From positions 1 through 64,000 of IMG/VR virus record IMGVR_UViG_3300042569_001723: a DNA stretch of 64,000 nt; one strand, 5' to 3'. This document shows positions 1-64,000 of the stretch, piece by piece. Position 1 is the stretch's first letter; each line of letters begins with the position of its first letter. Below the pieces are notes generated by a model. That model did no database searches. It saw nothing but the letters and a program-made list of their open reading frames with translations, and was not told the DNA's origin. Origin of the DNA: a virus. A program made the position numbers and the translations under genes.

Positions 1-252
1 GGATGTACTAATCTAAATGTTTTAGTTGTCGATTTAGGACCAGGACTTATAGTTCTTGGTGATGTAAACTATTACACATTCACAGGAGCGACACCAAGTG
101 GATGTTATTCAGTCATTAGTAAGATAAATGCTCCGATAGACGACGCGTTTACCACATCATTTGGAACTGGTGGATGTAATGATTGTGAGAGTACTTATAT
201 AACTCCAACCCCAACACCTACACAAACAAATACACCAACCCCATCAGCGTAA
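1..252 (+). CDS. C-terminal end of a phage structural protein (partial)
   Basis: The frame is open from the left edge and ends at TAA 250-252, leaving 83 visible residues and no start. The visible part has several Cys residues in G-C and C-x-x-C settings and then a low-complexity Thr/Pro tail (TPTPTPTQTNTPTPSA). Such Thr-Pro tails are common at the ends or linkers of virion surface proteins of environmental phages. Its place just upstream of fibre genes supports a virion role. No enzyme motif is visible, and the family cannot be named from this fragment. Confidence 0.6.
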   Translation, partial: GCTNLNVLVVDLGPGLIVLGDVNYYTFTGATPSGCYSVISKINAPIDDAFTTSFGTGGCNDCESTYITPTPTPTQTNTPTPSA

Positions 253-269
253 ATAGAAAATAATATATT

Positions 270-395
270 ATGGCAATAATAATGACTGAAGGTTTTAGGT
301 TAACATTAACAGAAATAGATGAATTAATTCTAACTGAAGATAATGTTATTATAACTGCTGAAAATAATGAAGGAACTCAATTCGATGATGAATAA
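270..395 (+). CDS. Small acidic hypothetical protein
   Basis: A 41-residue ORF (begins MAIIMTEGFRLTL, ends GTQFDDE) fills the space between the preceding stop and the next fibre gene. Its TAA (393-395) shares its last base with the ATG of the fibre gene at 395, giving a TAATG coupling. It is rich in Glu, Asp, Thr and Leu, with no Cys, signal peptide or membrane segment. A second in-frame Met at codon 5 is an alternative start. It may be translated to couple expression of the fibre gene, or be a small structural protein. No family is recognised. Confidence 0.5.
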   Translation: MAIIMTEGFRLTLTEIDELILTEDNVIITAENNEGTQFDDE

Positions 396-1195
396 TGTCA
401 AATAGAAAATTTAAAGATTTACCATTATATACCGGTGACACATCGAGTACTTACCTGATATTGAACAACTCATCTCAGACAACAACTCATAAAGTTACGA
501 AGGAAAAATTTTTAGATGGTAATAATATATTTCATGGTAATCAAACAATAACAGGTTCATTATCAGTATCTGGTTCAACACTACAAACAGGAAATAACAC
601 TTTAATAGGTAATACTGTTTTAAGTGGTAGTCTATCTGTTAGTGGTTCATTTACAGGTTCACTACAAATAGATGGTGATTTAAATTTAGCATCACCACAT
701 AGTTTTTATCGTTGGGGAAATAAATTATTCAACTACGGACAATGGTATTCATTACAAACACAAAGTGGTTCAGCAGATACGGCATATCCTATGCGATTTG
801 AAGTACCTGCTGATTTATCTGGTATGTACGTTGGAAATAATGGTAGTGGAGTTCCAACTAGAATTTATGTAGAGAATAATGGATTATATAACATTCAATT
901 TTCAGCACAATTGCATACAACCGCAAATCAGTCGTGTGATTTTTCTATTTGGTTTGCTATGACCGGTTCGGCTATTGATAATTCAAATACCGATTTCTCT
1001 ATTGAAAAGGTAAGTGGTGGGGGATTTCAAGTGGCAGCATTAAACTTCTTAACTTCAATATCATCTGGAAGTTATGTAGAATTGTATTGGTCAAAAACAA
1101 CGGCACAGGGGCAATTACAATATAAAGATGTACAATCAACTCCATCGAGACCCGCAACACCATCGGTAATTGTTACAGTTACACAAGTGGCGTAA
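395..1195 (+). CDS. Short tail-fibre protein with jelly-roll-like C-terminus
   Basis: 266 residues. Residues 1-40 (SNRKFKDLPLYTGD) look like a virion-attachment head. Residues about 42-98 are ITGSLSVSGS-type short beta repeats, the same phrase found in every fibre of this window. From about residue 105 a different domain begins (RWGNKLFNYGQWYSL), rich in aromatic residues and beta-strand-like, ending PSVIVTVTQVA. That layout matches C1q/TNF-like trimeric jelly-roll tips seen in phage fibres; this is inferred from pattern only. The start shares one base with the upstream stop. A T-rich stretch follows the stop, but no stem is visible there. Confidence 0.75.
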   Translation: MSNRKFKDLPLYTGDTSSTYLILNNSSQTTTHKVTKEKFLDGNNIFHGNQTITGSLSVSGSTLQTGNNTLIGNTVLSGSLSVSGSFTGSLQIDGDLNLASPHSFYRWGNKLFNYGQWYSLQTQSGSADTAYPMRFEVPADLSGMYVGNNGSGVPTRIYVENNGLYNIQFSAQLHTTANQSCDFSIWFAMTGSAIDNSNTDFSIEKVSGGGFQVAALNFLTSISSGSYVELYWSKTTAQGQLQYKDVQSTPSRPATPSVIVTVTQVA

Positions 1196-1231
1196 AAACC
1201 TTTTTTTTATTTACTAATTCTTTTTTTTTGT

Positions 1232-1246
1232 GTATTTATATGTAAG
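1232..1246 (+). promoter_or_regulatory. Candidate phage promoter motif (GTATTTATATGTAAG)
   Basis: A GTATTTAT-type motif lies 62 bases upstream of the fibre gene at 1309, in one of the few true intergenic spaces. Similar motifs occur before the genes at 5949, 37543 and 53229, all of which begin after a gap rather than an overlap. The core TATTTATA is the reverse complement of the T4-type late promoter TATAAATA. Either a phage-specific promoter or an antisense late promoter is possible. Confidence 0.35.
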
Positions 1247-1268
1247 ACCTACATAGGTTGGATTAACC

Positions 1269-1282
1269 GTGGTACATACCAC
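1269..1282 (+). promoter_or_regulatory. Small hairpin in the 5' leader of the 1309 gene
   Basis: GTGGT (1269-1273) pairs with ACCAC (1278-1282) around the loop ACAT, followed by AATTTTTC. The stem is only 5 bp. It could be a leader hairpin just ahead of the ribosome binding site or a weak terminator. Confidence 0.3.
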
Positions 1283-1292
1283 AATTTTTCTT

Positions 1293-1300
1293 AGAAGGAA
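1293..1300 (+). promoter_or_regulatory. Strong Shine-Dalgarno site (AGAAGGAA) for the 1309 gene
   Basis: A purine-rich AGAAGGAA ends 8 bases before the ATG at 1309. It is notable because most other starts in the window have no such site, and it fixes the start of this gene. Confidence 0.6.
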
Positions 1301-1308
1301 CCATACAT

Positions 1309-3351
1309 ATGGCACAAATAGTAAAACTACGTAGAAGTAGTGTAATCGGTAAAAAACCGACCAACGCTCAACTCGAATTAGGTGAATTGTCAATCAATAC
1401 ATCGGATGGTAAAGTCTATTTTGCTAAATCAGGTTCATTAGGTCCTTCAATTGAGGAATTAATATCAACAAACACGGTTAACACAGGTTCAATATACCTT
1501 ACAGGTGACATCACAGGTTCCATTTTTACAGGTTCTTTTAAAGGTGATGGTGGTGGTCTTTACAATGTTCCAGCTTCAGGAGTTACAGGTTTACAATTAA
1601 ATTTAATCAGTAGTGGTAGTAATACAGCATCGATTGATTTAAATGGTTTTAATGTTAATACCAGTGCTGCGATAACAGGGTCATTATACGTCTCAGGTTC
1701 ATTATATGGAGATGGTAGTAATTTAACAAATGTAGGTTATACAGAAAAGGTATTTTATGTAAGTGAAGATGGTAACGATAATAATGATGGTAAAACATTA
1801 TCCACCCCGTTTAGAACCATTAAAGTGGCCGCAACTGCGGCTTCAGCTTCATTAGCGTTAAATCCACCAAGTCCATACCCATACAGAACAAGTATTCGTG
1901 TTAAAACAGGATATTATGTTGAGGAGGCACCAATCACATTGGTAAGTAACGTATCGATTTTAGGTGATGACTTAAGATCTGTAGTTGTTAGACCAACAAA
2001 CGGAACAAAAGGTAATAATCTATTTTTAATGAATAATGGTTGTTACGCACAAGGATTAAGATTAGAAGGTTGTGAAATCGATAATTTAGAAGACCCAAGA
2101 AGTGGTTTCTTTTTCGCTTTCGCACCTGGTGCATATATTTCAACATCACCATACGTACAAAACTGTTCAGCGATTAACACACCATTCTCTAAGTTTTATA
2201 CCCCATTAGATTTTGATAATGGTAACCCATTGGTGGGTAACGGACCTGGTGGAATGTTAATTGATGATTCAGTATTAGACCCATATAGTCCACTTCGTTC
2301 AATGATTGTGGATTCATACACACAGGTTGCTTTTAATGGTATCGGTATGTGTGCAAGAGGTAGAGGTTATGGTCAGATGGTATCGTTCTTTACTAACTTT
2401 AGTAGAGTCGGTGTGTATTGTATTGATGGTGGACACGCTTCTTTATTGAATTCGAATACCACATTTGGTGATTATGGTTTACGTTCTAAAGGAATGAGAA
2501 TATTAGTTAAACCTGACACAACAATTGTTACAGGAACAACCATTGATCCAACAGCATCAGCATATATTGCAACAAAAAAGACACAGATTCAAACATACAT
2601 GATATCACAATTGGCATTATATGGTACGTATGCATCATCATATAGTAACACTGGTTCAACAATATACGAATCAACAATAAAAGATTCGGGATTATTATTA
2701 GATGCAATTTGTGATGATTTATTATCACCAGTTGTTGCACGTGTGTCTCAAATAGCTTCAGGATTCTTTATTGGTCAAGACACATCTGTGGGTGGTATAT
2801 ACACATTACCGGTGCAAAGTGGATTTACACAAGGTGCAATTGCCGCCTTCCCTGTAAATGCTGGTAATACAGGTATTGCACAAGATTTTGTATTGGCATA
2901 TCAATATATGAGAGATTATTTTGAAAATGATCCTGATAATATTTTTGGTTCAATAAGTGCCACAACAATTACTAAAGTAAGTCAATTATTAGGTGTTGTT
3001 GAAGACACAGTACAACGAGTTATAGTTGATGAAGCGGGAGGAGATTTATTAGTTGAATTTGGTTCGTTAATCACATCAACATCACATGATTTCTCATATG
3101 CTGGTTCAGGAGTTAACTTCTTAGGTCTTCCTGTTAACCAAGGTGGTGTTGGAGAAACAAATTTAACTATTAGGGTTTTCCAAGAAGGTGGTGGTAGAGT
3201 TTACTACACCGCTGGTGATGAAACGGGTGACCAATATCAAGGTAATGAATTCATTATTAGACAAAAGACAGGTACCATTGAAGGTAGAACTTTTTATAGA
3301 GCGGTATCCGCACAAATAACCCCATTAAACTTAGCATTAGAAACATCTTAA
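1309..3351 (+). CDS. Tail fibre with right-handed beta-helix domain
   Basis: 680 residues. Residues 1-50 (MAQIVKLRRSSVIGKKPTNA, then LGELSINTSDGKVYF) form the N-terminal attachment module that opens many T4-like and environmental phage fibres. Residues about 55-140 hold ITGS and SGSLYGDGSNLTN repeats. From about residue 146 (VFYVSEDGNDNNDGKTLSTPFRTI) a parallel beta-helix of the pectate-lyase/DUF1565 type begins, which often forms receptor-binding or polysaccharide-degrading spikes. No catalytic residues can be assigned, so depolymerase activity is only a possibility. It follows a candidate promoter, a hairpin and a strong Shine-Dalgarno, so it is probably the first gene of a late operon. Confidence 0.8.
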   Translation: MAQIVKLRRSSVIGKKPTNAQLELGELSINTSDGKVYFAKSGSLGPSIEELISTNTVNTGSIYLTGDITGSIFTGSFKGDGGGLYNVPASGVTGLQLNLISSGSNTASIDLNGFNVNTSAAITGSLYVSGSLYGDGSNLTNVGYTEKVFYVSEDGNDNNDGKTLSTPFRTIKVAATAASASLALNPPSPYPYRTSIRVKTGYYVEEAPITLVSNVSILGDDLRSVVVRPTNGTKGNNLFLMNNGCYAQGLRLEGCEIDNLEDPRSGFFFAFAPGAYISTSPYVQNCSAINTPFSKFYTPLDFDNGNPLVGNGPGGMLIDDSVLDPYSPLRSMIVDSYTQVAFNGIGMCARGRGYGQMVSFFTNFSRVGVYCIDGGHASLLNSNTTFGDYGLRSKGMRILVKPDTTIVTGTTIDPTASAYIATKKTQIQTYMISQLALYGTYASSYSNTGSTIYESTIKDSGLLLDAICDDLLSPVVARVSQIASGFFIGQDTSVGGIYTLPVQSGFTQGAIAAFPVNAGNTGIAQDFVLAYQYMRDYFENDPDNIFGSISATTITKVSQLLGVVEDTVQRVIVDEAGGDLLVEFGSLITSTSHDFSYAGSGVNFLGLPVNQGGVGETNLTIRVFQEGGGRVYYTAGDETGDQYQGNEFIIRQKTGTIEGRTFYRAVSAQITPLNLALETS

Positions 3352-3363
3352 AAAATATAAAAT

Positions 3364-3708
3364 ATGGCATTACCTTTAAATAAATTTAGATTATTGACCG
3401 AAAACTTAGTAAGTGGTAGTAATGTAATATATCAAGAAAATATTGATGTATCAACAATCGTTTTATCTTGTCAAATAACAAACATAACAACAGGAAGTAC
3501 TAAAACTGCAACTGTACAACTTCAAAAAAGTGGACAGACAGGAACTTACATAACATTGGTAAAAGATGCACACATTCCACCTTATGAATCACTTAATCCG
3601 TTAAGTGGTAAAATAGTATTAGAAAGAAATGATGCATTCATTATAAACACAAATGAAACAGGAGTATTAGATGTAGTATTATCTGTTCTAGAAAACGCAA
3701 ACAACTAA
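3364..3708 (+). CDS. Small structural beta-sandwich protein (hypothetical)
   Basis: 114 residues, alternating hydrophobic and polar residues with no Cys. A short type seen among environmental phage fibre genes (MALPLNKFRLLTENL, then ATVQLQKSGQTGTYITLVKDAHIPP). The pattern suggests an all-beta, tail-associated protein, perhaps a collar or fibre-joining protein. It lies 12 bases after the beta-helix fibre and 8 bases before the next fibre, so it is co-transcribed with both. There is no Shine-Dalgarno; the leader is A/T-rich. Exact function unknown. Confidence 0.6.
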   Translation: MALPLNKFRLLTENLVSGSNVIYQENIDVSTIVLSCQITNITTGSTKTATVQLQKSGQTGTYITLVKDAHIPPYESLNPLSGKIVLERNDAFIINTNETGVLDVVLSVLENANN

Positions 3709-3716
3709 GATAATAG

Positions 3717-5876
3717 ATGTCTAAATTAAACGGTAGAAAATCAGTCGAAATTAAATTACCCGATTTACAAAACGGGCATATACCAATTTATGATAGTACC
3801 GTAAGATTATGGAGTACCATTGATTCTGGTAATTTAGTATCGAGTAGTGCAAATCTTAGTGGTTCTAATAATTTTAATGGTGATCAAATTATTAGTGGTA
3901 GTTTAATTGTTACAAATAATATCACTGCATCTTTTTTTACGGGTACATTTATTGGTGATGGTTCTAATTTATATAACATCTCAGCATCTGCTGTTAGTGG
4001 TTTACAATTAAATCAAATAACAGATGGTCCGGCAACCGCTTCAATTACAAGTGGTAGTGGTTTAAGAATTAATACGAACACGGAAATTACAGGTTCATTA
4101 TTTGTATCGTCCGGTTCTGCAACATTTGATGCAACATTAGCGTTAACAGAAAATAGTTCTTTAATATTAAACAGCGGTTCTAATCTATATGTTTATGATG
4201 GTGGTATTATTAGTGGTACGTTTAAAGGTAATGGTGCTTTATTAACAGATTTACCTTACGCAACAACTGGTTCTAATACATTTTATGGTGGTCAAACAAT
4301 ATCCGGTTCAGTTATCATCACACAAGATTTAACTGTATTTGGTTCATCTTCTATTGTGTATGTTACGTCATCACAATTAGATATCTCAACTAATATTATT
4401 AAAGTTAATGCTGCAAATCCTGGAGTTAGATATGGTGGATTAGCTGTTGTTGATAGTGGTTCAAATCCACAAGTTTCAGGTTCGTTTCTGTTTGATTCAC
4501 AAAAAGACGAATGGATATTTATTCATCAATCTCAAGGAGTTATAACATCATCCGTTTTCTTATTAGGACCCGAGACTTTTGATGATTTAGGAAATGAAAC
4601 TTATTTAACACAAAATAGAATTCCAAAAGGGACGGGTATAGAACACTTGAATGACAGTAATATTACAGATACTGGAACTGTGGTGTCAATTAATTCAAAT
4701 ACTGAAATAACTGGTGGATTAAACATAAGCGGTTCAATTAATATTGGTCAATTCTATACTGTTCCTCAGGTTCTTACAGGTGCTGTAAGAATTACAGGTT
4801 CATTATTATTAAATGGTTCTGAAGTAGGTACGGGTAAGTTAGATGAAAACCAATTTAATAATTTTACTGCATCATATAAAACAGGATCGTTTACTGGTTC
4901 ATTTATTGGTGATGGTTCAGGTTTATACAATCTACCAATTAGTGGTATTACAGGATTAAATCTTAATAATATCACGGGTTCATTGAATGTATCGGGTAGT
5001 GTTACTGCATCATTCTTTGTGGGTGATGGTAGTCAATTAACAAATTTACCTCCAGCAGCAAACGTTCTTAGAATTAGTGGTTCCGCGGGTGATAACACAG
5101 TAGTTGACATATTAAATTCTGCATTATCTATCACAAGCAGTGGTTTAGTAACTGCGTCATTAAGTAATGGTGGTATTAACATAAGTGTTCCATATCTTAT
5201 ATCAGATTATGATGGTATAACTAAGAAACACACACAAAGTGTTGCATCAACTATGTGGACTTTCTCACATTATTTAGGAGAGAGACATCCTTCAATTGAA
5301 GTATTTGATTCAAATGGTTATGTTGTCATTCCTACAAATATTTTAGCTGTTGATCAAAATACTATCAATGTTTATTTCTCAAGTGCACAAACTGGTATTG
5401 TAACTGCAACAGTTGGTGGTGGTTTACCTGCTATTAGTGCAAGTTTTGATGGTTATTTACTTAGAACTGATGGAGTTATTCCCCAATGGGAACCATTAGG
5501 GAGTTTACCATTTGCAACAACGGGATCAAATCAATTTATTGGTGATCAAACTATCACTGGTTCTGTAAAAATAAAAAATGCTAAGATGGATGCCACATGT
5601 TCGGTTATATCAACAAGTGGAACAGTTATTAGTGCGACAGGATACGATGGTGCAAATTTTGATTTTCTTGTTAAGAGCGGTTCTAATATGAGATTAGGAA
5701 ATATTATGGCAGTTTGGGATGGAACAAGTGTGAAATATAGTGAAACATCTACAACCGATTTAGGCAACACATCTGGTGTGACATTTACGGTGTCAAATAC
5801 AGGTAATTTAAATGCTGTAATTGCTTCTGGAACATGGACTGTTGAAGTATTATACCGAGCTCTCGGTTGTTTATAA
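3717..5876 (+). CDS. Medium tail fibre with repeated beta modules
   Basis: 719 residues. The N-terminus (KLNGRKSVEIKLPDLQNG) is an attachment segment. The shaft repeats a module of the form [32 protein letters not shown] at about residues 78-115 and 395-440; this module also occurs in the fibres at 1309 and 53229. A middle region (about 225-320, YVTSSQLDISTNIIKVNAANPG) resembles structural modules of other environmental phage fibres. The C-terminal part (about 600-719) is a distinct beta domain ending VEVLYRALGCL, probably the tip. No enzymatic motif is seen. It is followed by a 72-base gap holding a candidate promoter. Confidence 0.8.
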   Translation: MSKLNGRKSVEIKLPDLQNGHIPIYDSTVRLWSTIDSGNLVSSSANLSGSNNFNGDQIISGSLIVTNNITASFFTGTFIGDGSNLYNISASAVSGLQLNQITDGPATASITSGSGLRINTNTEITGSLFVSSGSATFDATLALTENSSLILNSGSNLYVYDGGIISGTFKGNGALLTDLPYATTGSNTFYGGQTISGSVIITQDLTVFGSSSIVYVTSSQLDISTNIIKVNAANPGVRYGGLAVVDSGSNPQVSGSFLFDSQKDEWIFIHQSQGVITSSVFLLGPETFDDLGNETYLTQNRIPKGTGIEHLNDSNITDTGTVVSINSNTEITGGLNISGSINIGQFYTVPQVLTGAVRITGSLLLNGSEVGTGKLDENQFNNFTASYKTGSFTGSFIGDGSGLYNLPISGITGLNLNNITGSLNVSGSVTASFFVGDGSQLTNLPPAANVLRISGSAGDNTVVDILNSALSITSSGLVTASLSNGGINISVPYLISDYDGITKKHTQSVASTMWTFSHYLGERHPSIEVFDSNGYVVIPTNILAVDQNTINVYFSSAQTGIVTATVGGGLPAISASFDGYLLRTDGVIPQWEPLGSLPFATTGSNQFIGDQTITGSVKIKNAKMDATCSVISTSGTVISATGYDGANFDFLVKSGSNMRLGNIMAVWDGTSVKYSETSTTDLGNTSGVTFTVSNTGNLNAVIASGTWTVEVLYRALGCL

Positions 5877-5903
5877 AATACTTTATTTTAATTGATAACA
5901 ATT

Positions 5904-5918
5904 GATATTTATTAGTAA
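5904..5918 (+). promoter_or_regulatory. Candidate promoter motif (GATATTTATTAGTAA)
   Basis: A relative of the GTATTTAT motif in the 72-base gap before the first giant fibre, about 30 bases upstream of its ATG. It sits next to two copies of AATTGATA. Supported only by resemblance to the other gap motifs. Confidence 0.3.
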
Positions 5919-5948
5919 CACATTAGTGGAAAGTGAAACTAATCAAAT

Positions 5949-8900
5949 ATGGGAAATGAATTTAAAGTCAAGAACGGCATTATTGTGTCCGGTTCTGCAG
6001 AAATTGAGAATGATTTAATAGTACATGGTACATTAACTGCAACTCAAATTGATTTAACAGTAGTATCTTCTTCTGTTTTATTTCAAAGCGGTTCAACCAA
6101 ATTTGGTGACTCCTCTGATGATGTTCATAACATGACAGGTTCTGTGTATATCACAGGATCTATTACCTTAAATGGTAGTCCAATCGGTACAGGTAAATTA
6201 GACCAAACCGAATTTTATACATACACAACTTCTTTAGACCAAAAAACAGGGTCATTTGCAACAACTGGTTCAAATACATTTGTTGGGACTGAAATTATTT
6301 CAGGTTCAGTTAATATCGTTGGTGGTGATTTAATCATTAACGGAACATCTTATAACTCTCAAACATCAGGTACTTCAGGAACTAGCGGAACTGCCGGTTC
6401 TAGTGGAACCTCAGGTTCAAGTGGTAGTGCAGGTACTTCAGGTACTTCAGGTACATCTGGTTCTAGTGGTAGTGCAGGTACTTCAGGTACATCTGGTTCT
6501 AGTGGTAGTGCAGGTACATCTGGTTCTAGTGGTACTAGAGGAACGTCCGGTTCATCAGGTAGTTCAGGAACTAGTGGTACATCTGGATCATCAGGAAGTT
6601 CAGGTTCTGCAGGTACAAGTGGTACGTCTGGTTCTTCTGGAAGTAGTGGAACAGCTGGTTCTTCAGGAACGTCAGGTTTATTAACATTAACTGGTACAAC
6701 AGATAATGGTATAATAACATTAAATGGTTCCGCACCAAATGCAACAGTCGAATCTAATTTAAGATTTGATGGATCAACTTTAAGTGTGACAGGTAGTGGT
6801 ACTGTTTCAGGTAACTTAACAGTTCAAGGTAACTTAACCGCACAACAATTTATTGTTAGTTCATCGGTTACACATCTTACAACATCTTTTTCAAGTGGAT
6901 CTACAAAATTTGGTGACACTATAGACGACAACCATAATTTTACAGGTTCAGTTTTTATTACAGGGGCATTACAAATACCAAAATCGGCATCTAATCCAAC
7001 AGGTACGGTTTCAGGTCAATTATATTATAATACCACAGATACAAACATATATCGTTACGATGGTTCGTTTTGGTTAAAAGCGGCAGGTACTTCAGGTACT
7101 AGTGGAACTTCAGGTTCTTCAGGTAGTGCAGGAACATCGGGAACGTCAGGTTCTAGCGGTTCTGCGGGAACTAGTGGTACGTCAGGAAGTAGTGGTAGTA
7201 CAGGTACTTCGGGAACTAGTGGTAGTTCAGGTTCAGCGGGAACAAGCGGAACGGCAGGTTCTTCAGGTAGTGCAGGAACGAGCGGTACGTCAGGTTCTTC
7301 AGGTTCAGCGGGTACATCTGGAACATCAGGTTCTAGTGGAAGTGCTGGTACATCTGGAAGTAGTGGTAGTGCGGGAACAAGTGGTTCTAGTGGTTCTGCG
7401 GGTTCATCAGGTAGTGCAGGTACTAGTGGTTCATCTGGTAGTTCAGGGTCTGCAGGTACTTCCGGTACAAGTGGAACGAGTGGAAGTACAGGTACGTCAG
7501 GAACAAGCGGTTCATCTGGTAGTTCAGGAACTAGTGGTTCATCTGGAACATCTATAACAACATCAGGAACAAACAATACTGTTGTTAAATTTACATCTAC
7601 ATCGACAGTTGGTAACTCCAACATTAAAGATGATGGTACAACAATACAATTAGGTTCAAATACACAAATAACGGGGTCATTAGTTGTTAGTGGTAACCTA
7701 ACGGCTCAACAATTTATTGTTAGCTCATCGGTTACACATCTTACGACCTCTTTCTCATCGGGATCAACAAAATTCGGTGATGATATTTTTGATAACCACA
7801 ACTTCACAGGTTCAGTAATAGTTACCGGTTCATTACAAATACCATTAACGACTTCACCATTACTTGCCGCAACTGGTGCAATTTATTACAATACAACAGA
7901 TACAAACATATATCGATATGATGGTACAAACTGGTTAAAGGCTGCCGGTACTTCAGGTACTAGTGGTACATCAGGTTCTTCAGGTAGTGCCGGAACATCT
8001 GGTTCTAGTGGTTCAACAGGAACTAGTGGTAGCTCGGGTTCTAGTGGTACAAGAGGAACATCTGGTTCTAGTGGTTCTGCTGGAACAAGTGGTACATCGG
8101 GTTCTAGTGGAAGTGCGGGAACATCAGGAACAAGTGGTGGTACCGGTTCATCAGGTTCTAGTGGGTCGTCAGGTTCTAGCGGTACTTCAGGAACCACAGG
8201 TACATCAGGTTCATCAGGTACTGCTGGCACATCAGGAACTTCAGGTTCTAGCGGTTCTACAGGTACTTCAGGTTCTTCTGGAACAAGTGGTACGTCAGGT
8301 TCTAGCGGTAGTGCAGGAACATCCGGAACTTCCGGTTCCTCAGGGTCTACTGGAACAAGTGGAACATCTGGTTCTAGTGGAGCAACAGGTTCGTCAGGAA
8401 GTTCAGGTTCTAGTGGTACAAGAGGAACATCGGGTTCTAGCGGTAGTGCAGGAACGAGCGGTACGTCAGGAACATCAGGTTCTTCAGGAACATCAGGTTC
8501 TTCAGGAACATCAATTACAACAAGTGGTACAAATAATACTATAGTTAAATTCACATCAACTTCAACAGTTGGTAACTCTAACTTAACGGACGATGGAACA
8601 ACCTTTAGAGTTGGTCAAAACGCAATAGTAACAGGTTCTTTAACCGTTACGGGTAATTTAATTGCACAGCAATATATTGTAAGTTCTTCAGTTAGTTATA
8701 TAACAACATCATTCGCATCAGGATCAACAAAATTCGGTGATAGTTCTGATGATGTCCATAATTTTACAGGTTCATTAAATATTGGTGGTGGAGGTAAATT
8801 AACCGTAGCTACGGTTGGTGGTGATGAGGGAGGTGAAATTTTATTGGGTAAAGCGGCAACCAATACAACACTTGCAGGTGATGGTGTAACAATCGATGTT

Positions 8901-11900
8901 TGGCAAAATAGATTAAGAATTTTTGAACAAGGTGGAAATGCGAGAGGTGGATATTTTGATATATCAACATTGGCAAATGGTGTTGGAACTAATCTTATAA
9001 CTGCTGGTTCTAGTGGTACTTCAGGAACTGCTGGAACTAGTGGAACATCAGGTATTAATGGGTCATCAGGAACATCGGGTTCTAGTGGTACTTCAGGAAC
9101 AAGTGGTACGTCTGGAACTTCAGGTTCTGCGGGTACATCTGGTTCTAGTGGTTCAACAGGAACAAGTGGAACATCTGGTTCTAGTGGTACAAGAGGAACA
9201 TCGGGTTCTAGTGGAAGTAGTGGAAGTGCTGGTACATCGGGTTCTAGTGGAAGTAGTGGAAGTGCTGGTACTTCAGGTTCTAGTGGTACTTCAGGAACTA
9301 GTGGAAGTGCTGGTACATCGGGTTCTAGTGGAAGTAGTGGAAGTGCTGGTACTTCAGGTTCTAGTGGTACATCCGGAACATCAGGTTCCAGTGGAGCAAC
9401 AGGTTCGTCAGGAAGTTCAGGTTCTAGTGGTACAAGAGGAACTTCAGGTTCTAGCGGTAGTACAGGAACAAGTGGAACATCAGGAAGCTCAGGTGCAACT
9501 GGTTCCTCAGGAACAAGTGGTACATCAGGTTCTAGTGGAGCAACTGGTTCTTCAGGAAGTAGCGGTAGTGCAGGAACCAGTGGAACATCAGGAAGTAGTG
9601 GTACTTCAATCACAACTTCGGGTACTAATAATACATTAACTAAATTTACATCAACAACAACAGTTGGAAACGCAACCAACTTAACAGATGACGGAACAAC
9701 GTTTAGAATTGGTGAAAATACAATCGTAACAGGGTCATTAGTAGTGACAGGAAACTTAACTGCTCAACAATTTATTGTTAGTAGTAGTGTAACACACTTA
9801 ACTACGTCATTCGCCTCAGGTTCATCTAAGTTTGGTGATACTATTGATGATACACATCAATTTACGGGAAGTGTTAGAATCACCGGCTCATTACAAATAC
9901 CTAGTGCATCGGCTAACCCAACAGGAACGGCAACAGGTTCAATATATTACAATACAACAGATTCTAACATTTATAGATATGATGGTTCATTCTGGTTAAA
10001 ATCTGCTGGTTCTTCTGGAACAAGTGGAACATCTGGTTCTGCGGGTACATCTGGAACGGCAGGTTCAAGTGGAAGTGCCGGAACATCTGGAACATCAGGT
10101 TCAAGTGGAAGTGCCGGAACTTCAGGAACAAGTGGTACTTCAGGTTCAAGTGGAGCAACAGGTTCGTCAGGAACCTCAGGTTCTAGTGGAGCAACTGGTT
10201 CATCAGGAAGTTCAGGTTCATCTGGTACAAGAGGTACGAGTGGTTCAAGCGGTTCTGCGGGAACAAGTGGAACATCAGGTTCTTCAGGGACATCTGGAAC
10301 ATCAGGTTCTAGTGGAGCGACTGGTTCATCTGGTTCTAGTGGTACTGCGGGTACTTCAGGTTCAAGTGGAGCTACAGGTTCGTCAGGAACCTCAGGAACA
10401 TCAGGTTCTAGTGGAGCAACTGGTTCTTCAGGAAGTAGTGGTACTGCGGGGTCTTCAGGTTCTAGTGGTGCTACAGGTTCGTCTGGAACATCAGGTTCTT
10501 CTGGTACAAGAGGTACATCAGGTTCTAGTGGTACTGCAGGTACTTCAGGATCATCAGGGTCTTCAGGTTCTTCTGGAACTAGTGGAACATCTATAACAAC
10601 GTCAGGAGCAAACAACACATTAGTTAAATTTACATCAACCTCTACGGTCGGTAATTCAAATTTAACAGACGATGGAACAACAATTAGATTGGCATCTAAT
10701 TCAATTGTTACGGGGTCACTGGTTGTTACGGGTAATTTAACTGCTCAACAACTTATTATATCATCTTCAGTAATGCATTTGACTCAGTCATTTGCATCAG
10801 GAAGTCATAAGTTTGGTGATACCGCAGATGATAATCATGATTTTACAGGATCAGTTAGAATAAACGGGTCAATTGTTTCAACAACAACCGCATTAGTGTC
10901 TGGCTCATCTCAAATTGATTTAACTGCAACCACAAACTATTCAACAGGAATAAAAACAAGATTAAATGCTGAGGGTGTAATATCTGGTTCATCACAAGTA
11001 ACGGGAATAGGTAATTCACAATTAACAAACTCATCTTTTAATATTGGTACAACATCCATATCATTAGGTCGGGCAAGTGCGTCTCAAACATTAACAGGAG
11101 TTAGTATTGATGGTAATTCAGCAACTGTAACAAACGGAGTTTACACTACTGGTGATCAAACAATTGCTGGTATTAAAACATTTAGTAATAGAGTTGTTTT
11201 TAACTCTGCAGTTGCAAATAGACCACAATTCCCTGGTGGTATTTTAGGATTAGATACTGGTGATGGTAATTTTGATATATGGGGTATCTCTCGTGATTAT
11301 TATCCATCTCACGGAACTGGAGCAAATGCTTGGGGTTTAAGATGGAATGGTGATAATAATGATTTTGAATTTGTTGGTGGTGGTACTAATCGTGTTATTT
11401 TAGACATGGATGGTGGTAACATTACCAGTACAGGAACAATATCGGCATCAAACTTTAGTGGAACATCTTCAGGAACAAACACTGGCGATCAAACAAATAT
11501 TACGGGTAATGCCGCAACGGCAACTACTGCAGGGGCGTTAAGTTCAATGAACATATCTCAGTTTACAAATAACAGTGGTTATATTACTGGTATCTCATTT
11601 GCAAACGTTTCATCAAAACCAACAACAATCAGTGGTTATGGTATAACTGATGCAATTACAACAGGTAATATCGGTTCACAAACGGTAGCTTCAGCCGGTA
11701 ACTCAACAACGGTTGGAAATCTAACACCTATTCAGTTCTTTAACAATATGGGTGATAGCCATGGAACAAGAACTAGTTTTGACGCTAGTACCCCATCATA
11801 TAATTTTGGTTTTAGATATGTGCAAGGATCAACCAACGGACCTGGAACAGGTGGTGGTCAATTTTATTCTTGGTACATAGGTTTGGGTAATGATTATCCA

Positions 11901-12641
11901 GCAACCGGCGGTGGTTCATATGGTGCCATGTTTGCTGTCGACAGAAATGTAACAACACCTTATCTTTCAGTAAGATATAATGAAAGTAATAGTTTTGGTT
12001 CTTGGAGAAAAATACACGCAGGATATGCTGATACATCAGGTACCGCTGGTTCATTAAGTAGTATGAACATATCTCAATTCACTAATAATAGTGGATACAT
12101 TACTGGTATCTCATTTGCGAACGTATCATCAAAACCAACTACACTTGGTGGATATGGTATAACAGATGCTTGGCAAGCTGCAGGAAGTTGGGGTGCTGAT
12201 TTAACATCTAATGGATTTACAAGACAAATTGGTGTCGTATATACGGGGGGCGAATTTGCTATATTAACAAATAACTCACAAATATCAACACTTATTGATG
12301 GTTCATATTTTGCAGGTGAAAGTGGTGGATTTTATTCGTTAAATAATTCAAACGCATATTCAAGTAGAGTTGGTTTTTCTAGAGATGGTAGTGGTAATGC
12401 GGCATTTAATGCAAGTGTTGTACCTACAGCTAATAATACATACAACTTAGGTTCAGCATCACTTGGATGGGCGAACGTTTATACGAATGACTTACATTTA
12501 AGTAATATGAATAAACCTGAAGGAAATGATATCGATGGAACAAATGGTACGTGGACTATTCAGGAAGGTGCAGAAAATCTGTATATTATAAATAATAACA
12601 ACGGAAAGAAATTTAAAATATCATTAGAGGAAATTATATAG
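5949..12641 (+). CDS. Giant tail fibre A with five Ser/Thr-rich Gly-X-Y tracts
   Basis: 2230 residues. Residues 1-140 are an attachment head and beta modules. Five tracts made almost only of [12 protein letters not shown] and GAT triplets lie at about residues 141-243, 380-535, 667-855, 1020-1220 and 1354-1548. They are collagen-like in period but contain no Pro. Between tracts lie modules of about 130 residues ([15 protein letters not shown], then [13 protein letters not shown], then [15 protein letters not shown]). The module before tract 4 carries an extra piece ([17 protein letters not shown]). The C-terminal 680 residues hold a different set of beta modules and end in a 65-residue block ([21 protein letters not shown], then TIQEG, then KKFKISLEE) that also ends giant fibre B. 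It probably forms a very long trimeric fibre. Its Ser/Thr content makes it a candidate for O-glycosylation by enzymes encoded downstream. Confidence 0.9.
6369..10592 (+). repeat. Five Gly-Ser/Thr triplet-repeat tracts in giant fibre A
   Basis: Nine-base-scale coding repeats at 6369-6677, 7086-7553, 7947-8513, 9006-9608 and 10008-10592. Each codes Gly followed by two residues from Ser, Thr and Ala, with rare GTR or GIN triplets. Codons are mixed (GGT/GGA/GGC, TCA/AGT/TCT, ACA/ACT/ACG), which keeps the DNA less identical than the protein. The period also opens long false frames on the other strand. Confidence 0.95.
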
Positions 12642-12642
12642 T

Positions 12643-14076
12643 ATGCCAGTATATGTAAAAACAAATGTGTTGGATAAAGATGACATAACATCTGGTGGTA
12701 TATTCAAAGAAAATATTATTAGAGCAGGTCTTCAAGCCTACTATGATGTAAATAATTTTTATTCTTATCCAAACGGTGGTAGTGCATGGAATAATATCGC
12801 TAGAGACCATAGTAATTTAACCATACAAAATGGTATGGGAACATCAACATTTAATGGAGTAAAAGGGTTCAATATGAACTTCGATGGTGCTGTTGTTAGT
12901 GGTACATATAGTGGTACTCAACCAAATGCTCAAGCAACTTTTGAAGCGTGGATTTATGCCTCAGCATCCGAAATAACGTCTGGCGATAGAGGAACAATTA
13001 TATTATTACAAGGTGCTGGTTGCGGTCAATATATGAGTTGGAATAAATCTAATCAATACATGTCAACATATTGGTATTGTAGTGATGCGAATGGGTATCA
13101 CGAAACTAATGGACCATCACCTAGAAAGACTTGGCATCATTGGTGTACAGTATGGGATGGTAGAGCGGGTAGATTGTATCAATATGTAAATGGAACTTTT
13201 GTTGGTATTGCCACAACAACAAATTCTGGTGCACCTGGCACTAATTTAATAATTGGTAGAGAAAGTGGTGATAGACAATTCGGAGGTAGTATTGCTGAAG
13301 TTAGAATTTATAATAGATCATTAACACCATCTGAGGTTTTACAAAACTATTTTGCAACAAGAGAAAAATATCATGGAATAACAAGAGGATTACAAACATG
13401 GGTTGATTCGGCTTCATTAGCTTCGTACCCTGGTAGCGGTGGGTCAATGACTGATTTAAGTGGAAATAGTAGAACATTAACACTTTATAATGGTTATTCT
13501 TATAGTTCTAGTAACGAAGGTGTGATTAATTTTGATGGTGTTGGTGGAATGGGTATTTTCAGTGGAAGTGCCCCAGATTTTGCATGGTCACCAAATGGTG
13601 CTATAGGTCGTTCAACAATGACAATCGAAATGTGGGTAAAATCATCTGATACTAATGGTGTTTTTTTCACAAAACCTTGGAATGGTTCTGGACAATATAA
13701 TATTTGGATATTCCCTGGTTCATTCTATTTATTCGCTGGTTCAACAGCTACTGATATTGGGTTTGCTAGAACACTATCTAACAATACATGGACGCACATT
13801 GTTTGTTGGGCAGATTCAACAAACATGGGTTACTATATAAATGGTGGTGAATTTAGTGGGTCAAGAAGTCACGGAATAACTGGCGATGCACCATCATCAG
13901 GAAACGCAAATGTTGGCGCTGGTGTTTTCACTTTATATCCTTATGGTTCTTGGGGTGGTAACACTGGTTTTAGTATTGATGGACAAATGGGTTTATGTAA
14001 AGTATATAACAGAGTTTTATCTGCTGATGAAGCAGGTCAAGCTTTTAGAACACAAAAAGCAAGATTCGGATTATAA
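12643..14076 (+). CDS. Fibre-tip protein with two tandem LamG lectin domains
   Basis: 477 residues, starting 2 bases after giant fibre A. An N-terminal 25-residue segment (KDDITSGGIFKENIIRAGL) recurs in the LamG protein at 61035 and looks like a docking peptide. Two concanavalin A-like/LamG_3 domains follow, at about 26-240 (FEAWIYASASE, then AEVRIYNRSLTPSEVLQNY) and 243-477 (LQTWVDSASLASYPGSGGS, then GLCKVYNRVLSADEAGQAF). Such domains bind carbohydrate, often with calcium. Placement after the fibre points to a receptor-binding tip. No cleavage motif is seen. Confidence 0.8.
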   Translation: MPVYVKTNVLDKDDITSGGIFKENIIRAGLQAYYDVNNFYSYPNGGSAWNNIARDHSNLTIQNGMGTSTFNGVKGFNMNFDGAVVSGTYSGTQPNAQATFEAWIYASASEITSGDRGTIILLQGAGCGQYMSWNKSNQYMSTYWYCSDANGYHETNGPSPRKTWHHWCTVWDGRAGRLYQYVNGTFVGIATTTNSGAPGTNLIIGRESGDRQFGGSIAEVRIYNRSLTPSEVLQNYFATREKYHGITRGLQTWVDSASLASYPGSGGSMTDLSGNSRTLTLYNGYSYSSSNEGVINFDGVGGMGIFSGSAPDFAWSPNGAIGRSTMTIEMWVKSSDTNGVFFTKPWNGSGQYNIWIFPGSFYLFAGSTATDIGFARTLSNNTWTHIVCWADSTNMGYYINGGEFSGSRSHGITGDAPSSGNANVGAGVFTLYPYGSWGGNTGFSIDGQMGLCKVYNRVLSADEAGQAFRTQKARFGL

Positions 14077-14873
14077 TGAGTTTAATAATAGGTGGAAATA
14101 GTATATCGTCATCAAGTGCCAATTCTGGGGCAGAAATTAAATCTTTTTATAATTTCCCTACAGATGGATTGGTATTGGACTTAAACGCAAATAACTATCA
14201 AGGTAGTTCATCTACTTGGTGTGATTCTGTTTATGGTATGTGTTTTAATAGTAGAAATAGTGGTGAACCATATACAACAACACCAACACCAAAAGTTTGG
14301 GTTAATAGTGTACCGGCAATAGCGTTTAATGGTCAAAGTTGGTGGGAAAGTGCGAATACCACACAAACAGATAGAGTTGACTTGAGAGGAGCATTCACGT
14401 TAGTTATGATATATTGGTTTCCTTCTAATAGTGCTAGACATAATTTATTTGAAAAAGCGGGAACGTCATATGCATCATATCAGCAAGAATTGGCAACAAC
14501 TTGGGAGGTTGGTAACACCCTTTCTTATTATAGATCTGGTGGACAAGAAGGTACATATGATTATGCAAACACTAAAGCATATACAACAAATAGATGGACT
14601 TTTATAGCAATTAAAAGTAATGGTGCACATAATTCGGGATTTTATTATGACCAATCATCTGGTTGGGTATCTGATTATACTAGTAGAAGTGATACAAACA
14701 TACTAAGGTCAAGTACGGTGAGAATAGGTAACGGATATACTGGAATAATGGAAGTAGGTTATTTACACTCTTGTATGGTATGGAACGTTGATTTGAATTC
14801 AACAAGAATAAACGAAGTCTATAATTATTATAGCAACCTATTTACATTAATGGGTACAACATTATTCGCATAA
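14076..14873 (+). CDS. LamG-like fibre-tip protein
   Basis: 265 residues. Its start shares a base with the stop of the preceding LamG gene (TAATG), so the two are translationally coupled. After a Ser-rich leader (SLIIGGNSISSSSANSGAE) comes one concanavalin A-like domain: DGLVLDLNANNYQGSSSTW, VPAIAFNGQSWWES, FTLVMIYWF, then YLHSCMVWNVDLNSTRINEVYNY. This order matches LamG_3 or a related jelly-roll. It is likely a carbohydrate-binding accessory tip. It is more divergent than its neighbours, so the family call is less sure. Confidence 0.65.
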   Translation: MSLIIGGNSISSSSANSGAEIKSFYNFPTDGLVLDLNANNYQGSSSTWCDSVYGMCFNSRNSGEPYTTTPTPKVWVNSVPAIAFNGQSWWESANTTQTDRVDLRGAFTLVMIYWFPSNSARHNLFEKAGTSYASYQQELATTWEVGNTLSYYRSGGQEGTYDYANTKAYTTNRWTFIAIKSNGAHNSGFYYDQSSGWVSDYTSRSDTNILRSSTVRIGNGYTGIMEVGYLHSCMVWNVDLNSTRINEVYNYYSNLFTLMGTTLFA

Positions 14874-14876
14874 ACT

Positions 14877-15647
14877 ATGTCAATATTCATCGGCACATCA
14901 CAGTTAGGTACAAGGTCTTTCGACTCATCTGGGACATCTAATTTTACATTATTATTAGATGGGTCAACAGCTGAAAAAGCGGCACCATCAGCAAACTATT
15001 TAAAGTTTAATGCTGGTATAACAACCAATGGAATTTACTGGTTGAATCCAGGTGGGTTAGGGGCAAATCAGTTTTATCTAAATTTTGATTTTGATTCAAC
15101 AAGAGTATGGACTATGGTTATTGCTAATAGAATCAATACCAGCGGTATGAGTAATTTAACATTTGCAAATGCAACTGGTGCGGTTGTCAATAGCAGAGGA
15201 ACATATGATGCTAATTTAAATTTTAATTTATGGGTTGGGCTAAATTATTGGCCATACTTAGGAAATACAATAAATCAATACGTTTCTACTTCAGCAACTG
15301 GGCTATCTGGTTCACACACTAAAAGATCAAGATGGAAGTATAGTGGATGGGCCAGTAATTATTCTTTTTTATACCCGAGATCAATAGTTAATGATGTTGG
15401 TGGATCAACACCAGGTTGGTACTCTTATCATGCAGTAAATCAGTATAGTTTATCAACATTTGATAATGCAAACGGAAATGGTTGTGGTTGTTCTGCACAA
15501 TACATTAACAATCCATTTTGGTATGGATGTTGTTGGTCAGGAAATTATTTTGCTGGAGGTGGATATGCTGACGCTCCGTATTGGGATGGTTCAGGTGGTG
15601 ATTATCATAACTATGGGGCAGCTTTTTTAGCATTTACAGACATTTAA
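14877..15647 (+). CDS. Putative adhesin with Cys-rich, fibrinogen-like C-terminus
   Basis: 256 residues, 3 bases after the LamG gene. The N-terminus (MSIFIGTSQLGTRSFDSSGTS) follows the same short docking style as nearby tip proteins. The body is rich in Trp, Tyr, Asn and Gly. The C-terminal third has GCGCS, YGCCWSGNYFAGGGYADAPYW and a final YGAAFLAFTDI. The Cys, Trp and Gly spacing recalls fibrinogen-C or intelectin-like lectin folds, but this is a weak resemblance. Its place as last gene of the fibre-tip series suggests receptor binding. No enzyme motif is evident. Confidence 0.55.
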   Translation: MSIFIGTSQLGTRSFDSSGTSNFTLLLDGSTAEKAAPSANYLKFNAGITTNGIYWLNPGGLGANQFYLNFDFDSTRVWTMVIANRINTSGMSNLTFANATGAVVNSRGTYDANLNFNLWVGLNYWPYLGNTINQYVSTSATGLSGSHTKRSRWKYSGWASNYSFLYPRSIVNDVGGSTPGWYSYHAVNQYSLSTFDNANGNGCGCSAQYINNPFWYGCCWSGNYFAGGGYADAPYWDGSGGDYHNYGAAFLAFTDI

Positions 15648-15658
15648 TATTTAATATT

Positions 15659-15862
15659 ATGAATATAACAATAGAAAAAATATCAGACGAGAAATTTGAA
15701 ATAACAATTAAAGATGGTGAAACAATTATTTTTAATGACGTTCGTTATCACAATTACATGGAAGAAATTGTAATGGATGGTGAAAAAATAAACGATACAA
15801 TACAGCAACTATCATCATTATTTGGTGAACTAAATGTTGTCCAAAATGATTTTGTTCAATGA
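15659..15862 (+). CDS. Small hypothetical protein
   Basis: 67 residues, acidic, with a beta-rich start (MNITIEKISDEKFEITIKDG) and a helical end (INDTIQQLSSLFGELN). No Cys or membrane segment. Its TGA overlaps the ATG of the next small ORF (ATGA), so three tiny genes run as a coupled series after the tip genes. This kind of small soluble protein is common beside phage fibre genes, where some act as assembly helpers. That role is speculative here. Confidence 0.6.
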   Translation: MNITIEKISDEKFEITIKDGETIIFNDVRYHNYMEEIVMDGEKINDTIQQLSSLFGELNVVQNDFVQ

Positions 15863-15981
15863 GAATAGAAGAAGGTGTTGATAAAGACAATATCCAATGT
15901 TGGTTTGTACTTGACGGGGCAGATTTAATTGGTATATTTTATACATTAGAAGAAGCCCAAAACAATTTAAACAATGAGTAG
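15859..15981 (+). CDS. Tiny hypothetical protein, 40 residues
   Basis: ATG at 15859 overlaps the preceding stop (ATGA); the frame ends at TAG 15979-15981. The sequence (begins MRIEEGVDKDNIQCWFVLDG, ends NNLNNE) has a central strand and a helix rich in Glu, Gln and Asn. It overlaps the next ORF by 8 bases. Coupled spacing on both sides supports that it is real despite its size. No family recognised. Confidence 0.45.
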   Translation: MRIEEGVDKDNIQCWFVLDGADLIGIFYTLEEAQNNLNNE

Positions 15982-16150
15982 AAAGTTTATTAACATGTAT
16001 CAAGATAATTCTAATTTTTCGGGATACTATATTGTCGAATATATTGATGAAAATGGTGACATTAAAAAAGATAGGTTTGATACAGATTTAGATGCGCAAG
16101 AATTTTATCTTGAGTTGATGCAGGAGAGAAATACTACACAATTCGAATAA
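15974..16150 (+). CDS. Small hypothetical protein, 58 residues
   Basis: Starts inside the end of the previous ORF (ATGAG) and stops at TAA 16148-16150. The sequence begins MSRKFINMYQDNSNFSGYYI and has a C-terminal helix (DTDLDAQEFYLELMQERN). The strand-strand-helix pattern with an acidic surface is like many small phage proteins of unknown role. It is the last of three overlapping tiny genes and separates the fibre-tip genes from the glycosyltransferase block that starts 19 bases later. Confidence 0.5.
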   Translation: MSRKFINMYQDNSNFSGYYIVEYIDENGDIKKDRFDTDLDAQEFYLELMQERNTTQFE

Positions 16151-16169
16151 TTATTCTTAAATTATCCCT

Positions 16170-16895
16170 ATGAATAACATAGGATTTGGTATATTTTGTT
16201 TTGGTGAGGAGTATTATTATAAAGGTACCAAAGAAAAAATCAAAGAATTATTGAATGTGGGTTTATCTGTTTATGTATTGACAGATAAACCTGAAGAATT
16301 TACAGGAGTGACTGTAATTCAATATGATAGACATTTAAAATCATATTCAGATAAGATGATATTACCAAAATACATCTTAAAAAATCATGACATCTGCATA
16401 TTATTTGATGCAGACACACACGTCACAGATTATTCATTTTTAGAATTATTAAAAACATATAATTTCAAAAAAGGTATAACATATGTTGATACTCTATTGA
16501 ACCATAAAGCAAAGAAAGAATTTGTAAAAGAATTGGTTAATGAAACCAATCCTGAATGGAAAACCTATGTTGATTATGCAACTATGTTATACCCACAATT
16601 TATTGAACATGAAACAATATGGGAATATTTCTTGGTAATCAATAAAGATGGGTTTAATAATGATTCGTTTTATCATTACTATGAGAAATTACAATTGGTT
16701 AAAGAATATTCTGACCTTCCATTGAAAAAAGAGGTAAATGGAGCGGGAGAAGGTATATCGATACAGATAAGTTGTAAATCTGCTAACATAGAATTACAAA
16801 GAGATATTGAATTGTATAAATTATTGGAAGGTAAGATGATAAGTATAAGTAGAAGACACACACCACAACATTTGTGGCCAAATTGGATGAAATGA
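16170..16895 (+). CDS. GT-A fold glycosyltransferase
   Basis: 241 residues. An N-terminal Rossmann-like strand (NIGFGIFCFGEEYYYKGTKE) is followed by VYVLTD and by a DxD metal/nucleotide-sugar motif at residues 80-82 (ILFDADTHV). The layout is that of small GT-A enzymes such as GT6 or GT8, and the C-terminal RRHTPQHLWPNW also looks catalytic. It probably transfers a sugar from a nucleotide donor in the host cytoplasm. Acceptor and donor cannot be read from sequence. It opens the accessory block and overlaps the methyltransferase start by ATGA. Confidence 0.7.
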   Translation: MNNIGFGIFCFGEEYYYKGTKEKIKELLNVGLSVYVLTDKPEEFTGVTVIQYDRHLKSYSDKMILPKYILKNHDICILFDADTHVTDYSFLELLKTYNFKKGITYVDTLLNHKAKKEFVKELVNETNPEWKTYVDYATMLYPQFIEHETIWEYFLVINKDGFNNDSFYHYYEKLQLVKEYSDLPLKKEVNGAGEGISIQISCKSANIELQRDIELYKLLEGKMISISRRHTPQHLWPNWMK

Positions 16896-17620
16896 TAACG
16901 AATGATGATTTTATAAAAAAGAATATCACCAACAATGGTGATGAACCGGTACCATATCGTTGGACACACGGTGCAACCGATTTACACATGGGCGACGGAC
17001 TTTTGGTATATTCTATCATCCAACACATGAGAGCTAAAATTTGCGTCTGTATTGGGTCAGGAGGAGGGTTTATACCAAGAATCATGACCCAAGCTAGAAT
17101 TGATTTACATAAACAAAATATATTTGAAGGAAATGGAGACTATAATTGGGGTGACATTGGTACTAGCTACGTTGTTGACGCTTGCAATGGTATTGGCGGC
17201 CCAAACGATTTGGATAATGAAGAATCATTCTACCGGACAAATTTTTATCCGAGGTTTATTAAATCGACTTCTGTCGACGCGTATTATGATTTTTTTGTTA
17301 GACAAGATATTAAAATAGATGTACTATTCATTGATGGTGATCACTCATATGAAGGAGTTAAAACCGATTTTGAATTATATTCAAAGATAATGTCAGATAA
17401 TGGTATAATCATTATACATGACACAGATGAAAACTATGAAGAAACGTTAATTGTTTCTGAAGATTCCAAAAAAGACCACTACCGATTTGACGGTCCATCA
17501 AAGTTCATTAAAGAACTTGAAAAAAATACCGATTATAATTTGATTAATTTACATAATTTTCGTATATTAATGGATAAACCATCTTCAAGCGGTATAACCA
17601 TTATTAATAAGAAAAAATGA
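16892..17620 (+). CDS. Class I SAM-dependent methyltransferase
   Basis: 242 residues from the ATG at 16892, chosen because it gives the ATGA overlap used throughout the window; an in-frame ATG at 16874 would add six residues. The glycine-rich strand KICVCIGSGGGFIPRI fits the AdoMet-binding motif. The signature IDVLFIDGDHSYEGVKTDFE followed by GIIIIHDTDE is typical of the Methyltransf_24 group, which methylates sugars or small molecules in glycan and natural-product pathways. It sits between two glycosyltransferases, so sugar O-methylation is the likely job. Confidence 0.75.
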   Translation: MITNDDFIKKNITNNGDEPVPYRWTHGATDLHMGDGLLVYSIIQHMRAKICVCIGSGGGFIPRIMTQARIDLHKQNIFEGNGDYNWGDIGTSYVVDACNGIGGPNDLDNEESFYRTNFYPRFIKSTSVDAYYDFFVRQDIKIDVLFIDGDHSYEGVKTDFELYSKIMSDNGIIIIHDTDENYEETLIVSEDSKKDHYRFDGPSKFIKELEKNTDYNLINLHNFRILMDKPSSSGITIINKKK

Positions 17621-18474
17621 TTAGGTCATTAACAGTTATAGGTCACGGAACAAATTTATTACCACATTTTATTGAACATTATAGTGCATATGTTGATGAG
17701 ATTCAACTAGTTGTCTACGAAACTAATTTGTGCCCTAATTTAGGAAAAGAGGTGAATGAAATCACTGAAAACTACTCAAATGTTAAAATAATTAAGATAG
17801 TTAAAGACAGGGTATTTGATTGGCAAAAAGTCACAACACTTTATAACATGTATAAAGCCAAACATCCCAAAGATTGGTGGGTTATTGCTGATATTGATGA
17901 ATTTCATTTATATCCATATGATGACATAAAAAAAACAATTAAAGATTGTAATGATAATGGTTGGGAAATTATTAGAGGAGGTTTTATAGATAGGATTGGT
18001 CCTAATGGTAGTTTCCCCACAATAGAAACGGACGTCAGTATATGGAAACAATTTCCAAATGCAGGTTTTTTTAGATATCCAATGAGTAAAGCATGCCCTA
18101 ATAAAATTTCTTTAGTTAAAGGGAGTGTTGAGATAACATCTGGACAACACTATGCTAAAATAGATGGGCAAACAACTTGGAAATGGCAAGGTTGGAATCA
18201 TCCATTAATTGCACCATTCCATGATTATTCTGTACAGGTACATCATTTTAAATGGGATTCTACAAGTATAGATAGAGTTAAGGAAGTTGCACAAATAAAA
18301 CAAGAATATGCATATTCTAGTGAATATGAATTAATGTTTAAATCTTTGTTTAAATCCAAATTTAAAATAGATTTAAATGGGGATGATTATATGTTTGAAT
18401 TAGGATTAACTAAACCCGAATATAACCAATATAAAAATTGGAAAAATTTATTTAATAAAATCGTAACAATATGA
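17617..18474 (+). CDS. Glycosyltransferase, GT92/GT2-like
   Basis: 285 residues, ATGA overlap with the methyltransferase. The sequence has the order expected for the GT92-type (DUF23) group: LTVIGHGTNLLPHFIEHYSA at the N-terminus, WWVIADIDEFHLYP with the DxD-type motif at residues 92-94, and the downstream VHHFKWDS (208-215) that ends the fold. Enzymes of this group add hexose, often galactose, to glycans. The acceptor is unknown. It ends in IVTI and overlaps the next small gene. Confidence 0.75.
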   Translation: MIRSLTVIGHGTNLLPHFIEHYSAYVDEIQLVVYETNLCPNLGKEVNEITENYSNVKIIKIVKDRVFDWQKVTTLYNMYKAKHPKDWWVIADIDEFHLYPYDDIKKTIKDCNDNGWEIIRGGFIDRIGPNGSFPTIETDVSIWKQFPNAGFFRYPMSKACPNKISLVKGSVEITSGQHYAKIDGQTTWKWQGWNHPLIAPFHDYSVQVHHFKWDSTSIDRVKEVAQIKQEYAYSSEYELMFKSLFKSKFKIDLNGDDYMFELGLTKPEYNQYKNWKNLFNKIVTI

Positions 18475-18659
18475 CAGAAGAACAACAAATTTTAGAAACA
18501 AGAAAAGTTAAGGCATTAGAAAAAATTGCCAACTCATTAGATGCCCTGACCATTTGGTTTGAAGAAATCGATAAACAAGAATGGAGCGATAGAATACAAT
18601 ACTATCTATCGGAATGGCACAATACAACAAAACCAAAAGATCCAACAATAAATGGATAA
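18471..18659 (+). CDS. Small helical hypothetical protein
   Basis: 62 residues, almost entirely helical (RKVKALEKIANSLDALTIWF, then EWSDRIQYYLSEWHN). Amphipathic with no Cys. It overlaps the GT92-like gene by ATGA and runs 8 bases into the next gene. Similar short coiled-coil proteins occur in environmental phages without known function. A scaffold or adaptor role between the flanking glycosyltransferases is possible but not shown. Confidence 0.55.
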   Translation: MTEEQQILETRKVKALEKIANSLDALTIWFEEIDKQEWSDRIQYYLSEWHNTTKPKDPTING

Positions 18660-20076
18660 CCATAAATTAGGTGTTATTGTTCCACATCGAAATAGAGAAA
18701 ATCAATTAAATGTATTTTTATTTGAAATTAAATCTTATCTCGATTTAGCCAAGATTGATTACGAAATAATTGTAGTCAATCAAGACAATGCAAAACAATT
18801 TAATCGAGGAATGCTTCTAAACATTGGATTTAAAGAGGCAAAAAAATTAAAATGTGACTATGTTGTATTTCATGATGTGGACATGATACCAATTAAGGTT
18901 GATTACTCATATTCAGATATTCCATTACATCTGGCCACTAATTTTGAATTAAATGAGGGTGAGAAAGAAAGAGAAATATTCGATCAATATTTTGGTGGAG
19001 TTACGATGTTTCCTATTGAATCCTTTATTCAAATTGATGGTTATTCTAACAAGTATTGGGCTTGGGGTTATGAAGATACGGACTTACTATATAGATGTGT
19101 TAAAAAAGGAATTGAATTGGATACTTTACGTTTAAAGAACTATGGTAGAAAAGGTAAAACATTAAAGTTTAATGGTGTTGATGCTTACGTTGAATGTGAG
19201 AACGTTATTGATTTAAATCAAAATGCAACTTTCTTCATTTCATTTTGCCCTGATAAATTATTTTTAAATCACGAAAAGGAATCCGATGAGTTTACTACTT
19301 TTAGTATTCCTGGTTGGGATTTTGCGGTGTGTTATAATTCTTTCTCAAGATATAATTTCTGTACATTCGATGCCTTACATAATTCATTATATGTTAACTC
19401 CAATATCAAACCAAATTATATAACAAATATGGTTGTGGTTTTAGATAGAATGAATAATAACATCAAAGTATATCAAGACGGTCACTTCATTGGTGAGACT
19501 CCAACATTCAGAAAATTACACTTCTATAAAAAAGAAAAGAATTTTTATTTAGGTGTGGGAAGACCAGATAGAGAAATCATACCCAATTTTTTTAGAGGAA
19601 CCATAGACAGTTTTGCATATTATGATGAAATTCTAAATGAAGATGAAATTAAGGAAATATCATATAATCAAACAGAGTTATTAACTAAAAATTTTGGTAA
19701 CTACAAATCATCCTCATCATTAGTGACATACTATGATGCCAATTTTATAGAAAACTATAAGTTAAAGGATTTGAAAGGTGATAATAATGGTAAAATAAAG
19801 AAATGTGAAATTATAGATGTTGAATTTGATGAGTATACCGAAATTAAAATACCACATAGAAGACAATGTACATTTAAGTCACTACCTCACGAAGAGAATG
19901 GTTTTTTAGGTAATAAATGGAAAGACCAAGCAACTAGGTGGAATCAATTACGATTTCATAATGAGGTCTCACTTAATGATGAGTTATTAAACAATGACGG
20001 GTTAACAACATTAACATTTCATGTACACGGTAAACACCAAGAAAATAAAGTAACACAAATTAATGTAGGATTATGA
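18652..20076 (+). CDS. GT7 galactosyltransferase-like enzyme with inserted LamG domain
   Basis: 474 residues. Family 7 (beta-1,4-galactosyltransferase) motifs are clear: VPHRNR (10-15), FNRG (50-53), HDVDMIP with the metal-binding DVD (74-80), FGGV (114-117) and WGYEDTD (138-144). The chain then leaves the fold: residues about 168-345 are a LamG lectin domain (LKFNGVDAYVECENVIDLN, then IKVYQDGHFIGE, then FRGTIDSFAYYDEILNEDEI). Catalytic-domain sequence resumes at IPHRRQ (400-405), which matches the late metal-ligand His of GT7, and ends NNDGLTTLTFHV. The lectin thus interrupts the catalytic domain. It probably adds Gal or GalNAc to a GlcNAc-type acceptor held by the LamG part; donor and acceptor are inferred from the family. 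Confidence 0.8.
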   Translation: MDNHKLGVIVPHRNRENQLNVFLFEIKSYLDLAKIDYEIIVVNQDNAKQFNRGMLLNIGFKEAKKLKCDYVVFHDVDMIPIKVDYSYSDIPLHLATNFELNEGEKEREIFDQYFGGVTMFPIESFIQIDGYSNKYWAWGYEDTDLLYRCVKKGIELDTLRLKNYGRKGKTLKFNGVDAYVECENVIDLNQNATFFISFCPDKLFLNHEKESDEFTTFSIPGWDFAVCYNSFSRYNFCTFDALHNSLYVNSNIKPNYITNMVVVLDRMNNNIKVYQDGHFIGETPTFRKLHFYKKEKNFYLGVGRPDREIIPNFFRGTIDSFAYYDEILNEDEIKEISYNQTELLTKNFGNYKSSSSLVTYYDANFIENYKLKDLKGDNNGKIKKCEIIDVEFDEYTEIKIPHRRQCTFKSLPHEENGFLGNKWKDQATRWNQLRFHNEVSLNDELLNNDGLTTLTFHVHGKHQENKVTQINVGL

Positions 20077-21470
20077 GTCATAAATTAGGTATATGTGTAC
20101 CATACAGAAACAGAAAAGAACATGTAGAGAGGTTAATACCACATCTATCAAAACATTTAAATGAAAAGGGTATTGAACATACATTTTATGTAGGACATCA
20201 AGTGGATGATAAATTATTTAACAGAGGTGCGATGAAGAACATTGCTGCTCATTATGCCTTTGAAGATGGGTGTGATTACATTGCTTGGCACGATGTCGAT
20301 ATGTTGGCTCACGAAGAGTGTGATTACTCATACCCAACAGATAATCCATTACACATTGCAACTAAGTTATCTAAATATAACTATGGGTTAGGTTATGATC
20401 AATACTTCGGAGGTGTTGTTCTTTTTACTAAAGAACAAGCATATAAAACCAACGGATATTCCAACGATTATTGGGATTGGGGTCAAGAAGATGACGATTT
20501 ATTTTGGAGATGTTATTTTGAAGGGTTAACAACGGGAAGAGTTATAAAAACAGAAAAGAATAAATTAATTGCTAATTTTAATGGAAACGATTCTGCATTA
20601 TGTATTCCAACAAATAGAGAAATTAGTTCTTGTTTACATAATGACCACACAATAACAATTACATTCAATGCTGACCAACAAGAAGATAAGGTACCAATTT
20701 GGTTAGTGGGAGATAAAAATAAACGGTTCATCGAATATCCTCTATTAAGAAAGGATGGTAGTTGGACGTGGGGATTATCTTTTAACAATTCAAGAGCGGT
20801 TACTATGAATGTTTTTGATAGAACAAACATGAGACATTACAATTGGGCAAAAAGATTTGAGGGTATGTGGACACAAATCACATTAAGTCATAACTCAGAA
20901 GAAAAACAAATTTACTTTTACGTTAATGATGAATTGATATCTCAAATGGACGGAATGAAACAAAATATACCATTCCCAATTAGAGAAAACTTAAGATTAC
21001 ACGATGCGGTTAAACCGTTTTTATTGGGGTTTTGTTCACATACTAATACAAGTTTTAAGGGTAAAATATCCGATTTTAAAATCTATAATAAGTTTTTTAA
21101 TAATATAAGTGAGACTTATGAAAACACCGAAAATCTTATTTTAGATATGGACATGAATAGTGAAGATATAATTAGACAAAATGTTAACCTATCAATTGAA
21201 GATATTGAAATAATTGAAAATATTATTCCACACAGAAAAGAGGGTAGATTCTATTGTTTACCACATATCGACGAGGGATTCATAAACGGTGGATGGGCTA
21301 AAGGTGAAACAACAGCAAGGAACGAAAAGAGATTTGTTACAGAAATGCAACAAGGAAAAATTAATTATAGAGAGGATGGACTGAATAAAATATTAGAGGT
21401 ATTAGAGGTTGATAATATTGATAAGGATTCATATCCGAACACACACATCATTAATTGTAAAACTAAGTAA
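20073..21470 (+). CDS. Second GT7 galactosyltransferase-like enzyme with inserted LamG domain
   Basis: 465 residues, ATGA overlap with its paralogue. Same plan: VPYRNR (9-14), FNRG (49-52), HDVDM (73-77), FGGV (112-115), WGQEDDD (136-142), then a LamG segment at about 166-345 (LIANFNGNDSALCIP, then YFYVNDELISQMDG, then FKGKISDFKIYNKF), then IPHRKEG (385-391) and the closing EDGLNKILEVLEV. The WGxEDDD motif is closer to canonical GT7 than in the first copy. The two proteins are clearly diverged from each other, so the fusion is old or both came in together. Likely role: sugar transfer to a glycan that the LamG part also recognises. Confidence 0.8.
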   Translation: MSHKLGICVPYRNRKEHVERLIPHLSKHLNEKGIEHTFYVGHQVDDKLFNRGAMKNIAAHYAFEDGCDYIAWHDVDMLAHEECDYSYPTDNPLHIATKLSKYNYGLGYDQYFGGVVLFTKEQAYKTNGYSNDYWDWGQEDDDLFWRCYFEGLTTGRVIKTEKNKLIANFNGNDSALCIPTNREISSCLHNDHTITITFNADQQEDKVPIWLVGDKNKRFIEYPLLRKDGSWTWGLSFNNSRAVTMNVFDRTNMRHYNWAKRFEGMWTQITLSHNSEEKQIYFYVNDELISQMDGMKQNIPFPIRENLRLHDAVKPFLLGFCSHTNTSFKGKISDFKIYNKFFNNISETYENTENLILDMDMNSEDIIRQNVNLSIEDIEIIENIIPHRKEGRFYCLPHIDEGFINGGWAKGETTARNEKRFVTEMQQGKINYREDGLNKILEVLEVDNIDKDSYPNTHIINCKTK

Positions 21471-21475
21471 GATAT

Positions 21476-22171
21476 ATGAATACATTATATACATTTGGAT
21501 GTAGTTTTACCGCTTACTATAATAATCATGAAAACTATATTAAATACAAAAAATATAAGCAAGGTAAATTCCCAAGTCATTGGACTGAATTATTATCAAA
21601 TAAGTTAAAATTAAAATTGAAGAATTTTGGATATTCAGGAATGGGGAATGACCAAATATTTCAATTGATTGCAAATAATTCTAATTCTTATGTACCTGAT
21701 GATATAATAGTTGTGGGTTGGTCTTTTACAAATAGATTTAAATGGGCAAATGATAATTTAAATGTGTGGGAAAGGATTGGTCCCGGATTTAAAGATAATA
21801 GTATGTTTATATCCGAATCAACAAAAAATGAAATAATGGTTAATAGAAGTAGTCCATTGTATATTAATGATATTAGAAATTATGAAAAATTATTGGACTT
21901 ATTTGCAAATAAATCTCAAATCAAAATATACTATTGGTCATTTGATTCAAATGTAATAAATAATAAGACAGAAAAAAATAATAATTTTATTTTATATTCA
22001 CAATTAAAGGATAACAATAGTCTTAAGGATTACATATTTGAATGTGGAGGTGATGATATTACAATGGAAACTAATTCAGAAATTAACGACCATCACTTAG
22101 GCGAAAATGGTCATAAAATACAAAGCGAATTATTTTATGATTATATTACTAATAAACAAAAATTAATATAA
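21476..22171 (+). CDS. SGNH-family hydrolase/acyltransferase
   Basis: 231 residues. SGNH blocks are visible: block I at the N-terminus (LYTFGCSFTAY, nucleophile Ser), block II-like SGMGNDQ with the oxyanion Gly and Asn, VVGWSFTNRF, and the final DHHLGENGH with the Asp-x-x-His pair. Members are esterases or O-acetyl transfer enzymes acting on glycans and lipids. One of five intact SGNH genes here, each next to a glycosyltransferase, radical SAM or oxygenase gene. There is no signal peptide, so it acts in the cytoplasm. The C-terminus QKLI matches the tail shared by many genes of the block. Confidence 0.75.
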   Translation: MNTLYTFGCSFTAYYNNHENYIKYKKYKQGKFPSHWTELLSNKLKLKLKNFGYSGMGNDQIFQLIANNSNSYVPDDIIVVGWSFTNRFKWANDNLNVWERIGPGFKDNSMFISESTKNEIMVNRSSPLYINDIRNYEKLLDLFANKSQIKIYYWSFDSNVINNKTEKNNNFILYSQLKDNNSLKDYIFECGGDDITMETNSEINDHHLGENGHKIQSELFYDYITNKQKLI

Positions 22172-22178
22172 AAATGAA

Positions 22179-22313
22179 ATGAAAGATAAAATTGTAATAG
22201 CGACCATATCATCAAACAGTCAATATTATTATGTGTGTGATAAAAATTTTTTTTTAAACGATTTAATAATTTTAAATAATAACAACCCAAAACTTACGGG
22301 TAAAATAATATAA
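22179..22313 (+). CDS. Tiny hypothetical protein, 44 residues
   Basis: ORF from ATG 22179 to TAA 22311-22313, directly before the radical SAM gene. The sequence begins MKDKIVIATISSNSQYYYVC and ends KLTGKII, again with a Lys-Ile-Ile type end. It fills the only sizeable space between the SGNH and radical SAM genes. Its position just upstream of a radical SAM enzyme makes a peptide substrate conceivable, but no leader-core pattern is obvious. It could also be the remnant of a larger gene. Confidence 0.4.
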   Translation: MKDKIVIATISSNSQYYYVCDKNFFLNDLIILNNNNPKLTGKII

Positions 22314-22314
22314 T

Positions 22315-23697
22315 ATGCTAAACGAAGTATTTGATAAAACCAAAAACAAATTAAACGAGGTGGGATGTGGAATGTGTCTCGCAAAATGGACACAAGTAAC
22401 CTTACATCTCCAAATGGGACACACACATTCTTGTCACCATCCAAGTTCACATTTTATTCCATTATCGGAGTTAAAAAATAACCCATCCGCACTTCATAAC
22501 ACATTATTTAAAAAACAACAAAGAAAAACAATGTTGGATGGAGGTAGACCTCAAGAATGTGATTATTGTTGGAACATTGAGGATTCTTCAAACGCGTTTT
22601 CAGATAGAATTTATAAGTCATCAGAACCTTGGTCGGCACCATATTTAGATGAAATTAAATCATTGGGATGGAGAGAAAACTATAACCCCAAATATGTGGA
22701 GGTTGCATTTAGTAATCATTGTAATTTTAAATGTTCATATTGTGGACCATCATACTCTTCTCAATGGGTACAAGAAATTGACCAATTTGGACCATATAAG
22801 ACATCAACGTTATTTAATAACTATGATTATCTAAAAAACACAAATAGAATGCCAATCCCACATAGTCAAGAAAATCCATATGTGGATGCTTTTTGGAAAT
22901 GGTGGCCCGACTTATATAGAGATTTACATACATTTAGGATTACCGGCGGAGAACCTTTACTAAGTAAAGACACATTTAAAGTTTTAGATTATATCTTAGA
23001 ACAAGAGGAACCAAATAAAAATTTAAACTTATCACTAAACACTAATTTAGGAATACCAGATAAATTATTTAATAATTTTTTAGAAAAAATAAAAAGAATT
23101 ATTGATGAGGACCGAGTAAAGGATGTCATTTTATTTACAAGTGCAGATACATGGGGTCCTCAAGCGGAATATATTCGTAATGGTTTGGTGTTTAATCAAT
23201 GGTGGGATAGAATTAATATTTTATTAAAAGAAATTGAACCCTTAACCATTATCATTATGTCAACGTACAACGCATTATCGGTTCCAAATTATAAAGAGCT
23301 AATCAAAAATGTTGTAAAATTAAAAGAAGAATATCATAATCCATATCGATATTATGGATCTTCGATTATGTTGGATTCTTCGTATCTAAGATGGCCACAA
23401 CACCAAACGGTTAAAATATTGGGAAGTGAATGGAACCATGTTGTTAAAGAACAGGCTCAATTAATGGATTTTTATGAACAAACAAGAGTTGGTTTAGATG
23501 GATTTGGATTTACTGATATCGAAATCAATAAAGTTAATAGAATATATGATTGGATGTTAAACGATGAAAACGATAATAATCTATTGAATAATAGGAAAGA
23601 TTTCCGTATATTCGTTGATGAACACGATAAGAGAAGAGGAACCAACTTCATAAAAACATTTCCCGAATTTGAGGAATTTTATAATAAAATAAAATAA
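22315..23697 (+). CDS. Radical SAM enzyme with N-terminal Cys cluster (twitch/SPASM-like)
   Basis: 460 residues. The radical SAM motif CNFKCSYC has cluster ligands C136, C140 and C143, and FRITGGEPLL follows as the AdoMet-binding GGE motif. Ahead of it lies a second Cys set (C18, C21, C40 in SCHHP, C82 and C85 in ECDYCW) in the order seen in radical SAM proteins with an N-terminal twitch- or SPASM-like auxiliary cluster. Such enzymes modify peptides, sugars or cofactors; the substrate here is unknown. It is paired with a paralogue at 24349, with a LamG-like protein between them. Confidence 0.85.
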   Translation: MLNEVFDKTKNKLNEVGCGMCLAKWTQVTLHLQMGHTHSCHHPSSHFIPLSELKNNPSALHNTLFKKQQRKTMLDGGRPQECDYCWNIEDSSNAFSDRIYKSSEPWSAPYLDEIKSLGWRENYNPKYVEVAFSNHCNFKCSYCGPSYSSQWVQEIDQFGPYKTSTLFNNYDYLKNTNRMPIPHSQENPYVDAFWKWWPDLYRDLHTFRITGGEPLLSKDTFKVLDYILEQEEPNKNLNLSLNTNLGIPDKLFNNFLEKIKRIIDEDRVKDVILFTSADTWGPQAEYIRNGLVFNQWWDRINILLKEIEPLTIIIMSTYNALSVPNYKELIKNVVKLKEEYHNPYRYYGSSIMLDSSYLRWPQHQTVKILGSEWNHVVKEQAQLMDFYEQTRVGLDGFGFTDIEINKVNRIYDWMLNDENDNNLLNNRKDFRIFVDEHDKRRGTNFIKTFPEFEEFYNKIK

Positions 23698-24347
23698 TGA
23701 TTTTTAATAAAAGAGCGTATTTTATACCAGAACAAACAAAGAATCAAACAAATACAAAAACGTTTGATAGTCTTGAAAATGAATTCTCATTTTATGCCGA
23801 ATTCAAGTTAGATAAATTTGAAGAAGAGGAATCACTTATTATTGGTAGGTTAGGTCATCATATGGGAATTTTTGTTCAAAAACCAAACGTAGTTAAATTT
23901 ACTTGGTATACTGAACCTGACGTTTATAATGATATTTGGGTACCTGTTGATGATATACATAAACAAATGAAAATCCTCGTTTCTGTGTCTGATGTTGTTA
24001 AGTTATATGTAGATGGAGAACTAAAAGGGGAGAAAACAAAGGGTAATTTAAAATCATATAAGAATAAGAACATATACATCGGATCAATAAGTCCATATGG
24101 TGAAAGTAATCCGTGTTGGTTTAACGGTGAAATAAATAAAGTTTGCGTGTTTGATAAATCAATAGAAAACTTTGATGAAAATTCAAAAAGTTTATTTTTA
24201 AATTTTGATTTTAATAATAATTCAAAGTTTAAAACATTTGATTTAAGTAACAATGGTAATCATGGAATTTATGTTGAGAATCCAGAATATGTTGCACATT
24301 CAATAAATGAATTTAATAAAATAGCTCCAGGAGCTAGAATTATATAA
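23697..24347 (+). CDS. Stand-alone LamG-like protein inside the enzyme block
   Basis: 216 residues, TAATG-coupled to the radical SAM gene. The concanavalin A-like pattern is visible: EFSFYAEFKLDKFEEEES, MKILVSVSDVVKLYVDGELK, NIYIGSISPYG, CWFNGEINKVCVFDKSIENF, and a repeat of the fold entry near the end (LFLNFDFNNN, then DLSNNGNHGIYV). It resembles the LamG inserts of the GT7 enzymes more than the fibre-tip LamG proteins, because it lacks the docking peptide. It probably binds glycan in the cytoplasm, perhaps presenting it to the flanking radical SAM enzymes. That role is inference. Confidence 0.65.
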   Translation: MIFNKRAYFIPEQTKNQTNTKTFDSLENEFSFYAEFKLDKFEEEESLIIGRLGHHMGIFVQKPNVVKFTWYTEPDVYNDIWVPVDDIHKQMKILVSVSDVVKLYVDGELKGEKTKGNLKSYKNKNIYIGSISPYGESNPCWFNGEINKVCVFDKSIENFDENSKSLFLNFDFNNNSKFKTFDLSNNGNHGIYVENPEYVAHSINEFNKIAPGARII

Positions 24348-24348
24348 T

Positions 24349-25911
24349 ATGGGAATATTCGCTAAAAAAGGAGATGAAACCTATCAACAATACAGAGATA
24401 GGGCAATTAATTCTGTATCTCCAGCATTTTGTGGTGCTAAATGGTATAATGCAACTATTTGGTTGGGTAATGGGACGACAGCTAGTTGTCATCATCCACC
24501 GGCACATAAAATTCCATTGGAGGAAGTAGCAACAAGTTACAAAGCACTTCATAACACAAGTTATAAGAAACTAATACGTAAGCAGATGCTTGAGGGTGAA
24601 AGACCTAAAGAGTGTGAATATTGTTGGAAAATTGAAGATTTGGGTTCTGATAAAGTTTCTGATAGAGTTTATAAATCAGTAATATATACAGATCAAGAAT
24701 TAAAAGATGCAAAATCTAAGTTTGGGTGGGAAGAAGATGTTGATTTAAAAACATTAGAAATTGCTTTCGACCCAAATTGTAATTTTGGTTGTTCATATTG
24801 TAATGCATCATTTTCAACAACATGGCAAAATGATATAAAGAAAAATGGACCATACCAAAACTTAGTAAGTGATGGTGCCGCAGCATTCCAACACGATGGT
24901 GGTCATTCTATGCCTTATGGTAAAAAGAACGAAGGGAATCCATATGTTGAAGCGTTTTGGAAATGGTGGGAAGGTGAATTACAACATAGTTTACGTGAAT
25001 TACGTGTAACAGGCGGAGAACCAACAATGTCACAAGATTTTTGGAAATTAATGAAGTGGTGGGAAACACATAAAGAATGTGAAGTTGAATTTGCTGTAAA
25101 CTCTAATTTAGGACAAAAGGACGAATTATTGAATGAGTTGATTAAATCAAGTCACAATATTAAGTCGTTTCATTTATATACTTCATGTGAAGCAACTGGA
25201 TTACAGGCGGAATATATTCGATACAATTTAGTTTGGGAAAAATGGTTATCAAACATGTATAGAGTTTGCGAAGAGGGTAATATTAAATCTTTAAATGTAA
25301 TGATGACAATAAATGCGTTATGTTTATTTTCATTAACAGAATTCATGGACGAAGTTATTAAAATGAAACAAAAATTCGGGGACCATTTCCCAATATGTTC
25401 ATTTAACATATTACGTTTTCCAAGTTTTCAATCTATTGTTACATTACCTCACGATATCAGAATGGAGAGAGCTTCTCATATTGAAAAATGGTTGGAGAAT
25501 AACGTAAAGAATTTATTGGAAATGGAAAGAGATGGAATTTTAAGACTAATCACATATATTAGAGAAATAGAAACAGGACATAGTCATACATCGTCAATTG
25601 AAACAAGAGAAAGGGATTGGAAATCATTCTATATGCAATATGATATTAGAAGAAATAAAGATTTTATTGCTGCTTTCCCAATGTTAAAAGAATGGTGGGA
25701 TACCATTCCCGAAACTAAATTAGAACCGATTATTTTAGGTACCGTTGATGGAGACGATGCAAAATCTAATAGATACGTTAACGAAGTGTTAGAGACCGCC
25801 AAAAAAGAAGGTTGGGTTCTTAATCCACAAAATGCCAATCCAGGATCACAAGAGTATGTTGAGTTAGATATCCAAGACGAGATGTTAAATTTTATTAAAA
25901 ATGAAGAATAA
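24349..25911 (+). CDS. Second radical SAM enzyme with N-terminal Cys cluster
   Basis: 520 residues. Radical SAM ligands C144, C148 and C151 (CNFGCSYC), then LRVTGGEPTMSQ. The N-terminal cluster repeats the paralogue: FCGAKW, SCHHPPAHKIPLEE, ECEYCWKIED. Both proteins also share the phrase YVEAFWKWW or YVDAFWKWW and LQAEYIRYNLVW, so they are true paralogues acting on related substrates. A C-terminal 60-residue extension (VDGDDAKSNRYVNEVLETAK) is absent from the first copy. Substrate unknown. The next SGNH gene starts 11 bases inside its 3' end. Confidence 0.85.
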   Translation: MGIFAKKGDETYQQYRDRAINSVSPAFCGAKWYNATIWLGNGTTASCHHPPAHKIPLEEVATSYKALHNTSYKKLIRKQMLEGERPKECEYCWKIEDLGSDKVSDRVYKSVIYTDQELKDAKSKFGWEEDVDLKTLEIAFDPNCNFGCSYCNASFSTTWQNDIKKNGPYQNLVSDGAAAFQHDGGHSMPYGKKNEGNPYVEAFWKWWEGELQHSLRELRVTGGEPTMSQDFWKLMKWWETHKECEVEFAVNSNLGQKDELLNELIKSSHNIKSFHLYTSCEATGLQAEYIRYNLVWEKWLSNMYRVCEEGNIKSLNVMMTINALCLFSLTEFMDEVIKMKQKFGDHFPICSFNILRFPSFQSIVTLPHDIRMERASHIEKWLENNVKNLLEMERDGILRLITYIREIETGHSHTSSIETRERDWKSFYMQYDIRRNKDFIAAFPMLKEWWDTIPETKLEPIILGTVDGDDAKSNRYVNEVLETAKKEGWVLNPQNANPGSQEYVELDIQDEMLNFIKNEE

Positions 25912-26812
25912 AAAAGTATTACTAACTTGTGGGGATAGTTTTACATTCGGCAGTGAAATTGTAAATCCAGAATTTTTATTAGAACCAACTGTACCTAATA
26001 AACAGGTTCAATATAATGGGAAAATAAAACACTGTTATGATACCAAAAATGACGATTATAGGTTGCAAAGAATATGGCCAACATATTTGGGTGAGATGTT
26101 GGGTGTAGGTAAAGTTATTAACATTGCTAAACCAGCAGTCGGTAATAGATGGATTAAAAATACAACAATCGGTTGGTTATTGGAAAATTATATTTCACAA
26201 AAAAAATCAACTGAGGAATTGTTATTAATAGTTGGTTGGACTACCACTGTTAGAAGAGAGTTTTTTTTTAATGAAGACAATAAGATTATTGAGGCAACAT
26301 TAAACTCACATGGTGATTTTAATTTGCAAAGTAAAAACCTTCAAAATTTTTTTAAGGAGTATCTATTGAGTATACATAATGAATACGAAGGTGTGTATGA
26401 TTTTATCAATTTAAATTTTGAGTTAATCGAATTTTGTGAAAAATACAAAATAAAATATCTTTGTTTCAATGCACTACCAAATGACCATATTCTAAAAAAG
26501 GTAGAGACTTATTTTGAAGATTTAAATATTGATGAATATATTAATAAATTTAATTATATTAATCCACTATGGGGTAGAAATTTACAAAATGAATGTAAAA
26601 TAAAATGGGATATGGTAACAAAATCAACATTTTTATTTAAAGATGAGAGATTAAATTCTTTTAGAAATTATATTATGAAATTACCATTACAAGATAGACT
26701 TTTTGGTACTCACCCTTCCCCCAAATCACATAAAGTTTGGGCAGACTTACTATATGGATGGATTGTTAACAATAAAGTTGAGTTTAAAGATATATTTAAA
26801 AAATTAGTATAA
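25901..26812 (+). CDS. SGNH-family hydrolase/acyltransferase
   Basis: 303 residues, the longest SGNH copy. Block I is LLTCGDSFTFGSE with the Ser nucleophile; AKPAVGNRWIKN is block II-like; IVGWTTTVRREF follows; and the catalytic His is in THPSPKSHKVWADLL. The insert between residues 30 and 60 is not in the other copies. Probable role is esterase or acyl transfer on the glycan product of neighbouring enzymes. It overlaps the radical SAM gene upstream and is TAATG-coupled to the glycosyltransferase downstream. The C-terminus is FKKLV. Confidence 0.7.
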   Translation: MKNKKVLLTCGDSFTFGSEIVNPEFLLEPTVPNKQVQYNGKIKHCYDTKNDDYRLQRIWPTYLGEMLGVGKVINIAKPAVGNRWIKNTTIGWLLENYISQKKSTEELLLIVGWTTTVRREFFFNEDNKIIEATLNSHGDFNLQSKNLQNFFKEYLLSIHNEYEGVYDFINLNFELIEFCEKYKIKYLCFNALPNDHILKKVETYFEDLNIDEYINKFNYINPLWGRNLQNECKIKWDMVTKSTFLFKDERLNSFRNYIMKLPLQDRLFGTHPSPKSHKVWADLLYGWIVNNKVEFKDIFKKLV

Positions 26813-28560
26813 TGAGAATCGCTGTTTGTTTTTCTGGCCAAATGAGAACCGCATTAGAAGCTCATACATCTATTATGCGATTTTTAGGTAATCAATTACC
26901 CAATGTGGATTTTTTCTTCCACACATGGGACATTAAATCAGAAAAAAAACTATTTGGTGATTTAAGAGATGAAACGCATTATACCGACCAACAGTATGAA
27001 TCTATAAATAAATTATTAAAAATTGTTAAAGTATATGAACCTAAAAAGTATGTGGTTGAAAATTTCAGCAGTTTTAAAAACGAAAAAAATAATCCAGCAT
27101 TATGGTATTCTTGGTATAAATCTTTAAAGTTAGTTAGAGATTTTGAAAAAGAAAATGGGTTTAAATATGATGTAGTTATTAAAATGAGGTTTGATGTAAT
27201 TTATAAACCTGATATGGTTTTAGATGATTTATTTGTAAAATATTTAAGTAGAATCGAAAGCGGAGAGTTTTTTGCTGACTCAATATGGAAATTAGATGAA
27301 GAAATAAATCAAGATATGATACATGATGTTTTTTATATTCATAACTCCAAAATCATTGATAAATTAAATCTTTTTTATACCTATCATATTTCGAAAATAA
27401 CAGAAGAAGAAAATTACCATAGAATTTTTGGAACATTTTTAAAAAATCAAGGAATACCTTTTGATGAATGCTTGCCTGAAAAAGATAAAATTTGGTCTCC
27501 ATTACGAGAAATGTCATTAAATTTTTTTGATGCTAATAGTGATTTCAATAAAATAGTGGAATGTAATAGAATTTTATATAACCACGACTACCAATATTTA
27601 GAAGATGTTCGTCATATTGACTATGATACTTTACATATGTTAAAAGAATACACATTAAAACATATGAATTTCGCACCTAACGTTCTCGGTAATCTTAAAC
27701 CATTGAAAATAGCCATTTGTATGAGTGGACAAATTAGAACATGGGATAAGTGTTATCAGAATGTGTTTAAAATAATAAAAAAATTAAAAAGAACTGGATC
27801 AAATATTGATTTTTTCTGTCATAGTTGGGATTTTGATAGTAATTCACATCCAATTTTAGTTAATACTGGTAAAGATAAAATAATTCCATACGATGTGAAG
27901 ATACTTAATCAAATATTATCAATCTATGAACCTAAAGACCATTTGTTTGAAAATTATGAAAAAAATAAACAAGTGGTTGAATCCATTAAAAAAGAGGGTT
28001 ATAAGTATAAAAATAAAACACCAATAACTTGGAGCTCTCAACAATTTTATTCGTTAATGCGGGCTGCTGAAATGAAAAGAAAATATGAAATTGATAATGG
28101 ATTTGAATATGATGTTTGTATTAGATTGAGATATGACCAATATATACAAGAAACCGATATTGATTATATTATTAGTATGATTTTAAATGTGAAACCAAAT
28201 TGTGTTTTAACTATGCACAATCGGCCACATACAACGTATCCTTTTACAGTCTATGGGGATGTTTTTTGGATTTGTAATTCTTTAACTTATGATAAAATCG
28301 CATCTTTTTACCGAGCGTTACCAACCATTGATAGTAACCTGTTTACCGAAGGTATGGATACGCCTCCTGAAAATGTTTTAACTCATTATATTAACGATTT
28401 AAATATTAAAAACAAAGAAATGTTCATTGATTCGAGAATATGTAAAACTAAAGATTCTATTCAAAAGAAATTAGACTTAGGGTTACCGGGATTGGGTAAT
28501 AATGAAATTTTTTATGAAGATATTATTAATGATAACCAAATTAAATGCAAAATAATATGA
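26812..28560 (+). CDS. Tandem-duplicated glycosyltransferase-like protein
   Basis: 582 residues made of two homologous halves. Half 1 starts MRIAVCFSGQMRTALEA, then VDFFFHTWD and YDVVIKMRFDVIYKPD. Half 2 starts at about residue 298 with LKIAICMSGQIRTWDKC, then IDFFCHSWDFD and YDVCIRLRYDQYIQE. The SGQ-R start, the (H/S)TWD or HSWD strand and the R-x-D motif define a poorly studied GT-A-like family found in capsule and phage loci. The single-domain protein at 29210 is a third relative. Two active domains could add two sugars in turn. The activity is inferred, not proven for the family. Confidence 0.65.
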   Translation: MRIAVCFSGQMRTALEAHTSIMRFLGNQLPNVDFFFHTWDIKSEKKLFGDLRDETHYTDQQYESINKLLKIVKVYEPKKYVVENFSSFKNEKNNPALWYSWYKSLKLVRDFEKENGFKYDVVIKMRFDVIYKPDMVLDDLFVKYLSRIESGEFFADSIWKLDEEINQDMIHDVFYIHNSKIIDKLNLFYTYHISKITEEENYHRIFGTFLKNQGIPFDECLPEKDKIWSPLREMSLNFFDANSDFNKIVECNRILYNHDYQYLEDVRHIDYDTLHMLKEYTLKHMNFAPNVLGNLKPLKIAICMSGQIRTWDKCYQNVFKIIKKLKRTGSNIDFFCHSWDFDSNSHPILVNTGKDKIIPYDVKILNQILSIYEPKDHLFENYEKNKQVVESIKKEGYKYKNKTPITWSSQQFYSLMRAAEMKRKYEIDNGFEYDVCIRLRYDQYIQETDIDYIISMILNVKPNCVLTMHNRPHTTYPFTVYGDVFWICNSLTYDKIASFYRALPTIDSNLFTEGMDTPPENVLTHYINDLNIKNKEMFIDSRICKTKDSIQKKLDLGLPGLGNNEIFYEDIINDNQIKCKII

Positions 28561-29213
28561 AAAATTTATGGACATTTGGATGTTCATTCACACATGGTGA
28601 CGGGACATTGGTAGATGATTTATATAGACAAAAATATAAAATTAGTGAAGATGACTTACCATGGACCCAACTACTATCCAATGAGTTAAATTTAAATTTA
28701 ATTAATAAAGGGTTAGGTGGATTGTCTAACGAATCTATTTTAGATTTACTAATTAATAATTGGGATTTTATTAATGCAGATGATATTGTGATTATTGGTA
28801 AAACATGGTCACATAGGTTTGACTTTCCTAAAAAAATTGGAAGTATTGAACCACAATCAATCGTATACCGAGGTGGAGAAAGTGATGTTAAAAAGTGGTT
28901 TGATGATTTAACAGTTGGAATTTTTAGCTATACTCAAATAGAATGTATAAAAACATTTTCTGTAGAATTTGCAACACAACCATTATATTCTAATAGACAT
29001 GATAATCGTTTTAATTTTATTAAAAATAGATTAATAAAAGATAAAAAAGTTAAAATTTGTTATATATGGGATGTTGAAAAATTATGGAATAAATATGATT
29101 TGATTGTTAATGCAACTAATAATGAAATAATAGACCATCATTGGTCATATAAAGGACATAATAATTTTTTTAAAGATATCTTAAACATAATACAAACACC
29201 AAAATTAATATGA
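28557..29213 (+). CDS. SGNH-family hydrolase/acyltransferase
   Basis: 218 residues from ATG 28557, which gives the ATGA overlap with the preceding stop; an ATG at 28545 would add four residues. Block I WTFGCSFTHGDG, block II-like GLGGLSNESI, VIIGKTWSHRFD and the terminal DHHWSYKGHNNF with the Asp-x-x-His pair are clear. It lies between two members of the SGQ-R glycosyltransferase family, so trimming or acylating their product is plausible. It ends TPKLI and overlaps the next start. Confidence 0.75.
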   Translation: MKNLWTFGCSFTHGDGTLVDDLYRQKYKISEDDLPWTQLLSNELNLNLINKGLGGLSNESILDLLINNWDFINADDIVIIGKTWSHRFDFPKKIGSIEPQSIVYRGGESDVKKWFDDLTVGIFSYTQIECIKTFSVEFATQPLYSNRHDNRFNFIKNRLIKDKKVKICYIWDVEKLWNKYDLIVNATNNEIIDHHWSYKGHNNFFKDILNIIQTPKLI

Positions 29214-29905
29214 AATTAGCGGTACTTGTTTATGGTATGTATAGGGAATTTGACATTGCGGTTAAATCATGGGATTTTTTAAACCACATAGATTCCGACG
29301 TGTATTTCTCAACGTGGGATAAATCAGTACAAAAAAATAATAGATTAAATATAACCATAGACGAAGAGGTAAGTGAAGAAAGAATAAAAAAACATATACC
29401 AAATGCCGTCACCTCTGTTCAATCCGAAGATGGGTTTATGGACCTAACAAACCCACAAAAGTTAATTTATCATTGGAAGAACTGTTTAAAAATGGTAAAA
29501 GAAAGCGGTAAGGAATATGATTTGATAATGATAACTAGACCAGACACCTATAAAGTAATAAGTGAACCACATCATAGAATTTTTAATTACAATAAACCAA
29601 ATACCGTATATGGTTTGGAAAAAATAAAATTCAATAACGACGAACCATTCATACAAGATATCTTTTTTATTGGTAACTTTAATATAATGTCAAATCTTAT
29701 TGAAACAATCCCAACTAACATCACATCAATACACCAAGATTTGTCTAAACACATTTTAAATTTGGGTTATGTTGTTAATACTGTTGAACATATGTATATG
29801 GCAACAACCAGAGCAAATGTTAGGGGAATGAAGGAACTAAACATAAAAAATGTTTTTGAGAAGACCATGGAATGGGGGGATAATCAAGAACAATATAAAA
29901 ATTAA
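29210..29905 (+). CDS. Single-domain SGQ-R-type glycosyltransferase-like protein
   Basis: 231 residues. It matches either half of the 582-residue protein upstream: LAVLVYGMYREFDIAVKSW (YGMYR in place of SGQ-R), SDVYFSTWDKS, then YDLIMITRPDTYK with the R-x-D motif. Donor and acceptor unknown. It overlaps the SGNH gene by ATGA and is followed after 2 bases by the activation fusion protein, so sugar activation and transfer are co-expressed. Confidence 0.6.
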   Translation: MKLAVLVYGMYREFDIAVKSWDFLNHIDSDVYFSTWDKSVQKNNRLNITIDEEVSEERIKKHIPNAVTSVQSEDGFMDLTNPQKLIYHWKNCLKMVKESGKEYDLIMITRPDTYKVISEPHHRIFNYNKPNTVYGLEKIKFNNDEPFIQDIFFIGNFNIMSNLIETIPTNITSIHQDLSKHILNLGYVVNTVEHMYMATTRANVRGMKELNIKNVFEKTMEWGDNQEQYKN

Positions 29906-29907
29906 AC

Positions 29908-31812
29908 ATGAAAACAATTTTTAAACCTTGGGGTAAAGAAGAGTGGTTGGAGTTAAATGAAGTTTATTGTTATAAAAGAATTTATATCAATGCTGGTTAT
30001 AAAACATCTTACCAATATCATAACTTTAAAAGAGAAACAAATTATATCATCTCAGGACAGGCTGAAATATGGTTAGAGAATGAGGAAGGTGTGGTAGAGA
30101 AAAAGATAATGGGTCCCGGTGAATTCTATAACGTAAGACCACCCAAGAAACACAGGGTTATAGCACTTACTGATTTAATTATGCAAGAAGTGTCAACCCC
30201 TGAGGTTGATGACGTAATTAGAATTGAGGACGACACTAATCGTGCCGATGGTAAGATTGAGGGTGAACATAAGAATCCTGCGGTTTTAATTACCTGTGCT
30301 GGATTAGGTAGTAGATTAAAGAAGTTAACAAAAGACATTAATAAAACTCTATTACCGATTAATAATAAAGCAATCATATCACATATAATTGATATGTTCC
30401 CACCCACATATGATTTTGTAATTGCGTTGGGGTATCAAGGAAATTCTATTAAAGATTATTGTAAAATCACACACCCCAATCACAAATTTACATTTGTTGA
30501 AGTTGATAAATATGAAGGTGAAGGTACGGGTCCTGGATATAGTACACTACAATGTAAAGAACATCTTCAAAAACCATTTTACTTTATTATGGGTGACTGT
30601 TTGATTGATTCACCATTACCTTATATTGATGGAAATTGGTTGGGAGTACAACCAACGTCGTTTCCAGAAAAATACTCAACCATATCTGTTGATAACAATG
30701 ACAATATACTATCATTAGTTAATAAGAACGAAAACGGTAACGATTTAGCGTTTATTGGTTTAGGTGGGATTTTTAATTACGAAACATTTTGGAGTGAGTT
30801 GGAGAAGAACATTAAAGACGGTGAATTGGTTTGTGCATTTGAAAATCCAAAAATATTCCCAACACTAAAAATAAAAAAATTAAAATGGCTGGATACAGGT
30901 AATTTAGATGATTTAGAAAGGGCTAAGGAACATTTTAAAGATAACCCATTATCGTTAAAAAAAGACACAAGTGAAATAACATATAAAGATAATAACGTAT
31001 TTTTAAAGTTCACCCCAAACAAAAAATCATTAAACAATAGGATCATTAGGGCAAAACATTTGGAGGGATTGATACCCTTAGGATTTGGACACAGTGACAG
31101 TTTTATGTACTATGATTGGAACGAAGGTAAACCACCATACGAATTAGATAATTTAGATGTTTATACATCCTTTTTAAACGTTTTTAAAGAACAATTAAAA
31201 ACAACCGTTACAAATTCGGAATCAGATTTACATACGTTTTATGAACTAAAAACAAATGATAGGATGAATATGTTTTTAGGTAAATACGGTAATGATTATT
31301 ACAACTTAGAACATGAGATAAACGGAGTTAAAAGAACGGCAATGAAAACAATCCTTGATAAGTTTGACTTTACTAAGTTCAATAAAAACCCATTTTACAC
31401 AAAATTTCATGGTGATCTTCATTTTGATAATATGATTTATAATGAAAATGAAAATAAATACTATTACATAGATTGGAGGGATTCTTTCGGTGATTCTGTC
31501 GATTCTGGTGACATTTATTATGATTTATCTAAAATGTATGGTGGGTTATTAATACCATATGATTTAATGAGAGACGAAGATAAAATAACATATAACGAAG
31601 GTTCATATTCTATTAATTTTTCATACCCAATTTCAGAAAATTTAATTAAATTTAAGAATGTTTATGAAAATTGGATTTTACAAAATGGGTATGATTTAGA
31701 TTTAATTAAACAAATAACAGGATTAATATATCTAAACATGTCACCACTTCACGATGGTAAATTTGGTAAAATGTTATGGTTTAAATCAATTGAAATGTTA
31801 GAAAATGAATGA
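29908..31812 (+). CDS. Cupin - nucleotidyltransferase - kinase fusion
   Basis: 634 residues with three parts. Residues 1-112 form a cupin like the C-terminal isomerase part of ManC-type proteins (TSYQYHNFKRETNYIISGQAEIW as strand pattern, KKHRVIA, DDVIRIEDD). Residues about 122-345 are an NTP transferase with the signature AGLGSRLKKLTKDINKTLLP and the metal motif MGDCLID. Residues about 350-634 are an APH/choline-kinase-like phosphotransferase with HGDLHFDNM (501-509) and IDWRD (521-525). Together they could phosphorylate and nucleotide-activate a sugar or an alcohol such as choline (compare the LicA-LicC and AmgK-MurU pairs). The exact substrate is open. The next SGNH gene overlaps its end by 8 bases. 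Confidence 0.8.
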   Translation: MKTIFKPWGKEEWLELNEVYCYKRIYINAGYKTSYQYHNFKRETNYIISGQAEIWLENEEGVVEKKIMGPGEFYNVRPPKKHRVIALTDLIMQEVSTPEVDDVIRIEDDTNRADGKIEGEHKNPAVLITCAGLGSRLKKLTKDINKTLLPINNKAIISHIIDMFPPTYDFVIALGYQGNSIKDYCKITHPNHKFTFVEVDKYEGEGTGPGYSTLQCKEHLQKPFYFIMGDCLIDSPLPYIDGNWLGVQPTSFPEKYSTISVDNNDNILSLVNKNENGNDLAFIGLGGIFNYETFWSELEKNIKDGELVCAFENPKIFPTLKIKKLKWLDTGNLDDLERAKEHFKDNPLSLKKDTSEITYKDNNVFLKFTPNKKSLNNRIIRAKHLEGLIPLGFGHSDSFMYYDWNEGKPPYELDNLDVYTSFLNVFKEQLKTTVTNSESDLHTFYELKTNDRMNMFLGKYGNDYYNLEHEINGVKRTAMKTILDKFDFTKFNKNPFYTKFHGDLHFDNMIYNENENKYYYIDWRDSFGDSVDSGDIYYDLSKMYGGLLIPYDLMRDEDKITYNEGSYSINFSYPISENLIKFKNVYENWILQNGYDLDLIKQITGLIYLNMSPLHDGKFGKMLWFKSIEMLENE

Positions 31813-32584
31813 GACGTTATGGACATATGGTTGTAGTTGGACTAATTGGGATGAACTATTAGAAAAACATAAGGATTTTAAATTTTGGCCCAATATAGTT
31901 GCAAATAATTTTAATTATAATTTGATAAATCGTGGAGAAGGGGGAATATCAATAAATCAATCATTTGTAAAACTATTAAAAGATTTACCACTGATAAAAA
32001 AAAATGATATTATTATATTTGAATTCACATACCCCAATCGATATCATTTAAATTATATAATTGAAAATAACCCATTAAAATCTTGGGATTGTAATATTGC
32101 ATGTGATTATAATAAAGGGGTTGTTAGCAAATTTGATGTACACACCATTGATTATTTTAAAAGTGAAAAATTTTATAGTGAAGAAAAAATATTAAATTAT
32201 TTAGATTTCGTCACCGATTTTAATGATGAATTATTATTAAATGATTTTTTTACCGCTATTAATGTTTTTGATTATATTGAAAATACAATAGGAGCTAAAG
32301 TAAAATATTGGTTTTTAAAAATTTTTAATACTGAAACTACCGAATCAAAAATGGAAAAATTAACATATAGTGTGTGGAATAAAGATAGAATAATATCATT
32401 TCCTAATGGGGATAAGAATATTGATGCTACAGACTTTATAACAAAAATGAAACTTTTATTTAATGATGATAATGATATAAATTTAAAATGGGTAGATAAC
32501 GATTACCACCCAAATCAACTAGGACATTATACAATTGCAAATCATGTGATTAGTTCACTAAATAACAACGAAAAAACTATATGA
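31805..32584 (+). CDS. SGNH-family hydrolase/acyltransferase
   Basis: 259 residues. Block I is LWTYGCSWTNWDE with Ser as nucleophile, RGEGGISINQS is block II-like, and DNDYHPNQLGHYTIANHV gives the catalytic Asp and His. It begins inside the end of the fusion gene and overlaps the shikimate-dehydrogenase-like gene by ATGA. Its C-terminus is NEKTI, close to the shared tail. The function is likely de-esterification or acyl transfer, as for the other copies. Confidence 0.7.
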   Translation: MNETLWTYGCSWTNWDELLEKHKDFKFWPNIVANNFNYNLINRGEGGISINQSFVKLLKDLPLIKKNDIIIFEFTYPNRYHLNYIIENNPLKSWDCNIACDYNKGVVSKFDVHTIDYFKSEKFYSEEKILNYLDFVTDFNDELLLNDFFTAINVFDYIENTIGAKVKYWFLKIFNTETTESKMEKLTYSVWNKDRIISFPNGDKNIDATDFITKMKLLFNDDNDINLKWVDNDYHPNQLGHYTIANHVISSLNNNEKTI

Positions 32585-33204
32585 TAAATAAAGATACCAA
32601 ATTATATGGTTCATTTTCAGATAATCCAGGTAACAACGGGTGTGTTTTTTTTAATGACGCATTTAAAAAACACAACATTAATTCGATATATAAATCGTTT
32701 TATTCAAATGATATTGAAAAGACAATCCAATCGGTTAAACACTTAAGGTTTTCTGGTTTTGCTCTGAGTATGCCGTTAAAAATATCAGTATACGATTATT
32801 TAGATGAGTATGACGAATCAGTAATTAATATAGGTTCATGTAACACCGTAATCATAGAAAATGAAAAATTATACGGATATAATACCGATTGGATTGGTGT
32901 TTATAAATTCTTTGAAAATCAAGACTTAAAACACGTCAACATAATTGGTACAGGAGGGTTTGCAAAATCCATTATGTATGCATTTTCAAAACTAAACATT
33001 AACTTTTCAATAATATCAAGGAAAGACATACCCACTATTGATGATGTTGAAAATCAATATTTTATAAATGCAACACCAACAGAAATAGAATCTAATAAAA
33101 ACACCATAATTGACGGTAGGCCATCAACTAAAGATGGAAAAACTATTTTTACCCATCAAGCAAAAGAACAATTTAAATTGTATACAGGAATAGATTATGT
33201 GTAA
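32581..33204 (+). CDS. Shikimate dehydrogenase-like protein (shortened)
   Basis: 207 residues against about 270 for bacterial AroE. AroE motifs are in order: KLYGSFSD at the start, ALSMPLK with the catalytic Lys at 67, SCNTVI, LYGYNTDWIGV with the catalytic Asp at 103, IIGTGGFAKS (121-130) for NADP binding, then NATPTE and a C-terminal HQAKEQFKLYTG. The NADP domain is trimmed. Because it sits in a sugar cassette, it may have been recruited to oxidise another cyclic polyol, but shikimate itself is not excluded. Confidence 0.75.
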   Translation: MINKDTKLYGSFSDNPGNNGCVFFNDAFKKHNINSIYKSFYSNDIEKTIQSVKHLRFSGFALSMPLKISVYDYLDEYDESVINIGSCNTVIIENEKLYGYNTDWIGVYKFFENQDLKHVNIIGTGGFAKSIMYAFSKLNINFSIISRKDIPTIDDVENQYFINATPTEIESNKNTIIDGRPSTKDGKTIFTHQAKEQFKLYTGIDYV

Positions 33205-34141
33205 AGTTAGATATTTTATATGCCCCATGTCAAAAAACATAGTAGATAGTGTTATTGAAATGAATTCACCATTGATTGGTCTTTTACCTAGTCGAAGACA
33301 GGTTGAGTTTAATGGCGGGTATGTGAATAATTGGACAACTGAAGAATTTGTTAATTACATTAAAAATAAATCAAATATAGTTGTCGAAAGAGACCACGCT
33401 GGAATTGGACAGGGAGACGAGAATGAATATGATTCATATAAAATAGATTCTATGTTTATGGATATTATCCACATAGACCCATGGAAAAAATACTCTTTTT
33501 TTGAAGATGGTTTGTTAGAAACAATTAAAAATATTAATTACATATCAAATATAAATCCAAAAGTAAAATTTGAAATTGGAACCGAGGAATCAATTAGAAA
33601 ATTTAATTTTAAAGAAATTGTTGAATTAATACAAGAATTAAAGATGGAATTAAATTTGAATCAATTTGAAAATATACAATACATTTGTATTCAATCGGGA
33701 GTTGGATTAGATTTAATTAATAGGAAAAACACGGGAACATTTAACTTAGAAACATTAAGATTAATGATCGAAATATGTAGAAAGTTTAAAAAACAATCTA
33801 AGGAACATAATGGGGATTATCTTAGTAAAGAGGACATTCAAATTAGATTTGATAACGGATTAGATGCATTAAACATCGGTCCAGAAATTGCTCAAATAGA
33901 AACCGAAGTATATTTGAAACATATGAATGAAATTCAAATAAATGAGTTCTATCAAACATGTTTAGATTCAAAAAAATGGGTAAAATGGGTTAATGATAAT
34001 TTTGATGTTACAGATAAAGAAAAATTAATAATGGTATGTGGACATTATAATTTTAATAATTTACCGAATATTAAGATAGATAATGAAATGGTTAAAGAAA
34101 CCATAAAAAATAAACTAACAAATTTAATTAGTTACGTATAA
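33197..34141 (+). CDS. TIM-barrel protein, tagatose-bisphosphate-aldolase-like (tentative)
   Basis: 314 residues. SPLIGLLPSRRQVEFNGGYV followed by NWTTEEF and VVERDHAGIGQG recall the Gly-Gly-Tyr and DH-G blocks of the KbaZ/GatZ family and related class II aldolase-like barrels; IIHIDPWKK and KFEIGTEES then follow as later barrel strands. The match is from memory and patchy. It overlaps the AroE-like gene by 8 bases and ends with TAATG into a decayed SGNH remnant. It may act on a sugar phosphate feeding the activation fusion upstream. Confidence 0.45.
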   Translation: MCKVRYFICPMSKNIVDSVIEMNSPLIGLLPSRRQVEFNGGYVNNWTTEEFVNYIKNKSNIVVERDHAGIGQGDENEYDSYKIDSMFMDIIHIDPWKKYSFFEDGLLETIKNINYISNINPKVKFEIGTEESIRKFNFKEIVELIQELKMELNLNQFENIQYICIQSGVGLDLINRKNTGTFNLETLRLMIEICRKFKKQSKEHNGDYLSKEDIQIRFDNGLDALNIGPEIAQIETEVYLKHMNEIQINEFYQTCLDSKKWVKWVNDNFDVTDKEKLIMVCGHYNFNNLPNIKIDNEMVKETIKNKLTNLISYV

Positions 34142-34286
34142 TGAAAAAATTGTGGTTTTTTGGTGATTCATTTACAGACAATGATTTTAATAGGTTAAAG
34201 TTTAGAAAAGAGTACGACGACTATATAGTGAAATAGGGAATCATTTAATATCGGATTTATTATTTCACGAATTAAATAAACAATAA
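34141..34286 (+). pseudogene. Decayed SGNH hydrolase remnant
   Basis: The first frame reads MKKLWFFGDSFTDND (block I with GDSFT) and stops at TAG 34234-34236 after 31 residues. A second frame, ending TAA 34284-34286, reads YSEIGNHLISDLLFHELNKQ, which looks like the SGNH C-terminus after the catalytic His. The middle of the gene, about 180 residues, is missing and the ends are out of frame. It sits where each intact SGNH gene sits, coupled to the preceding stop by TAATG. Confidence 0.65.
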
Positions 34287-34287
34287 T

Positions 34288-34641
34288 ATGATATACGCAT
34301 TTGATTTAGATGACACCCTTTGTACAAGAAGTCCTGATTTAGAATATTTGGGTCCTGACAAATATAAACACTGTTCACCAGTTGATAGGATGATTAAAAA
34401 GGTTAATAGATTATATGACGAAGGTCACACTATTTATATCTATACCGCGAGGGGAATGGGACAGTTTAATGGGGATTTGGTTAAGGTATATAATAATCTA
34501 TATGTTTTGACGTTAGATAGTTTAAAGGAATGGGGGATTAAACACCATGGTTTAATTATGGGTAAACTTCATTATGATTTACTAATTGACGATAAATCTA
34601 TAGGAAAATCGGAATTTGACCGATTTATAAATGAAGAATAG
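34288..34641 (+). CDS. Small HAD-family phosphatase
   Basis: 117 residues. HAD motif I is AFDLDDTLC (nucleophile Asp 6), motif II/III region IYIYTARGMGQF, and the end KLHYDLLIDDKSIG gives the acidic motif IV. Minimal HAD proteins of this size (capsule-biosynthesis phosphatase type) dephosphorylate sugar phosphates. Its place between the aldolase-like barrel and the carbamoyltransferase suggests a sugar-phosphate substrate. It is one base from the preceding remnant and three from the next gene. Confidence 0.8.
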   Translation: MIYAFDLDDTLCTRSPDLEYLGPDKYKHCSPVDRMIKKVNRLYDEGHTIYIYTARGMGQFNGDLVKVYNNLYVLTLDSLKEWGIKHHGLIMGKLHYDLLIDDKSIGKSEFDRFINEE

Positions 34642-34643
34642 TT

Positions 34644-36308
34644 ATGTACATTATTGGAATATCCGCATACTATCACGATTCATCCGTTTGTTTATTTAGA
34701 AACGGACAATTAGTATACGCTTGTGAAGAAGAAAAATTCACAGGGATAAAACATGACAGTTCATTCCCAATTAATTCATTAAATTACATATATAAACAAT
34801 ATAAATTAACCAAGGATAAAGTTGAGGCTGTATGTTATTATGAAAACCCAAAATTAAAATTAAAAAGGGTTATTGATAATACAAAAGGTCAGTTACTTAC
34901 TAATTCAATATATTGTATTAAATCATATTTTAATATTAAAAAAAATATATGGAATTTAAATAAATTGTTACCAAAATATGGTAACAAGGTATTTTACTCT
35001 AACCATCACGACTCTCACCTCTACTATTCTTTTTTTAGTTCTAATTTCGATAATGGTATTTGTTTATCAATAGACGGTGTTGGTGAATATGAAACAATGA
35101 CCATGGCGTTAGCAGATAAAAAGGGTATAAGTAAAATATCAATGGCGGAATATCCCCACTCTATCGGTTTATTTTATTCCGCAATGACATCATTCTTAGG
35201 GTTTAGACCAAATGAGGGGGAATATAAGGTAATGGGATTGGCACCTTATGGTAATCCAGATGTGTATATTGACAAAGTTAGAGAATTGATTAAGTATAAG
35301 AATAGTAAACTAACTTGTAACATGGATGTGTTTACATGGAATACATCAAATAAGTTAATGTTTAATGAGAAGTTAATTGAGTTATTAGGAATAGAACCAA
35401 GGGTTCCTGAAGGGGGTATAGAACCTCATTATAAAGACTTGGCAGCTTCGGTACAGAAAAGATATGAGGAAATACTTTTTGAGGTCTTAAAATCAATTTA
35501 TATGATAAATGACAATCGAAATTTATCATTAGGGGGTGGTTGTGCATATAACGGAACGGCTAACGGTAAAATAGTTAGAAACAGTCACTTCAATAATTTA
35601 TGGATACCACCAGCACCATCTGATGCGGGATCTGCAATTGGTGCTTGTGTTAATTATTTGGTAAATAATAATAAATTAAACGGTAGAATTAATAAGAATC
35701 CTTTTATCGGTCCATATTTTTATGAGAACCAAATACTTTCGGCCATCAAAGGTAAACGGTATTTTAAAATTAACTCCACCGAAACAATGGTGAGAAATGT
35801 TGCAAAAAAATTAAACGAGGGTAAAATCGTTGGGTGGTATCAAGGACCTTGTGAATTTGGTTCTAGAGCTTTAGGTCATAGGTCTATTTTAGCTAACCCA
35901 ACAATTGTTGGTATGAAGGATAAGATTAATAAAACCGTAAAGAAACGAGAAGAATTTAGACCATTCGCACCAATGGTTATTAAAGACAAACAACACATAT
36001 ACTTCAATTTAACTGATGATGTTCCATACATGAACCAAGTGGTTACTGTTAAAGATGAGTACTTGGATAAATTACCCGCAGTTACACATGTTGACGGAAC
36101 CGCAAGAATACAAACAGTTTATAAACATACGATGATGTATAATTTATTAGTTGAGTTTGAGAAACTTAGCGGTTATCCAATATTATTGAATACGTCATTT
36201 AATGTAAAAGATAAAACAATGGTATTAACACCAAAAGATGCGGTTGATACATTTAATAATACGGATATTGATTTGTTAATAATAGACAATTACTTAATTT
36301 ATAAATAA
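34644..36308 (+). CDS. O-carbamoyltransferase (NodU/CmcH/TobZ family)
   Basis: 554 residues, near full family length. The N-terminal Kae1/Hsp70-like domain opens IIGISAYYHDSSVCLF and ACEEEKFTGIKHD, with SNHHDSHLYYSF as the metal/nucleotide His motif and LSIDGVGEYETM, then GEYKVMGLAPYG. The C-terminal domain has GPCEFGSRALGHRSILANP and EEFRPFAPMV. The enzyme makes carbamoyl-AMP from carbamoyl phosphate and ATP and passes carbamoyl to a hydroxyl group, usually on a sugar. Such O-carbamoyl groups decorate Nod factors, antibiotics and surface glycans. Confidence 0.9.
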   Translation: MYIIGISAYYHDSSVCLFRNGQLVYACEEEKFTGIKHDSSFPINSLNYIYKQYKLTKDKVEAVCYYENPKLKLKRVIDNTKGQLLTNSIYCIKSYFNIKKNIWNLNKLLPKYGNKVFYSNHHDSHLYYSFFSSNFDNGICLSIDGVGEYETMTMALADKKGISKISMAEYPHSIGLFYSAMTSFLGFRPNEGEYKVMGLAPYGNPDVYIDKVRELIKYKNSKLTCNMDVFTWNTSNKLMFNEKLIELLGIEPRVPEGGIEPHYKDLAASVQKRYEEILFEVLKSIYMINDNRNLSLGGGCAYNGTANGKIVRNSHFNNLWIPPAPSDAGSAIGACVNYLVNNNKLNGRINKNPFIGPYFYENQILSAIKGKRYFKINSTETMVRNVAKKLNEGKIVGWYQGPCEFGSRALGHRSILANPTIVGMKDKINKTVKKREEFRPFAPMVIKDKQHIYFNLTDDVPYMNQVVTVKDEYLDKLPAVTHVDGTARIQTVYKHTMMYNLLVEFEKLSGYPILLNTSFNVKDKTMVLTPKDAVDTFNNTDIDLLIIDNYLIYK

Positions 36309-36309
36309 T

Positions 36310-36426
36310 ATGAAGAAGATATATAAATGGATTTTAGAAAAAATAGAAGATTATAAACGTAAAAAACGTTTTAAAAAAAAATTAGAAGAATTACGTAAAA
36401 AAGACCCGTTTATTTACAATCATTAA
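36310..36426 (+). CDS. Small basic protein next to the carbamoyltransferase
   Basis: 38 residues, very rich in Lys, Arg and Glu (MKKIYKWILEKIEDYKRKKR, then DPFIYNH). The ATG is one base after the carbamoyltransferase stop. Short basic helical peptides of this kind follow carbamoyltransferase genes in other loci, as far as I recall, so it may be a conserved partner. It has one amphipathic helix and no membrane segment. Function unknown. Confidence 0.55.
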   Translation: MKKIYKWILEKIEDYKRKKRFKKKLEELRKKDPFIYNH

Positions 36427-36444
36427 TATGATAAAAATTATTTA

Positions 36445-36471
36445 AATATATTTGATATTTTCAAATATATT
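36445..36471 (+). terminator. AT-only inverted repeat between operons
   Basis: AATATATTTGA (36445-36455) and TCAAATATATT (36461-36471) form a perfect 11-bp stem with a 5-base loop TATTT, in the 63-base gap between the small basic gene and the APS kinase gene. It may end transcription of the glycan block, or be a protein-binding site. It has only one G-C pair and no clear U tract, so its strength as a terminator is doubtful. Confidence 0.4.
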
Positions 36472-36489
36472 GAGTATATTAATGGTAAT

Positions 36490-36924
36490 ATGATATATTG
36501 GTTAACAGGACAGCCCGGTGCAGGTAAAACAACCCTAGCGAAATACTTGGTGGAATATTTCCCTAAAGATGAGGTTATTCACATCGATGGGGATGACCTA
36601 AGAGACATCTTTAAGAATAAAGACTATTCCATCACAGGAAGAAGATTAAACATTCAAAGAGCACAATATATTGCACAATTTATGCATAGTAAGGGTCACA
36701 ATGTTATTGTATCCTTAGTTTCACCATATAGAGACCAAAGAGAATCGTTTAAGTTCAGCACATCAGTTGTTGAGATTTATGTTCACACTACAGAGGATAG
36801 GGGTAGGAATGAATTCCACGTTGAGGAATATGAACCCCCATTAGAAAATTTTATAGATATAGACACAACAATAAAAAACGAAACGGATTCATATTATGAA
36901 CTGTTAAAAAAATTATCATTATGA
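36490..36924 (+). CDS. cysC: Adenylylsulfate (APS) kinase
   Basis: 144 residues, a little shorter than cellular CysC (about 175-200). The P-loop is GQPGAGKTT (7-15), followed by IHIDGDDLRDIF, the CysC substrate region with Asp-Gly-Asp-x-x-Arg, RRLNIQRAQYIAQFM and IVSLVSPYRDQRE, all characteristic. The enzyme phosphorylates APS to PAPS, the sulfate donor for sulfotransferases. It overlaps the next gene by ATGA and lies upstream of three sulfotransferase-like genes, so it likely supplies PAPS for sulfation. The later lid part is shortened. Confidence 0.85.
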   Translation: MIYWLTGQPGAGKTTLAKYLVEYFPKDEVIHIDGDDLRDIFKNKDYSITGRRLNIQRAQYIAQFMHSKGHNVIVSLVSPYRDQRESFKFSTSVVEIYVHTTEDRGRNEFHVEEYEPPLENFIDIDTTIKNETDSYYELLKKLSL

Positions 36925-37301
36925 GTAAGAAATATGCAATGTACATCGGTAGGTGGCAAAATTGGCACAAAGGTCACGAATGGTTGATTCGCCAACAAAT
37001 GGACCAAGATAAGAACGTATGGGTGGCTATTAGAGATGTTGAAGTTGATGAGAACAATCCAAAGACAGCCCAAGAGGTTTTTCAAATGTTAATTCAAGAA
37101 CCATTTTTTAATGAGAATTTTGATAAGATTTTATTATCAATTATTCCGGATATTGAATCGGTTAATTACGGTAGAGGTGTTGGTTATGATGTAATTTATC
37201 ATGAGCCACCAGCGGATGTGGCGGTAATAAGCGGAACAGCCATTAGAACTGGTCACATGACACCTGATGGTGAAATTAAATATGATCAAACAAAAGGATA
37301 A
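36921..37301 (+). CDS. Cytidylyltransferase/NMNAT-fold nucleotidyltransferase
   Basis: 126 residues. The HxGH-type motif is in GRWQNWHKGHEWLI (residues 10-23) and the second adenylyltransferase signature, ISGTAIR, is near residue 104. This is the fold of NMN adenylyltransferases, phosphopantetheine adenylyltransferases and, more distantly, ATP sulfurylase. It overlaps CysC by ATGA and DUF2061 by TAATG. The context suggests an activation step linked to sulfate or to another nucleotide-linked group; NAD salvage is the family default. The true substrate is not readable from the motifs. Confidence 0.7.
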   Translation: MSKKYAMYIGRWQNWHKGHEWLIRQQMDQDKNVWVAIRDVEVDENNPKTAQEVFQMLIQEPFFNENFDKILLSIIPDIESVNYGRGVGYDVIYHEPPADVAVISGTAIRTGHMTPDGEIKYDQTKG

Positions 37302-37516
37302 TGATGGTAGAACGTAAGAGACACATAGCCAAAACCGTTTCATATCGAATCGTAAGCACCTTAATAGGGTTCTTATTAATGTGGTGGATTAGTGGGTCAA
37401 TAAAGGTAGGTACAGCATTTGGCGTGGCTGAATTAATATATAAACCAATACAATATTATATTCACGAAAGGATATGGTATAGATGGATAAAATTTGGATT
37501 AAAAGATAAAAAATAG
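37301..37516 (+). CDS. DUF2061 small membrane protein
   Basis: 71 residues. RKRHIAKTVSYRIVSTLIGF, then VGTAFGVAELIYKPIQYYIHERIWYRW is the DUF2061 pattern, with a hydrophobic segment at about 19-31 (LIGFLLMWWI) and a second amphipathic one near 36-50. DUF2061 genes are often found beside, or fused to, CysC in sulfate-activation loci, which fits the position two genes after APS kinase here. Its biochemical role is unknown. Confidence 0.8.
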   Translation: MMVERKRHIAKTVSYRIVSTLIGFLLMWWISGSIKVGTAFGVAELIYKPIQYYIHERIWYRWIKFGLKDKK

Positions 37517-37530
37517 GTATTTATATATAA
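37517..37530 (+). promoter_or_regulatory. Candidate promoter motif (GTATTTATATATAA)
   Basis: Immediately after the DUF2061 stop and 12 bases before the ATG at 37543. It shares GTATTTATAT with the motif at 1232. Being so close to the start it would give a very short leader, so it could instead be an operator. Confidence 0.3.
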
Positions 37531-37533
37531 AAT

Positions 37534-37540
37534 AAGGAAA
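37534..37540 (+). promoter_or_regulatory. Shine-Dalgarno site (AAGGAAA) for the Hint-like gene
   Basis: A purine stretch ends two bases before the ATG at 37543. It is one of the few Shine-Dalgarno-like sites in the window and follows a candidate promoter, as at 1293-1300. Confidence 0.4.
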
Positions 37541-37542
37541 AT

Positions 37543-39042
37543 ATGAGAACAGTATTAATAGGTTCGGACTTTATGTACGATCAGGATGGTAATTTAAAAC
37601 CCATCGAAATAAACACCGCAGTTGGTTGGGATAACGCATCCAAAGTTGAAGATGATGTGGATTGTTTGGATTTAACAAATTTATACCAATTTGTTACTGA
37701 TAATAATTTCCAAAATATACATTACGTTGGGGATATTCAATATTTTCATAAAACATTAGAAACACACTACACAGGAAGTTCCGTTACATATGAATACCAC
37801 GCAATTGGTGGTTTGTCGATTACTATCCCAGTTATAGAGGATAATGATGAAACATTAATTATCAGAAGTGCATATGATACAACTGCGTTGGTAGATGATA
37901 CCTATTGTAGAGATAAGGTTGAATTTATGAAACTTATCCAATCCCAATCGTTCGGTTCACAATTTGCTTACATAGATGAAAACAACACTTTAATTAATAC
38001 TATAACAACAATAACAGATAATGGTGTACACCCTAATTTTATTCTAAAATCAAGGTATCCTGGCTATGATAAAGAGGTTTATCCTAAATTTTATAAAGTA
38101 ACAACACAAGAAGAATTAGATGTGGTTTTAGAAAATGTTACATCTGAATATTTTTTAATGGAAAACTACTGTAACACCACTAATAGTTACGAAGGTCACA
38201 TAAAGGTAGTTAGAAGTTTAAACATATTATACCCACCGACGTTACAATCAATTCATATAGGACAATATACTAAATTAAATGAAAATATATTTTTTACTGA
38301 TGTAGAATATAACTCAGAAACTTATGAGATAAATTCAGAATATAGAGATAGTTATACAACTTCTGTAAATAGTAACTGGTTACCAAAACTGTTAGATACT
38401 GATTTAGTAGAAATGGCTGACGGCACATTTAAAACCGCATTAGATTTAAATGTTGATGATGTAATTAAAACAATTGATATACCAAATCCAAATGGCACAG
38501 ATAATGCATCCTATACCGCAAATTTTGGAATAACGTATGAAACATTACTAAGTGGTACAACATATTCAACAAACAAAATTAATGCATTAAAAAGAGTTAA
38601 TAAATTATCATATTTTTATCAATTAACTTTTGACGATAATAGTACTTGGGAGGATACGGGAGTTTCTTCGTATTTGATTGAAAGAAATAATGAAGTTCAA
38701 TTTGAAAATTTATTTGATGTGGTATCTGGAGATGCGGTTTTATTGTTAAACACAACGGATGGGTTAATGGATTTTGTTAGAAAAACAGTAGTATCTGTTA
38801 CACAAATTAAAAAAGTATTTACCGGTTGGTTTATTTCAGTAGAAAGAACACACTTATTTTTAACTAAGACCACATCAACAAATAACGAATCGTTTGTTTC
38901 GATTGAACATAATGGACCTAGTTGTCCAGTGGGATGTTGTTGGGGGGGCGCTTGTCCGACTTGTCCAAAAAACGAACCATATTGTTCCGGTCCATACGGT
39001 AACCCGACTTGTAATGCTTATCAAGGAATATGTTGGAGTTAA
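37543..39042 (+). CDS. Hint (hedgehog/intein)-like protein with Cys-rich tail
   Basis: 499 residues. Residues 1-280 are of unknown family; GNLKPIEINTAVGWDN and ILKSRYPGYDKEVYP faintly recall ATP-grasp pieces in permuted order. Residues about 283-457 look like a Hint domain: DTDLVEMADGTFKTALDLNV at its start, FYQLTFDDNS in the middle, RTHLFLT and finally SIEHNGPSC. The usual nucleophile Cys or Ser before the DTD block is not visible, so self-splicing is doubtful. Residues 458-499 hold eight Cys (PVGCCWGGACPTC, then PYC, PTC, GIC) with Gly and Pro, like a disulfide-bonded or metal-binding knob. It may be a virion or toxin-like protein. Confidence 0.5.
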   Translation: MRTVLIGSDFMYDQDGNLKPIEINTAVGWDNASKVEDDVDCLDLTNLYQFVTDNNFQNIHYVGDIQYFHKTLETHYTGSSVTYEYHAIGGLSITIPVIEDNDETLIIRSAYDTTALVDDTYCRDKVEFMKLIQSQSFGSQFAYIDENNTLINTITTITDNGVHPNFILKSRYPGYDKEVYPKFYKVTTQEELDVVLENVTSEYFLMENYCNTTNSYEGHIKVVRSLNILYPPTLQSIHIGQYTKLNENIFFTDVEYNSETYEINSEYRDSYTTSVNSNWLPKLLDTDLVEMADGTFKTALDLNVDDVIKTIDIPNPNGTDNASYTANFGITYETLLSGTTYSTNKINALKRVNKLSYFYQLTFDDNSTWEDTGVSSYLIERNNEVQFENLFDVVSGDAVLLLNTTDGLMDFVRKTVVSVTQIKKVFTGWFISVERTHLFLTKTTSTNNESFVSIEHNGPSCPVGCCWGGACPTCPKNEPYCSGPYGNPTCNAYQGICWS

Positions 39043-39067
39043 TAAAAATAATAAAAATTAAAATAAT

Positions 39068-39157
39068 ATGACAACTATAATAACAAACACAGAAATCAAC
39101 GTACTGAACACAACTTTAACTACCATTGGCAATTTAATTGTAACTGCAAATAGTTAA
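39068..39157 (+). CDS. Tiny peptide ORF, 29 residues, Thr/Asn/Ile-rich
   Basis: ATG 39068 to TAA 39155-39157 (begins MTTIITNTEINVLNTT, ends VTANS). It lies alone between the Hint-like gene and the first 2-oxoglutarate oxygenase. Composition is seven Thr, five Asn and five Ile, with no charged residue except one Glu. It is a possible short structural peptide or modification substrate, but also short enough to be chance. No Shine-Dalgarno; the start has the AATATG context used by real genes nearby. Confidence 0.35.
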   Translation: MTTIITNTEINVLNTTLTTIGNLIVTANS

Positions 39158-39175
39158 TTCTAAAAATAATAGGTT

Positions 39176-39706
39176 ATGATTTACTTCATTCCAAATATTC
39201 TTTCAAAGGAGGAATGTGTATTTTTATCTAAACAATTTGATATTGAAAAGGTAAATAACTCTTCTAGTGATAAAATGGTAGAAACGAATGCTTCTTTTGG
39301 ATTTAGACCTTCATATAATTTTGATAAATATATGGAAAAATTAAAACCAAAAGTGTTAGAATTCAATAATGGAATTGAACATTTAGATAATGTGAACACA
39401 TATGTTAGGGAGTATTTCAATGGTGCATTTTTAACAAAACATATAGATAGAACAGATATAAGTGTAACAATTTCAATATGTTTAGAGTCAACAATAAACA
39501 AAGAATGGCCATTATTTGCTAAAATAGGTGGTGAAGAATACTCACATCACACAAATATAGGCGACGGAATATTATTATTTGATGCTGATAAAAACGTTCA
39601 TTGGAGAAATCCTTTAGAATGCGACGAAACCCAAAGAGTATTACAATTTTTTCTACATTGGATGCCGGTTAACTATATAACAAAAAAAACAAAATCATTA
39701 ATATAA
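39176..39706 (+). CDS. 2-oxoglutarate/Fe(II) oxygenase
   Basis: 176 residues. The double-stranded beta-helix iron site is visible as H89-x-D91 (TKHIDRTD), a distal His 142 (NVHWRNPL) and Arg 154 before the last strand (QRVLQFFLHW). It resembles prolyl-hydroxylase-like small oxygenases. Substrate unknown; peptide side chains, sugars or nucleic acid bases are all possible. First of five such genes within 6 kb. C-terminus TKSLI. Confidence 0.8.
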   Translation: MIYFIPNILSKEECVFLSKQFDIEKVNNSSSDKMVETNASFGFRPSYNFDKYMEKLKPKVLEFNNGIEHLDNVNTYVREYFNGAFLTKHIDRTDISVTISICLESTINKEWPLFAKIGGEEYSHHTNIGDGILLFDADKNVHWRNPLECDETQRVLQFFLHWMPVNYITKKTKSLI

Positions 39707-39712
39707 AAAGTT

Positions 39713-40285
39713 ATGTCGTTTACATATAAATCCGTATCAAATTTATTAACAAAAGAAGAATGTGATTTAGTTCTGAATTTCACATTAGAAAATTTAATAT
39801 TAAATCCTGCAAAAACCATTGGTTATGATTCCCCAACTTATGGTACCAGAAAATCAAATGTGGTATTTTATCCATATTATCAAAAATTTCCATTTATATT
39901 AGAAAAAATATCTAAATTATTAGATGAAAATATCACCATAAAAGGATTCGATTTAGATTACAAAAATAGTCAATTCCAATTCACAGAATATAAAGATGGT
40001 GATTTTTTTGTTTGGCATAAAGATATTACAGGAAAAGAAGTTACACAACACGAAAGATATTGTTCTTTAGTTATACAACTAAATGATGAATATGAAGAAG
40101 GTGATTTAGAATTAAAATTATCCGATGGTTCAATAATGAAAGTAGAAAAGGGAATAGGTAACACTATCGTTTTTTTATCTGATATCGATCATAGAGTAAC
40201 GGTAGTTAAAAATGGTAATAGATATACATTAGTTAATTGGGTTGCAATAAAAGAAAAAAGTAGTTATAAAAAAACACTCTTATAA
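39713..40285 (+). CDS. 2-oxoglutarate/Fe(II) oxygenase
   Basis: 190 residues. Iron ligands H102 and D104 (FVWHKDITG) and H160 (DIDHRVTVV) are followed by Arg 170 (NGNRYTLVNW) for 2-oxoglutarate binding. FQFTEYKDGDFF before the HxD is typical of the prolyl 4-hydroxylase-like and PKHD-type group. It begins 6 bases after the previous oxygenase. The end is KKTLL, encoded with CTC-TTA rather than TTA-ATA. Substrate unknown. Confidence 0.85.
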   Translation: MSFTYKSVSNLLTKEECDLVLNFTLENLILNPAKTIGYDSPTYGTRKSNVVFYPYYQKFPFILEKISKLLDENITIKGFDLDYKNSQFQFTEYKDGDFFVWHKDITGKEVTQHERYCSLVIQLNDEYEEGDLELKLSDGSIMKVEKGIGNTIVFLSDIDHRVTVVKNGNRYTLVNWVAIKEKSSYKKTLL

Positions 40286-40286
40286 T

Positions 40287-40589
40287 ATGATAGATCTCAA
40301 AGAAATTTCAATCGCGTGGTACAATACACTTATACACTCTAATGAATTAAAAAAATTGGCAGATGATAGGTTTGATATTTGTTTAGAATGCCCATCTAAA
40401 CAAGAATTTTTTAAAAATAAAAATAAAGAATGGTCATTAAAATGTGGAGAATGTGGTTGCCCATTAAAAGGTAAAGTATACACACCCAAAACATATTTAG
40501 ATAAAAAGGGATCGTGTCCGTTAGGAAAGTGGAAACAAGTTGAAGATGAATATTTAAAAGGGTTTAAATCAACTAAAACAATTATATAA
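40287..40589 (+). CDS. Zinc-ribbon-like small protein
   Basis: 100 residues. Cys pattern C34-x-x-C37 (ICLECPS), then CGECGCPLKGK, then GSCPLGKW, suggesting one or two metal sites. Similar small Cys proteins with the phrase CGECGCPL occur in environmental myovirus genomes, function unknown. It sits between an oxygenase and a sulfotransferase and may be a partner protein. It starts one base after the previous stop and ends STKTII. Confidence 0.7.
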   Translation: MIDLKEISIAWYNTLIHSNELKKLADDRFDICLECPSKQEFFKNKNKEWSLKCGECGCPLKGKVYTPKTYLDKKGSCPLGKWKQVEDEYLKGFKSTKTII

Positions 40590-40591
40590 AA

Positions 40592-41272
40592 ATGTCTCAT
40601 TTAATTAATAATGAACTCATTTGGGTTTCTATCCCAAAGTGTGCCAGTTATTCCATTGAACAATCATTAAGAAACTCAAAATTAAATTTAGAAATATTTG
40701 TACCAAATGACAAAACACGGCATTTTCACGTACCGGTGAATCAATGTTTAGAACGATGGGGGGATAAAGAAACTGTTTGTATAACACGTGATTGGTTATC
40801 TAGATGGTTAAGTGCCCTAAATTTTGTTTGGGATAATATAGAATTTGAAAGCGAATACACTGCTGTTCGTAAATGGGAGGATGTTGATAATGAATATATC
40901 TATAAAACATTTAATACCGATTTTTTAAATAAATTACATTTGTTGAGTAACGATCACGATGGATTTAGGAAGTGCTGGTTTAAACTAGTAAAAGAAAATT
41001 TTGAATGTGAATTACCGATTAGAGGTGCGGTTGACACTTTACTTTCCCAAAGATTTTTCAAATCTAATAAAAAATGTACCTACGAATTTGACATTAGTGA
41101 AATTGATAAATTTACAGATTTTATAGAAGATAGATTTGGAGAAACATTAATTATAAATCACACAAATAAAACATCCAAACGACCAAATAAGATAATTGTA
41201 AATGACGAATTAAAATCATTCATTTGGGAAAATTTTGAAAAGAGATTTGAAAAGGGAAATCATTTAATATAA
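40592..41272 (+). CDS. Sulfotransferase-like protein
   Basis: 226 residues. The 5'-phosphosulfate loop is represented by WVSIPKCASYSIEQ (residues about 11-24, P-K-x-A-S form) and the 3'-phosphate site by VCITRDWLSRWLSAL with Arg and Ser. These are the two PAPS-binding marks of the Sulfotransfer_2-type family. It would transfer sulfate from PAPS made via CysC to a glycan or protein hydroxyl in the cytoplasm. It ends GNHLI and shares a base with the next start. Confidence 0.8.
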   Translation: MSHLINNELIWVSIPKCASYSIEQSLRNSKLNLEIFVPNDKTRHFHVPVNQCLERWGDKETVCITRDWLSRWLSALNFVWDNIEFESEYTAVRKWEDVDNEYIYKTFNTDFLNKLHLLSNDHDGFRKCWFKLVKENFECELPIRGAVDTLLSQRFFKSNKKCTYEFDISEIDKFTDFIEDRFGETLIINHTNKTSKRPNKIIVNDELKSFIWENFEKRFEKGNHLI

Positions 41273-42003
41273 TGTTAATAGATAAAAAATTTATTTTTAT
41301 AAGTTTACCAAGATGTGCTTCAACATCATTTATGATTACGTGTCTAAAAAACAAGATACCAGTAGAACATTTCAATTCAAACCTTGATAATCAGTTGATT
41401 AAAATAAATGAATGGGAAAAAATGAATAATGAAGAATTGGCGGATAGTTTAGTACACGCACATGAACCATTATATATATTACAAGAAAAATTTGGTATAA
41501 ACAATCAAATTATTTCAATAAGAAGAAACAATTATGATAGATTTTTATCTTTATGGAAACACATTATAGATGAATTATACAGAAAAAATAAATTTGATAT
41601 TGCTGATAAATTTTCAAAGTTAACAACTAATGATATGTTTGATAATATCACATCAAATGACATTTATAATTTGGAAAATAGGTCTAAAGTTATTGATAAT
41701 TTTTTAACTAAGTTAAAAATTTCAAAAAAAGAGTCCTATACTAAAAATATGTTAGATATATTATTTACACCAGTAGTTGAACTCACAAATAGTAATCCAA
41801 ATATTATTTGGTTTGATATTGATAATTTGGTGGAATTAGAAAATTGGGTATCAAAAAAATTAAATAAGGATTTTAAAATGGAAAAAATAAACTCAAGTAA
41901 ACAATTTGAGTGTGTAATAGAAATCAATGATAATTTTAAACAAAAATATGATAATCTTTATAAAGAGTTTGAACAAAGAAAAATAAATAAAACATTATTA
42001 TGA
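41272..42003 (+). CDS. Sulfotransferase-like protein
   Basis: 243 residues. FIFISLPRCASTSFMI holds the P-R-x-A-S-T-S phosphosulfate loop, and QIISIRRNNYDRFLSLWKH gives the Arg and Ser of the 3'-phosphate site. The two adjacent copies differ widely, so they likely act on different acceptors. TAATG start coupling and ATGA overlap downstream. The end is NKTLL (AAA ACA TTA TTA). Confidence 0.75.
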   Translation: MLIDKKFIFISLPRCASTSFMITCLKNKIPVEHFNSNLDNQLIKINEWEKMNNEELADSLVHAHEPLYILQEKFGINNQIISIRRNNYDRFLSLWKHIIDELYRKNKFDIADKFSKLTTNDMFDNITSNDIYNLENRSKVIDNFLTKLKISKKESYTKNMLDILFTPVVELTNSNPNIIWFDIDNLVELENWVSKKLNKDFKMEKINSSKQFECVIEINDNFKQKYDNLYKEFEQRKINKTLL

Positions 42004-42563
42004 AAAAAATAATTTTGAATGACACATATGGTTATGAAGAATTCATAACAAATGAAGAACAAGAAAATCTTTTATTTTGGACAAATTCTAATTCACATCT
42101 ATTTCAAATAAACACAACTAATAGTCATACCATAAATGCGCCATATGGTTCTAGACAAATCGGTGTATTAACAAAAATATTAAATTCACCATTAGATTTG
42201 GTAAAAAAAATAAAGGATAGGGTAATTGAAGTAGAAAAAATTAATGATTGGATATTAGACCCAATGTTTGAAGACGCAATTGGTATTAATAAAGAAGGGG
42301 GTTCAATTCATTTACATAGTGATTCAAATTTAGATGGATATACACATGTTAGATATAACATAATACTATCATATCCACATGAAGGCGGACACTCAATATA
42401 TAATGGTAAGATTAATGAGTTAAAAGAAAGAATGGTTTGGAGGTGTGTTGCTGGTAGGGTCGAACATGGCAGTATGCCGGTAATAGGAGAAAAACCAAGA
42501 ATAACTTTAACATTAGGATTTCAAATAAAGGATAAAGTAAAAAAAGAAAAAACTTTATTTTAA
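42000..42563 (+). CDS. 2-oxoglutarate/Fe(II) oxygenase
   Basis: 187 residues. Iron site H106-x-D108 (SIHLHSDSN), distal H156 (RVEHGSMPVIG) and Arg 167 (EKPRITLTLGF). The spacing and the RITLTLGF ending fit small peptide- or nucleotide-modifying oxygenases such as the AlkB-like and proline-hydroxylase-like groups; exact class open. ATGA overlap with the sulfotransferase. C-terminus EKTLF. Confidence 0.8.
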   Translation: MKKIILNDTYGYEEFITNEEQENLLFWTNSNSHLFQINTTNSHTINAPYGSRQIGVLTKILNSPLDLVKKIKDRVIEVEKINDWILDPMFEDAIGINKEGGSIHLHSDSNLDGYTHVRYNIILSYPHEGGHSIYNGKINELKERMVWRCVAGRVEHGSMPVIGEKPRITLTLGFQIKDKVKKEKTLF

Positions 42564-43034
42564 ATGGAAATATATAAAAATCTTTTACCCAACGAATTTT
42601 GTGATAATTTAATAGATAAAATTAAGAATGAATGTGTTTTAAGTGAATCCCATAAAACAAACTGGTTTGTTTGGTTGATATGGGGTCAACAAGGTATTCA
42701 ACTACTAGAAAGAGAAAAGTGGAATGAAGAAATTTATAATACAGTTATAAATGAGTTGAGTAAAAATAATTTCCCTAATTACAAAACGATGTGGTTACAA
42801 ATGACCGAATATAAGGATGGTAGGTGGTTACGAAGACATGTAGATGGTGCAAAAAATAAAACATCAATAATTTTGTTATCCAATGGGTTTATAGGTGGAG
42901 ATACATATATAAATAATAAAGTTGTAAATTTAAAAAAGGGAGATGGTGTTGTATTTGATGGCGGTCATCAATATCACGAAGTAAAACCAGTTACAGAAGG
43001 AACACGATACGCATTAAATTTTTGGTTTCATTAA
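42564..43034 (+). CDS. 2-oxoglutarate/Fe(II) oxygenase
   Basis: 156 residues, starting on the base after the previous stop. H92-x-D94 (RRHVDGAKN), H138 (QYHEVKPV) and R148 (GTRYALNFWF) complete the site. The phrase WLQMTEYKDGRWLRRH is typical for prolyl-4-hydroxylase-like proteins. It ends FWFH directly after the last strand, and is the only gene from 39176 to 45937 that lacks the Leu/Ile-type C-terminal tail. Confidence 0.85.
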   Translation: MEIYKNLLPNEFCDNLIDKIKNECVLSESHKTNWFVWLIWGQQGIQLLEREKWNEEIYNTVINELSKNNFPNYKTMWLQMTEYKDGRWLRRHVDGAKNKTSIILLSNGFIGGDTYINNKVVNLKKGDGVVFDGGHQYHEVKPVTEGTRYALNFWFH

Positions 43035-43043
43035 TAATAAAAT

Positions 43044-44084
43044 ATGGTAGATTTAAAAAATTACATATGTGGTGTACCATTCAACTCATTGGAAATACAC
43101 AATAATCAATATTTTTTGTGTTGTCCATCTTGGTTAAATGTTTCATTTAAAAGAGATGAATATAAATTAAATGAAATATGGAATAGTGAACCTGTTCAAG
43201 AGATTAGAGAAAGTATGTTAGATGGTTCATTTAAGTATTGTAATAAAGAACTTTGTCCATTTTTAAGTAAATTAGTAAATTATGGGGTTGCAAATGGTCC
43301 AATTACTTTAAAATCAAATTCAAATATTAATAATACTATTATAGAAAATAACACTCCTGATATGTTAATGATGAACTTTGATAGAACTTGTAATTATAAA
43401 TGTCCATCTTGTAGGGTAGATTTAATTGTTGAAAACAGTAATGGAATTAAACGGATAGAGAAAACAATTGAAGAAATTGATACTCATTATTCTGCAAATG
43501 TGAAATCACTATATATAACAGGATCAGGAGACCCGTTTGTTTCGGTTGGGTTTAGAAATTATCTAAGAAATTTTAATCCTAAAAAATATCCAAAACTGCA
43601 ATCAATACATCTTCATACAAACGCATCAATGTGGAATAAAGAAATGTGGGATAGTATGCCAAATATACATAAATATGTTCATAGTTGTGAAATTAGTATA
43701 GATGCAGGTACAAAAGACACCTATGAAAATAAAACAAGAATAGGTGGTAATTGGGAAAATCTAATAAACAATTTAAAATTCATTAATACATTACCAATAA
43801 GTGTTAAAACTTCATTTGTGGTACAAGATACAAATTATACCGAAATGGAAACATTTTATAATTTAATGTATTCTATTTTTGGTAAGAAAGTAAATGTGTT
43901 TTTCGGTAAGATAACTAATTGGGGCACATTTTCAGAGGGCGAGTTTAAATTAAAACAAGTTTGGAATACAAATCATCCAGAACATGAATTATTTAAAAGA
44001 GAGTTTAATAAAGTGTGGAAAAACACAAATCTATTTCATAATCTATATGAGTTTATTGATACTACAAATAAAACGTTAATATGA
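43044..44084 (+). CDS. Radical SAM enzyme with N-terminal SPASM/twitch-like cluster
   Basis: 346 residues. CNYKCPSC supplies C116, C120 and C123; LYITGSGDPF replaces the usual GGEP motif. The N-terminus (YICGVPFNSLEI, FLCCPSW, LNEIWNSEPVQEIRESMLDG, KELCPF) has the auxiliary Cys order found in twitch-type radical SAM proteins. It differs from the paired enzymes at 22315 and 24349, so its substrate is probably different. Being among oxygenases and sulfotransferases, it may modify the same target. Ends NKTLI; next start overlaps by ATGA. Confidence 0.85.
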   Translation: MVDLKNYICGVPFNSLEIHNNQYFLCCPSWLNVSFKRDEYKLNEIWNSEPVQEIRESMLDGSFKYCNKELCPFLSKLVNYGVANGPITLKSNSNINNTIIENNTPDMLMMNFDRTCNYKCPSCRVDLIVENSNGIKRIEKTIEEIDTHYSANVKSLYITGSGDPFVSVGFRNYLRNFNPKKYPKLQSIHLHTNASMWNKEMWDSMPNIHKYVHSCEISIDAGTKDTYENKTRIGGNWENLINNLKFINTLPISVKTSFVVQDTNYTEMETFYNLMYSIFGKKVNVFFGKITNWGTFSEGEFKLKQVWNTNHPEHELFKREFNKVWKNTNLFHNLYEFIDTTNKTLI

Positions 44085-44623
44085 GAATTTTAATTATTGC
44101 ATTATCAAGAAGTGGTGGATATCAATTGAATGAATGGTTGTCTATGGAGCTAGAACATAAAATGATACATGAACCAATATACACAAATCAATCCATTGAA
44201 GGAAACAATATTGTGGTAAAATATAATATTAGTGAAATTGAAAATAGAATGGATATTGATTTAACAAATTGGGATAAGATAATTGGATTAACGCGTGAGG
44301 ATGCGAGAGAGTGTTCAATATCACATACCAAAGCAGTACAACGAAAGGAATGGAGAAATGGGTATGAAGTAAGTGATGAATGGATAAAAGAAAACGAAAT
44401 AGACATAAAATATTTTGAGGAATGGGTAAATAATACAATTGACTATTTTAATACAATAAAAGAAATTCAGTTAAAAGTTACATATGAAGGGATATACGAC
44501 ACCAAAGAGGATATACAAAGAATAAAAGATTATATTGGTTTAACAAGTACAAAGTATGAACACCTATTAGATAATACAAATAGGTTAAGAAATAGGAGGA
44601 AAACAAAAAGAAAATTTTTATAA
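44081..44623 (+). CDS. Short sulfotransferase-like protein
   Basis: 180 residues. MRILIIALSRSGGYQLNEWL resembles the start of sulfotransferase-fold proteins with a Ser-Arg-Ser-Gly phosphate loop, and IIGLTREDARECSISHTKAV resembles the 3'-phosphate site with Arg and Ser. It is smaller than the two other copies and could use a different donor or be an inactive relative. The C-terminus is basic (NRRKTKRKFL). The family call is moderate. Confidence 0.6.
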   Translation: MRILIIALSRSGGYQLNEWLSMELEHKMIHEPIYTNQSIEGNNIVVKYNISEIENRMDIDLTNWDKIIGLTREDARECSISHTKAVQRKEWRNGYEVSDEWIKENEIDIKYFEEWVNNTIDYFNTIKEIQLKVTYEGIYDTKEDIQRIKDYIGLTSTKYEHLLDNTNRLRNRRKTKRKFL

Positions 44624-44633
44624 ATTAAGAAAA

Positions 44634-45134
44634 ATGATATTAAAAGAAAAAATCTTATTTAGTAAAGAGGAGTGTGAGTCCATTATATTAGAATCCAATC
44701 AACATATTACAAATTGGAGAATGGGGGATAGAAAATATAATTCACAACCAATTGATTATTCATTAGAAACCAATTGGTTATTTGATAAGTTGAAGGATTT
44801 TGTGGAAAGGGAAACAAACATTGAAATTAGAACAATAAAAAAAACGATACATTTGCATAAATTTACGAAAGGTGATTGGTTTGGAAAACACAATGATATT
44901 AGAGATAACAGATTATATGCGGTTGGTGTTTTATTAAATGATAACTTTGAAGGTGGTGATTTTACATTGTATAATCCAAATGAAATAATTTTAAATAAAA
45001 TTATTGGAAACACTTATATATTTGATGTAGGAATTGAGCATGAAATAGCACCAATTTTAGAAGGTGAACGATACTCATTACTTTGGTTTTTACAAAATGA
45101 ACATATAAAAACAGAAACAAATAAATTAATATGA
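44634..45134 (+). CDS. 2-oxoglutarate/Fe(II) oxygenase
   Basis: 166 residues. H86-x-D88 (FGKHNDIRD), H136 (IEHEIAPI) and R146 (GERYSLLWF). HKFTKGDWFGKH before the site and NFEGGDFTLYNP in the middle are hallmarks of the prolyl-hydroxylase-like family, and EGGDF also occurs in PKHD-type enzymes. It starts 10 bases after the sulfotransferase-like gene and overlaps the SGNH gene. The C-terminus is TNKLI. Confidence 0.85.
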   Translation: MILKEKILFSKEECESIILESNQHITNWRMGDRKYNSQPIDYSLETNWLFDKLKDFVERETNIEIRTIKKTIHLHKFTKGDWFGKHNDIRDNRLYAVGVLLNDNFEGGDFTLYNPNEIILNKIIGNTYIFDVGIEHEIAPILEGERYSLLWFLQNEHIKTETNKLI

Positions 45135-45937
45135 ACCCATTAGAATATTGGAACCCGAAAGGATTTGAAATCTCATCTTACAAATATTCATTAAAAGAAA
45201 GAGTAAATCAGACATATACAACTTCCGGTGGAGATAATACAGGACTATGTACCTACACCTATAATGAATTAGGATTTAGAGGTGATAGTATAAAAAAAGA
45301 AGGTTTTAAAGTTATGTCATTAGGTTGTTCAATTACGGAAGGAGTCGGTGTCAATGATAATGAAACTTGGCCGGCACAATTTTGTAACCATATTGAAAAT
45401 GGGGTAAATTTAAACTTTGGAACAGGAGGAAGAAGTAACGATTTTATATGTAGATGTTTAATGAGTTACTATGATTTAATTAAACCAGATTTGGTATTAA
45501 TAATGTATACAAATACATTTAGAAGAGAATTATATACTAAAGATGGGGGAATAGAACCCTTTATGCCCACATTATCTTGGGGATATTTGAAAGAAACAGA
45601 TGATGGTGTTAAAACACAAGAATATTTAACTTATTTACAAAATGATAATGAAGATTTTATAAATTGGTACAAAAATCATTTATTAATAAAGCATTTTTTA
45701 GAATCTAAAAAATGTAATTGGATATGGAATGGTTTTTTCCACATACCAAAAGATTATAATGAATTTAACAGATTCGATGGTGATTACGGAAGACCTTTTT
45801 TGGATTATGGAGTTGATGACATACATCCAGGACCAAACCATAATAAAACCTATTCATATAAATTACACAATTTTATAACTAAAAACTTCTCAAGTTATTT
45901 GAATGATTTATCAAAAATTAAACAAAATTTAATTTGA
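45131..45937 (+). CDS. SGNH-family hydrolase/acyltransferase
   Basis: 268 residues. A leader of 55 residues (MNPLEYWNPKGFEISSYKYS, then YNELGFRGDS) precedes block I, VMSLGCSITEGVG, with Ser as nucleophile. GTGGRSNDFICR is block II, with block III-like VLIMYTNTFRRE after it, and DDIHPGPNHNKTYS is block V. The N-terminal FRG-D phrase is common in bacterial SGNH proteins of surface-glycan loci. It ends the modification operon; a hairpin follows after 11 bases. C-terminus KQNLI. Confidence 0.75.
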   Translation: MNPLEYWNPKGFEISSYKYSLKERVNQTYTTSGGDNTGLCTYTYNELGFRGDSIKKEGFKVMSLGCSITEGVGVNDNETWPAQFCNHIENGVNLNFGTGGRSNDFICRCLMSYYDLIKPDLVLIMYTNTFRRELYTKDGGIEPFMPTLSWGYLKETDDGVKTQEYLTYLQNDNEDFINWYKNHLLIKHFLESKKCNWIWNGFFHIPKDYNEFNRFDGDYGRPFLDYGVDDIHPGPNHNKTYSYKLHNFITKNFSSYLNDLSKIKQNLI

Positions 45938-45948
45938 CTTTTTAAGTT

Positions 45949-45971
45949 ATTATCCTTATATTAAGGATAAT
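45949..45971 (+). promoter_or_regulatory. Hairpin covering the start codon of the 45970 gene
   Basis: ATTATCCTTA (45949-45958) and TAAGGATAAT (45962-45971) make a perfect 10-bp stem with a 3-base loop. The right arm contains AAGGA, the only Shine-Dalgarno-like site, and the first two bases of the ATG. In RNA this would hide the start, so it may be a translational switch. It could also act as a weak terminator for the operon that ends at 45937. Confidence 0.5.
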
Positions 45972-48690
45972 GAAAATACTTGCACACGCACCATTCATTG
46001 GTACCACAGGATATGCTAATCACGCTAGGTCCTTTTTTTGTGCCCTAAACAAATACCATACTGTAAAGGTTAGGAACGCAACAATCGGGAAAGGTTGGAA
46101 AGGTATGAATAATACCCCACATAATGACGAACCATACATAACCGACGAAATGAAGGATATGTTAATCCAACAGACCTTGATTAATAGTGACGGTAGTCAC
46201 GGAGATTCACCGATATATGGTTATAAGGGTGATTTTACGCCGGACATTAATATCGTGTTAATGGATATGAATCATTACTATTTCTATGACAATTATAGTG
46301 GTTATAATATTGCATACAATGTTTGGGAATCGACACGTTATCCAGATGACTTCTTTAATAGATTATTTTACTTTGATGAAGTGTGGGTCCCAACACAATG
46401 GCAGTTTGATTGTTTAGTTGAACAAGGTTATCCAAAAGAAAAGATATATGTAGTTCCTGAAGGTGTTGATGTTGAAACATTTAAACCATTAGAAAAATAT
46501 CCTAAAAAAGATAAGACACAGTTTGTTTTGTTTGGTAGATGGGAGTGGAGAAAAGGGACTACAGAAATATTACGAGCATTTGGTGAAGAGTTTAAAGACG
46601 AAACAGATGTTGAGTTAATTGCATCAGTAGAAAACCCATATTCATCAGATGGTTTGAGTACAACAGAAGAAAGAATCAAACATTATGGTATTAACACAAA
46701 GAATATTAAAATAGTTAATTTCCCATCAAGAGAAGAATATGTTAAGTATTTGCAAACGGCAGATGTATTTGTTTCTTGTGCTAGAAGTGAAGGTTGGAAT
46801 TTACCATTGATTGAAGCTATGGCATGTGGAACGCCATCGATATATGCAGATTGGGGTGGACAACAACAATTCACCCAAGGTAAAGGTGTACCTGTATCAA
46901 TTAAAGGGTTAGTTCCTGCAAATTACGAACATAAAGATTTCCCTGGAGAATATTGTGAACCGGACTGGGAAGATTTAAAATTTAAAATGCGTCAAGCTTA
47001 CGATTATAAAACAGCGATGTGGATTACGTCACGTGAAGACGCAAAAAGAATACATAAAGATTTTAATTGGGATACTATTGCAAAAAATGCGTCTATGTTA
47101 TTAGAAGAAAAAATGAAACCATTTGTATTTGTAACAACGGGTAATATCGGTTATATGCCTGTTATCGAGAAACTAGTACAATCAGTATTAGAATTCTCAA
47201 ATTCTAAAATAATTGTTTATGGTGTTGATTGTGACGTTCCATTTGATTACCCGAACGTAATTAAAAGAAGAATTGACCCACCAAAACATTCTGAACATGA
47301 TAGATGGTATTGGAAACAATATGCGTGTATTGAGGCGTTTAATGAAGACTATGATAAGTTTGTTTGGATTGATGGTGATGTGGTGATTAATCACAATTTC
47401 GATACGATTGAAAAATACTTTAAGGATATTGATAACTATCCATTATCTGACATTCATAGACAAGAAGAATTTTATGGTTACTATACATTAGATGGTCAAA
47501 CAAAGAACCAATCATTTAATGAAGAGTTAGCTAAAGAGTGGGGTATTCAAAAAAGAACACCATACATGCATGTTTGTATGTTCATTTATAATAGAAATTG
47601 TGTTGGGTGGTTTGAACAAGTAATTGAATCATATAAGACAACAGATTTAAAAGATTACGATAGGTTGTTCATATGGAATGATGAGGGTATTGAAAACGCA
47701 TTAAGATGGAAACATGGTTACACTAAACATTTACCATTATCTAATTTTGATACATCATCTTATGATGGTGATGCTGGTCAAACACAAAAACAATTAGAAG
47801 ACTTCTACACTTTTTGGAATAAGAAAGGACCATATAACTTCGATAAAGTTTTTGGTTATCAATACATACCAAAGAACAAAGAAGATATTCTTTATTTCCA
47901 CGGGAATAAGAATTCCGAGAACTCAGATAAAATGGTTCAGTTTATCAAATTTATAAAGGACAATTCATTTTATAACTCAGAATATTTTTATACAGGAATA
48001 TACAATGTTGAAAACTTGGGGGACATAAAGGAGTATGAAGGTGGTACATTAGAGGTGGCGGAAAAATTTGGTTGGTTTAGGGCTATCTATCATGAGATTT
48101 TTAATCTACTTGATTATTATAAAGATAGAGTAAAGAATATTAATGAAGGTGATGTTGTTGTTGATTTAGGTGGTAACATCGGTATATTCAATAGATGGGC
48201 GTATAGTCAAGGTGCATCTAAAGTTATATCTTTTGAACCAGATAAAAGATATTTTAAATTATTATCCTTAAATGCTGACCCTCGTTCTATTTTATTTAAT
48301 GCGGGTGCTGCGGATTCTATTGGAGAATTTAGATTATATGAGAGTTCCCATTTAGGTGGATCCAATTTATTTGGTACACATAATAATACAGTAAACTATC
48401 CAGTAAGAACGTATACGTTAGATTACTTGTTTGAAACTGGATTGGTTGACCATATTGATTTTCTTAAAATTGATATCGAAGGCGCTGAACATCACGCCTT
48501 AAAAGGAATTAGTGACGATAATTTAATGAAGGTTAATAACATCTCAATGGAATATCATCATAGTCATTTTAATTTTGATGATGAATTGAGACAACAATTA
48601 ATTGATAGAATGTTGAAATTAGGATTTAACTCATATCTTATGTTTATGGGTATAAATAATGCGTTACAAATGTTATATTTTACAAGATGA
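45970..48690 (+). CDS. GT4 glycosyltransferase - GT-A - FkbM methyltransferase fusion
   Basis: 906 residues with three parts. Residues 1-380 are a GT-B fold GT4 enzyme: VPEGVD, FGRWEWRKGT and the E-x7-E motif in SEGWNLPLIEAMACG (273-287). Residues about 383-665 are GT-A-like, with FVWIDGDVV (DGD, 478-480) and a final YFHGNK. Residues about 715-906 are an FkbM-type methyltransferase: VVVDLGGNIG (729-738), SFEPDKR, DFLKIDIEGAEHHAL. One chain could thus add two sugars and cap by O-methylation. It starts in a hairpin after a 32-base gap and overlaps the next gene by ATGA. Confidence 0.85.
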   Translation: MKILAHAPFIGTTGYANHARSFFCALNKYHTVKVRNATIGKGWKGMNNTPHNDEPYITDEMKDMLIQQTLINSDGSHGDSPIYGYKGDFTPDINIVLMDMNHYYFYDNYSGYNIAYNVWESTRYPDDFFNRLFYFDEVWVPTQWQFDCLVEQGYPKEKIYVVPEGVDVETFKPLEKYPKKDKTQFVLFGRWEWRKGTTEILRAFGEEFKDETDVELIASVENPYSSDGLSTTEERIKHYGINTKNIKIVNFPSREEYVKYLQTADVFVSCARSEGWNLPLIEAMACGTPSIYADWGGQQQFTQGKGVPVSIKGLVPANYEHKDFPGEYCEPDWEDLKFKMRQAYDYKTAMWITSREDAKRIHKDFNWDTIAKNASMLLEEKMKPFVFVTTGNIGYMPVIEKLVQSVLEFSNSKIIVYGVDCDVPFDYPNVIKRRIDPPKHSEHDRWYWKQYACIEAFNEDYDKFVWIDGDVVINHNFDTIEKYFKDIDNYPLSDIHRQEEFYGYYTLDGQTKNQSFNEELAKEWGIQKRTPYMHVCMFIYNRNCVGWFEQVIESYKTTDLKDYDRLFIWNDEGIENALRWKHGYTKHLPLSNFDTSSYDGDAGQTQKQLEDFYTFWNKKGPYNFDKVFGYQYIPKNKEDILYFHGNKNSENSDKMVQFIKFIKDNSFYNSEYFYTGIYNVENLGDIKEYEGGTLEVAEKFGWFRAIYHEIFNLLDYYKDRVKNINEGDVVVDLGGNIGIFNRWAYSQGASKVISFEPDKRYFKLLSLNADPRSILFNAGAADSIGEFRLYESSHLGGSNLFGTHNNTVNYPVRTYTLDYLFETGLVDHIDFLKIDIEGAEHHALKGISDDNLMKVNNISMEYHHSHFNFDDELRQQLIDRMLKLGFNSYLMFMGINNALQMLYFTR

Positions 48691-49349
48691 GTATATTAAA
48701 CGATTTAGCTAAAAAGTACGGAACTGATAAGTCTTCCGAAATACACAATTATTGTGTTAAGTATGAGAAATATCTACCATTCAATAGGTATGATAATTTA
48801 AACATAATGGAAATTGGTATCTTGGGTGGAGATTCCTTAAGAACTTGGAAAGAATTCTATTATAGGTCAAACATTCTTGGTATTGACATCAACCCAGATT
48901 GTAAACAATATGAAGAAGATAGGATGAAAGTTGAAATTGGTTCTCAATTCGATGCAGAGTTTTTAACAAAAATTAAAACACAATACGGACCATTTGACAT
49001 GATACTAGACGATGGTTCGCACATGAATGAACATGTAATATATTCATTTGAACATTTATGGGATTCAATTAAACCCGGTGGTGTTTATGTTGTAGAAGAT
49101 GTATGTACGTCTTATTTACCATACTATGGTGGCGGAAGATACTTGGAAGGCACTATGATGGAATACTTTAAAGGTATAACAGATGAAGTTAATTTTTTTG
49201 GTGAAACATTGGAGAATTTTCATAATGCAAATGCCAGAAGAGAAGATAAGTTAGTTGAACAATTTGAAGCTAAAGGATACAATTACATTGGTACACAGAT
49301 AGAATCGATAAATTTCCTTAACGGAATTATTATAATAACTAAAAGATAA
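48687..49349 (+). CDS. SAM-dependent O-methyltransferase (macrocin/TylF-like)
   Basis: 220 residues. NIMEIGILGGDSLRTWKEFY is the AdoMet motif I, LGIDINPDC motif II, and FDMILDDGSHMNEHVIYSFE with IKPGGVYVVEDV is the TylF/macrocin-type O-methyltransferase and cephalosporin-hydroxylase-like signature. These enzymes methylate sugar hydroxyls in natural products. TAATG coupling into the next gene places it in the heptosyltransferase operon, so it may methylate the added sugar. Confidence 0.8.
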   Translation: MSILNDLAKKYGTDKSSEIHNYCVKYEKYLPFNRYDNLNIMEIGILGGDSLRTWKEFYYRSNILGIDINPDCKQYEEDRMKVEIGSQFDAEFLTKIKTQYGPFDMILDDGSHMNEHVIYSFEHLWDSIKPGGVYVVEDVCTSYLPYYGGGRYLEGTMMEYFKGITDEVNFFGETLENFHNANARREDKLVEQFEAKGYNYIGTQIESINFLNGIIIITKR

Positions 49350-52090
49350 TGGCACATTTACAACAACAACAATTTTGTTCTAGAGTTAGAGAAAAACATC
49401 CGGAATATTTTAAAAATAAAAAAGTATTAGATATTGGGTCATTAGATTTAAATGGTTCAAATAGATTTCTATTCGAGGATTGTAATTACATTGGTATAGA
49501 TATCGGAGAAGGAAGAAATGTTGATGTCGCTGCTGCGGGTAATCTATACGATGCTCCCGATGAATATTTTGACACAATCATATCTACTGAAGTTTTTGAG
49601 CATGATATGTATTATCCTGATACCATTAAGAATGTTATTAGAATGTTAAAGCCAGGTGGTATGTTCATATTCACATGTGCAGCTAATGGTAGACCAGAAC
49701 ATGGTACAAGAAGAACAAGTCAATGTGATGCACCATTATTAGAAGATGTTAGTGAAGAATGGGCTGACTATTATAAAAATTTAGAAAAAGAAGATATAGA
49801 AATTATACCTTCATTTAATGAGGCGTTTATTGATGGTCATTTTGAAAGAGGTTATGAACCAGATGATTTATACTTTTATGGTATCAAAGGTGGTGAGAAA
49901 TATTTGACACAACAAATTGTTCCTGAGCTTAGTAAAGAAACTTATAAGGACGATATTTTTGTAATTGATTGTTGGCCAAATAACGAATCAAAAGAGAATG
50001 ATTTAATTGAGTTAATTAAAATATTAAAGACATATAATATTGATATATTATTAACAGGACATTATCCAATTAAACCTGAGATTCAAAAGATGGTGGACTA
50101 CTATTTATTTGACAAAAAGAACCCACTTTTATTAAGTCATGAATTCAACGAATATCAAGTTGCCAGCGGAAGATGGAGTGATATGGGTGACCATAGAATT
50201 GATAATGCAAATGCGTTCCATCATGATTATGCTATATGGGAGACCCTGAGGAACTCATTTAATTTCTGTAACTACTTGGGTAAGAAAAATATTCACTTCT
50301 TTGAATATGATAACTTACCAAATCCAGTTCAATATAGACAAGCATTTTTAGAAAGATTGGGCGGACATGATGCTGTGTTATATGAATATTCCGAAAACAG
50401 TATAACCAACTCAAATTTTAGTGAATATTGCGCAACGTTTATTTTCTCAGTTAAAACTGATGTGGCAATTAAAGCAATTGACCAAATCAAAACCAAAGAA
50501 GAATACTTTAAAAACAAACCAAACGGTTGGCAATTAGAAAGAGTATTTTTAACAGCACTAAGAAATGTCACTAACAATATCTTTGTAACCAATTACATTG
50601 CAAACAATGATGAGTTGAATACACAAGCTGTTTGGAATAGAGATGGAATGATTAAAAACGGTGCTTATTTCCAAACATACATTGGTGTGGATGAGAAACA
50701 CAACCTTCACTTACATTTGATTTCTGGATTCTCAGAAATTAAGGCAGACAAAGATTATCTACTTGAGGTGGTTTACAATGACTATAAACGATTTATCACA
50801 TTACATAAAGAGGCGTTTTTTACAATACCATTAGGTCAATATAAAAAGGGTAGTAATGTTATTGTATATTATCAAGGGGTCGAAGTATATAAAGAGTTCT
50901 TAGGTGAAAGTGCTGAAGATTGTAGAGAGATAAATAAGTACACAACAAAAAATATAGAAATAAAACAGAATCATAAACCAAAGTCAGTAAATGTTCATTT
51001 TGTTGATGGACCATATATTGAAATATTAGATGATGAACAATTATTATATAGTGTTCAGTTCATTAATAACAAAACAAAGAAGACCGAATTTTCCATTGAA
51101 TTGAAAAGTAATCACTGGTCAAGAAGCTCAATAAAGTATTATGTTGATTGGACAATTGTGATAAAGGGAATTGATAATGATTATTATTATGAACATAGGA
51201 TTGATTTAAAAGGTAAAAGAGTTTATGTTGCTTTCGAATCTAAATCATTGGGTGACACGATTGCATTTGTCCCGTATGTTGAGAATTTCAGAAAGAAACA
51301 TGGTTGTAAAATGATATGCTCAACATTCCAAAATGACTTATTTAAAAAACAATATAAAGAGATTGAATTTGTTGAACCTGGAACCAATGTAAATAATTTA
51401 TATTCCTTATATCGTTTAGGTATGTTTTACAAAACCGAAAATGATGGAACAAGACATATTAATATCGAACATCACTCGTCAGACCCTAAATTGGAACCAT
51501 TAACAAAAATCGCTTCGGATATTTTAGGTTTAGATTATGAAGAGGTAAGAACAAAATTACCAAAATTAGGTAAGAAAAAACAAAAGAGAGTTTGTATCGG
51601 TATTCACTCGACCGCACAATTAAAATATTGGAACAACCCAAATGGTTGGCAAGATGTGGTTGATTATCTAAAAGAAAATGGTTACGAGGTAAGATTGTTA
51701 TCTAGAGAAGAAGATGGATATATGGGTAATAAAAACCCAATAGGGGTGGTGCAACAACCATCGGGGTTATTAACGGATGTTATAAAAACATTACAAGAGT
51801 CAGAACTTTTTATTGGAATTAGTAGTGGATTAAGTTGGTTGGCGTGGGGTGCGGATGTGCCGGTGGTTTTAATATCAGGATTCACAGACATATATACGGA
51901 ACCATTCATCGGAGTTAATAGAGTAATTAATAAAAATGTTTGTAACAGTTGTTGGAATCGACATGATTTTGATGCTGGAGATTGGAATTGGTGTCCCGAC
52001 CAAAAAGGTACAGATAGACAATTCGAATGTTCAAAAGAAATTAGTTCCGAAAGTGTAATTAACGAAATTAAAAAATTACTTAAATTGTAA
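49349..52090 (+). CDS. Methyltransferase fused to TibC-type heptosyltransferase
   Basis: 913 residues. Residues 1-180 are a class I methyltransferase (KVLDIGSLDLNGSNRF, DTIISTEVFEHD, MLKPGGMFIFTCAA). Residues about 200-420 resemble a GT-A-like or alpha/beta domain of unknown role. Residues about 540-913 match the autotransporter strand-loop-strand O-heptosyltransferase group (TibC, Aah, BAHT): VHFVDGPYIEI, FESKSLGDTIAFVPYVENF, GIHSTAQLKYW, FIGISSGLSWLAW and the terminal four-Cys iron-finger region, C865 and C868 (CNSCWNRH), C882 (WCPDQKGT) and C894 (QFEC). TibC-type enzymes move heptose from ADP-heptose to Ser of repeats. It ends the plus-strand block; its stop abuts that of the minus-strand gene. 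Confidence 0.8.
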   Translation: MAHLQQQQFCSRVREKHPEYFKNKKVLDIGSLDLNGSNRFLFEDCNYIGIDIGEGRNVDVAAAGNLYDAPDEYFDTIISTEVFEHDMYYPDTIKNVIRMLKPGGMFIFTCAANGRPEHGTRRTSQCDAPLLEDVSEEWADYYKNLEKEDIEIIPSFNEAFIDGHFERGYEPDDLYFYGIKGGEKYLTQQIVPELSKETYKDDIFVIDCWPNNESKENDLIELIKILKTYNIDILLTGHYPIKPEIQKMVDYYLFDKKNPLLLSHEFNEYQVASGRWSDMGDHRIDNANAFHHDYAIWETLRNSFNFCNYLGKKNIHFFEYDNLPNPVQYRQAFLERLGGHDAVLYEYSENSITNSNFSEYCATFIFSVKTDVAIKAIDQIKTKEEYFKNKPNGWQLERVFLTALRNVTNNIFVTNYIANNDELNTQAVWNRDGMIKNGAYFQTYIGVDEKHNLHLHLISGFSEIKADKDYLLEVVYNDYKRFITLHKEAFFTIPLGQYKKGSNVIVYYQGVEVYKEFLGESAEDCREINKYTTKNIEIKQNHKPKSVNVHFVDGPYIEILDDEQLLYSVQFINNKTKKTEFSIELKSNHWSRSSIKYYVDWTIVIKGIDNDYYYEHRIDLKGKRVYVAFESKSLGDTIAFVPYVENFRKKHGCKMICSTFQNDLFKKQYKEIEFVEPGTNVNNLYSLYRLGMFYKTENDGTRHINIEHHSSDPKLEPLTKIASDILGLDYEEVRTKLPKLGKKKQKRVCIGIHSTAQLKYWNNPNGWQDVVDYLKENGYEVRLLSREEDGYMGNKNPIGVVQQPSGLLTDVIKTLQESELFIGISSGLSWLAWGADVPVVLISGFTDIYTEPFIGVNRVINKNVCNSCWNRHDFDAGDWNWCPDQKGTDRQFECSKEISSESVINEIKKLLKL

Positions 52091-53155
52091 TTAAAGATTT
52101 ATACGTGATTTTAATATATTAAAATTTTGAGTTATTTCTGTTGAATTTAATGCCCTATCATAAAAACGAAACATGTTTATTCCTCCAATCATTTTGGTAC
52201 CGGGTGTCCCGTAACCGGAATACCTTGATCCCAATGCTGGTTGATATGACGATGTCGTTGCTGCCGTTGGATTTATCCAATTCCCACCTACATTCGCAAT
52301 AGATTGACTTCCGGCAAGAACTCCATTTTTATAAACTAAAAAATTATTATCAAAATTAACGGTGAAGACTAAATGATACCACGTGTTTATTACTACGGTC
52401 CCGCTTCCCGCTATATTGCTCTCAAATTGTGTTATTGGACCCTTAACAAAACCACCTAACGCTCCATTACCATCCGTTCTAACATAAAATCTTGCACCTT
52501 CATTACTAAATATTGTATCAGGACCACCAGTACCTAAACTTCCAAAAAAAACTAAAAACTCACAAGTTAAATTTCTAATGTTATTAAATGTGGCATTTGA
52601 TGAAAAACCACCATAATTGCTACTACCACTTCCAACCATATTAATAAATGGAATAGTCAATGGACTACCATTAACTGAACCACTCACAACCGAAAGTCCA
52701 CCATTTAAAAATAAATTTGAAAAACCATGTAAATCATTTACTGTGGTGCCACTTACAAAACTATTGCTGTCACTAACATCTAATGCAATTAATAATCCTT
52801 TAGTTATCAATCCGTTTTTACCATATGGTAAATCTGAAATGATAAAATCTGATGTTTTAACATACAATGATGTTTGTGCATTTGCCCATGCCAATACTTC
52901 ACTTATTGTTGAACCAGTTGCACCAAATGATTTAAGAAAAAATATACATTGAGTATCGTTATTTGCAACATGTATTGAAGGTCCACCTGTTACCCTATTA
53001 ACGTATATTGTATATCCACCATTTGGTGGAGTTATTCCTTGGTAAAATTCTGACGATGATGTTGGTCCATAATCAATCTCACCACTAACACCAAAAGATT
53101 GTGCACCCTTTCTTATTGAATATGGTGATGTACCACTTTTAATATGATTTAACAT
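52091..53155 (-). CDS. LamG-domain fibre or tip protein (only minus-strand gene)
   Basis: 354 residues. The N-terminal 110 residues (MLNHIKSGTSPYSIRKGAQS, then GGYTIYVNRVTGGPSI, then LAWANAQ) form an attachment-type domain seen in environmental phage fibres. A LamG_3 lectin domain follows from about residue 118: KGLLIALDVSDSNSFVSGTT, FINMVGSG, LTCEFLVFFGS, WYHLVFTVNFDNNFLVYKNG, then GGINMFRFYDRALNSTEITQNF. It probably binds a surface glycan. Transcription must start in the 73-base gap shared with giant fibre B. It is convergent with the heptosyltransferase gene, with the two stop codons adjacent. Confidence 0.75.
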   Translation of the reverse strand: MLNHIKSGTSPYSIRKGAQSFGVSGEIDYGPTSSSEFYQGITPPNGGYTIYVNRVTGGPSIHVANNDTQCIFFLKSFGATGSTISEVLAWANAQTSLYVKTSDFIISDLPYGKNGLITKGLLIALDVSDSNSFVSGTTVNDLHGFSNLFLNGGLSVVSGSVNGSPLTIPFINMVGSGSSNYGGFSSNATFNNIRNLTCEFLVFFGSLGTGGPDTIFSNEGARFYVRTDGNGALGGFVKGPITQFESNIAGSGTVVINTWYHLVFTVNFDNNFLVYKNGVLAGSQSIANVGGNWINPTAATTSSYQPALGSRYSGYGTPGTKMIGGINMFRFYDRALNSTEITQNFNILKSRINL

Positions 53156-53228
53156 AACAATAAATATAATTATCCTCGCTCAAATACGAATCGGTAAGTA
53201 TTTATCTAAGTATAATTAAACATTTTAG
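53156..53228. promoter_or_regulatory. Divergent promoter region
   Basis: The 73 bases lie between the minus-strand LamG gene and plus-strand giant fibre B and must carry starts for both. On the minus strand ATATTTATTG lies next to the ATG; on the plus strand GTATTTATCTAAG (53198-53210) lies 18 bases before the ATG. Both echo the motif before other fibre genes. No hairpin is seen. Confidence 0.4.
53198..53210 (+). promoter_or_regulatory. Candidate promoter motif (GTATTTATCTAAG)
   Basis: The fourth copy of the GTATTTAT motif, 18 bases upstream of giant fibre B. It is aligned with 1232-1246 except for two missing bases. Confidence 0.35.
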
Positions 53229-56200
53229 ATGAATATATTTGACGCACACATATCCGGTTCACTTTCAGTCTCAAGTTCGGCTGAAATTTCTGGTGATTTA
53301 ACGGTCTTAGGTAATATTATTGGTAATATTAGTGGTAACACAACTAACGCAGTTTCTGCCGAAACCGCTTCATTTGCACCAATGTATACTTTAACAAGTT
53401 CATTCGGTGCATTTACCTCTTCTTACACTACGGGTTCTTTCACAGGATCTTTTATTGGGAACGGTAACGGATTATTTAATATTCCGGCATCAGGAGTAAC
53501 AGGACTTCAATTAAATCAAATTACAGACGGAAGTGCAACCGCTTCTATTTCACAAGCAAATGGTCTTAGAATTAATTCCAATTCAGAAGTAACAGGAACA
53601 TTAAAAGTAACCGAATCTTCTAAATTTGGTAATTCATTAGATGATGCACATATATTCACAGGTTCTGTTAATGTAACAGGGTCTATTGAATTAAAAGGTG
53701 GTGACTTTATATTGAATGGTACATCTTATAATTCACAAACTTCGGGTACTTCAGGAACAAGTGGAACATCAGGTAGTTCTGGTTCTGCTGGAACTAGTGG
53801 AAGTTCGGGTACATCAGGAAGTTCTGGTTCTGCTGGAACATCAGGTAGCTCAGGTAGTGCGGGTACATCCGGTACTAGCGGAACATCTGGGTCAAGTGGT
53901 AGCACAGGTACTTCAGGAACCGCAGGAACATCTGGTAGTAGTGGAAGTGCAGGAACTAGCGGTACATCTGGTAGTTCAGGAACCGCCGGCTCATCAGGAA
54001 GTAGTGGAACAGCAGGTTCATCGGGTACATCTGGTTTAGTGACATTAACAGGTTCAACAACCGATGGTGTTATTACATATAATGGTAGTGGAACAAATGC
54101 AACGGTTGAATCTAATTTAAGATTTGACGGTTCTAATTTAAGTGTAACGGGTAGTGGGGTAGTTTCTGGTAATTTAACAGTTCAAGGAAACTTAACCGCT
54201 CAACAATTTATTGTTTCATCTTCTGTCACACATCTTACAACATCGTTTTCATCAGGTTCAACAAAATTTGGTGATACGTTAGATGATTTACATCAATTCA
54301 CTGGTTCAATAAGAGTTACTGGATCAATGGTTGTACCAGTTTCAAATACAAATCCTGTTTTAAATGCAACAGGTTCAATATATTATAATACAACTGATAC
54401 CAACATATATAGATATGACGGTAACACTTGGTTAAAAGCTGCAGGTACATCAGGTACTAGTGGTTCATCAGGAAGTAGTGGTAGTGCAGGTACGTCAGGT
54501 TCTAGCGGTTCTGCGGGAACTAGTGGTTCGGCAGGTACAAGTGGAACCTCTGGTTCTAGTGGTAGTACTGGTACAAGTGGCACTTCAGGTAGTTCAGGAA
54601 CTGCCGGTTCTAGTGGAAGTGCGGGAACTTCAGGTTCTGCTGGCACATCAGGATCTTCAGGAACTAGTGGTACATCTGGATCATCAGGAACTTCAGGTAG
54701 TTCAGGTTCAGCGGGAACATCGGGTTCTAGCGGTAGTGCAGGTACTTCAGGTACAAGTGGTTCATCGGGTTCTAGTGGAAGTAGTGGTTCGGCTGGAACT
54801 TCAGGTTCATCAGGTAGTTCAGGAACTGCTGGTTCTAGTGGAAGTGCGGGAACTTCAGGAACAAGTGGAAGTTCAGGATCTGCGGGAACTAGTGGTACTT
54901 CAGGCAGTTCAGGTTCGACAGGCACAAGTGGTACTGCGGGATCATCGGGTTCTGCGGGTACGTCAGGTACATCAGGTTCTAGTGGTTCGGCTGGTTCATC
55001 AGGAACAAGTGGAACATCAGGTAGTTCTGGTACCTCAATCACAACATCGGGAACTAATAATACTGTAGTTAAATTTACTTCAACATCAACGGTAGGTAAT
55101 TCAAATATAACTGACGATGGTACAACAATTAGATTAGGTTCTAACTCTGTAGTAACGGGGTCATTAGTGATTACAGGAAACTTAACTGCACAACAATTCA
55201 TTGTTAGTAGTTCGGTTAGTTATATAACAACATCATTCGCTTCAGGTTCGACAAAATTTGGAGACACGATTGATGACAATCATAACTTTACTGGTTCTGT
55301 TAACATAACAGGTTCTTTAAAAATACCTACAGCATCTGCAAACCCTACGGGAACAGTTGCGGGTCAATTATATTATAACACAACCGATACCAACATATAT
55401 AGATATGATGGTTCATTCTGGTTAAAGGCGGCAGGTACATCTGGAACTTCAGGAACTGCGGGTACGTCAGGTAGTTCAGGTTCATCGGGAACTAGTGGAA
55501 GCTCGGGTAGTGCTGGTACATCTGGCACATCAGGTAGCTCAGGTTCAACAGGCACTAGTGGTAGTGCTGGTACATCAGGTTCAAGTGGTACTAGAGGTAC
55601 CTCAGGTTCTAGTGGTTCATCAGGTTCCGCTGGCACATCAGGTTCTAGCGGTAGTGCGGGTACTAGTGGTACTTCAGGTAGTTCAGGATTGGCAGGTTCA
55701 TCAGGTACTAGTGGTAGTTCAGGTTCTGCTGGAACTTCAGGAACCGCAGGTTCATCAGGTAGTGCCGGAACTTCAGGGTCATCAGGGTCTGCAGGTACTA
55801 GTGGAACATCAGGAAGTAGTGGTAGTGCAGGAACAAGTGGAACTGCCGGTACATCAGGTTCTTCGGGAACAAGCGGTTCTTCAGGAAGTTCAGGTTCTAG
55901 TGGTACAAGAGGAACATCGGGTTCTAGCGGTAGTGCAGGTACTTCAGGTACTAGTGGAAGTTCGGGAACATCAGGTAGCTCAGGTACATCAATCACAACT
56001 TCAGGCACCAATAATACAGTCGTTAAATTCACATCAACCTCTACGGTTGGTAATTCAAATATAACAGATGACGGTACAACAGTTAGATTAGGGTCTAATA
56101 CAATTGTAACCGGTTCATTGGTGGTTACGGGTAATCTAACTGCTCAACAATTTATTGTGAGCTCTTCGGTTACACATCTTACAACGTCATTCTCGTCAGG

Positions 56201-59200
56201 TTCAACTAAATTCGGAGATACGTTAGATGATAACCATAATTTTACAGGTTCTGTAAGTGTAACAGGGTCATTACAAATACCTAGAGCATCCTCAAATCCA
56301 GTAGGGACTGCAACAGGTTCAATATATTATAATACCACAGACACAAATATCTATCGATATGATGGTTCATTTTGGTTAAGAGCTGCAGGTTCTTCGGGAA
56401 CAAGTGGAACTTCAGGAACTGCTGGTACATCAGGTTCTAGCGGTAGTGCTGGTACATCGGGAACCTCAGGTTCAAGCGGTACGTCAGGTACATCTGGAAC
56501 TTCAGGTTCTGCCGGTACATCAGGTTCCAGTGGTGCTACGGGTTCTTCAGGTACTAGTGGAACATCAGGTAGTTCAGGTTCTAGTGGTAGTGCGGGAACA
56601 AGTGGTAGCTCAGGTTCTAGTGGTAGTGCTGGCACATCAGGTTCTAGTGGAACTAGAGGTACATCAGGTACATCTGGCTCAAGTGGAAGTGCCGGTACAT
56701 CAGGTACTAGTGGTGCTACAGGTTCTAGTGGTACTTCAGGTTCTAGCGGTAGTGCGGGAACAAGTGGAAGTGCTGGAACATCAGGTTCTAGTGGTGGTAC
56801 GGGTTCTAGTGGTACATCAGGTTCTTCTGGTACAACTGGTACTTCAGGTTCTAGCGGTAGTGCGGGAACAAGTGGAAGTGCTGGAACATCAGGTTCTAGT
56901 GGTGCTACGGGTTCTTCAGGAAGTAGTGGTAGCTCAGGTTCTAGTGGTACTAGAGGAACTTCAGGAACAAGTGGAAGTTCAGGCTCTAGCGGTAGTGCAG
57001 GTACATCAGGTTCTAGCGGAAGTAGCGGATCAACTGGAACTTCAGGAACAAGTGGAACATCAGGTACTAGCGGTTCTTCAGGTACCTCAATTACAACTTC
57101 AGGAACAAATAATACATTAACTAAATTTACATCAGCAACAACTGTTGGAAATGCCACAAACTTAACGGATGATGGAACAACATTTAGAGTTGGTCAAAAT
57201 GCAGTTGTAACAGGAAGTTTAGTAGTAACAGGTAACTTAACCGCTCAACAACTTATCATATCATCTTCAGTAATGCATTTGACACAATCATTTGCGTCTG
57301 GTTCACATGTATTCGGTAATTCAATAGATGATACACACCAATTTACTGGTTCGTTAAGGGTTACAGGTTCAATGGTTGTCCCAACTGCAACATCAACAGG
57401 TACTGCATTAGGTACAATAGCGGGACAAATATTTTATAATACAACAGATAATAATATCTACAGATATAACGGTACAACTTGGTTGGTGGCTGCGGGTTCT
57501 TCAGGAACTAGTGGAACGTCAGGTTCAAGTGGTACCGCAGGGACAAGTGGTAGTAGTGGTTCATCGGGTGTAAGTGGTGCTTCAGGAACTAGTGGAACGT
57601 CAGGTTCTAGTGGAAGTAGTGGAGTTGCGGGTTCTAGTGGTACTTCAGGAACATCAGGTTCTAGTGGAAGTGCAGGTACATCAGGTATGTCAGGATCAAG
57701 TGGTGCTAATGGTAGTAGTGGTTCATCAGGTTCCGCTGGCACATCAGGAACTAGCGGTAGTGCTGGAACAAGTGGAACATCAGGTTCTAGTGGTTCGTCA
57801 GGTTCTTCTGGTGTTGCAGGTTCTAGTGGTTCATCAGGTTCTAGTGGTACAAGAGGAACATCAGGTTCTAGCGGAAGTGCCGGTACTTCAGGTTCTTCAG
57901 GATCAAGTGGTGCCAATGGTAGTAGTGGTACATCGGGTTCTTCTGGTACAAGAGGAACATCAGGTTCTAGTGGTAGTGCGGGTACTTCAGGTTCTAGTGG
58001 TGCAAATGGTTCTTCAGGAAGTAGTGGTAGTGCAGGTACATCAGGAACCGCAGGTTCATCAGGTTCTAGTGGTGGTACGGGTTCTAGTGGTACATCAGGT
58101 TCTTCTGGTACAAGTGGAACATCAGGTTCTAGTGGTAGTGCGGGTACTTCAGGAAGTAGTGGTAGTGCAGGTACGTCAGGTTCTAGTGGTACAACTGGTA
58201 CGTCAGGTTCTAGTGGTACAACTGGTACTTCAGGTTCTAGTGGAACTGCTGGTACATCAGGTTCTAGTGGTACTAGTGGTTCATCAGGAACATCGGGTTC
58301 TAGTGGAACATCAGGTTCTAGTGGTGGTACGGGTTCTAGTGGTACATCAGGTTCTTCTGGTACAAGAGGAACATCAGGTACATCAGGTTCTAGCGGAAGT
58401 GCCGGTACATCAGGTTCTTCAGGGACTAGTGGAACGTCAGGTACATCAGTTTCAGTTTCGGGTAATTCTGGCACAATAGTTAAATTTACTTCAGCATCTA
58501 CAGTTGGTAATTCAAATATAGTTGATACTGGTAATGATATTACATTTAATACATCTTTAACAACAGTAAAAGGTAATTTGGTTGTAACGGGTAGTTTAAC
58601 TGCTCAACAATTTATTGTCAGCTCATCAGTTAGTTTTATTACAACATCATTCGCTTCAGGGTCAACAAAATTCGGTGACGACACTGGAGATAATCATAAT
58701 TTTACAGGTAGTGTTTTTGTTACGGGATCTTTAAGAATACCTACAGCAAGTGGTACAGGTAATATAATAGGTAACGCTGCTGGTCAGTTATTCTATAACA
58801 CAACCGATAATAACATTTATAGATATAACGGAACAACTTGGTTAGCTGCGGCCGGTACTTCAGGTACAAGTGGAAGTTCAGGTAGTTCTGGTGCCGGTGG
58901 TAGTTCAGGTTCTAGTGGAAGTGCGGGTACAAGTGGTAGTTCAGGTTCTAGCGGTTCAAGTGGGTCATCAGGAACAGCAGGTTCTAGTGGTACATCTGGA
59001 ACAACAGGAACTAGTGGCACATCAGGTTCTAGCGGTACAACAGGAACTTCAGGTAGCTCTGGAACGTCAGGAGCAGCAGGTTCTAGTGGTTCTAGTGGAT
59101 CATCAGGAACTAGAGGTACATCAGGTTCTAGCGGTAGTGCTGGAACAAGTGGAACATCGGGAACTGCAGGTAGTTCAGGATCTTCAGGTAGTTCAGGAAC

Positions 59201-60986
59201 CTCAGGAAATTCAGGTTCTTCAGGTAGTTCGGGTTCTTCGGGATCAAGTGGTTCAGCGGGTACATCAGGTGCTGCGATAATTAACAATAATACCGCTAAC
59301 TACGTTTTAACCGCAACAGGTACCGCAGGAACAATTCAAGGTAATGCTGGTTTAACATTTAGTTCAGGTACTTTAACAGCAACAACATTTAGTGGAGCGT
59401 TAAGTGGTAATGCATCAACAGCAACACAAGTTACACAAACATTAACAGGAACAAACGCCGCGAATTTACTATACTCACAAATTGCAGATAATGACTACGC
59501 AAGAATTCGTGTTGGTGGTGATGCGGGAAATAGTGGTTGGATGGAATTGGCAACTGCTGATGATGGTAATGAACCAATTTATGTTCGTCAATATACGGGT
59601 GTATTTACAACAGTTACAAGAACTGCAACATTATTAGATGGTAGTGGTAACACAACATTCCCTGGAACATTATCAGCGTCAAACTATAGTGGTACATCAT
59701 CAGGAACAAATACAGGAGACCAAACAAATATTTCAGGATACGCAACTTCATTAAACGGATATGCTAACCAAACTGTATACACAATTTTAGATGGACCAGC
59801 AAATGGTCCGGTTATTAAAGTTAGATATGATAGTGCAACAGCAAATAGATATATTGATATTGGGAGTAAAGATGGTAATGGTGTTTATAGTGAAGGTTTA
59901 AAATTATATAATAATTCCACCATAACTTGGTTAGGTCAAACCGTTTATCACTCTGGTAACATACCAACTTGGAATCAGAACACAACAGGTACCGCTAGTA
60001 ATATTACCGCATATACAATCAACCAAAGTGTTGGCACGGGTAACTCACCAACGTTTGTTGATACTACATTAACAGGTGGTTTAACTATTGGTGGGTCATT
60101 ATCAAGAGGTACATATGTAAGTTTATCAAACTATGTAACAGGTGCGGATAACATTGTATTAAAAGGTAATTCATCCGGTGTTAGTGGTATATTCTTTGAA
60201 TCAGAAAAAGATGGTACAAACATTAATCATCCTTCCGATTTTGGATTTATACAATTTCATTCTTACGGTATTGGTGGTTCATCAGGTGAAGCAAACAGAT
60301 TAGTTATTGGTACGTCTAACGATGCTGATGATATTCTTGTGTTGAATCCTGCGGATATTAACGGACTTAAACTAAGAGCTGGAGTTGGTACAACAGAATA
60401 TACAATATATCACGCGGGTAACATACCAACATGGAATCAAAACACAACTGGTACTGCTAGTAACATTACTGCCTATACAATTAATCAAAGTGTTGGTACA
60501 AGTAATTCACCAACATTCGCAGGTATAACAGTTAACGGTACGGTGGTTGCCAGTCAAAGTGGTTTCCAAAGTGCAACATATGCTTCAGGTCGAAATCGTA
60601 TTTGGAGTTTTGGTAATGCGGATGCTTATGGTATTTCCTATTTTCAAGGATCGGGTGGTTATGGTGGTTCTCAGGATATGATTGGATTTCATTTTGGTAC
60701 CGCTAGCGTTGCTGAGTCTAAATTTACATTCGTTGCCGATGGTAGATTTTTCATAACTGGAGGGATATTCCCATCTGCAAATGGTACATATAATTTAGGT
60801 TCATCATCATTAAGATGGAACACAGTCTTTACTTCCGATTTATCTTTAAGTAATGGTATTGGTGACTATACAATTGTTGAGGGTGAGAATGATTTATTCT
60901 TATATAATAATAAACAAAATAAGGTTTATAAATTTATGTTGCAAGAGGTTAACCCTAATGACGCAACACCAAAACGACCTGAATAA
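53229..60986 (+). CDS. Giant tail fibre B with six Ser/Thr-rich Gly-X-Y tracts
   Basis: 2585 residues, paralogue of fibre A. The N-terminus carries the module [20 protein letters not shown] shared with the 1309 and 3717 fibres. Six Gly-Ser/Thr/Ala tracts lie at about residues 173-268, 406-603, 736-921, 1054-1287, 1423-1740 and 1876-2014, split by modules with [14 protein letters not shown] and [14 protein letters not shown] or [11 protein letters not shown]. Triplets GAN and GVA appear in tract 5 only. The C-terminal 570 residues hold a repeated phrase ([20 protein letters not shown], twice) and a 65-residue end block ([34 protein letters not shown]) like that of fibre A. It forms a very long fibre, probably trimeric. 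Confidence 0.9.
53745..59270 (+). repeat. Six Gly-Ser/Thr triplet-repeat tracts in giant fibre B
   Basis: Coding repeats at 53745-54033, 54444-55037, 55434-55991, 56388-57089, 57495-58449 and 58854-59270. They use the same triplets as fibre A ([18 protein letters not shown]). Tract 5 is the longest, about 318 residues. DNA phrases such as GGTTCTAGTGG recur many times in both genes. Confidence 0.95.
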
Positions 60987-61034
60987 TATTGATTAACTAA
61001 AAAAATATCATTATATTTTAATAAACATAAACTA

Positions 61035-61730
61035 ATGCCTTTAGACGTTAATAGTAAAGTAATCAGTTCATCGGATATAACAAGTACGGGTATTTTTAAA
61101 ACAAGAATTACTCGAGATAGTCTTATTTGTTATTTAGATGCTGCAGATATAAATTCATATCCCGGTAGTGGAACCGTTTGGTATGATTTAAGTGGTAATG
61201 GTGCAAATGGGACCTTAGTTAATGGTGTTTCATTCAATAGTGGAATAGCTGGTGGGGTATTAGTAACTAATGGTTCAAATCAATATATCACAGTTCCTTG
61301 TGGAAATTTATCTGGAACAAACTATACTGTAATAGGTGCTGCAAAATATGCAACAGTTGGAGGTAGAATTTTTTCCGCAGAAAGCAATAACTGGTTATTA
61401 GGTTGGTGGAGTTCATCAACTGAAAATTATTATGCAGAAGGTTGGGTAACTCCTGTTCAAAATGGTCCACAGGATACTAGTTTTAAAATTATGGCTGGTA
61501 CTGGTAATATATCAGATGATCAGTATGTTGTTTATGTAAACTCAGTTGCAACGTATTCAAATCAAAGTGGTAGCCAGGGTCCATATAATCTTAGTTTAGG
61601 TAGATATGCACCAGGTAATAGTGAATATTCAAACGCGTATATTGGGTATCTTTTAGTTTATAATAGAGTTTTAAATCCTTATGAAATTTCTGAGGTGTAT
61701 CAAGCAACAAGAGGTCGTTTTGGTATTTAA
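61035..61730 (+). CDS. LamG fibre-tip protein
   Basis: 231 residues, 48 bases after giant fibre B. The N-terminal segment SSSDITSTGIFKTRITRDSL matches the docking segment of the tip protein at 12643 (KDDITSGGIFKENIIRAGL). One LamG_3-like domain follows (LICYLDAADINSYPGSGTVW, DLSGNGANGTLVNGV, VYVNSVATYSNQSG, AYIGYLLVYNRVLNPYEISE). The core is compact. It is likely a carbohydrate-binding tip carried by fibre B. Confidence 0.8.
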   Translation: MPLDVNSKVISSSDITSTGIFKTRITRDSLICYLDAADINSYPGSGTVWYDLSGNGANGTLVNGVSFNSGIAGGVLVTNGSNQYITVPCGNLSGTNYTVIGAAKYATVGGRIFSAESNNWLLGWWSSSTENYYAEGWVTPVQNGPQDTSFKIMAGTGNISDDQYVVYVNSVATYSNQSGSQGPYNLSLGRYAPGNSEYSNAYIGYLLVYNRVLNPYEISEVYQATRGRFGI

Positions 61731-61741
61731 TAAATGTAATT

Positions 61742-62560
61742 ATGGGAATAGATATTGGCGGAAACGTATTTGATGCAACTGATTTTAACCCAAGCGGCGA
61801 GGCTGCAAGTCCTACGGTTGTAACCAGAGGATTGGTGTTATGGTTAGATGCGGGTAACAATTCGTCATATATAAACTCATCCAATTATTATGATTGTGGT
61901 TACGGATGTCAGTATTATTCATCAAATCCAGGCTGTACAAATTGTAACTCTCAATGGAAGGATATGAGCGGTAACGGTAATGATGGATCGTTAACAAATG
62001 GAGCCGCAATTAATTATACCACAGGAGGAGGTTCAATACTTTTTGATGGTGTAAATGATTTTATAATAATCCCAACATTTACTAATGGTCCGACTAGTCA
62101 AATAACTACAGAAGCGTGGATTAGACCAAATAAATCATCGGTTGGTACAGGAACACAAAGAGGTGGAGCAGTTTCGTCAAGTAGTAGTATGTATTTGGGA
62201 ATTATAGATTCTACCGATGGTGGAAGTACATTCTCATTACATTGGGCTAATCAAACTTCAAATAGTAGATTATATAATTGGAATGGTAGTATTCCAAATA
62301 ATGCTTGGACTCACATTGTAGGAACATATGATGGAGGTACAAGTAGGGCTTATGTTAATGGTGTACAAGTTGATGCGTGGGCTCAAACAGGTACAGTGAC
62401 TGCTGGAACGTATTATGTTGGGACATATGGTGGGGCAACGGCGGATGGGGTACATAATTTTAAGGGAGATATTAGTATTGCCCGTATATATAATGTAGCA
62501 TTAACTGTAACAGAAATTGTCCAAAATTATAATAATGGTAGAGCGAGGTTTGGAGTTTAA
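61742..62560 (+). CDS. LamG fibre-tip protein with Cys-rich loop
   Basis: 272 residues. After a short leader (MGIDIGGNVFDATDFNPSGE) comes a LamG_3 domain: RGLVLWLDAGNNSSYINSSN, DMSGNGNDGSLTNGA, ILFDGVNDFIIIP, ITTEAWIRPNKSS, WTHIVGTYDGGTSRAYVNG, ISIARIYNVALTVTEIVQNY. An extra loop with four Cys (DCGYGCQY, GCTNC) is inserted near residues 50-67 and may bind a metal or form disulfides. It is well conserved as a LamG. Second tip gene of block B. Confidence 0.85.
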   Translation: MGIDIGGNVFDATDFNPSGEAASPTVVTRGLVLWLDAGNNSSYINSSNYYDCGYGCQYYSSNPGCTNCNSQWKDMSGNGNDGSLTNGAAINYTTGGGSILFDGVNDFIIIPTFTNGPTSQITTEAWIRPNKSSVGTGTQRGGAVSSSSSMYLGIIDSTDGGSTFSLHWANQTSNSRLYNWNGSIPNNAWTHIVGTYDGGTSRAYVNGVQVDAWAQTGTVTAGTYYVGTYGGATADGVHNFKGDISIARIYNVALTVTEIVQNYNNGRARFGV

Positions 62561-62574
62561 AATATTTAATTTAT

Positions 62575-64000
62575 ATGCCAATATTATTTAGAAGAACAAA
62601 CATTTTAGACCCATACTCTTGGGCGGTAGGTTCAGGGGGTACTGGCGCTTTTGGTCAAAATGGTAGTACTGACGAAAACGAAAGAGTAATCGGCACAGAC
62701 CCTTTTGGTAATAGTTCAGTTGTCTGGGAATCTAGACCAAACGGTTCCGCTGCTGATGATGGTGGTTGGAATAACGGATTTCATAATGTGGATGAATATT
62801 CATTATATAGATGGTCAGTTTGGGTCAAAAGAACAACATCAAGTGCTGGAGGAACATCATATTTGGGACTTTACGGTAGTCCTAATGCTGTTATTAGAAT
62901 AGATAACGGAGCACAAGAAGGTAACCCATATTTTGAATGTAGTGGTACTGGTGCATATACTCAAAACGTTTGGTATCTACTTGTTGGACATTGTTTTCCA
63001 TCTAATTACACTGGTGGTGCAACAACACACCCTGATTCTGGTAGATACATAACAAGTGGTAGAAATGGTAGTGTTAATTTTTGTAACATTGGCGGTGACG
63101 TAAAATGGTATCCGGGAACAACAGGTGGATATCATAGAGTATATCATTATTATTGTGGTGATAACACAACCAGATTACAATGGTTTGACCCAAGATTAGA
63201 TAAATGTGATGGCTCAGAACCAACAATATCTGACCTATTAAACAATAGACAAGCAAAGTTAGAATCTACAACCGTTACAGTTGAAGGTGCCGCACTTAAG
63301 CAACAAAAAGTAGTTGCAACAGGTGGTGTTATAACAACTGTTGGTGAGTATCGAGTTCATAGATTTAATAGTAGTGGAACATTTACCCTATCATCACTTA
63401 GATCGGGATCAATTGAGGTTGAATATCTAATAGCAGCTGGCGGTGGTGGCGGTGGTACTAATATGGGCGGTGGAGGTGGAGGTGGAGGTGTCCTTAATGG
63501 AACCACAATTCTAACTCCAACAACATATACCATAACTGTTGGTGGAGGTGGCGCAGGTGCGCCCGCGGGAACCACAGGTGGACACCCAACCGTAACAGGT
63601 GCTAATGGTGGTAATTCTTCATTTAATGGTTTAACTGCTATAGGTGGTGGCTGGGGTGGCGTTTCATATAACACACAAGGATTAGGTATACATTTTGGTA
63701 ATTCAGGTGGTTCAGGTGGTGGAGCTTCGGGTTATAATAATGATGGTGCAGCACCTGGAGCATATGGTTCAGGAGCGGGTATTTCAGGACAAGGATTTAG
63801 AGGTGGTTATCAAGGTAACTCATACTACTCAGGTGGTGGTGGAGGTGCAGGCGCCGCAGGTGCAGATGGAAACAATAGACCCGATGGTGGTGCCGGTAAA
63901 TTAACGGGAATTTTAGGTAAACCATTTTATTTCGGAGGCGGTGGTGGTGGCGGAAGTTACTCACTATCTACAGGTGGTTATGGTGGTGTTGGCGGAGGTG
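62575..64000 (+). CDS. Glycine-rich adhesin, open at the right edge
   Basis: 475 codons from ATG 62575 with no stop before the edge, so the C-terminus is missing. The N-terminal part (MPILFRRTNILDPYSWAVGS, then YSLYRWSVWVKRTTSSAGGT) is a beta-sandwich of the kind seen in environmental phage tips. From about residue 265 (YRVHRFNSSGTFTLSSLRSG) starts a glycine-rich domain with runs such as GGGGGGTNMGGGGGGGG and VGGGGAGAPAG. This resembles the Gly_rich_2 type and, more loosely, the gp38-type adhesins of T-even phages that use polyglycine helices. Likely receptor-binding. Confidence 0.75.
   Translation, partial: MPILFRRTNILDPYSWAVGSGGTGAFGQNGSTDENERVIGTDPFGNSSVVWESRPNGSAADDGGWNNGFHNVDEYSLYRWSVWVKRTTSSAGGTSYLGLYGSPNAVIRIDNGAQEGNPYFECSGTGAYTQNVWYLLVGHCFPSNYTGGATTHPDSGRYITSGRNGSVNFCNIGGDVKWYPGTTGGYHRVYHYYCGDNTTRLQWFDPRLDKCDGSEPTISDLLNNRQAKLESTTVTVEGAALKQQKVVATGGVITTVGEYRVHRFNSSGTFTLSSLRSGSIEVEYLIAAGGGGGGTNMGGGGGGGGVLNGTTILTPTTYTITVGGGGAGAPAGTTGGHPTVTGANGGNSSFNGLTAIGGGWGGVSYNTQGLGIHFGNSGGSGGGASGYNNDGAAPGAYGSGAGISGQGFRGGYQGNSYYSGGGGGAGAAGADGNNRPDGGAGKLTGILGKPFYFGGGGGGGSYSLSTGGYGGVGGG

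Follow-up and report, generated by a model that had tools for sequence, protein, structure and literature searches.

A phage branch of the TibC/AAH glycosyltransferase family is encoded beside collagen-like Gly-Ser/Thr fibres, its proposed acceptors

INTRODUCTION

The closest described relatives of the enzyme studied here are TibC and AAH, members of the glycosyltransferase family captured by the TIGR04414 model (hepto_Aah_TibC) and called BAHT (bacterial autotransporter heptosyltransferase) below. Bacteria employ this family to add sugars to serine residues of their adhesins; heptosyl transfer to Ser and assembly into a dodecameric ring are among its traits. In TibC, Asp110 is the base and four cysteines are iron ligands, each of which is required (PMC4358343). 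TibC Arg286 contacts N1 of adenine, is held to explain the preference for ADP, and is conserved in the family (PMC4358343). The stereoselectivity of TibC is set by Pro300.

Cluster O mycobacteriophages carry glycosyltransferases and an O-methyltransferase among their virion genes, and these enzymes have been proposed to decorate virion proteins (PMC4351075). Virion glycosylation by phage enzymes in general is already known from the mycobacteriophages. Later work on glycosylated mycobacteriophage virions also exists. In Bacillus, the glycosylated collagen-like protein BclA consists of Gly-X-Y triplets rich in hydroxyl residues, with O-glycans proposed to lie on its shaft, and stabilization of the shaft by sugar has been proposed for other glycosylated collagens. 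In the literature that we searched, which covered few subscription journals, there was no report of BAHT family use by phages, of a link between the family and Gly-Ser/Thr fibres, or of an altered donor site.

RESULTS

A trifunctional protein with a TibC-type domain

The window analysed here is a 64,000-nucleotide stretch (positions 1 to 64,000 of IMG/VR record IMGVR_UViG_3300042569_001723) of a viral contig that is 77,787 bp long. A second record of 97,638 bp is identical to the window record over the 21 kb compared and, judged by positions, extends the window phage to approximately window coordinate 133 kb. The gene at positions 49349 to 52090 (plus strand, as are its domains) encodes a trifunctional protein of 913 amino acids, in which a methyltransferase and a GT-A-fold domain precede a BAHT/TibC-type glycosyltransferase. 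The N-terminal SAM-dependent methyltransferase domain (residues 1 to 180; positions 49349 to 49888) matched PF13489 (E value, 3e-8) and phrog_32762 (E value, 5e-49). The middle domain (residues 186 to 432; positions 49904 to 50644) matched no Pfam family and is predicted from alignment, modelling, and Foldseek to have a GT-A-like nucleotide-sugar transferase fold. Its E-Y-D motif is invariant in the alignment of relatives, and a model built from 23 relatives (pLDDT, 87; pTM, 0.87) was matched by Foldseek to GlcAT-P, mannosylglycerate synthase, GtrB, and COLGALT1 at TM scores of 0.4 to 0.5. Both this domain and the loss of TibC Arg286 described below had been overlooked in the initial annotation of the window.

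The BAHT domain (residues 542 to 910; positions 50972 to 52078) was identified by profile, sequence, and fold. It scored 281.6 bits against TIGR04414 (E value, 8.9e-84), far above chance and above the curated cut-off of 200 bits, and a sequence search against solved TibC (4rap and 4rb4) gave an E value of ~1e-50. The gene is therefore that of a TIGR04414 BAHT family member. This profile search had been proposed in the initial annotation, whose reading of a C-terminal autotransporter O-heptosyltransferase signature with four cysteines is borne out by the score and by the alignment of Cys865, Cys868, Cys882, and Cys894 (positions 51941 to 52030) to the iron finger of TibC. An AlphaFold model (mean pLDDT, 85.7) matched the TibC chains with TM scores of 0.82 to 0.86 by target length and E values down to 6e-33; with the score of 0.86 to 4rap, it has the TibC fold of a beta-barrel and a GT-B core. 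The runner-up fold was that of WaaC, at a TM score of ~0.55. A plain lipopolysaccharide (LPS) heptosyltransferase of the GT9 type was considered and rejected: PF01075 (GT9 superfamily) matched the BAHT domain weakly, and TIGR04414 and TibC scored far higher by sequence and fold.

The phage clade and its donor sugar

In the alignment, Asp636 corresponds to the catalytic Asp110 of TibC, and Cys865, Cys868, Cys882, and Cys894 correspond to TibC Cys339, Cys342, Cys358, and Cys370; all five residues are invariant in every aligned sequence. Residues contacting the phosphate and the sugar are also kept (TibC Thr226, Lys230, and Trp305 are Thr755, Lys759, and Trp830). The position of TibC Pro300 is a serine in the window protein, as in AAH. 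The position of Arg286 is Val811 in the window protein. Of the 32 phage sequences, 31 have V, I, L, A, or T there, and 17 of the 18 cellular sequences have arginine. The most basal phage sequence (L166) retains the arginine.

In a tree of 52 BAHT domains, a fully supported branch set the phage sequences apart, with two sequences from contigs of metagenome-assembled genomes nested among them; both of these adjoin phage-type genes or tracts and are probably from phage. The phage BAHTs form a clade of their own, distinct from the sampled cellular BAHTs. Relatives are encoded by at least 222 stretches of the viral collection and by only four annotated phage records. Phages that carry BAHT are a water-borne group. 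Because Arg286 is replaced, we regard the phage branch as divergent and its donor as unproven, and heptosyl transfer by the window enzyme is a prediction.

The loss of Arg286 across the phage branch suggests that donor recognition has probably changed. A stronger version of this idea, to which we give somewhat less than an even chance, is that the domain of the phage clade does not act as a heptosyltransferase and would instead transfer another nucleotide-linked sugar, supplied by the phage's own island, still to Ser/Thr. The contrast between phage and cellular sequences at a residue that contacts adenine N1 in TibC (PMC4358343) points in this direction, as do a sugar-1-phosphate nucleotidyltransferase-like gene of the window phage (positions 29908 to 31812) and an RmlC gene in the overlapping record. 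The retention of Trp305, Lys230, and Thr226 argues against this idea, as does the finding that, in some phages whose BAHT also lacks the arginine, genes for an HldE-like kinase and an HldE-like adenylyltransferase come immediately after it. Such a switch would fit the fibre target and competes with our reading only over the donor.

In two phages (L058 and L067), the HldE-like adenylyltransferase and kinase genes directly follow BAHT with overlapping ends, and HldE domain models were their best match, yet scored below their cut-offs. This gene order favours heptose as the donor in these two phages, and membership in the BAHT family likewise points to heptose. The HldE-like pair was present in 6 of 34 BAHT-positive and 0 of 16 BAHT-negative records, a difference that is not significant (P = 0.16). 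Among the proteins of the window phage that were scanned, one adenylyltransferase scored 61 bits (cut-off, 181), no kinase matched, and no complete ADP-heptose pathway was found; the window phage would rely on its host for ADP-heptose or use another sugar. The donor is probably heptose or a related sugar, but, given the loss of Arg286, both its nucleotide and its sugar may differ.

Gene order and the Gly-Ser/Thr tracts of the fibres

Upstream of BAHT on the plus strand lie the first gene of the cassette (positions 45970 to 48690), encoding a 906-residue protein that combines a GT4 glycosyltransferase with an additional middle region and an FkbM methyltransferase at the C terminus, and a Methyltransf_24 methyltransferase gene that overlaps both of its neighbours (positions 48687 to 49349). 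Downstream, a convergent gene for a LamG/ConA-like lectin protein (positions 52091 to 53155, minus strand; PF13385 E value, 4.5e-12) separates BAHT from giant fibre 2, the proposed acceptor (positions 53229 to 60986, plus strand; 2,585 amino acids). Fibre 2 consists of an N-terminal anchor, six tracts (positions 53745 to 54035, 54444 to 55031, 55434 to 55985, 56388 to 57083, 57495 to 58442, and 58854 to 59270) alternating with modules that are alike and ~132 to 135 amino acids long, and a C-terminal part of 569 amino acids. A second proposed acceptor, giant fibre 1 (positions 5949 to 12641, plus strand; 2,230 amino acids), contains five tracts (positions 6369 to 6677, 7086 to 7547, 7947 to 8507, 9006 to 9602, and 10008 to 10586).

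The two giant fibres therefore contain exactly the 11 Gly-Ser/Thr tracts that had initially been counted. Together, these tracts comprise 663 Gly-X-Y triplets. Ser or Thr occupies position X in 633 of them, and position Y is filled by Ser in 504 and by Ala in 104; proline is nearly absent. Long tracts with glycine in every third position make the fibres collagen-like in sequence, and it is this periodicity that accounts for their PF01391 (Collagen) scores of 358 and, for fibre 2, 485 bits. The matches to SclB/Lcl and to Pfam Collagen were not taken as kinship, as they reflect only the Gly-X-Y periodicity. Neither fibre matched TIGR04415, the strand-loop-strand acceptor repeat of autotransporters, and the fibres were accordingly rejected as canonical TIGR04415 acceptors.

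The adjacency of BAHT and tracts extends beyond the window. In 19 of 45 nonredundant loci, a tract begins no more than 1 kb downstream of BAHT on the same strand, whereas 2.9 loci were expected and none of 100,000 simulated draws reached 19. The gene of an M[KN]IF-type fibre begins 48 to 70 nucleotides past the BAHT stop codon in 18 loci, nearly always with tracts, and in eight other loci, the tracts lie 5 to 8 kb upstream of BAHT on the same strand.

A sister phage (G039) has the same flanking gene order, with 65 to 94% identity, but none of the three cassette genes (GT4-FkbM, methyltransferase, and BAHT). In their place, the next gene after SGNH encodes a fibre that has the same N-terminal anchor (60% identical over 164 amino acids) and contains no tracts. 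Since the N-terminal anchor and the modules persist in this phage without BAHT, the tracts are what go with the enzyme. The exchange of cassette and fibre as a block would also suit a model in which BAHT glycosylates other virion proteins (fibre modules, LamG proteins, or the capsid) and the tracts travel along by block recombination. Such a model could draw on a locus in which BAHT adjoins a related fibre without tracts (L018) and on the modification enzymes among mycobacteriophage virion genes, which were proposed to act on the capsid (PMC4351075). The retention of anchor and modules in the sister phage argues against it, as do the hundreds of exposed Ser/Thr residues that the tracts offer, and we consider it unlikely.

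Co-occurrence of BAHT genes and tracts

To sample phages without regard to either feature, two sets of records were drawn by thymidylate synthase, blind to BAHT and tracts. Sample 1 (38 records) contained 8 records with both BAHT and tracts, 1 with a tract only, and 29 with neither (P ~2e-7). The tract-only record (G059) was rejected as an exception: shared GT4 positions place its start at approximately window coordinate 58,075, inside fibre 2, and thus identify a truncated copy of the window phage. Sample 2 (29 records), which replaced sampling via the terminase or DNA polymerase of Microcystis phage Mel-JY01 that had yielded mostly short contigs, contained 7 records with both, 3 with BAHT only, 1 with a tract only, and 18 with neither (P = 0.0005). 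When near-identical phages were merged, these counts became 4, 2, 1, and 13, respectively (P = 0.014). A looser tract pattern that admits Asn triplets detected a tract in one of the three BAHT-only records and in none of 21 negative records. Pooled, the two samples gave 12 records with both features, 2 and 1 with one alone, and about 37 with neither, counts in which co-occurrence is inflated by the fact that most records are fragments and truncation removes both of two adjacent genes. When only the sample 1 records of 150 kb or longer were counted, 4 had both and 6 had neither (P = 0.005). Among cultured phages, Microcystis phage Mel-JY01 (PP395634) carries BAHT as well as tracts.

Mapped onto the tree of thymidylate synthase, the combined BAHT-tract trait changes approximately eight times without clustering, and at least four of these changes lie on well-supported branches. 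In reverse sampling, BAHT was present in 17 of 30 tract-bearing records and absent from the record examined in the other 13. BAHT without tracts was found in G107, G124, and LR756504, and tracts without BAHT were found in G126. In the short loci around the tracts of records lacking BAHT, none of the window's other sugar genes was found.

GT4 enzymes, present in 31 of the 38 records of sample 1, did not track the tracts (P = 0.16). This comparison bears on the possibility that the target of the cassette is LPS or a protein on the host surface, modified for instance to block superinfection, and that the cassette adjoins the fibre because host-interaction genes cluster. Phage glycosyltransferases with such a role, such as GtrB-like enzymes, are well known; another window gene weakly matched GtrB, a large sugar island lies at ~16 to 49 kb of the window, and a huge-phage annotation reads a heptosyltransferase as an LPS modification enzyme (PMC10747093). 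However, BAHTs act on protein serine and not on LPS, and the match here is to TibC and not to WaaC. Modification of the host surface also predicts no special link with the tracts, whereas BAHT tracks them and GT4 does not. We therefore assign this possibility a low probability.

DISCUSSION

We propose that the phage-clade BAHT O-glycosylates the Gly-Ser/Thr tracts of the adjacent fibres during virion production, a reading that we consider probable. Three lines of evidence support it well without proving it: the BAHT gene and the tracts are neighbours in many phages, they co-occur in both samples, and both are missing from the sister phage. The initial annotation had suggested that the phage O-glycosylates its own fibres with a TibC-type heptosyltransferase; these same three lines of evidence support the glycosylation of the fibres, with heptose as a candidate sugar. 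The fold, the catalytic residues, the clade, the gene order, the co-occurrence, and the loss of the cassette are all observed. 

In the proposed mechanism, whose acceptor, donor sugar, sequence of reactions, and advantage to the phage we infer, the BAHT domain would prime Ser/Thr residues of the tracts, probably mostly at the X position, with a sugar from a nucleotide-activated donor. The GT-A domain and the upstream GT4-FkbM protein may then extend the glycan, and the methyltransferases may cap it. The likely purpose would be a stiff, protease-resistant, and hydrated collagen-like shaft and perhaps a variable surface coat. Because triplets without proline should form a weak triple helix, sugar on Ser/Thr could stabilize the shaft. 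Some observations run counter to the fibre reading: Arg286 is needed in TibC but replaced in the phage branch, so that the phage enzyme may use another donor or work differently; the tracts are unlike the TIGR04415 acceptor repeats; and some records have BAHT or tracts without the other.

A broader model, which we put forward tentatively and think rather doubtful, is that a widespread phage TibC branch switched both acceptor and donor, that the GT4-FkbM, methyltransferase, and BAHT genes form an exchangeable cassette gained and lost together with the tracts, and that sugar on Ser/Thr replaces proline in the shaft. 

If fibre glycosylation is correct, a common type of phage fibre that has lacked an explanation, that of Gly-Ser/Thr triplets, would gain a function, and an enzyme family known from the adhesins of bacteria would be extended to viruses, where it would act on a new substrate. 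The genes would constitute a module predicting which environmental phages bear glycosylated virions. The finding would also bear on phage adsorption, stability, and recognition and on how proline-free collagen-like shafts could hold together.

Among known systems, WaaC and WaaF (GT9) belong to the same superfamily as the phage domain, as seen in its weak PF01075 match and its fold similarity to WaaC, but they have no iron finger, use a lipid acceptor, and score far lower. BclA differs in its Pro-Thr triplets, compared with the nearly proline-free phage tracts, and in the enzymes involved. The cluster O mycobacteriophages use other enzyme families, with the capsid as the proposed target, and neither an iron finger nor Gly-Ser/Thr tracts were reported there (PMC4351075). 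TibC and AAH (TIGR04414; 4rap, 4rb4; PMC4358343) are closest, sharing the family score, the fold, the catalytic residues, and the four iron-finger cysteines, and their genes likewise adjoin that of a very long Ser/Thr-rich surface protein. In contrast to TibC and AAH, the phage BAHTs form a separate clade, are fused to methyltransferase and GT-A domains, and have lost Arg286, and their neighbour is a collagen-like fibre without TIGR04415 repeats rather than a beta-helix autotransporter. The window enzyme thus belongs to a known family, in which it represents a new, phage-borne branch whose substrate also appears to be new.

Sugar-related genes upstream of the TibC-type glycosyltransferase gene

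The stretch of the window rich in sugar genes (sugar island) encodes two proteins in which a family 7 (beta-1,4-galactosyltransferase-like) glycosyltransferase is fused to a LamG-type lectin domain (18652-20076 and 20073-21470). Family 7 glycosyltransferases are most familiar from animals. The window also encodes a fusion of a mannose-6-phosphate-isomerase-type cupin, a sugar-1-phosphate nucleotidyltransferase and a weakly kinase-like C terminus (29908-31812), a truncated, phage-borne shikimate-dehydrogenase-like protein of 207 amino acids (32581-33204) and, in the island, a NodU/NolO-like carbamoyltransferase (34644-36308; phrog_1601, 415 bits). Radical-SAM-like genes number three in the island: 22315-23697, 24349-25911 and 43044-44084, the last being similar to the twitch-domain N_Twi_rSAM.

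BAHT genes in other phages

In two other viral loci, the gene for the TibC/AAH-type O-glycosyltransferase (BAHT) lies in an operon with genes for an HldE-like adenylyltransferase and an HldE-like kinase, the HldE-like matches being below model cut-offs (L058, 9944-12217; L067, 1802-4081). These operons are candidate phage ADP-heptose modules. L058 also encodes a 2,323-amino-acid structural protein (426-7397), in which an apparent intein-like stretch was read by eye near the C-terminal third.

The 735-kb phage LR756501 (L166) contains >1,300 strict matches to the Gly-Ser/Thr tract pattern, counted over the whole record. Among the phage BAHTs sampled, only that of L166 retains Arg286 of TibC, the adenine-contacting residue.
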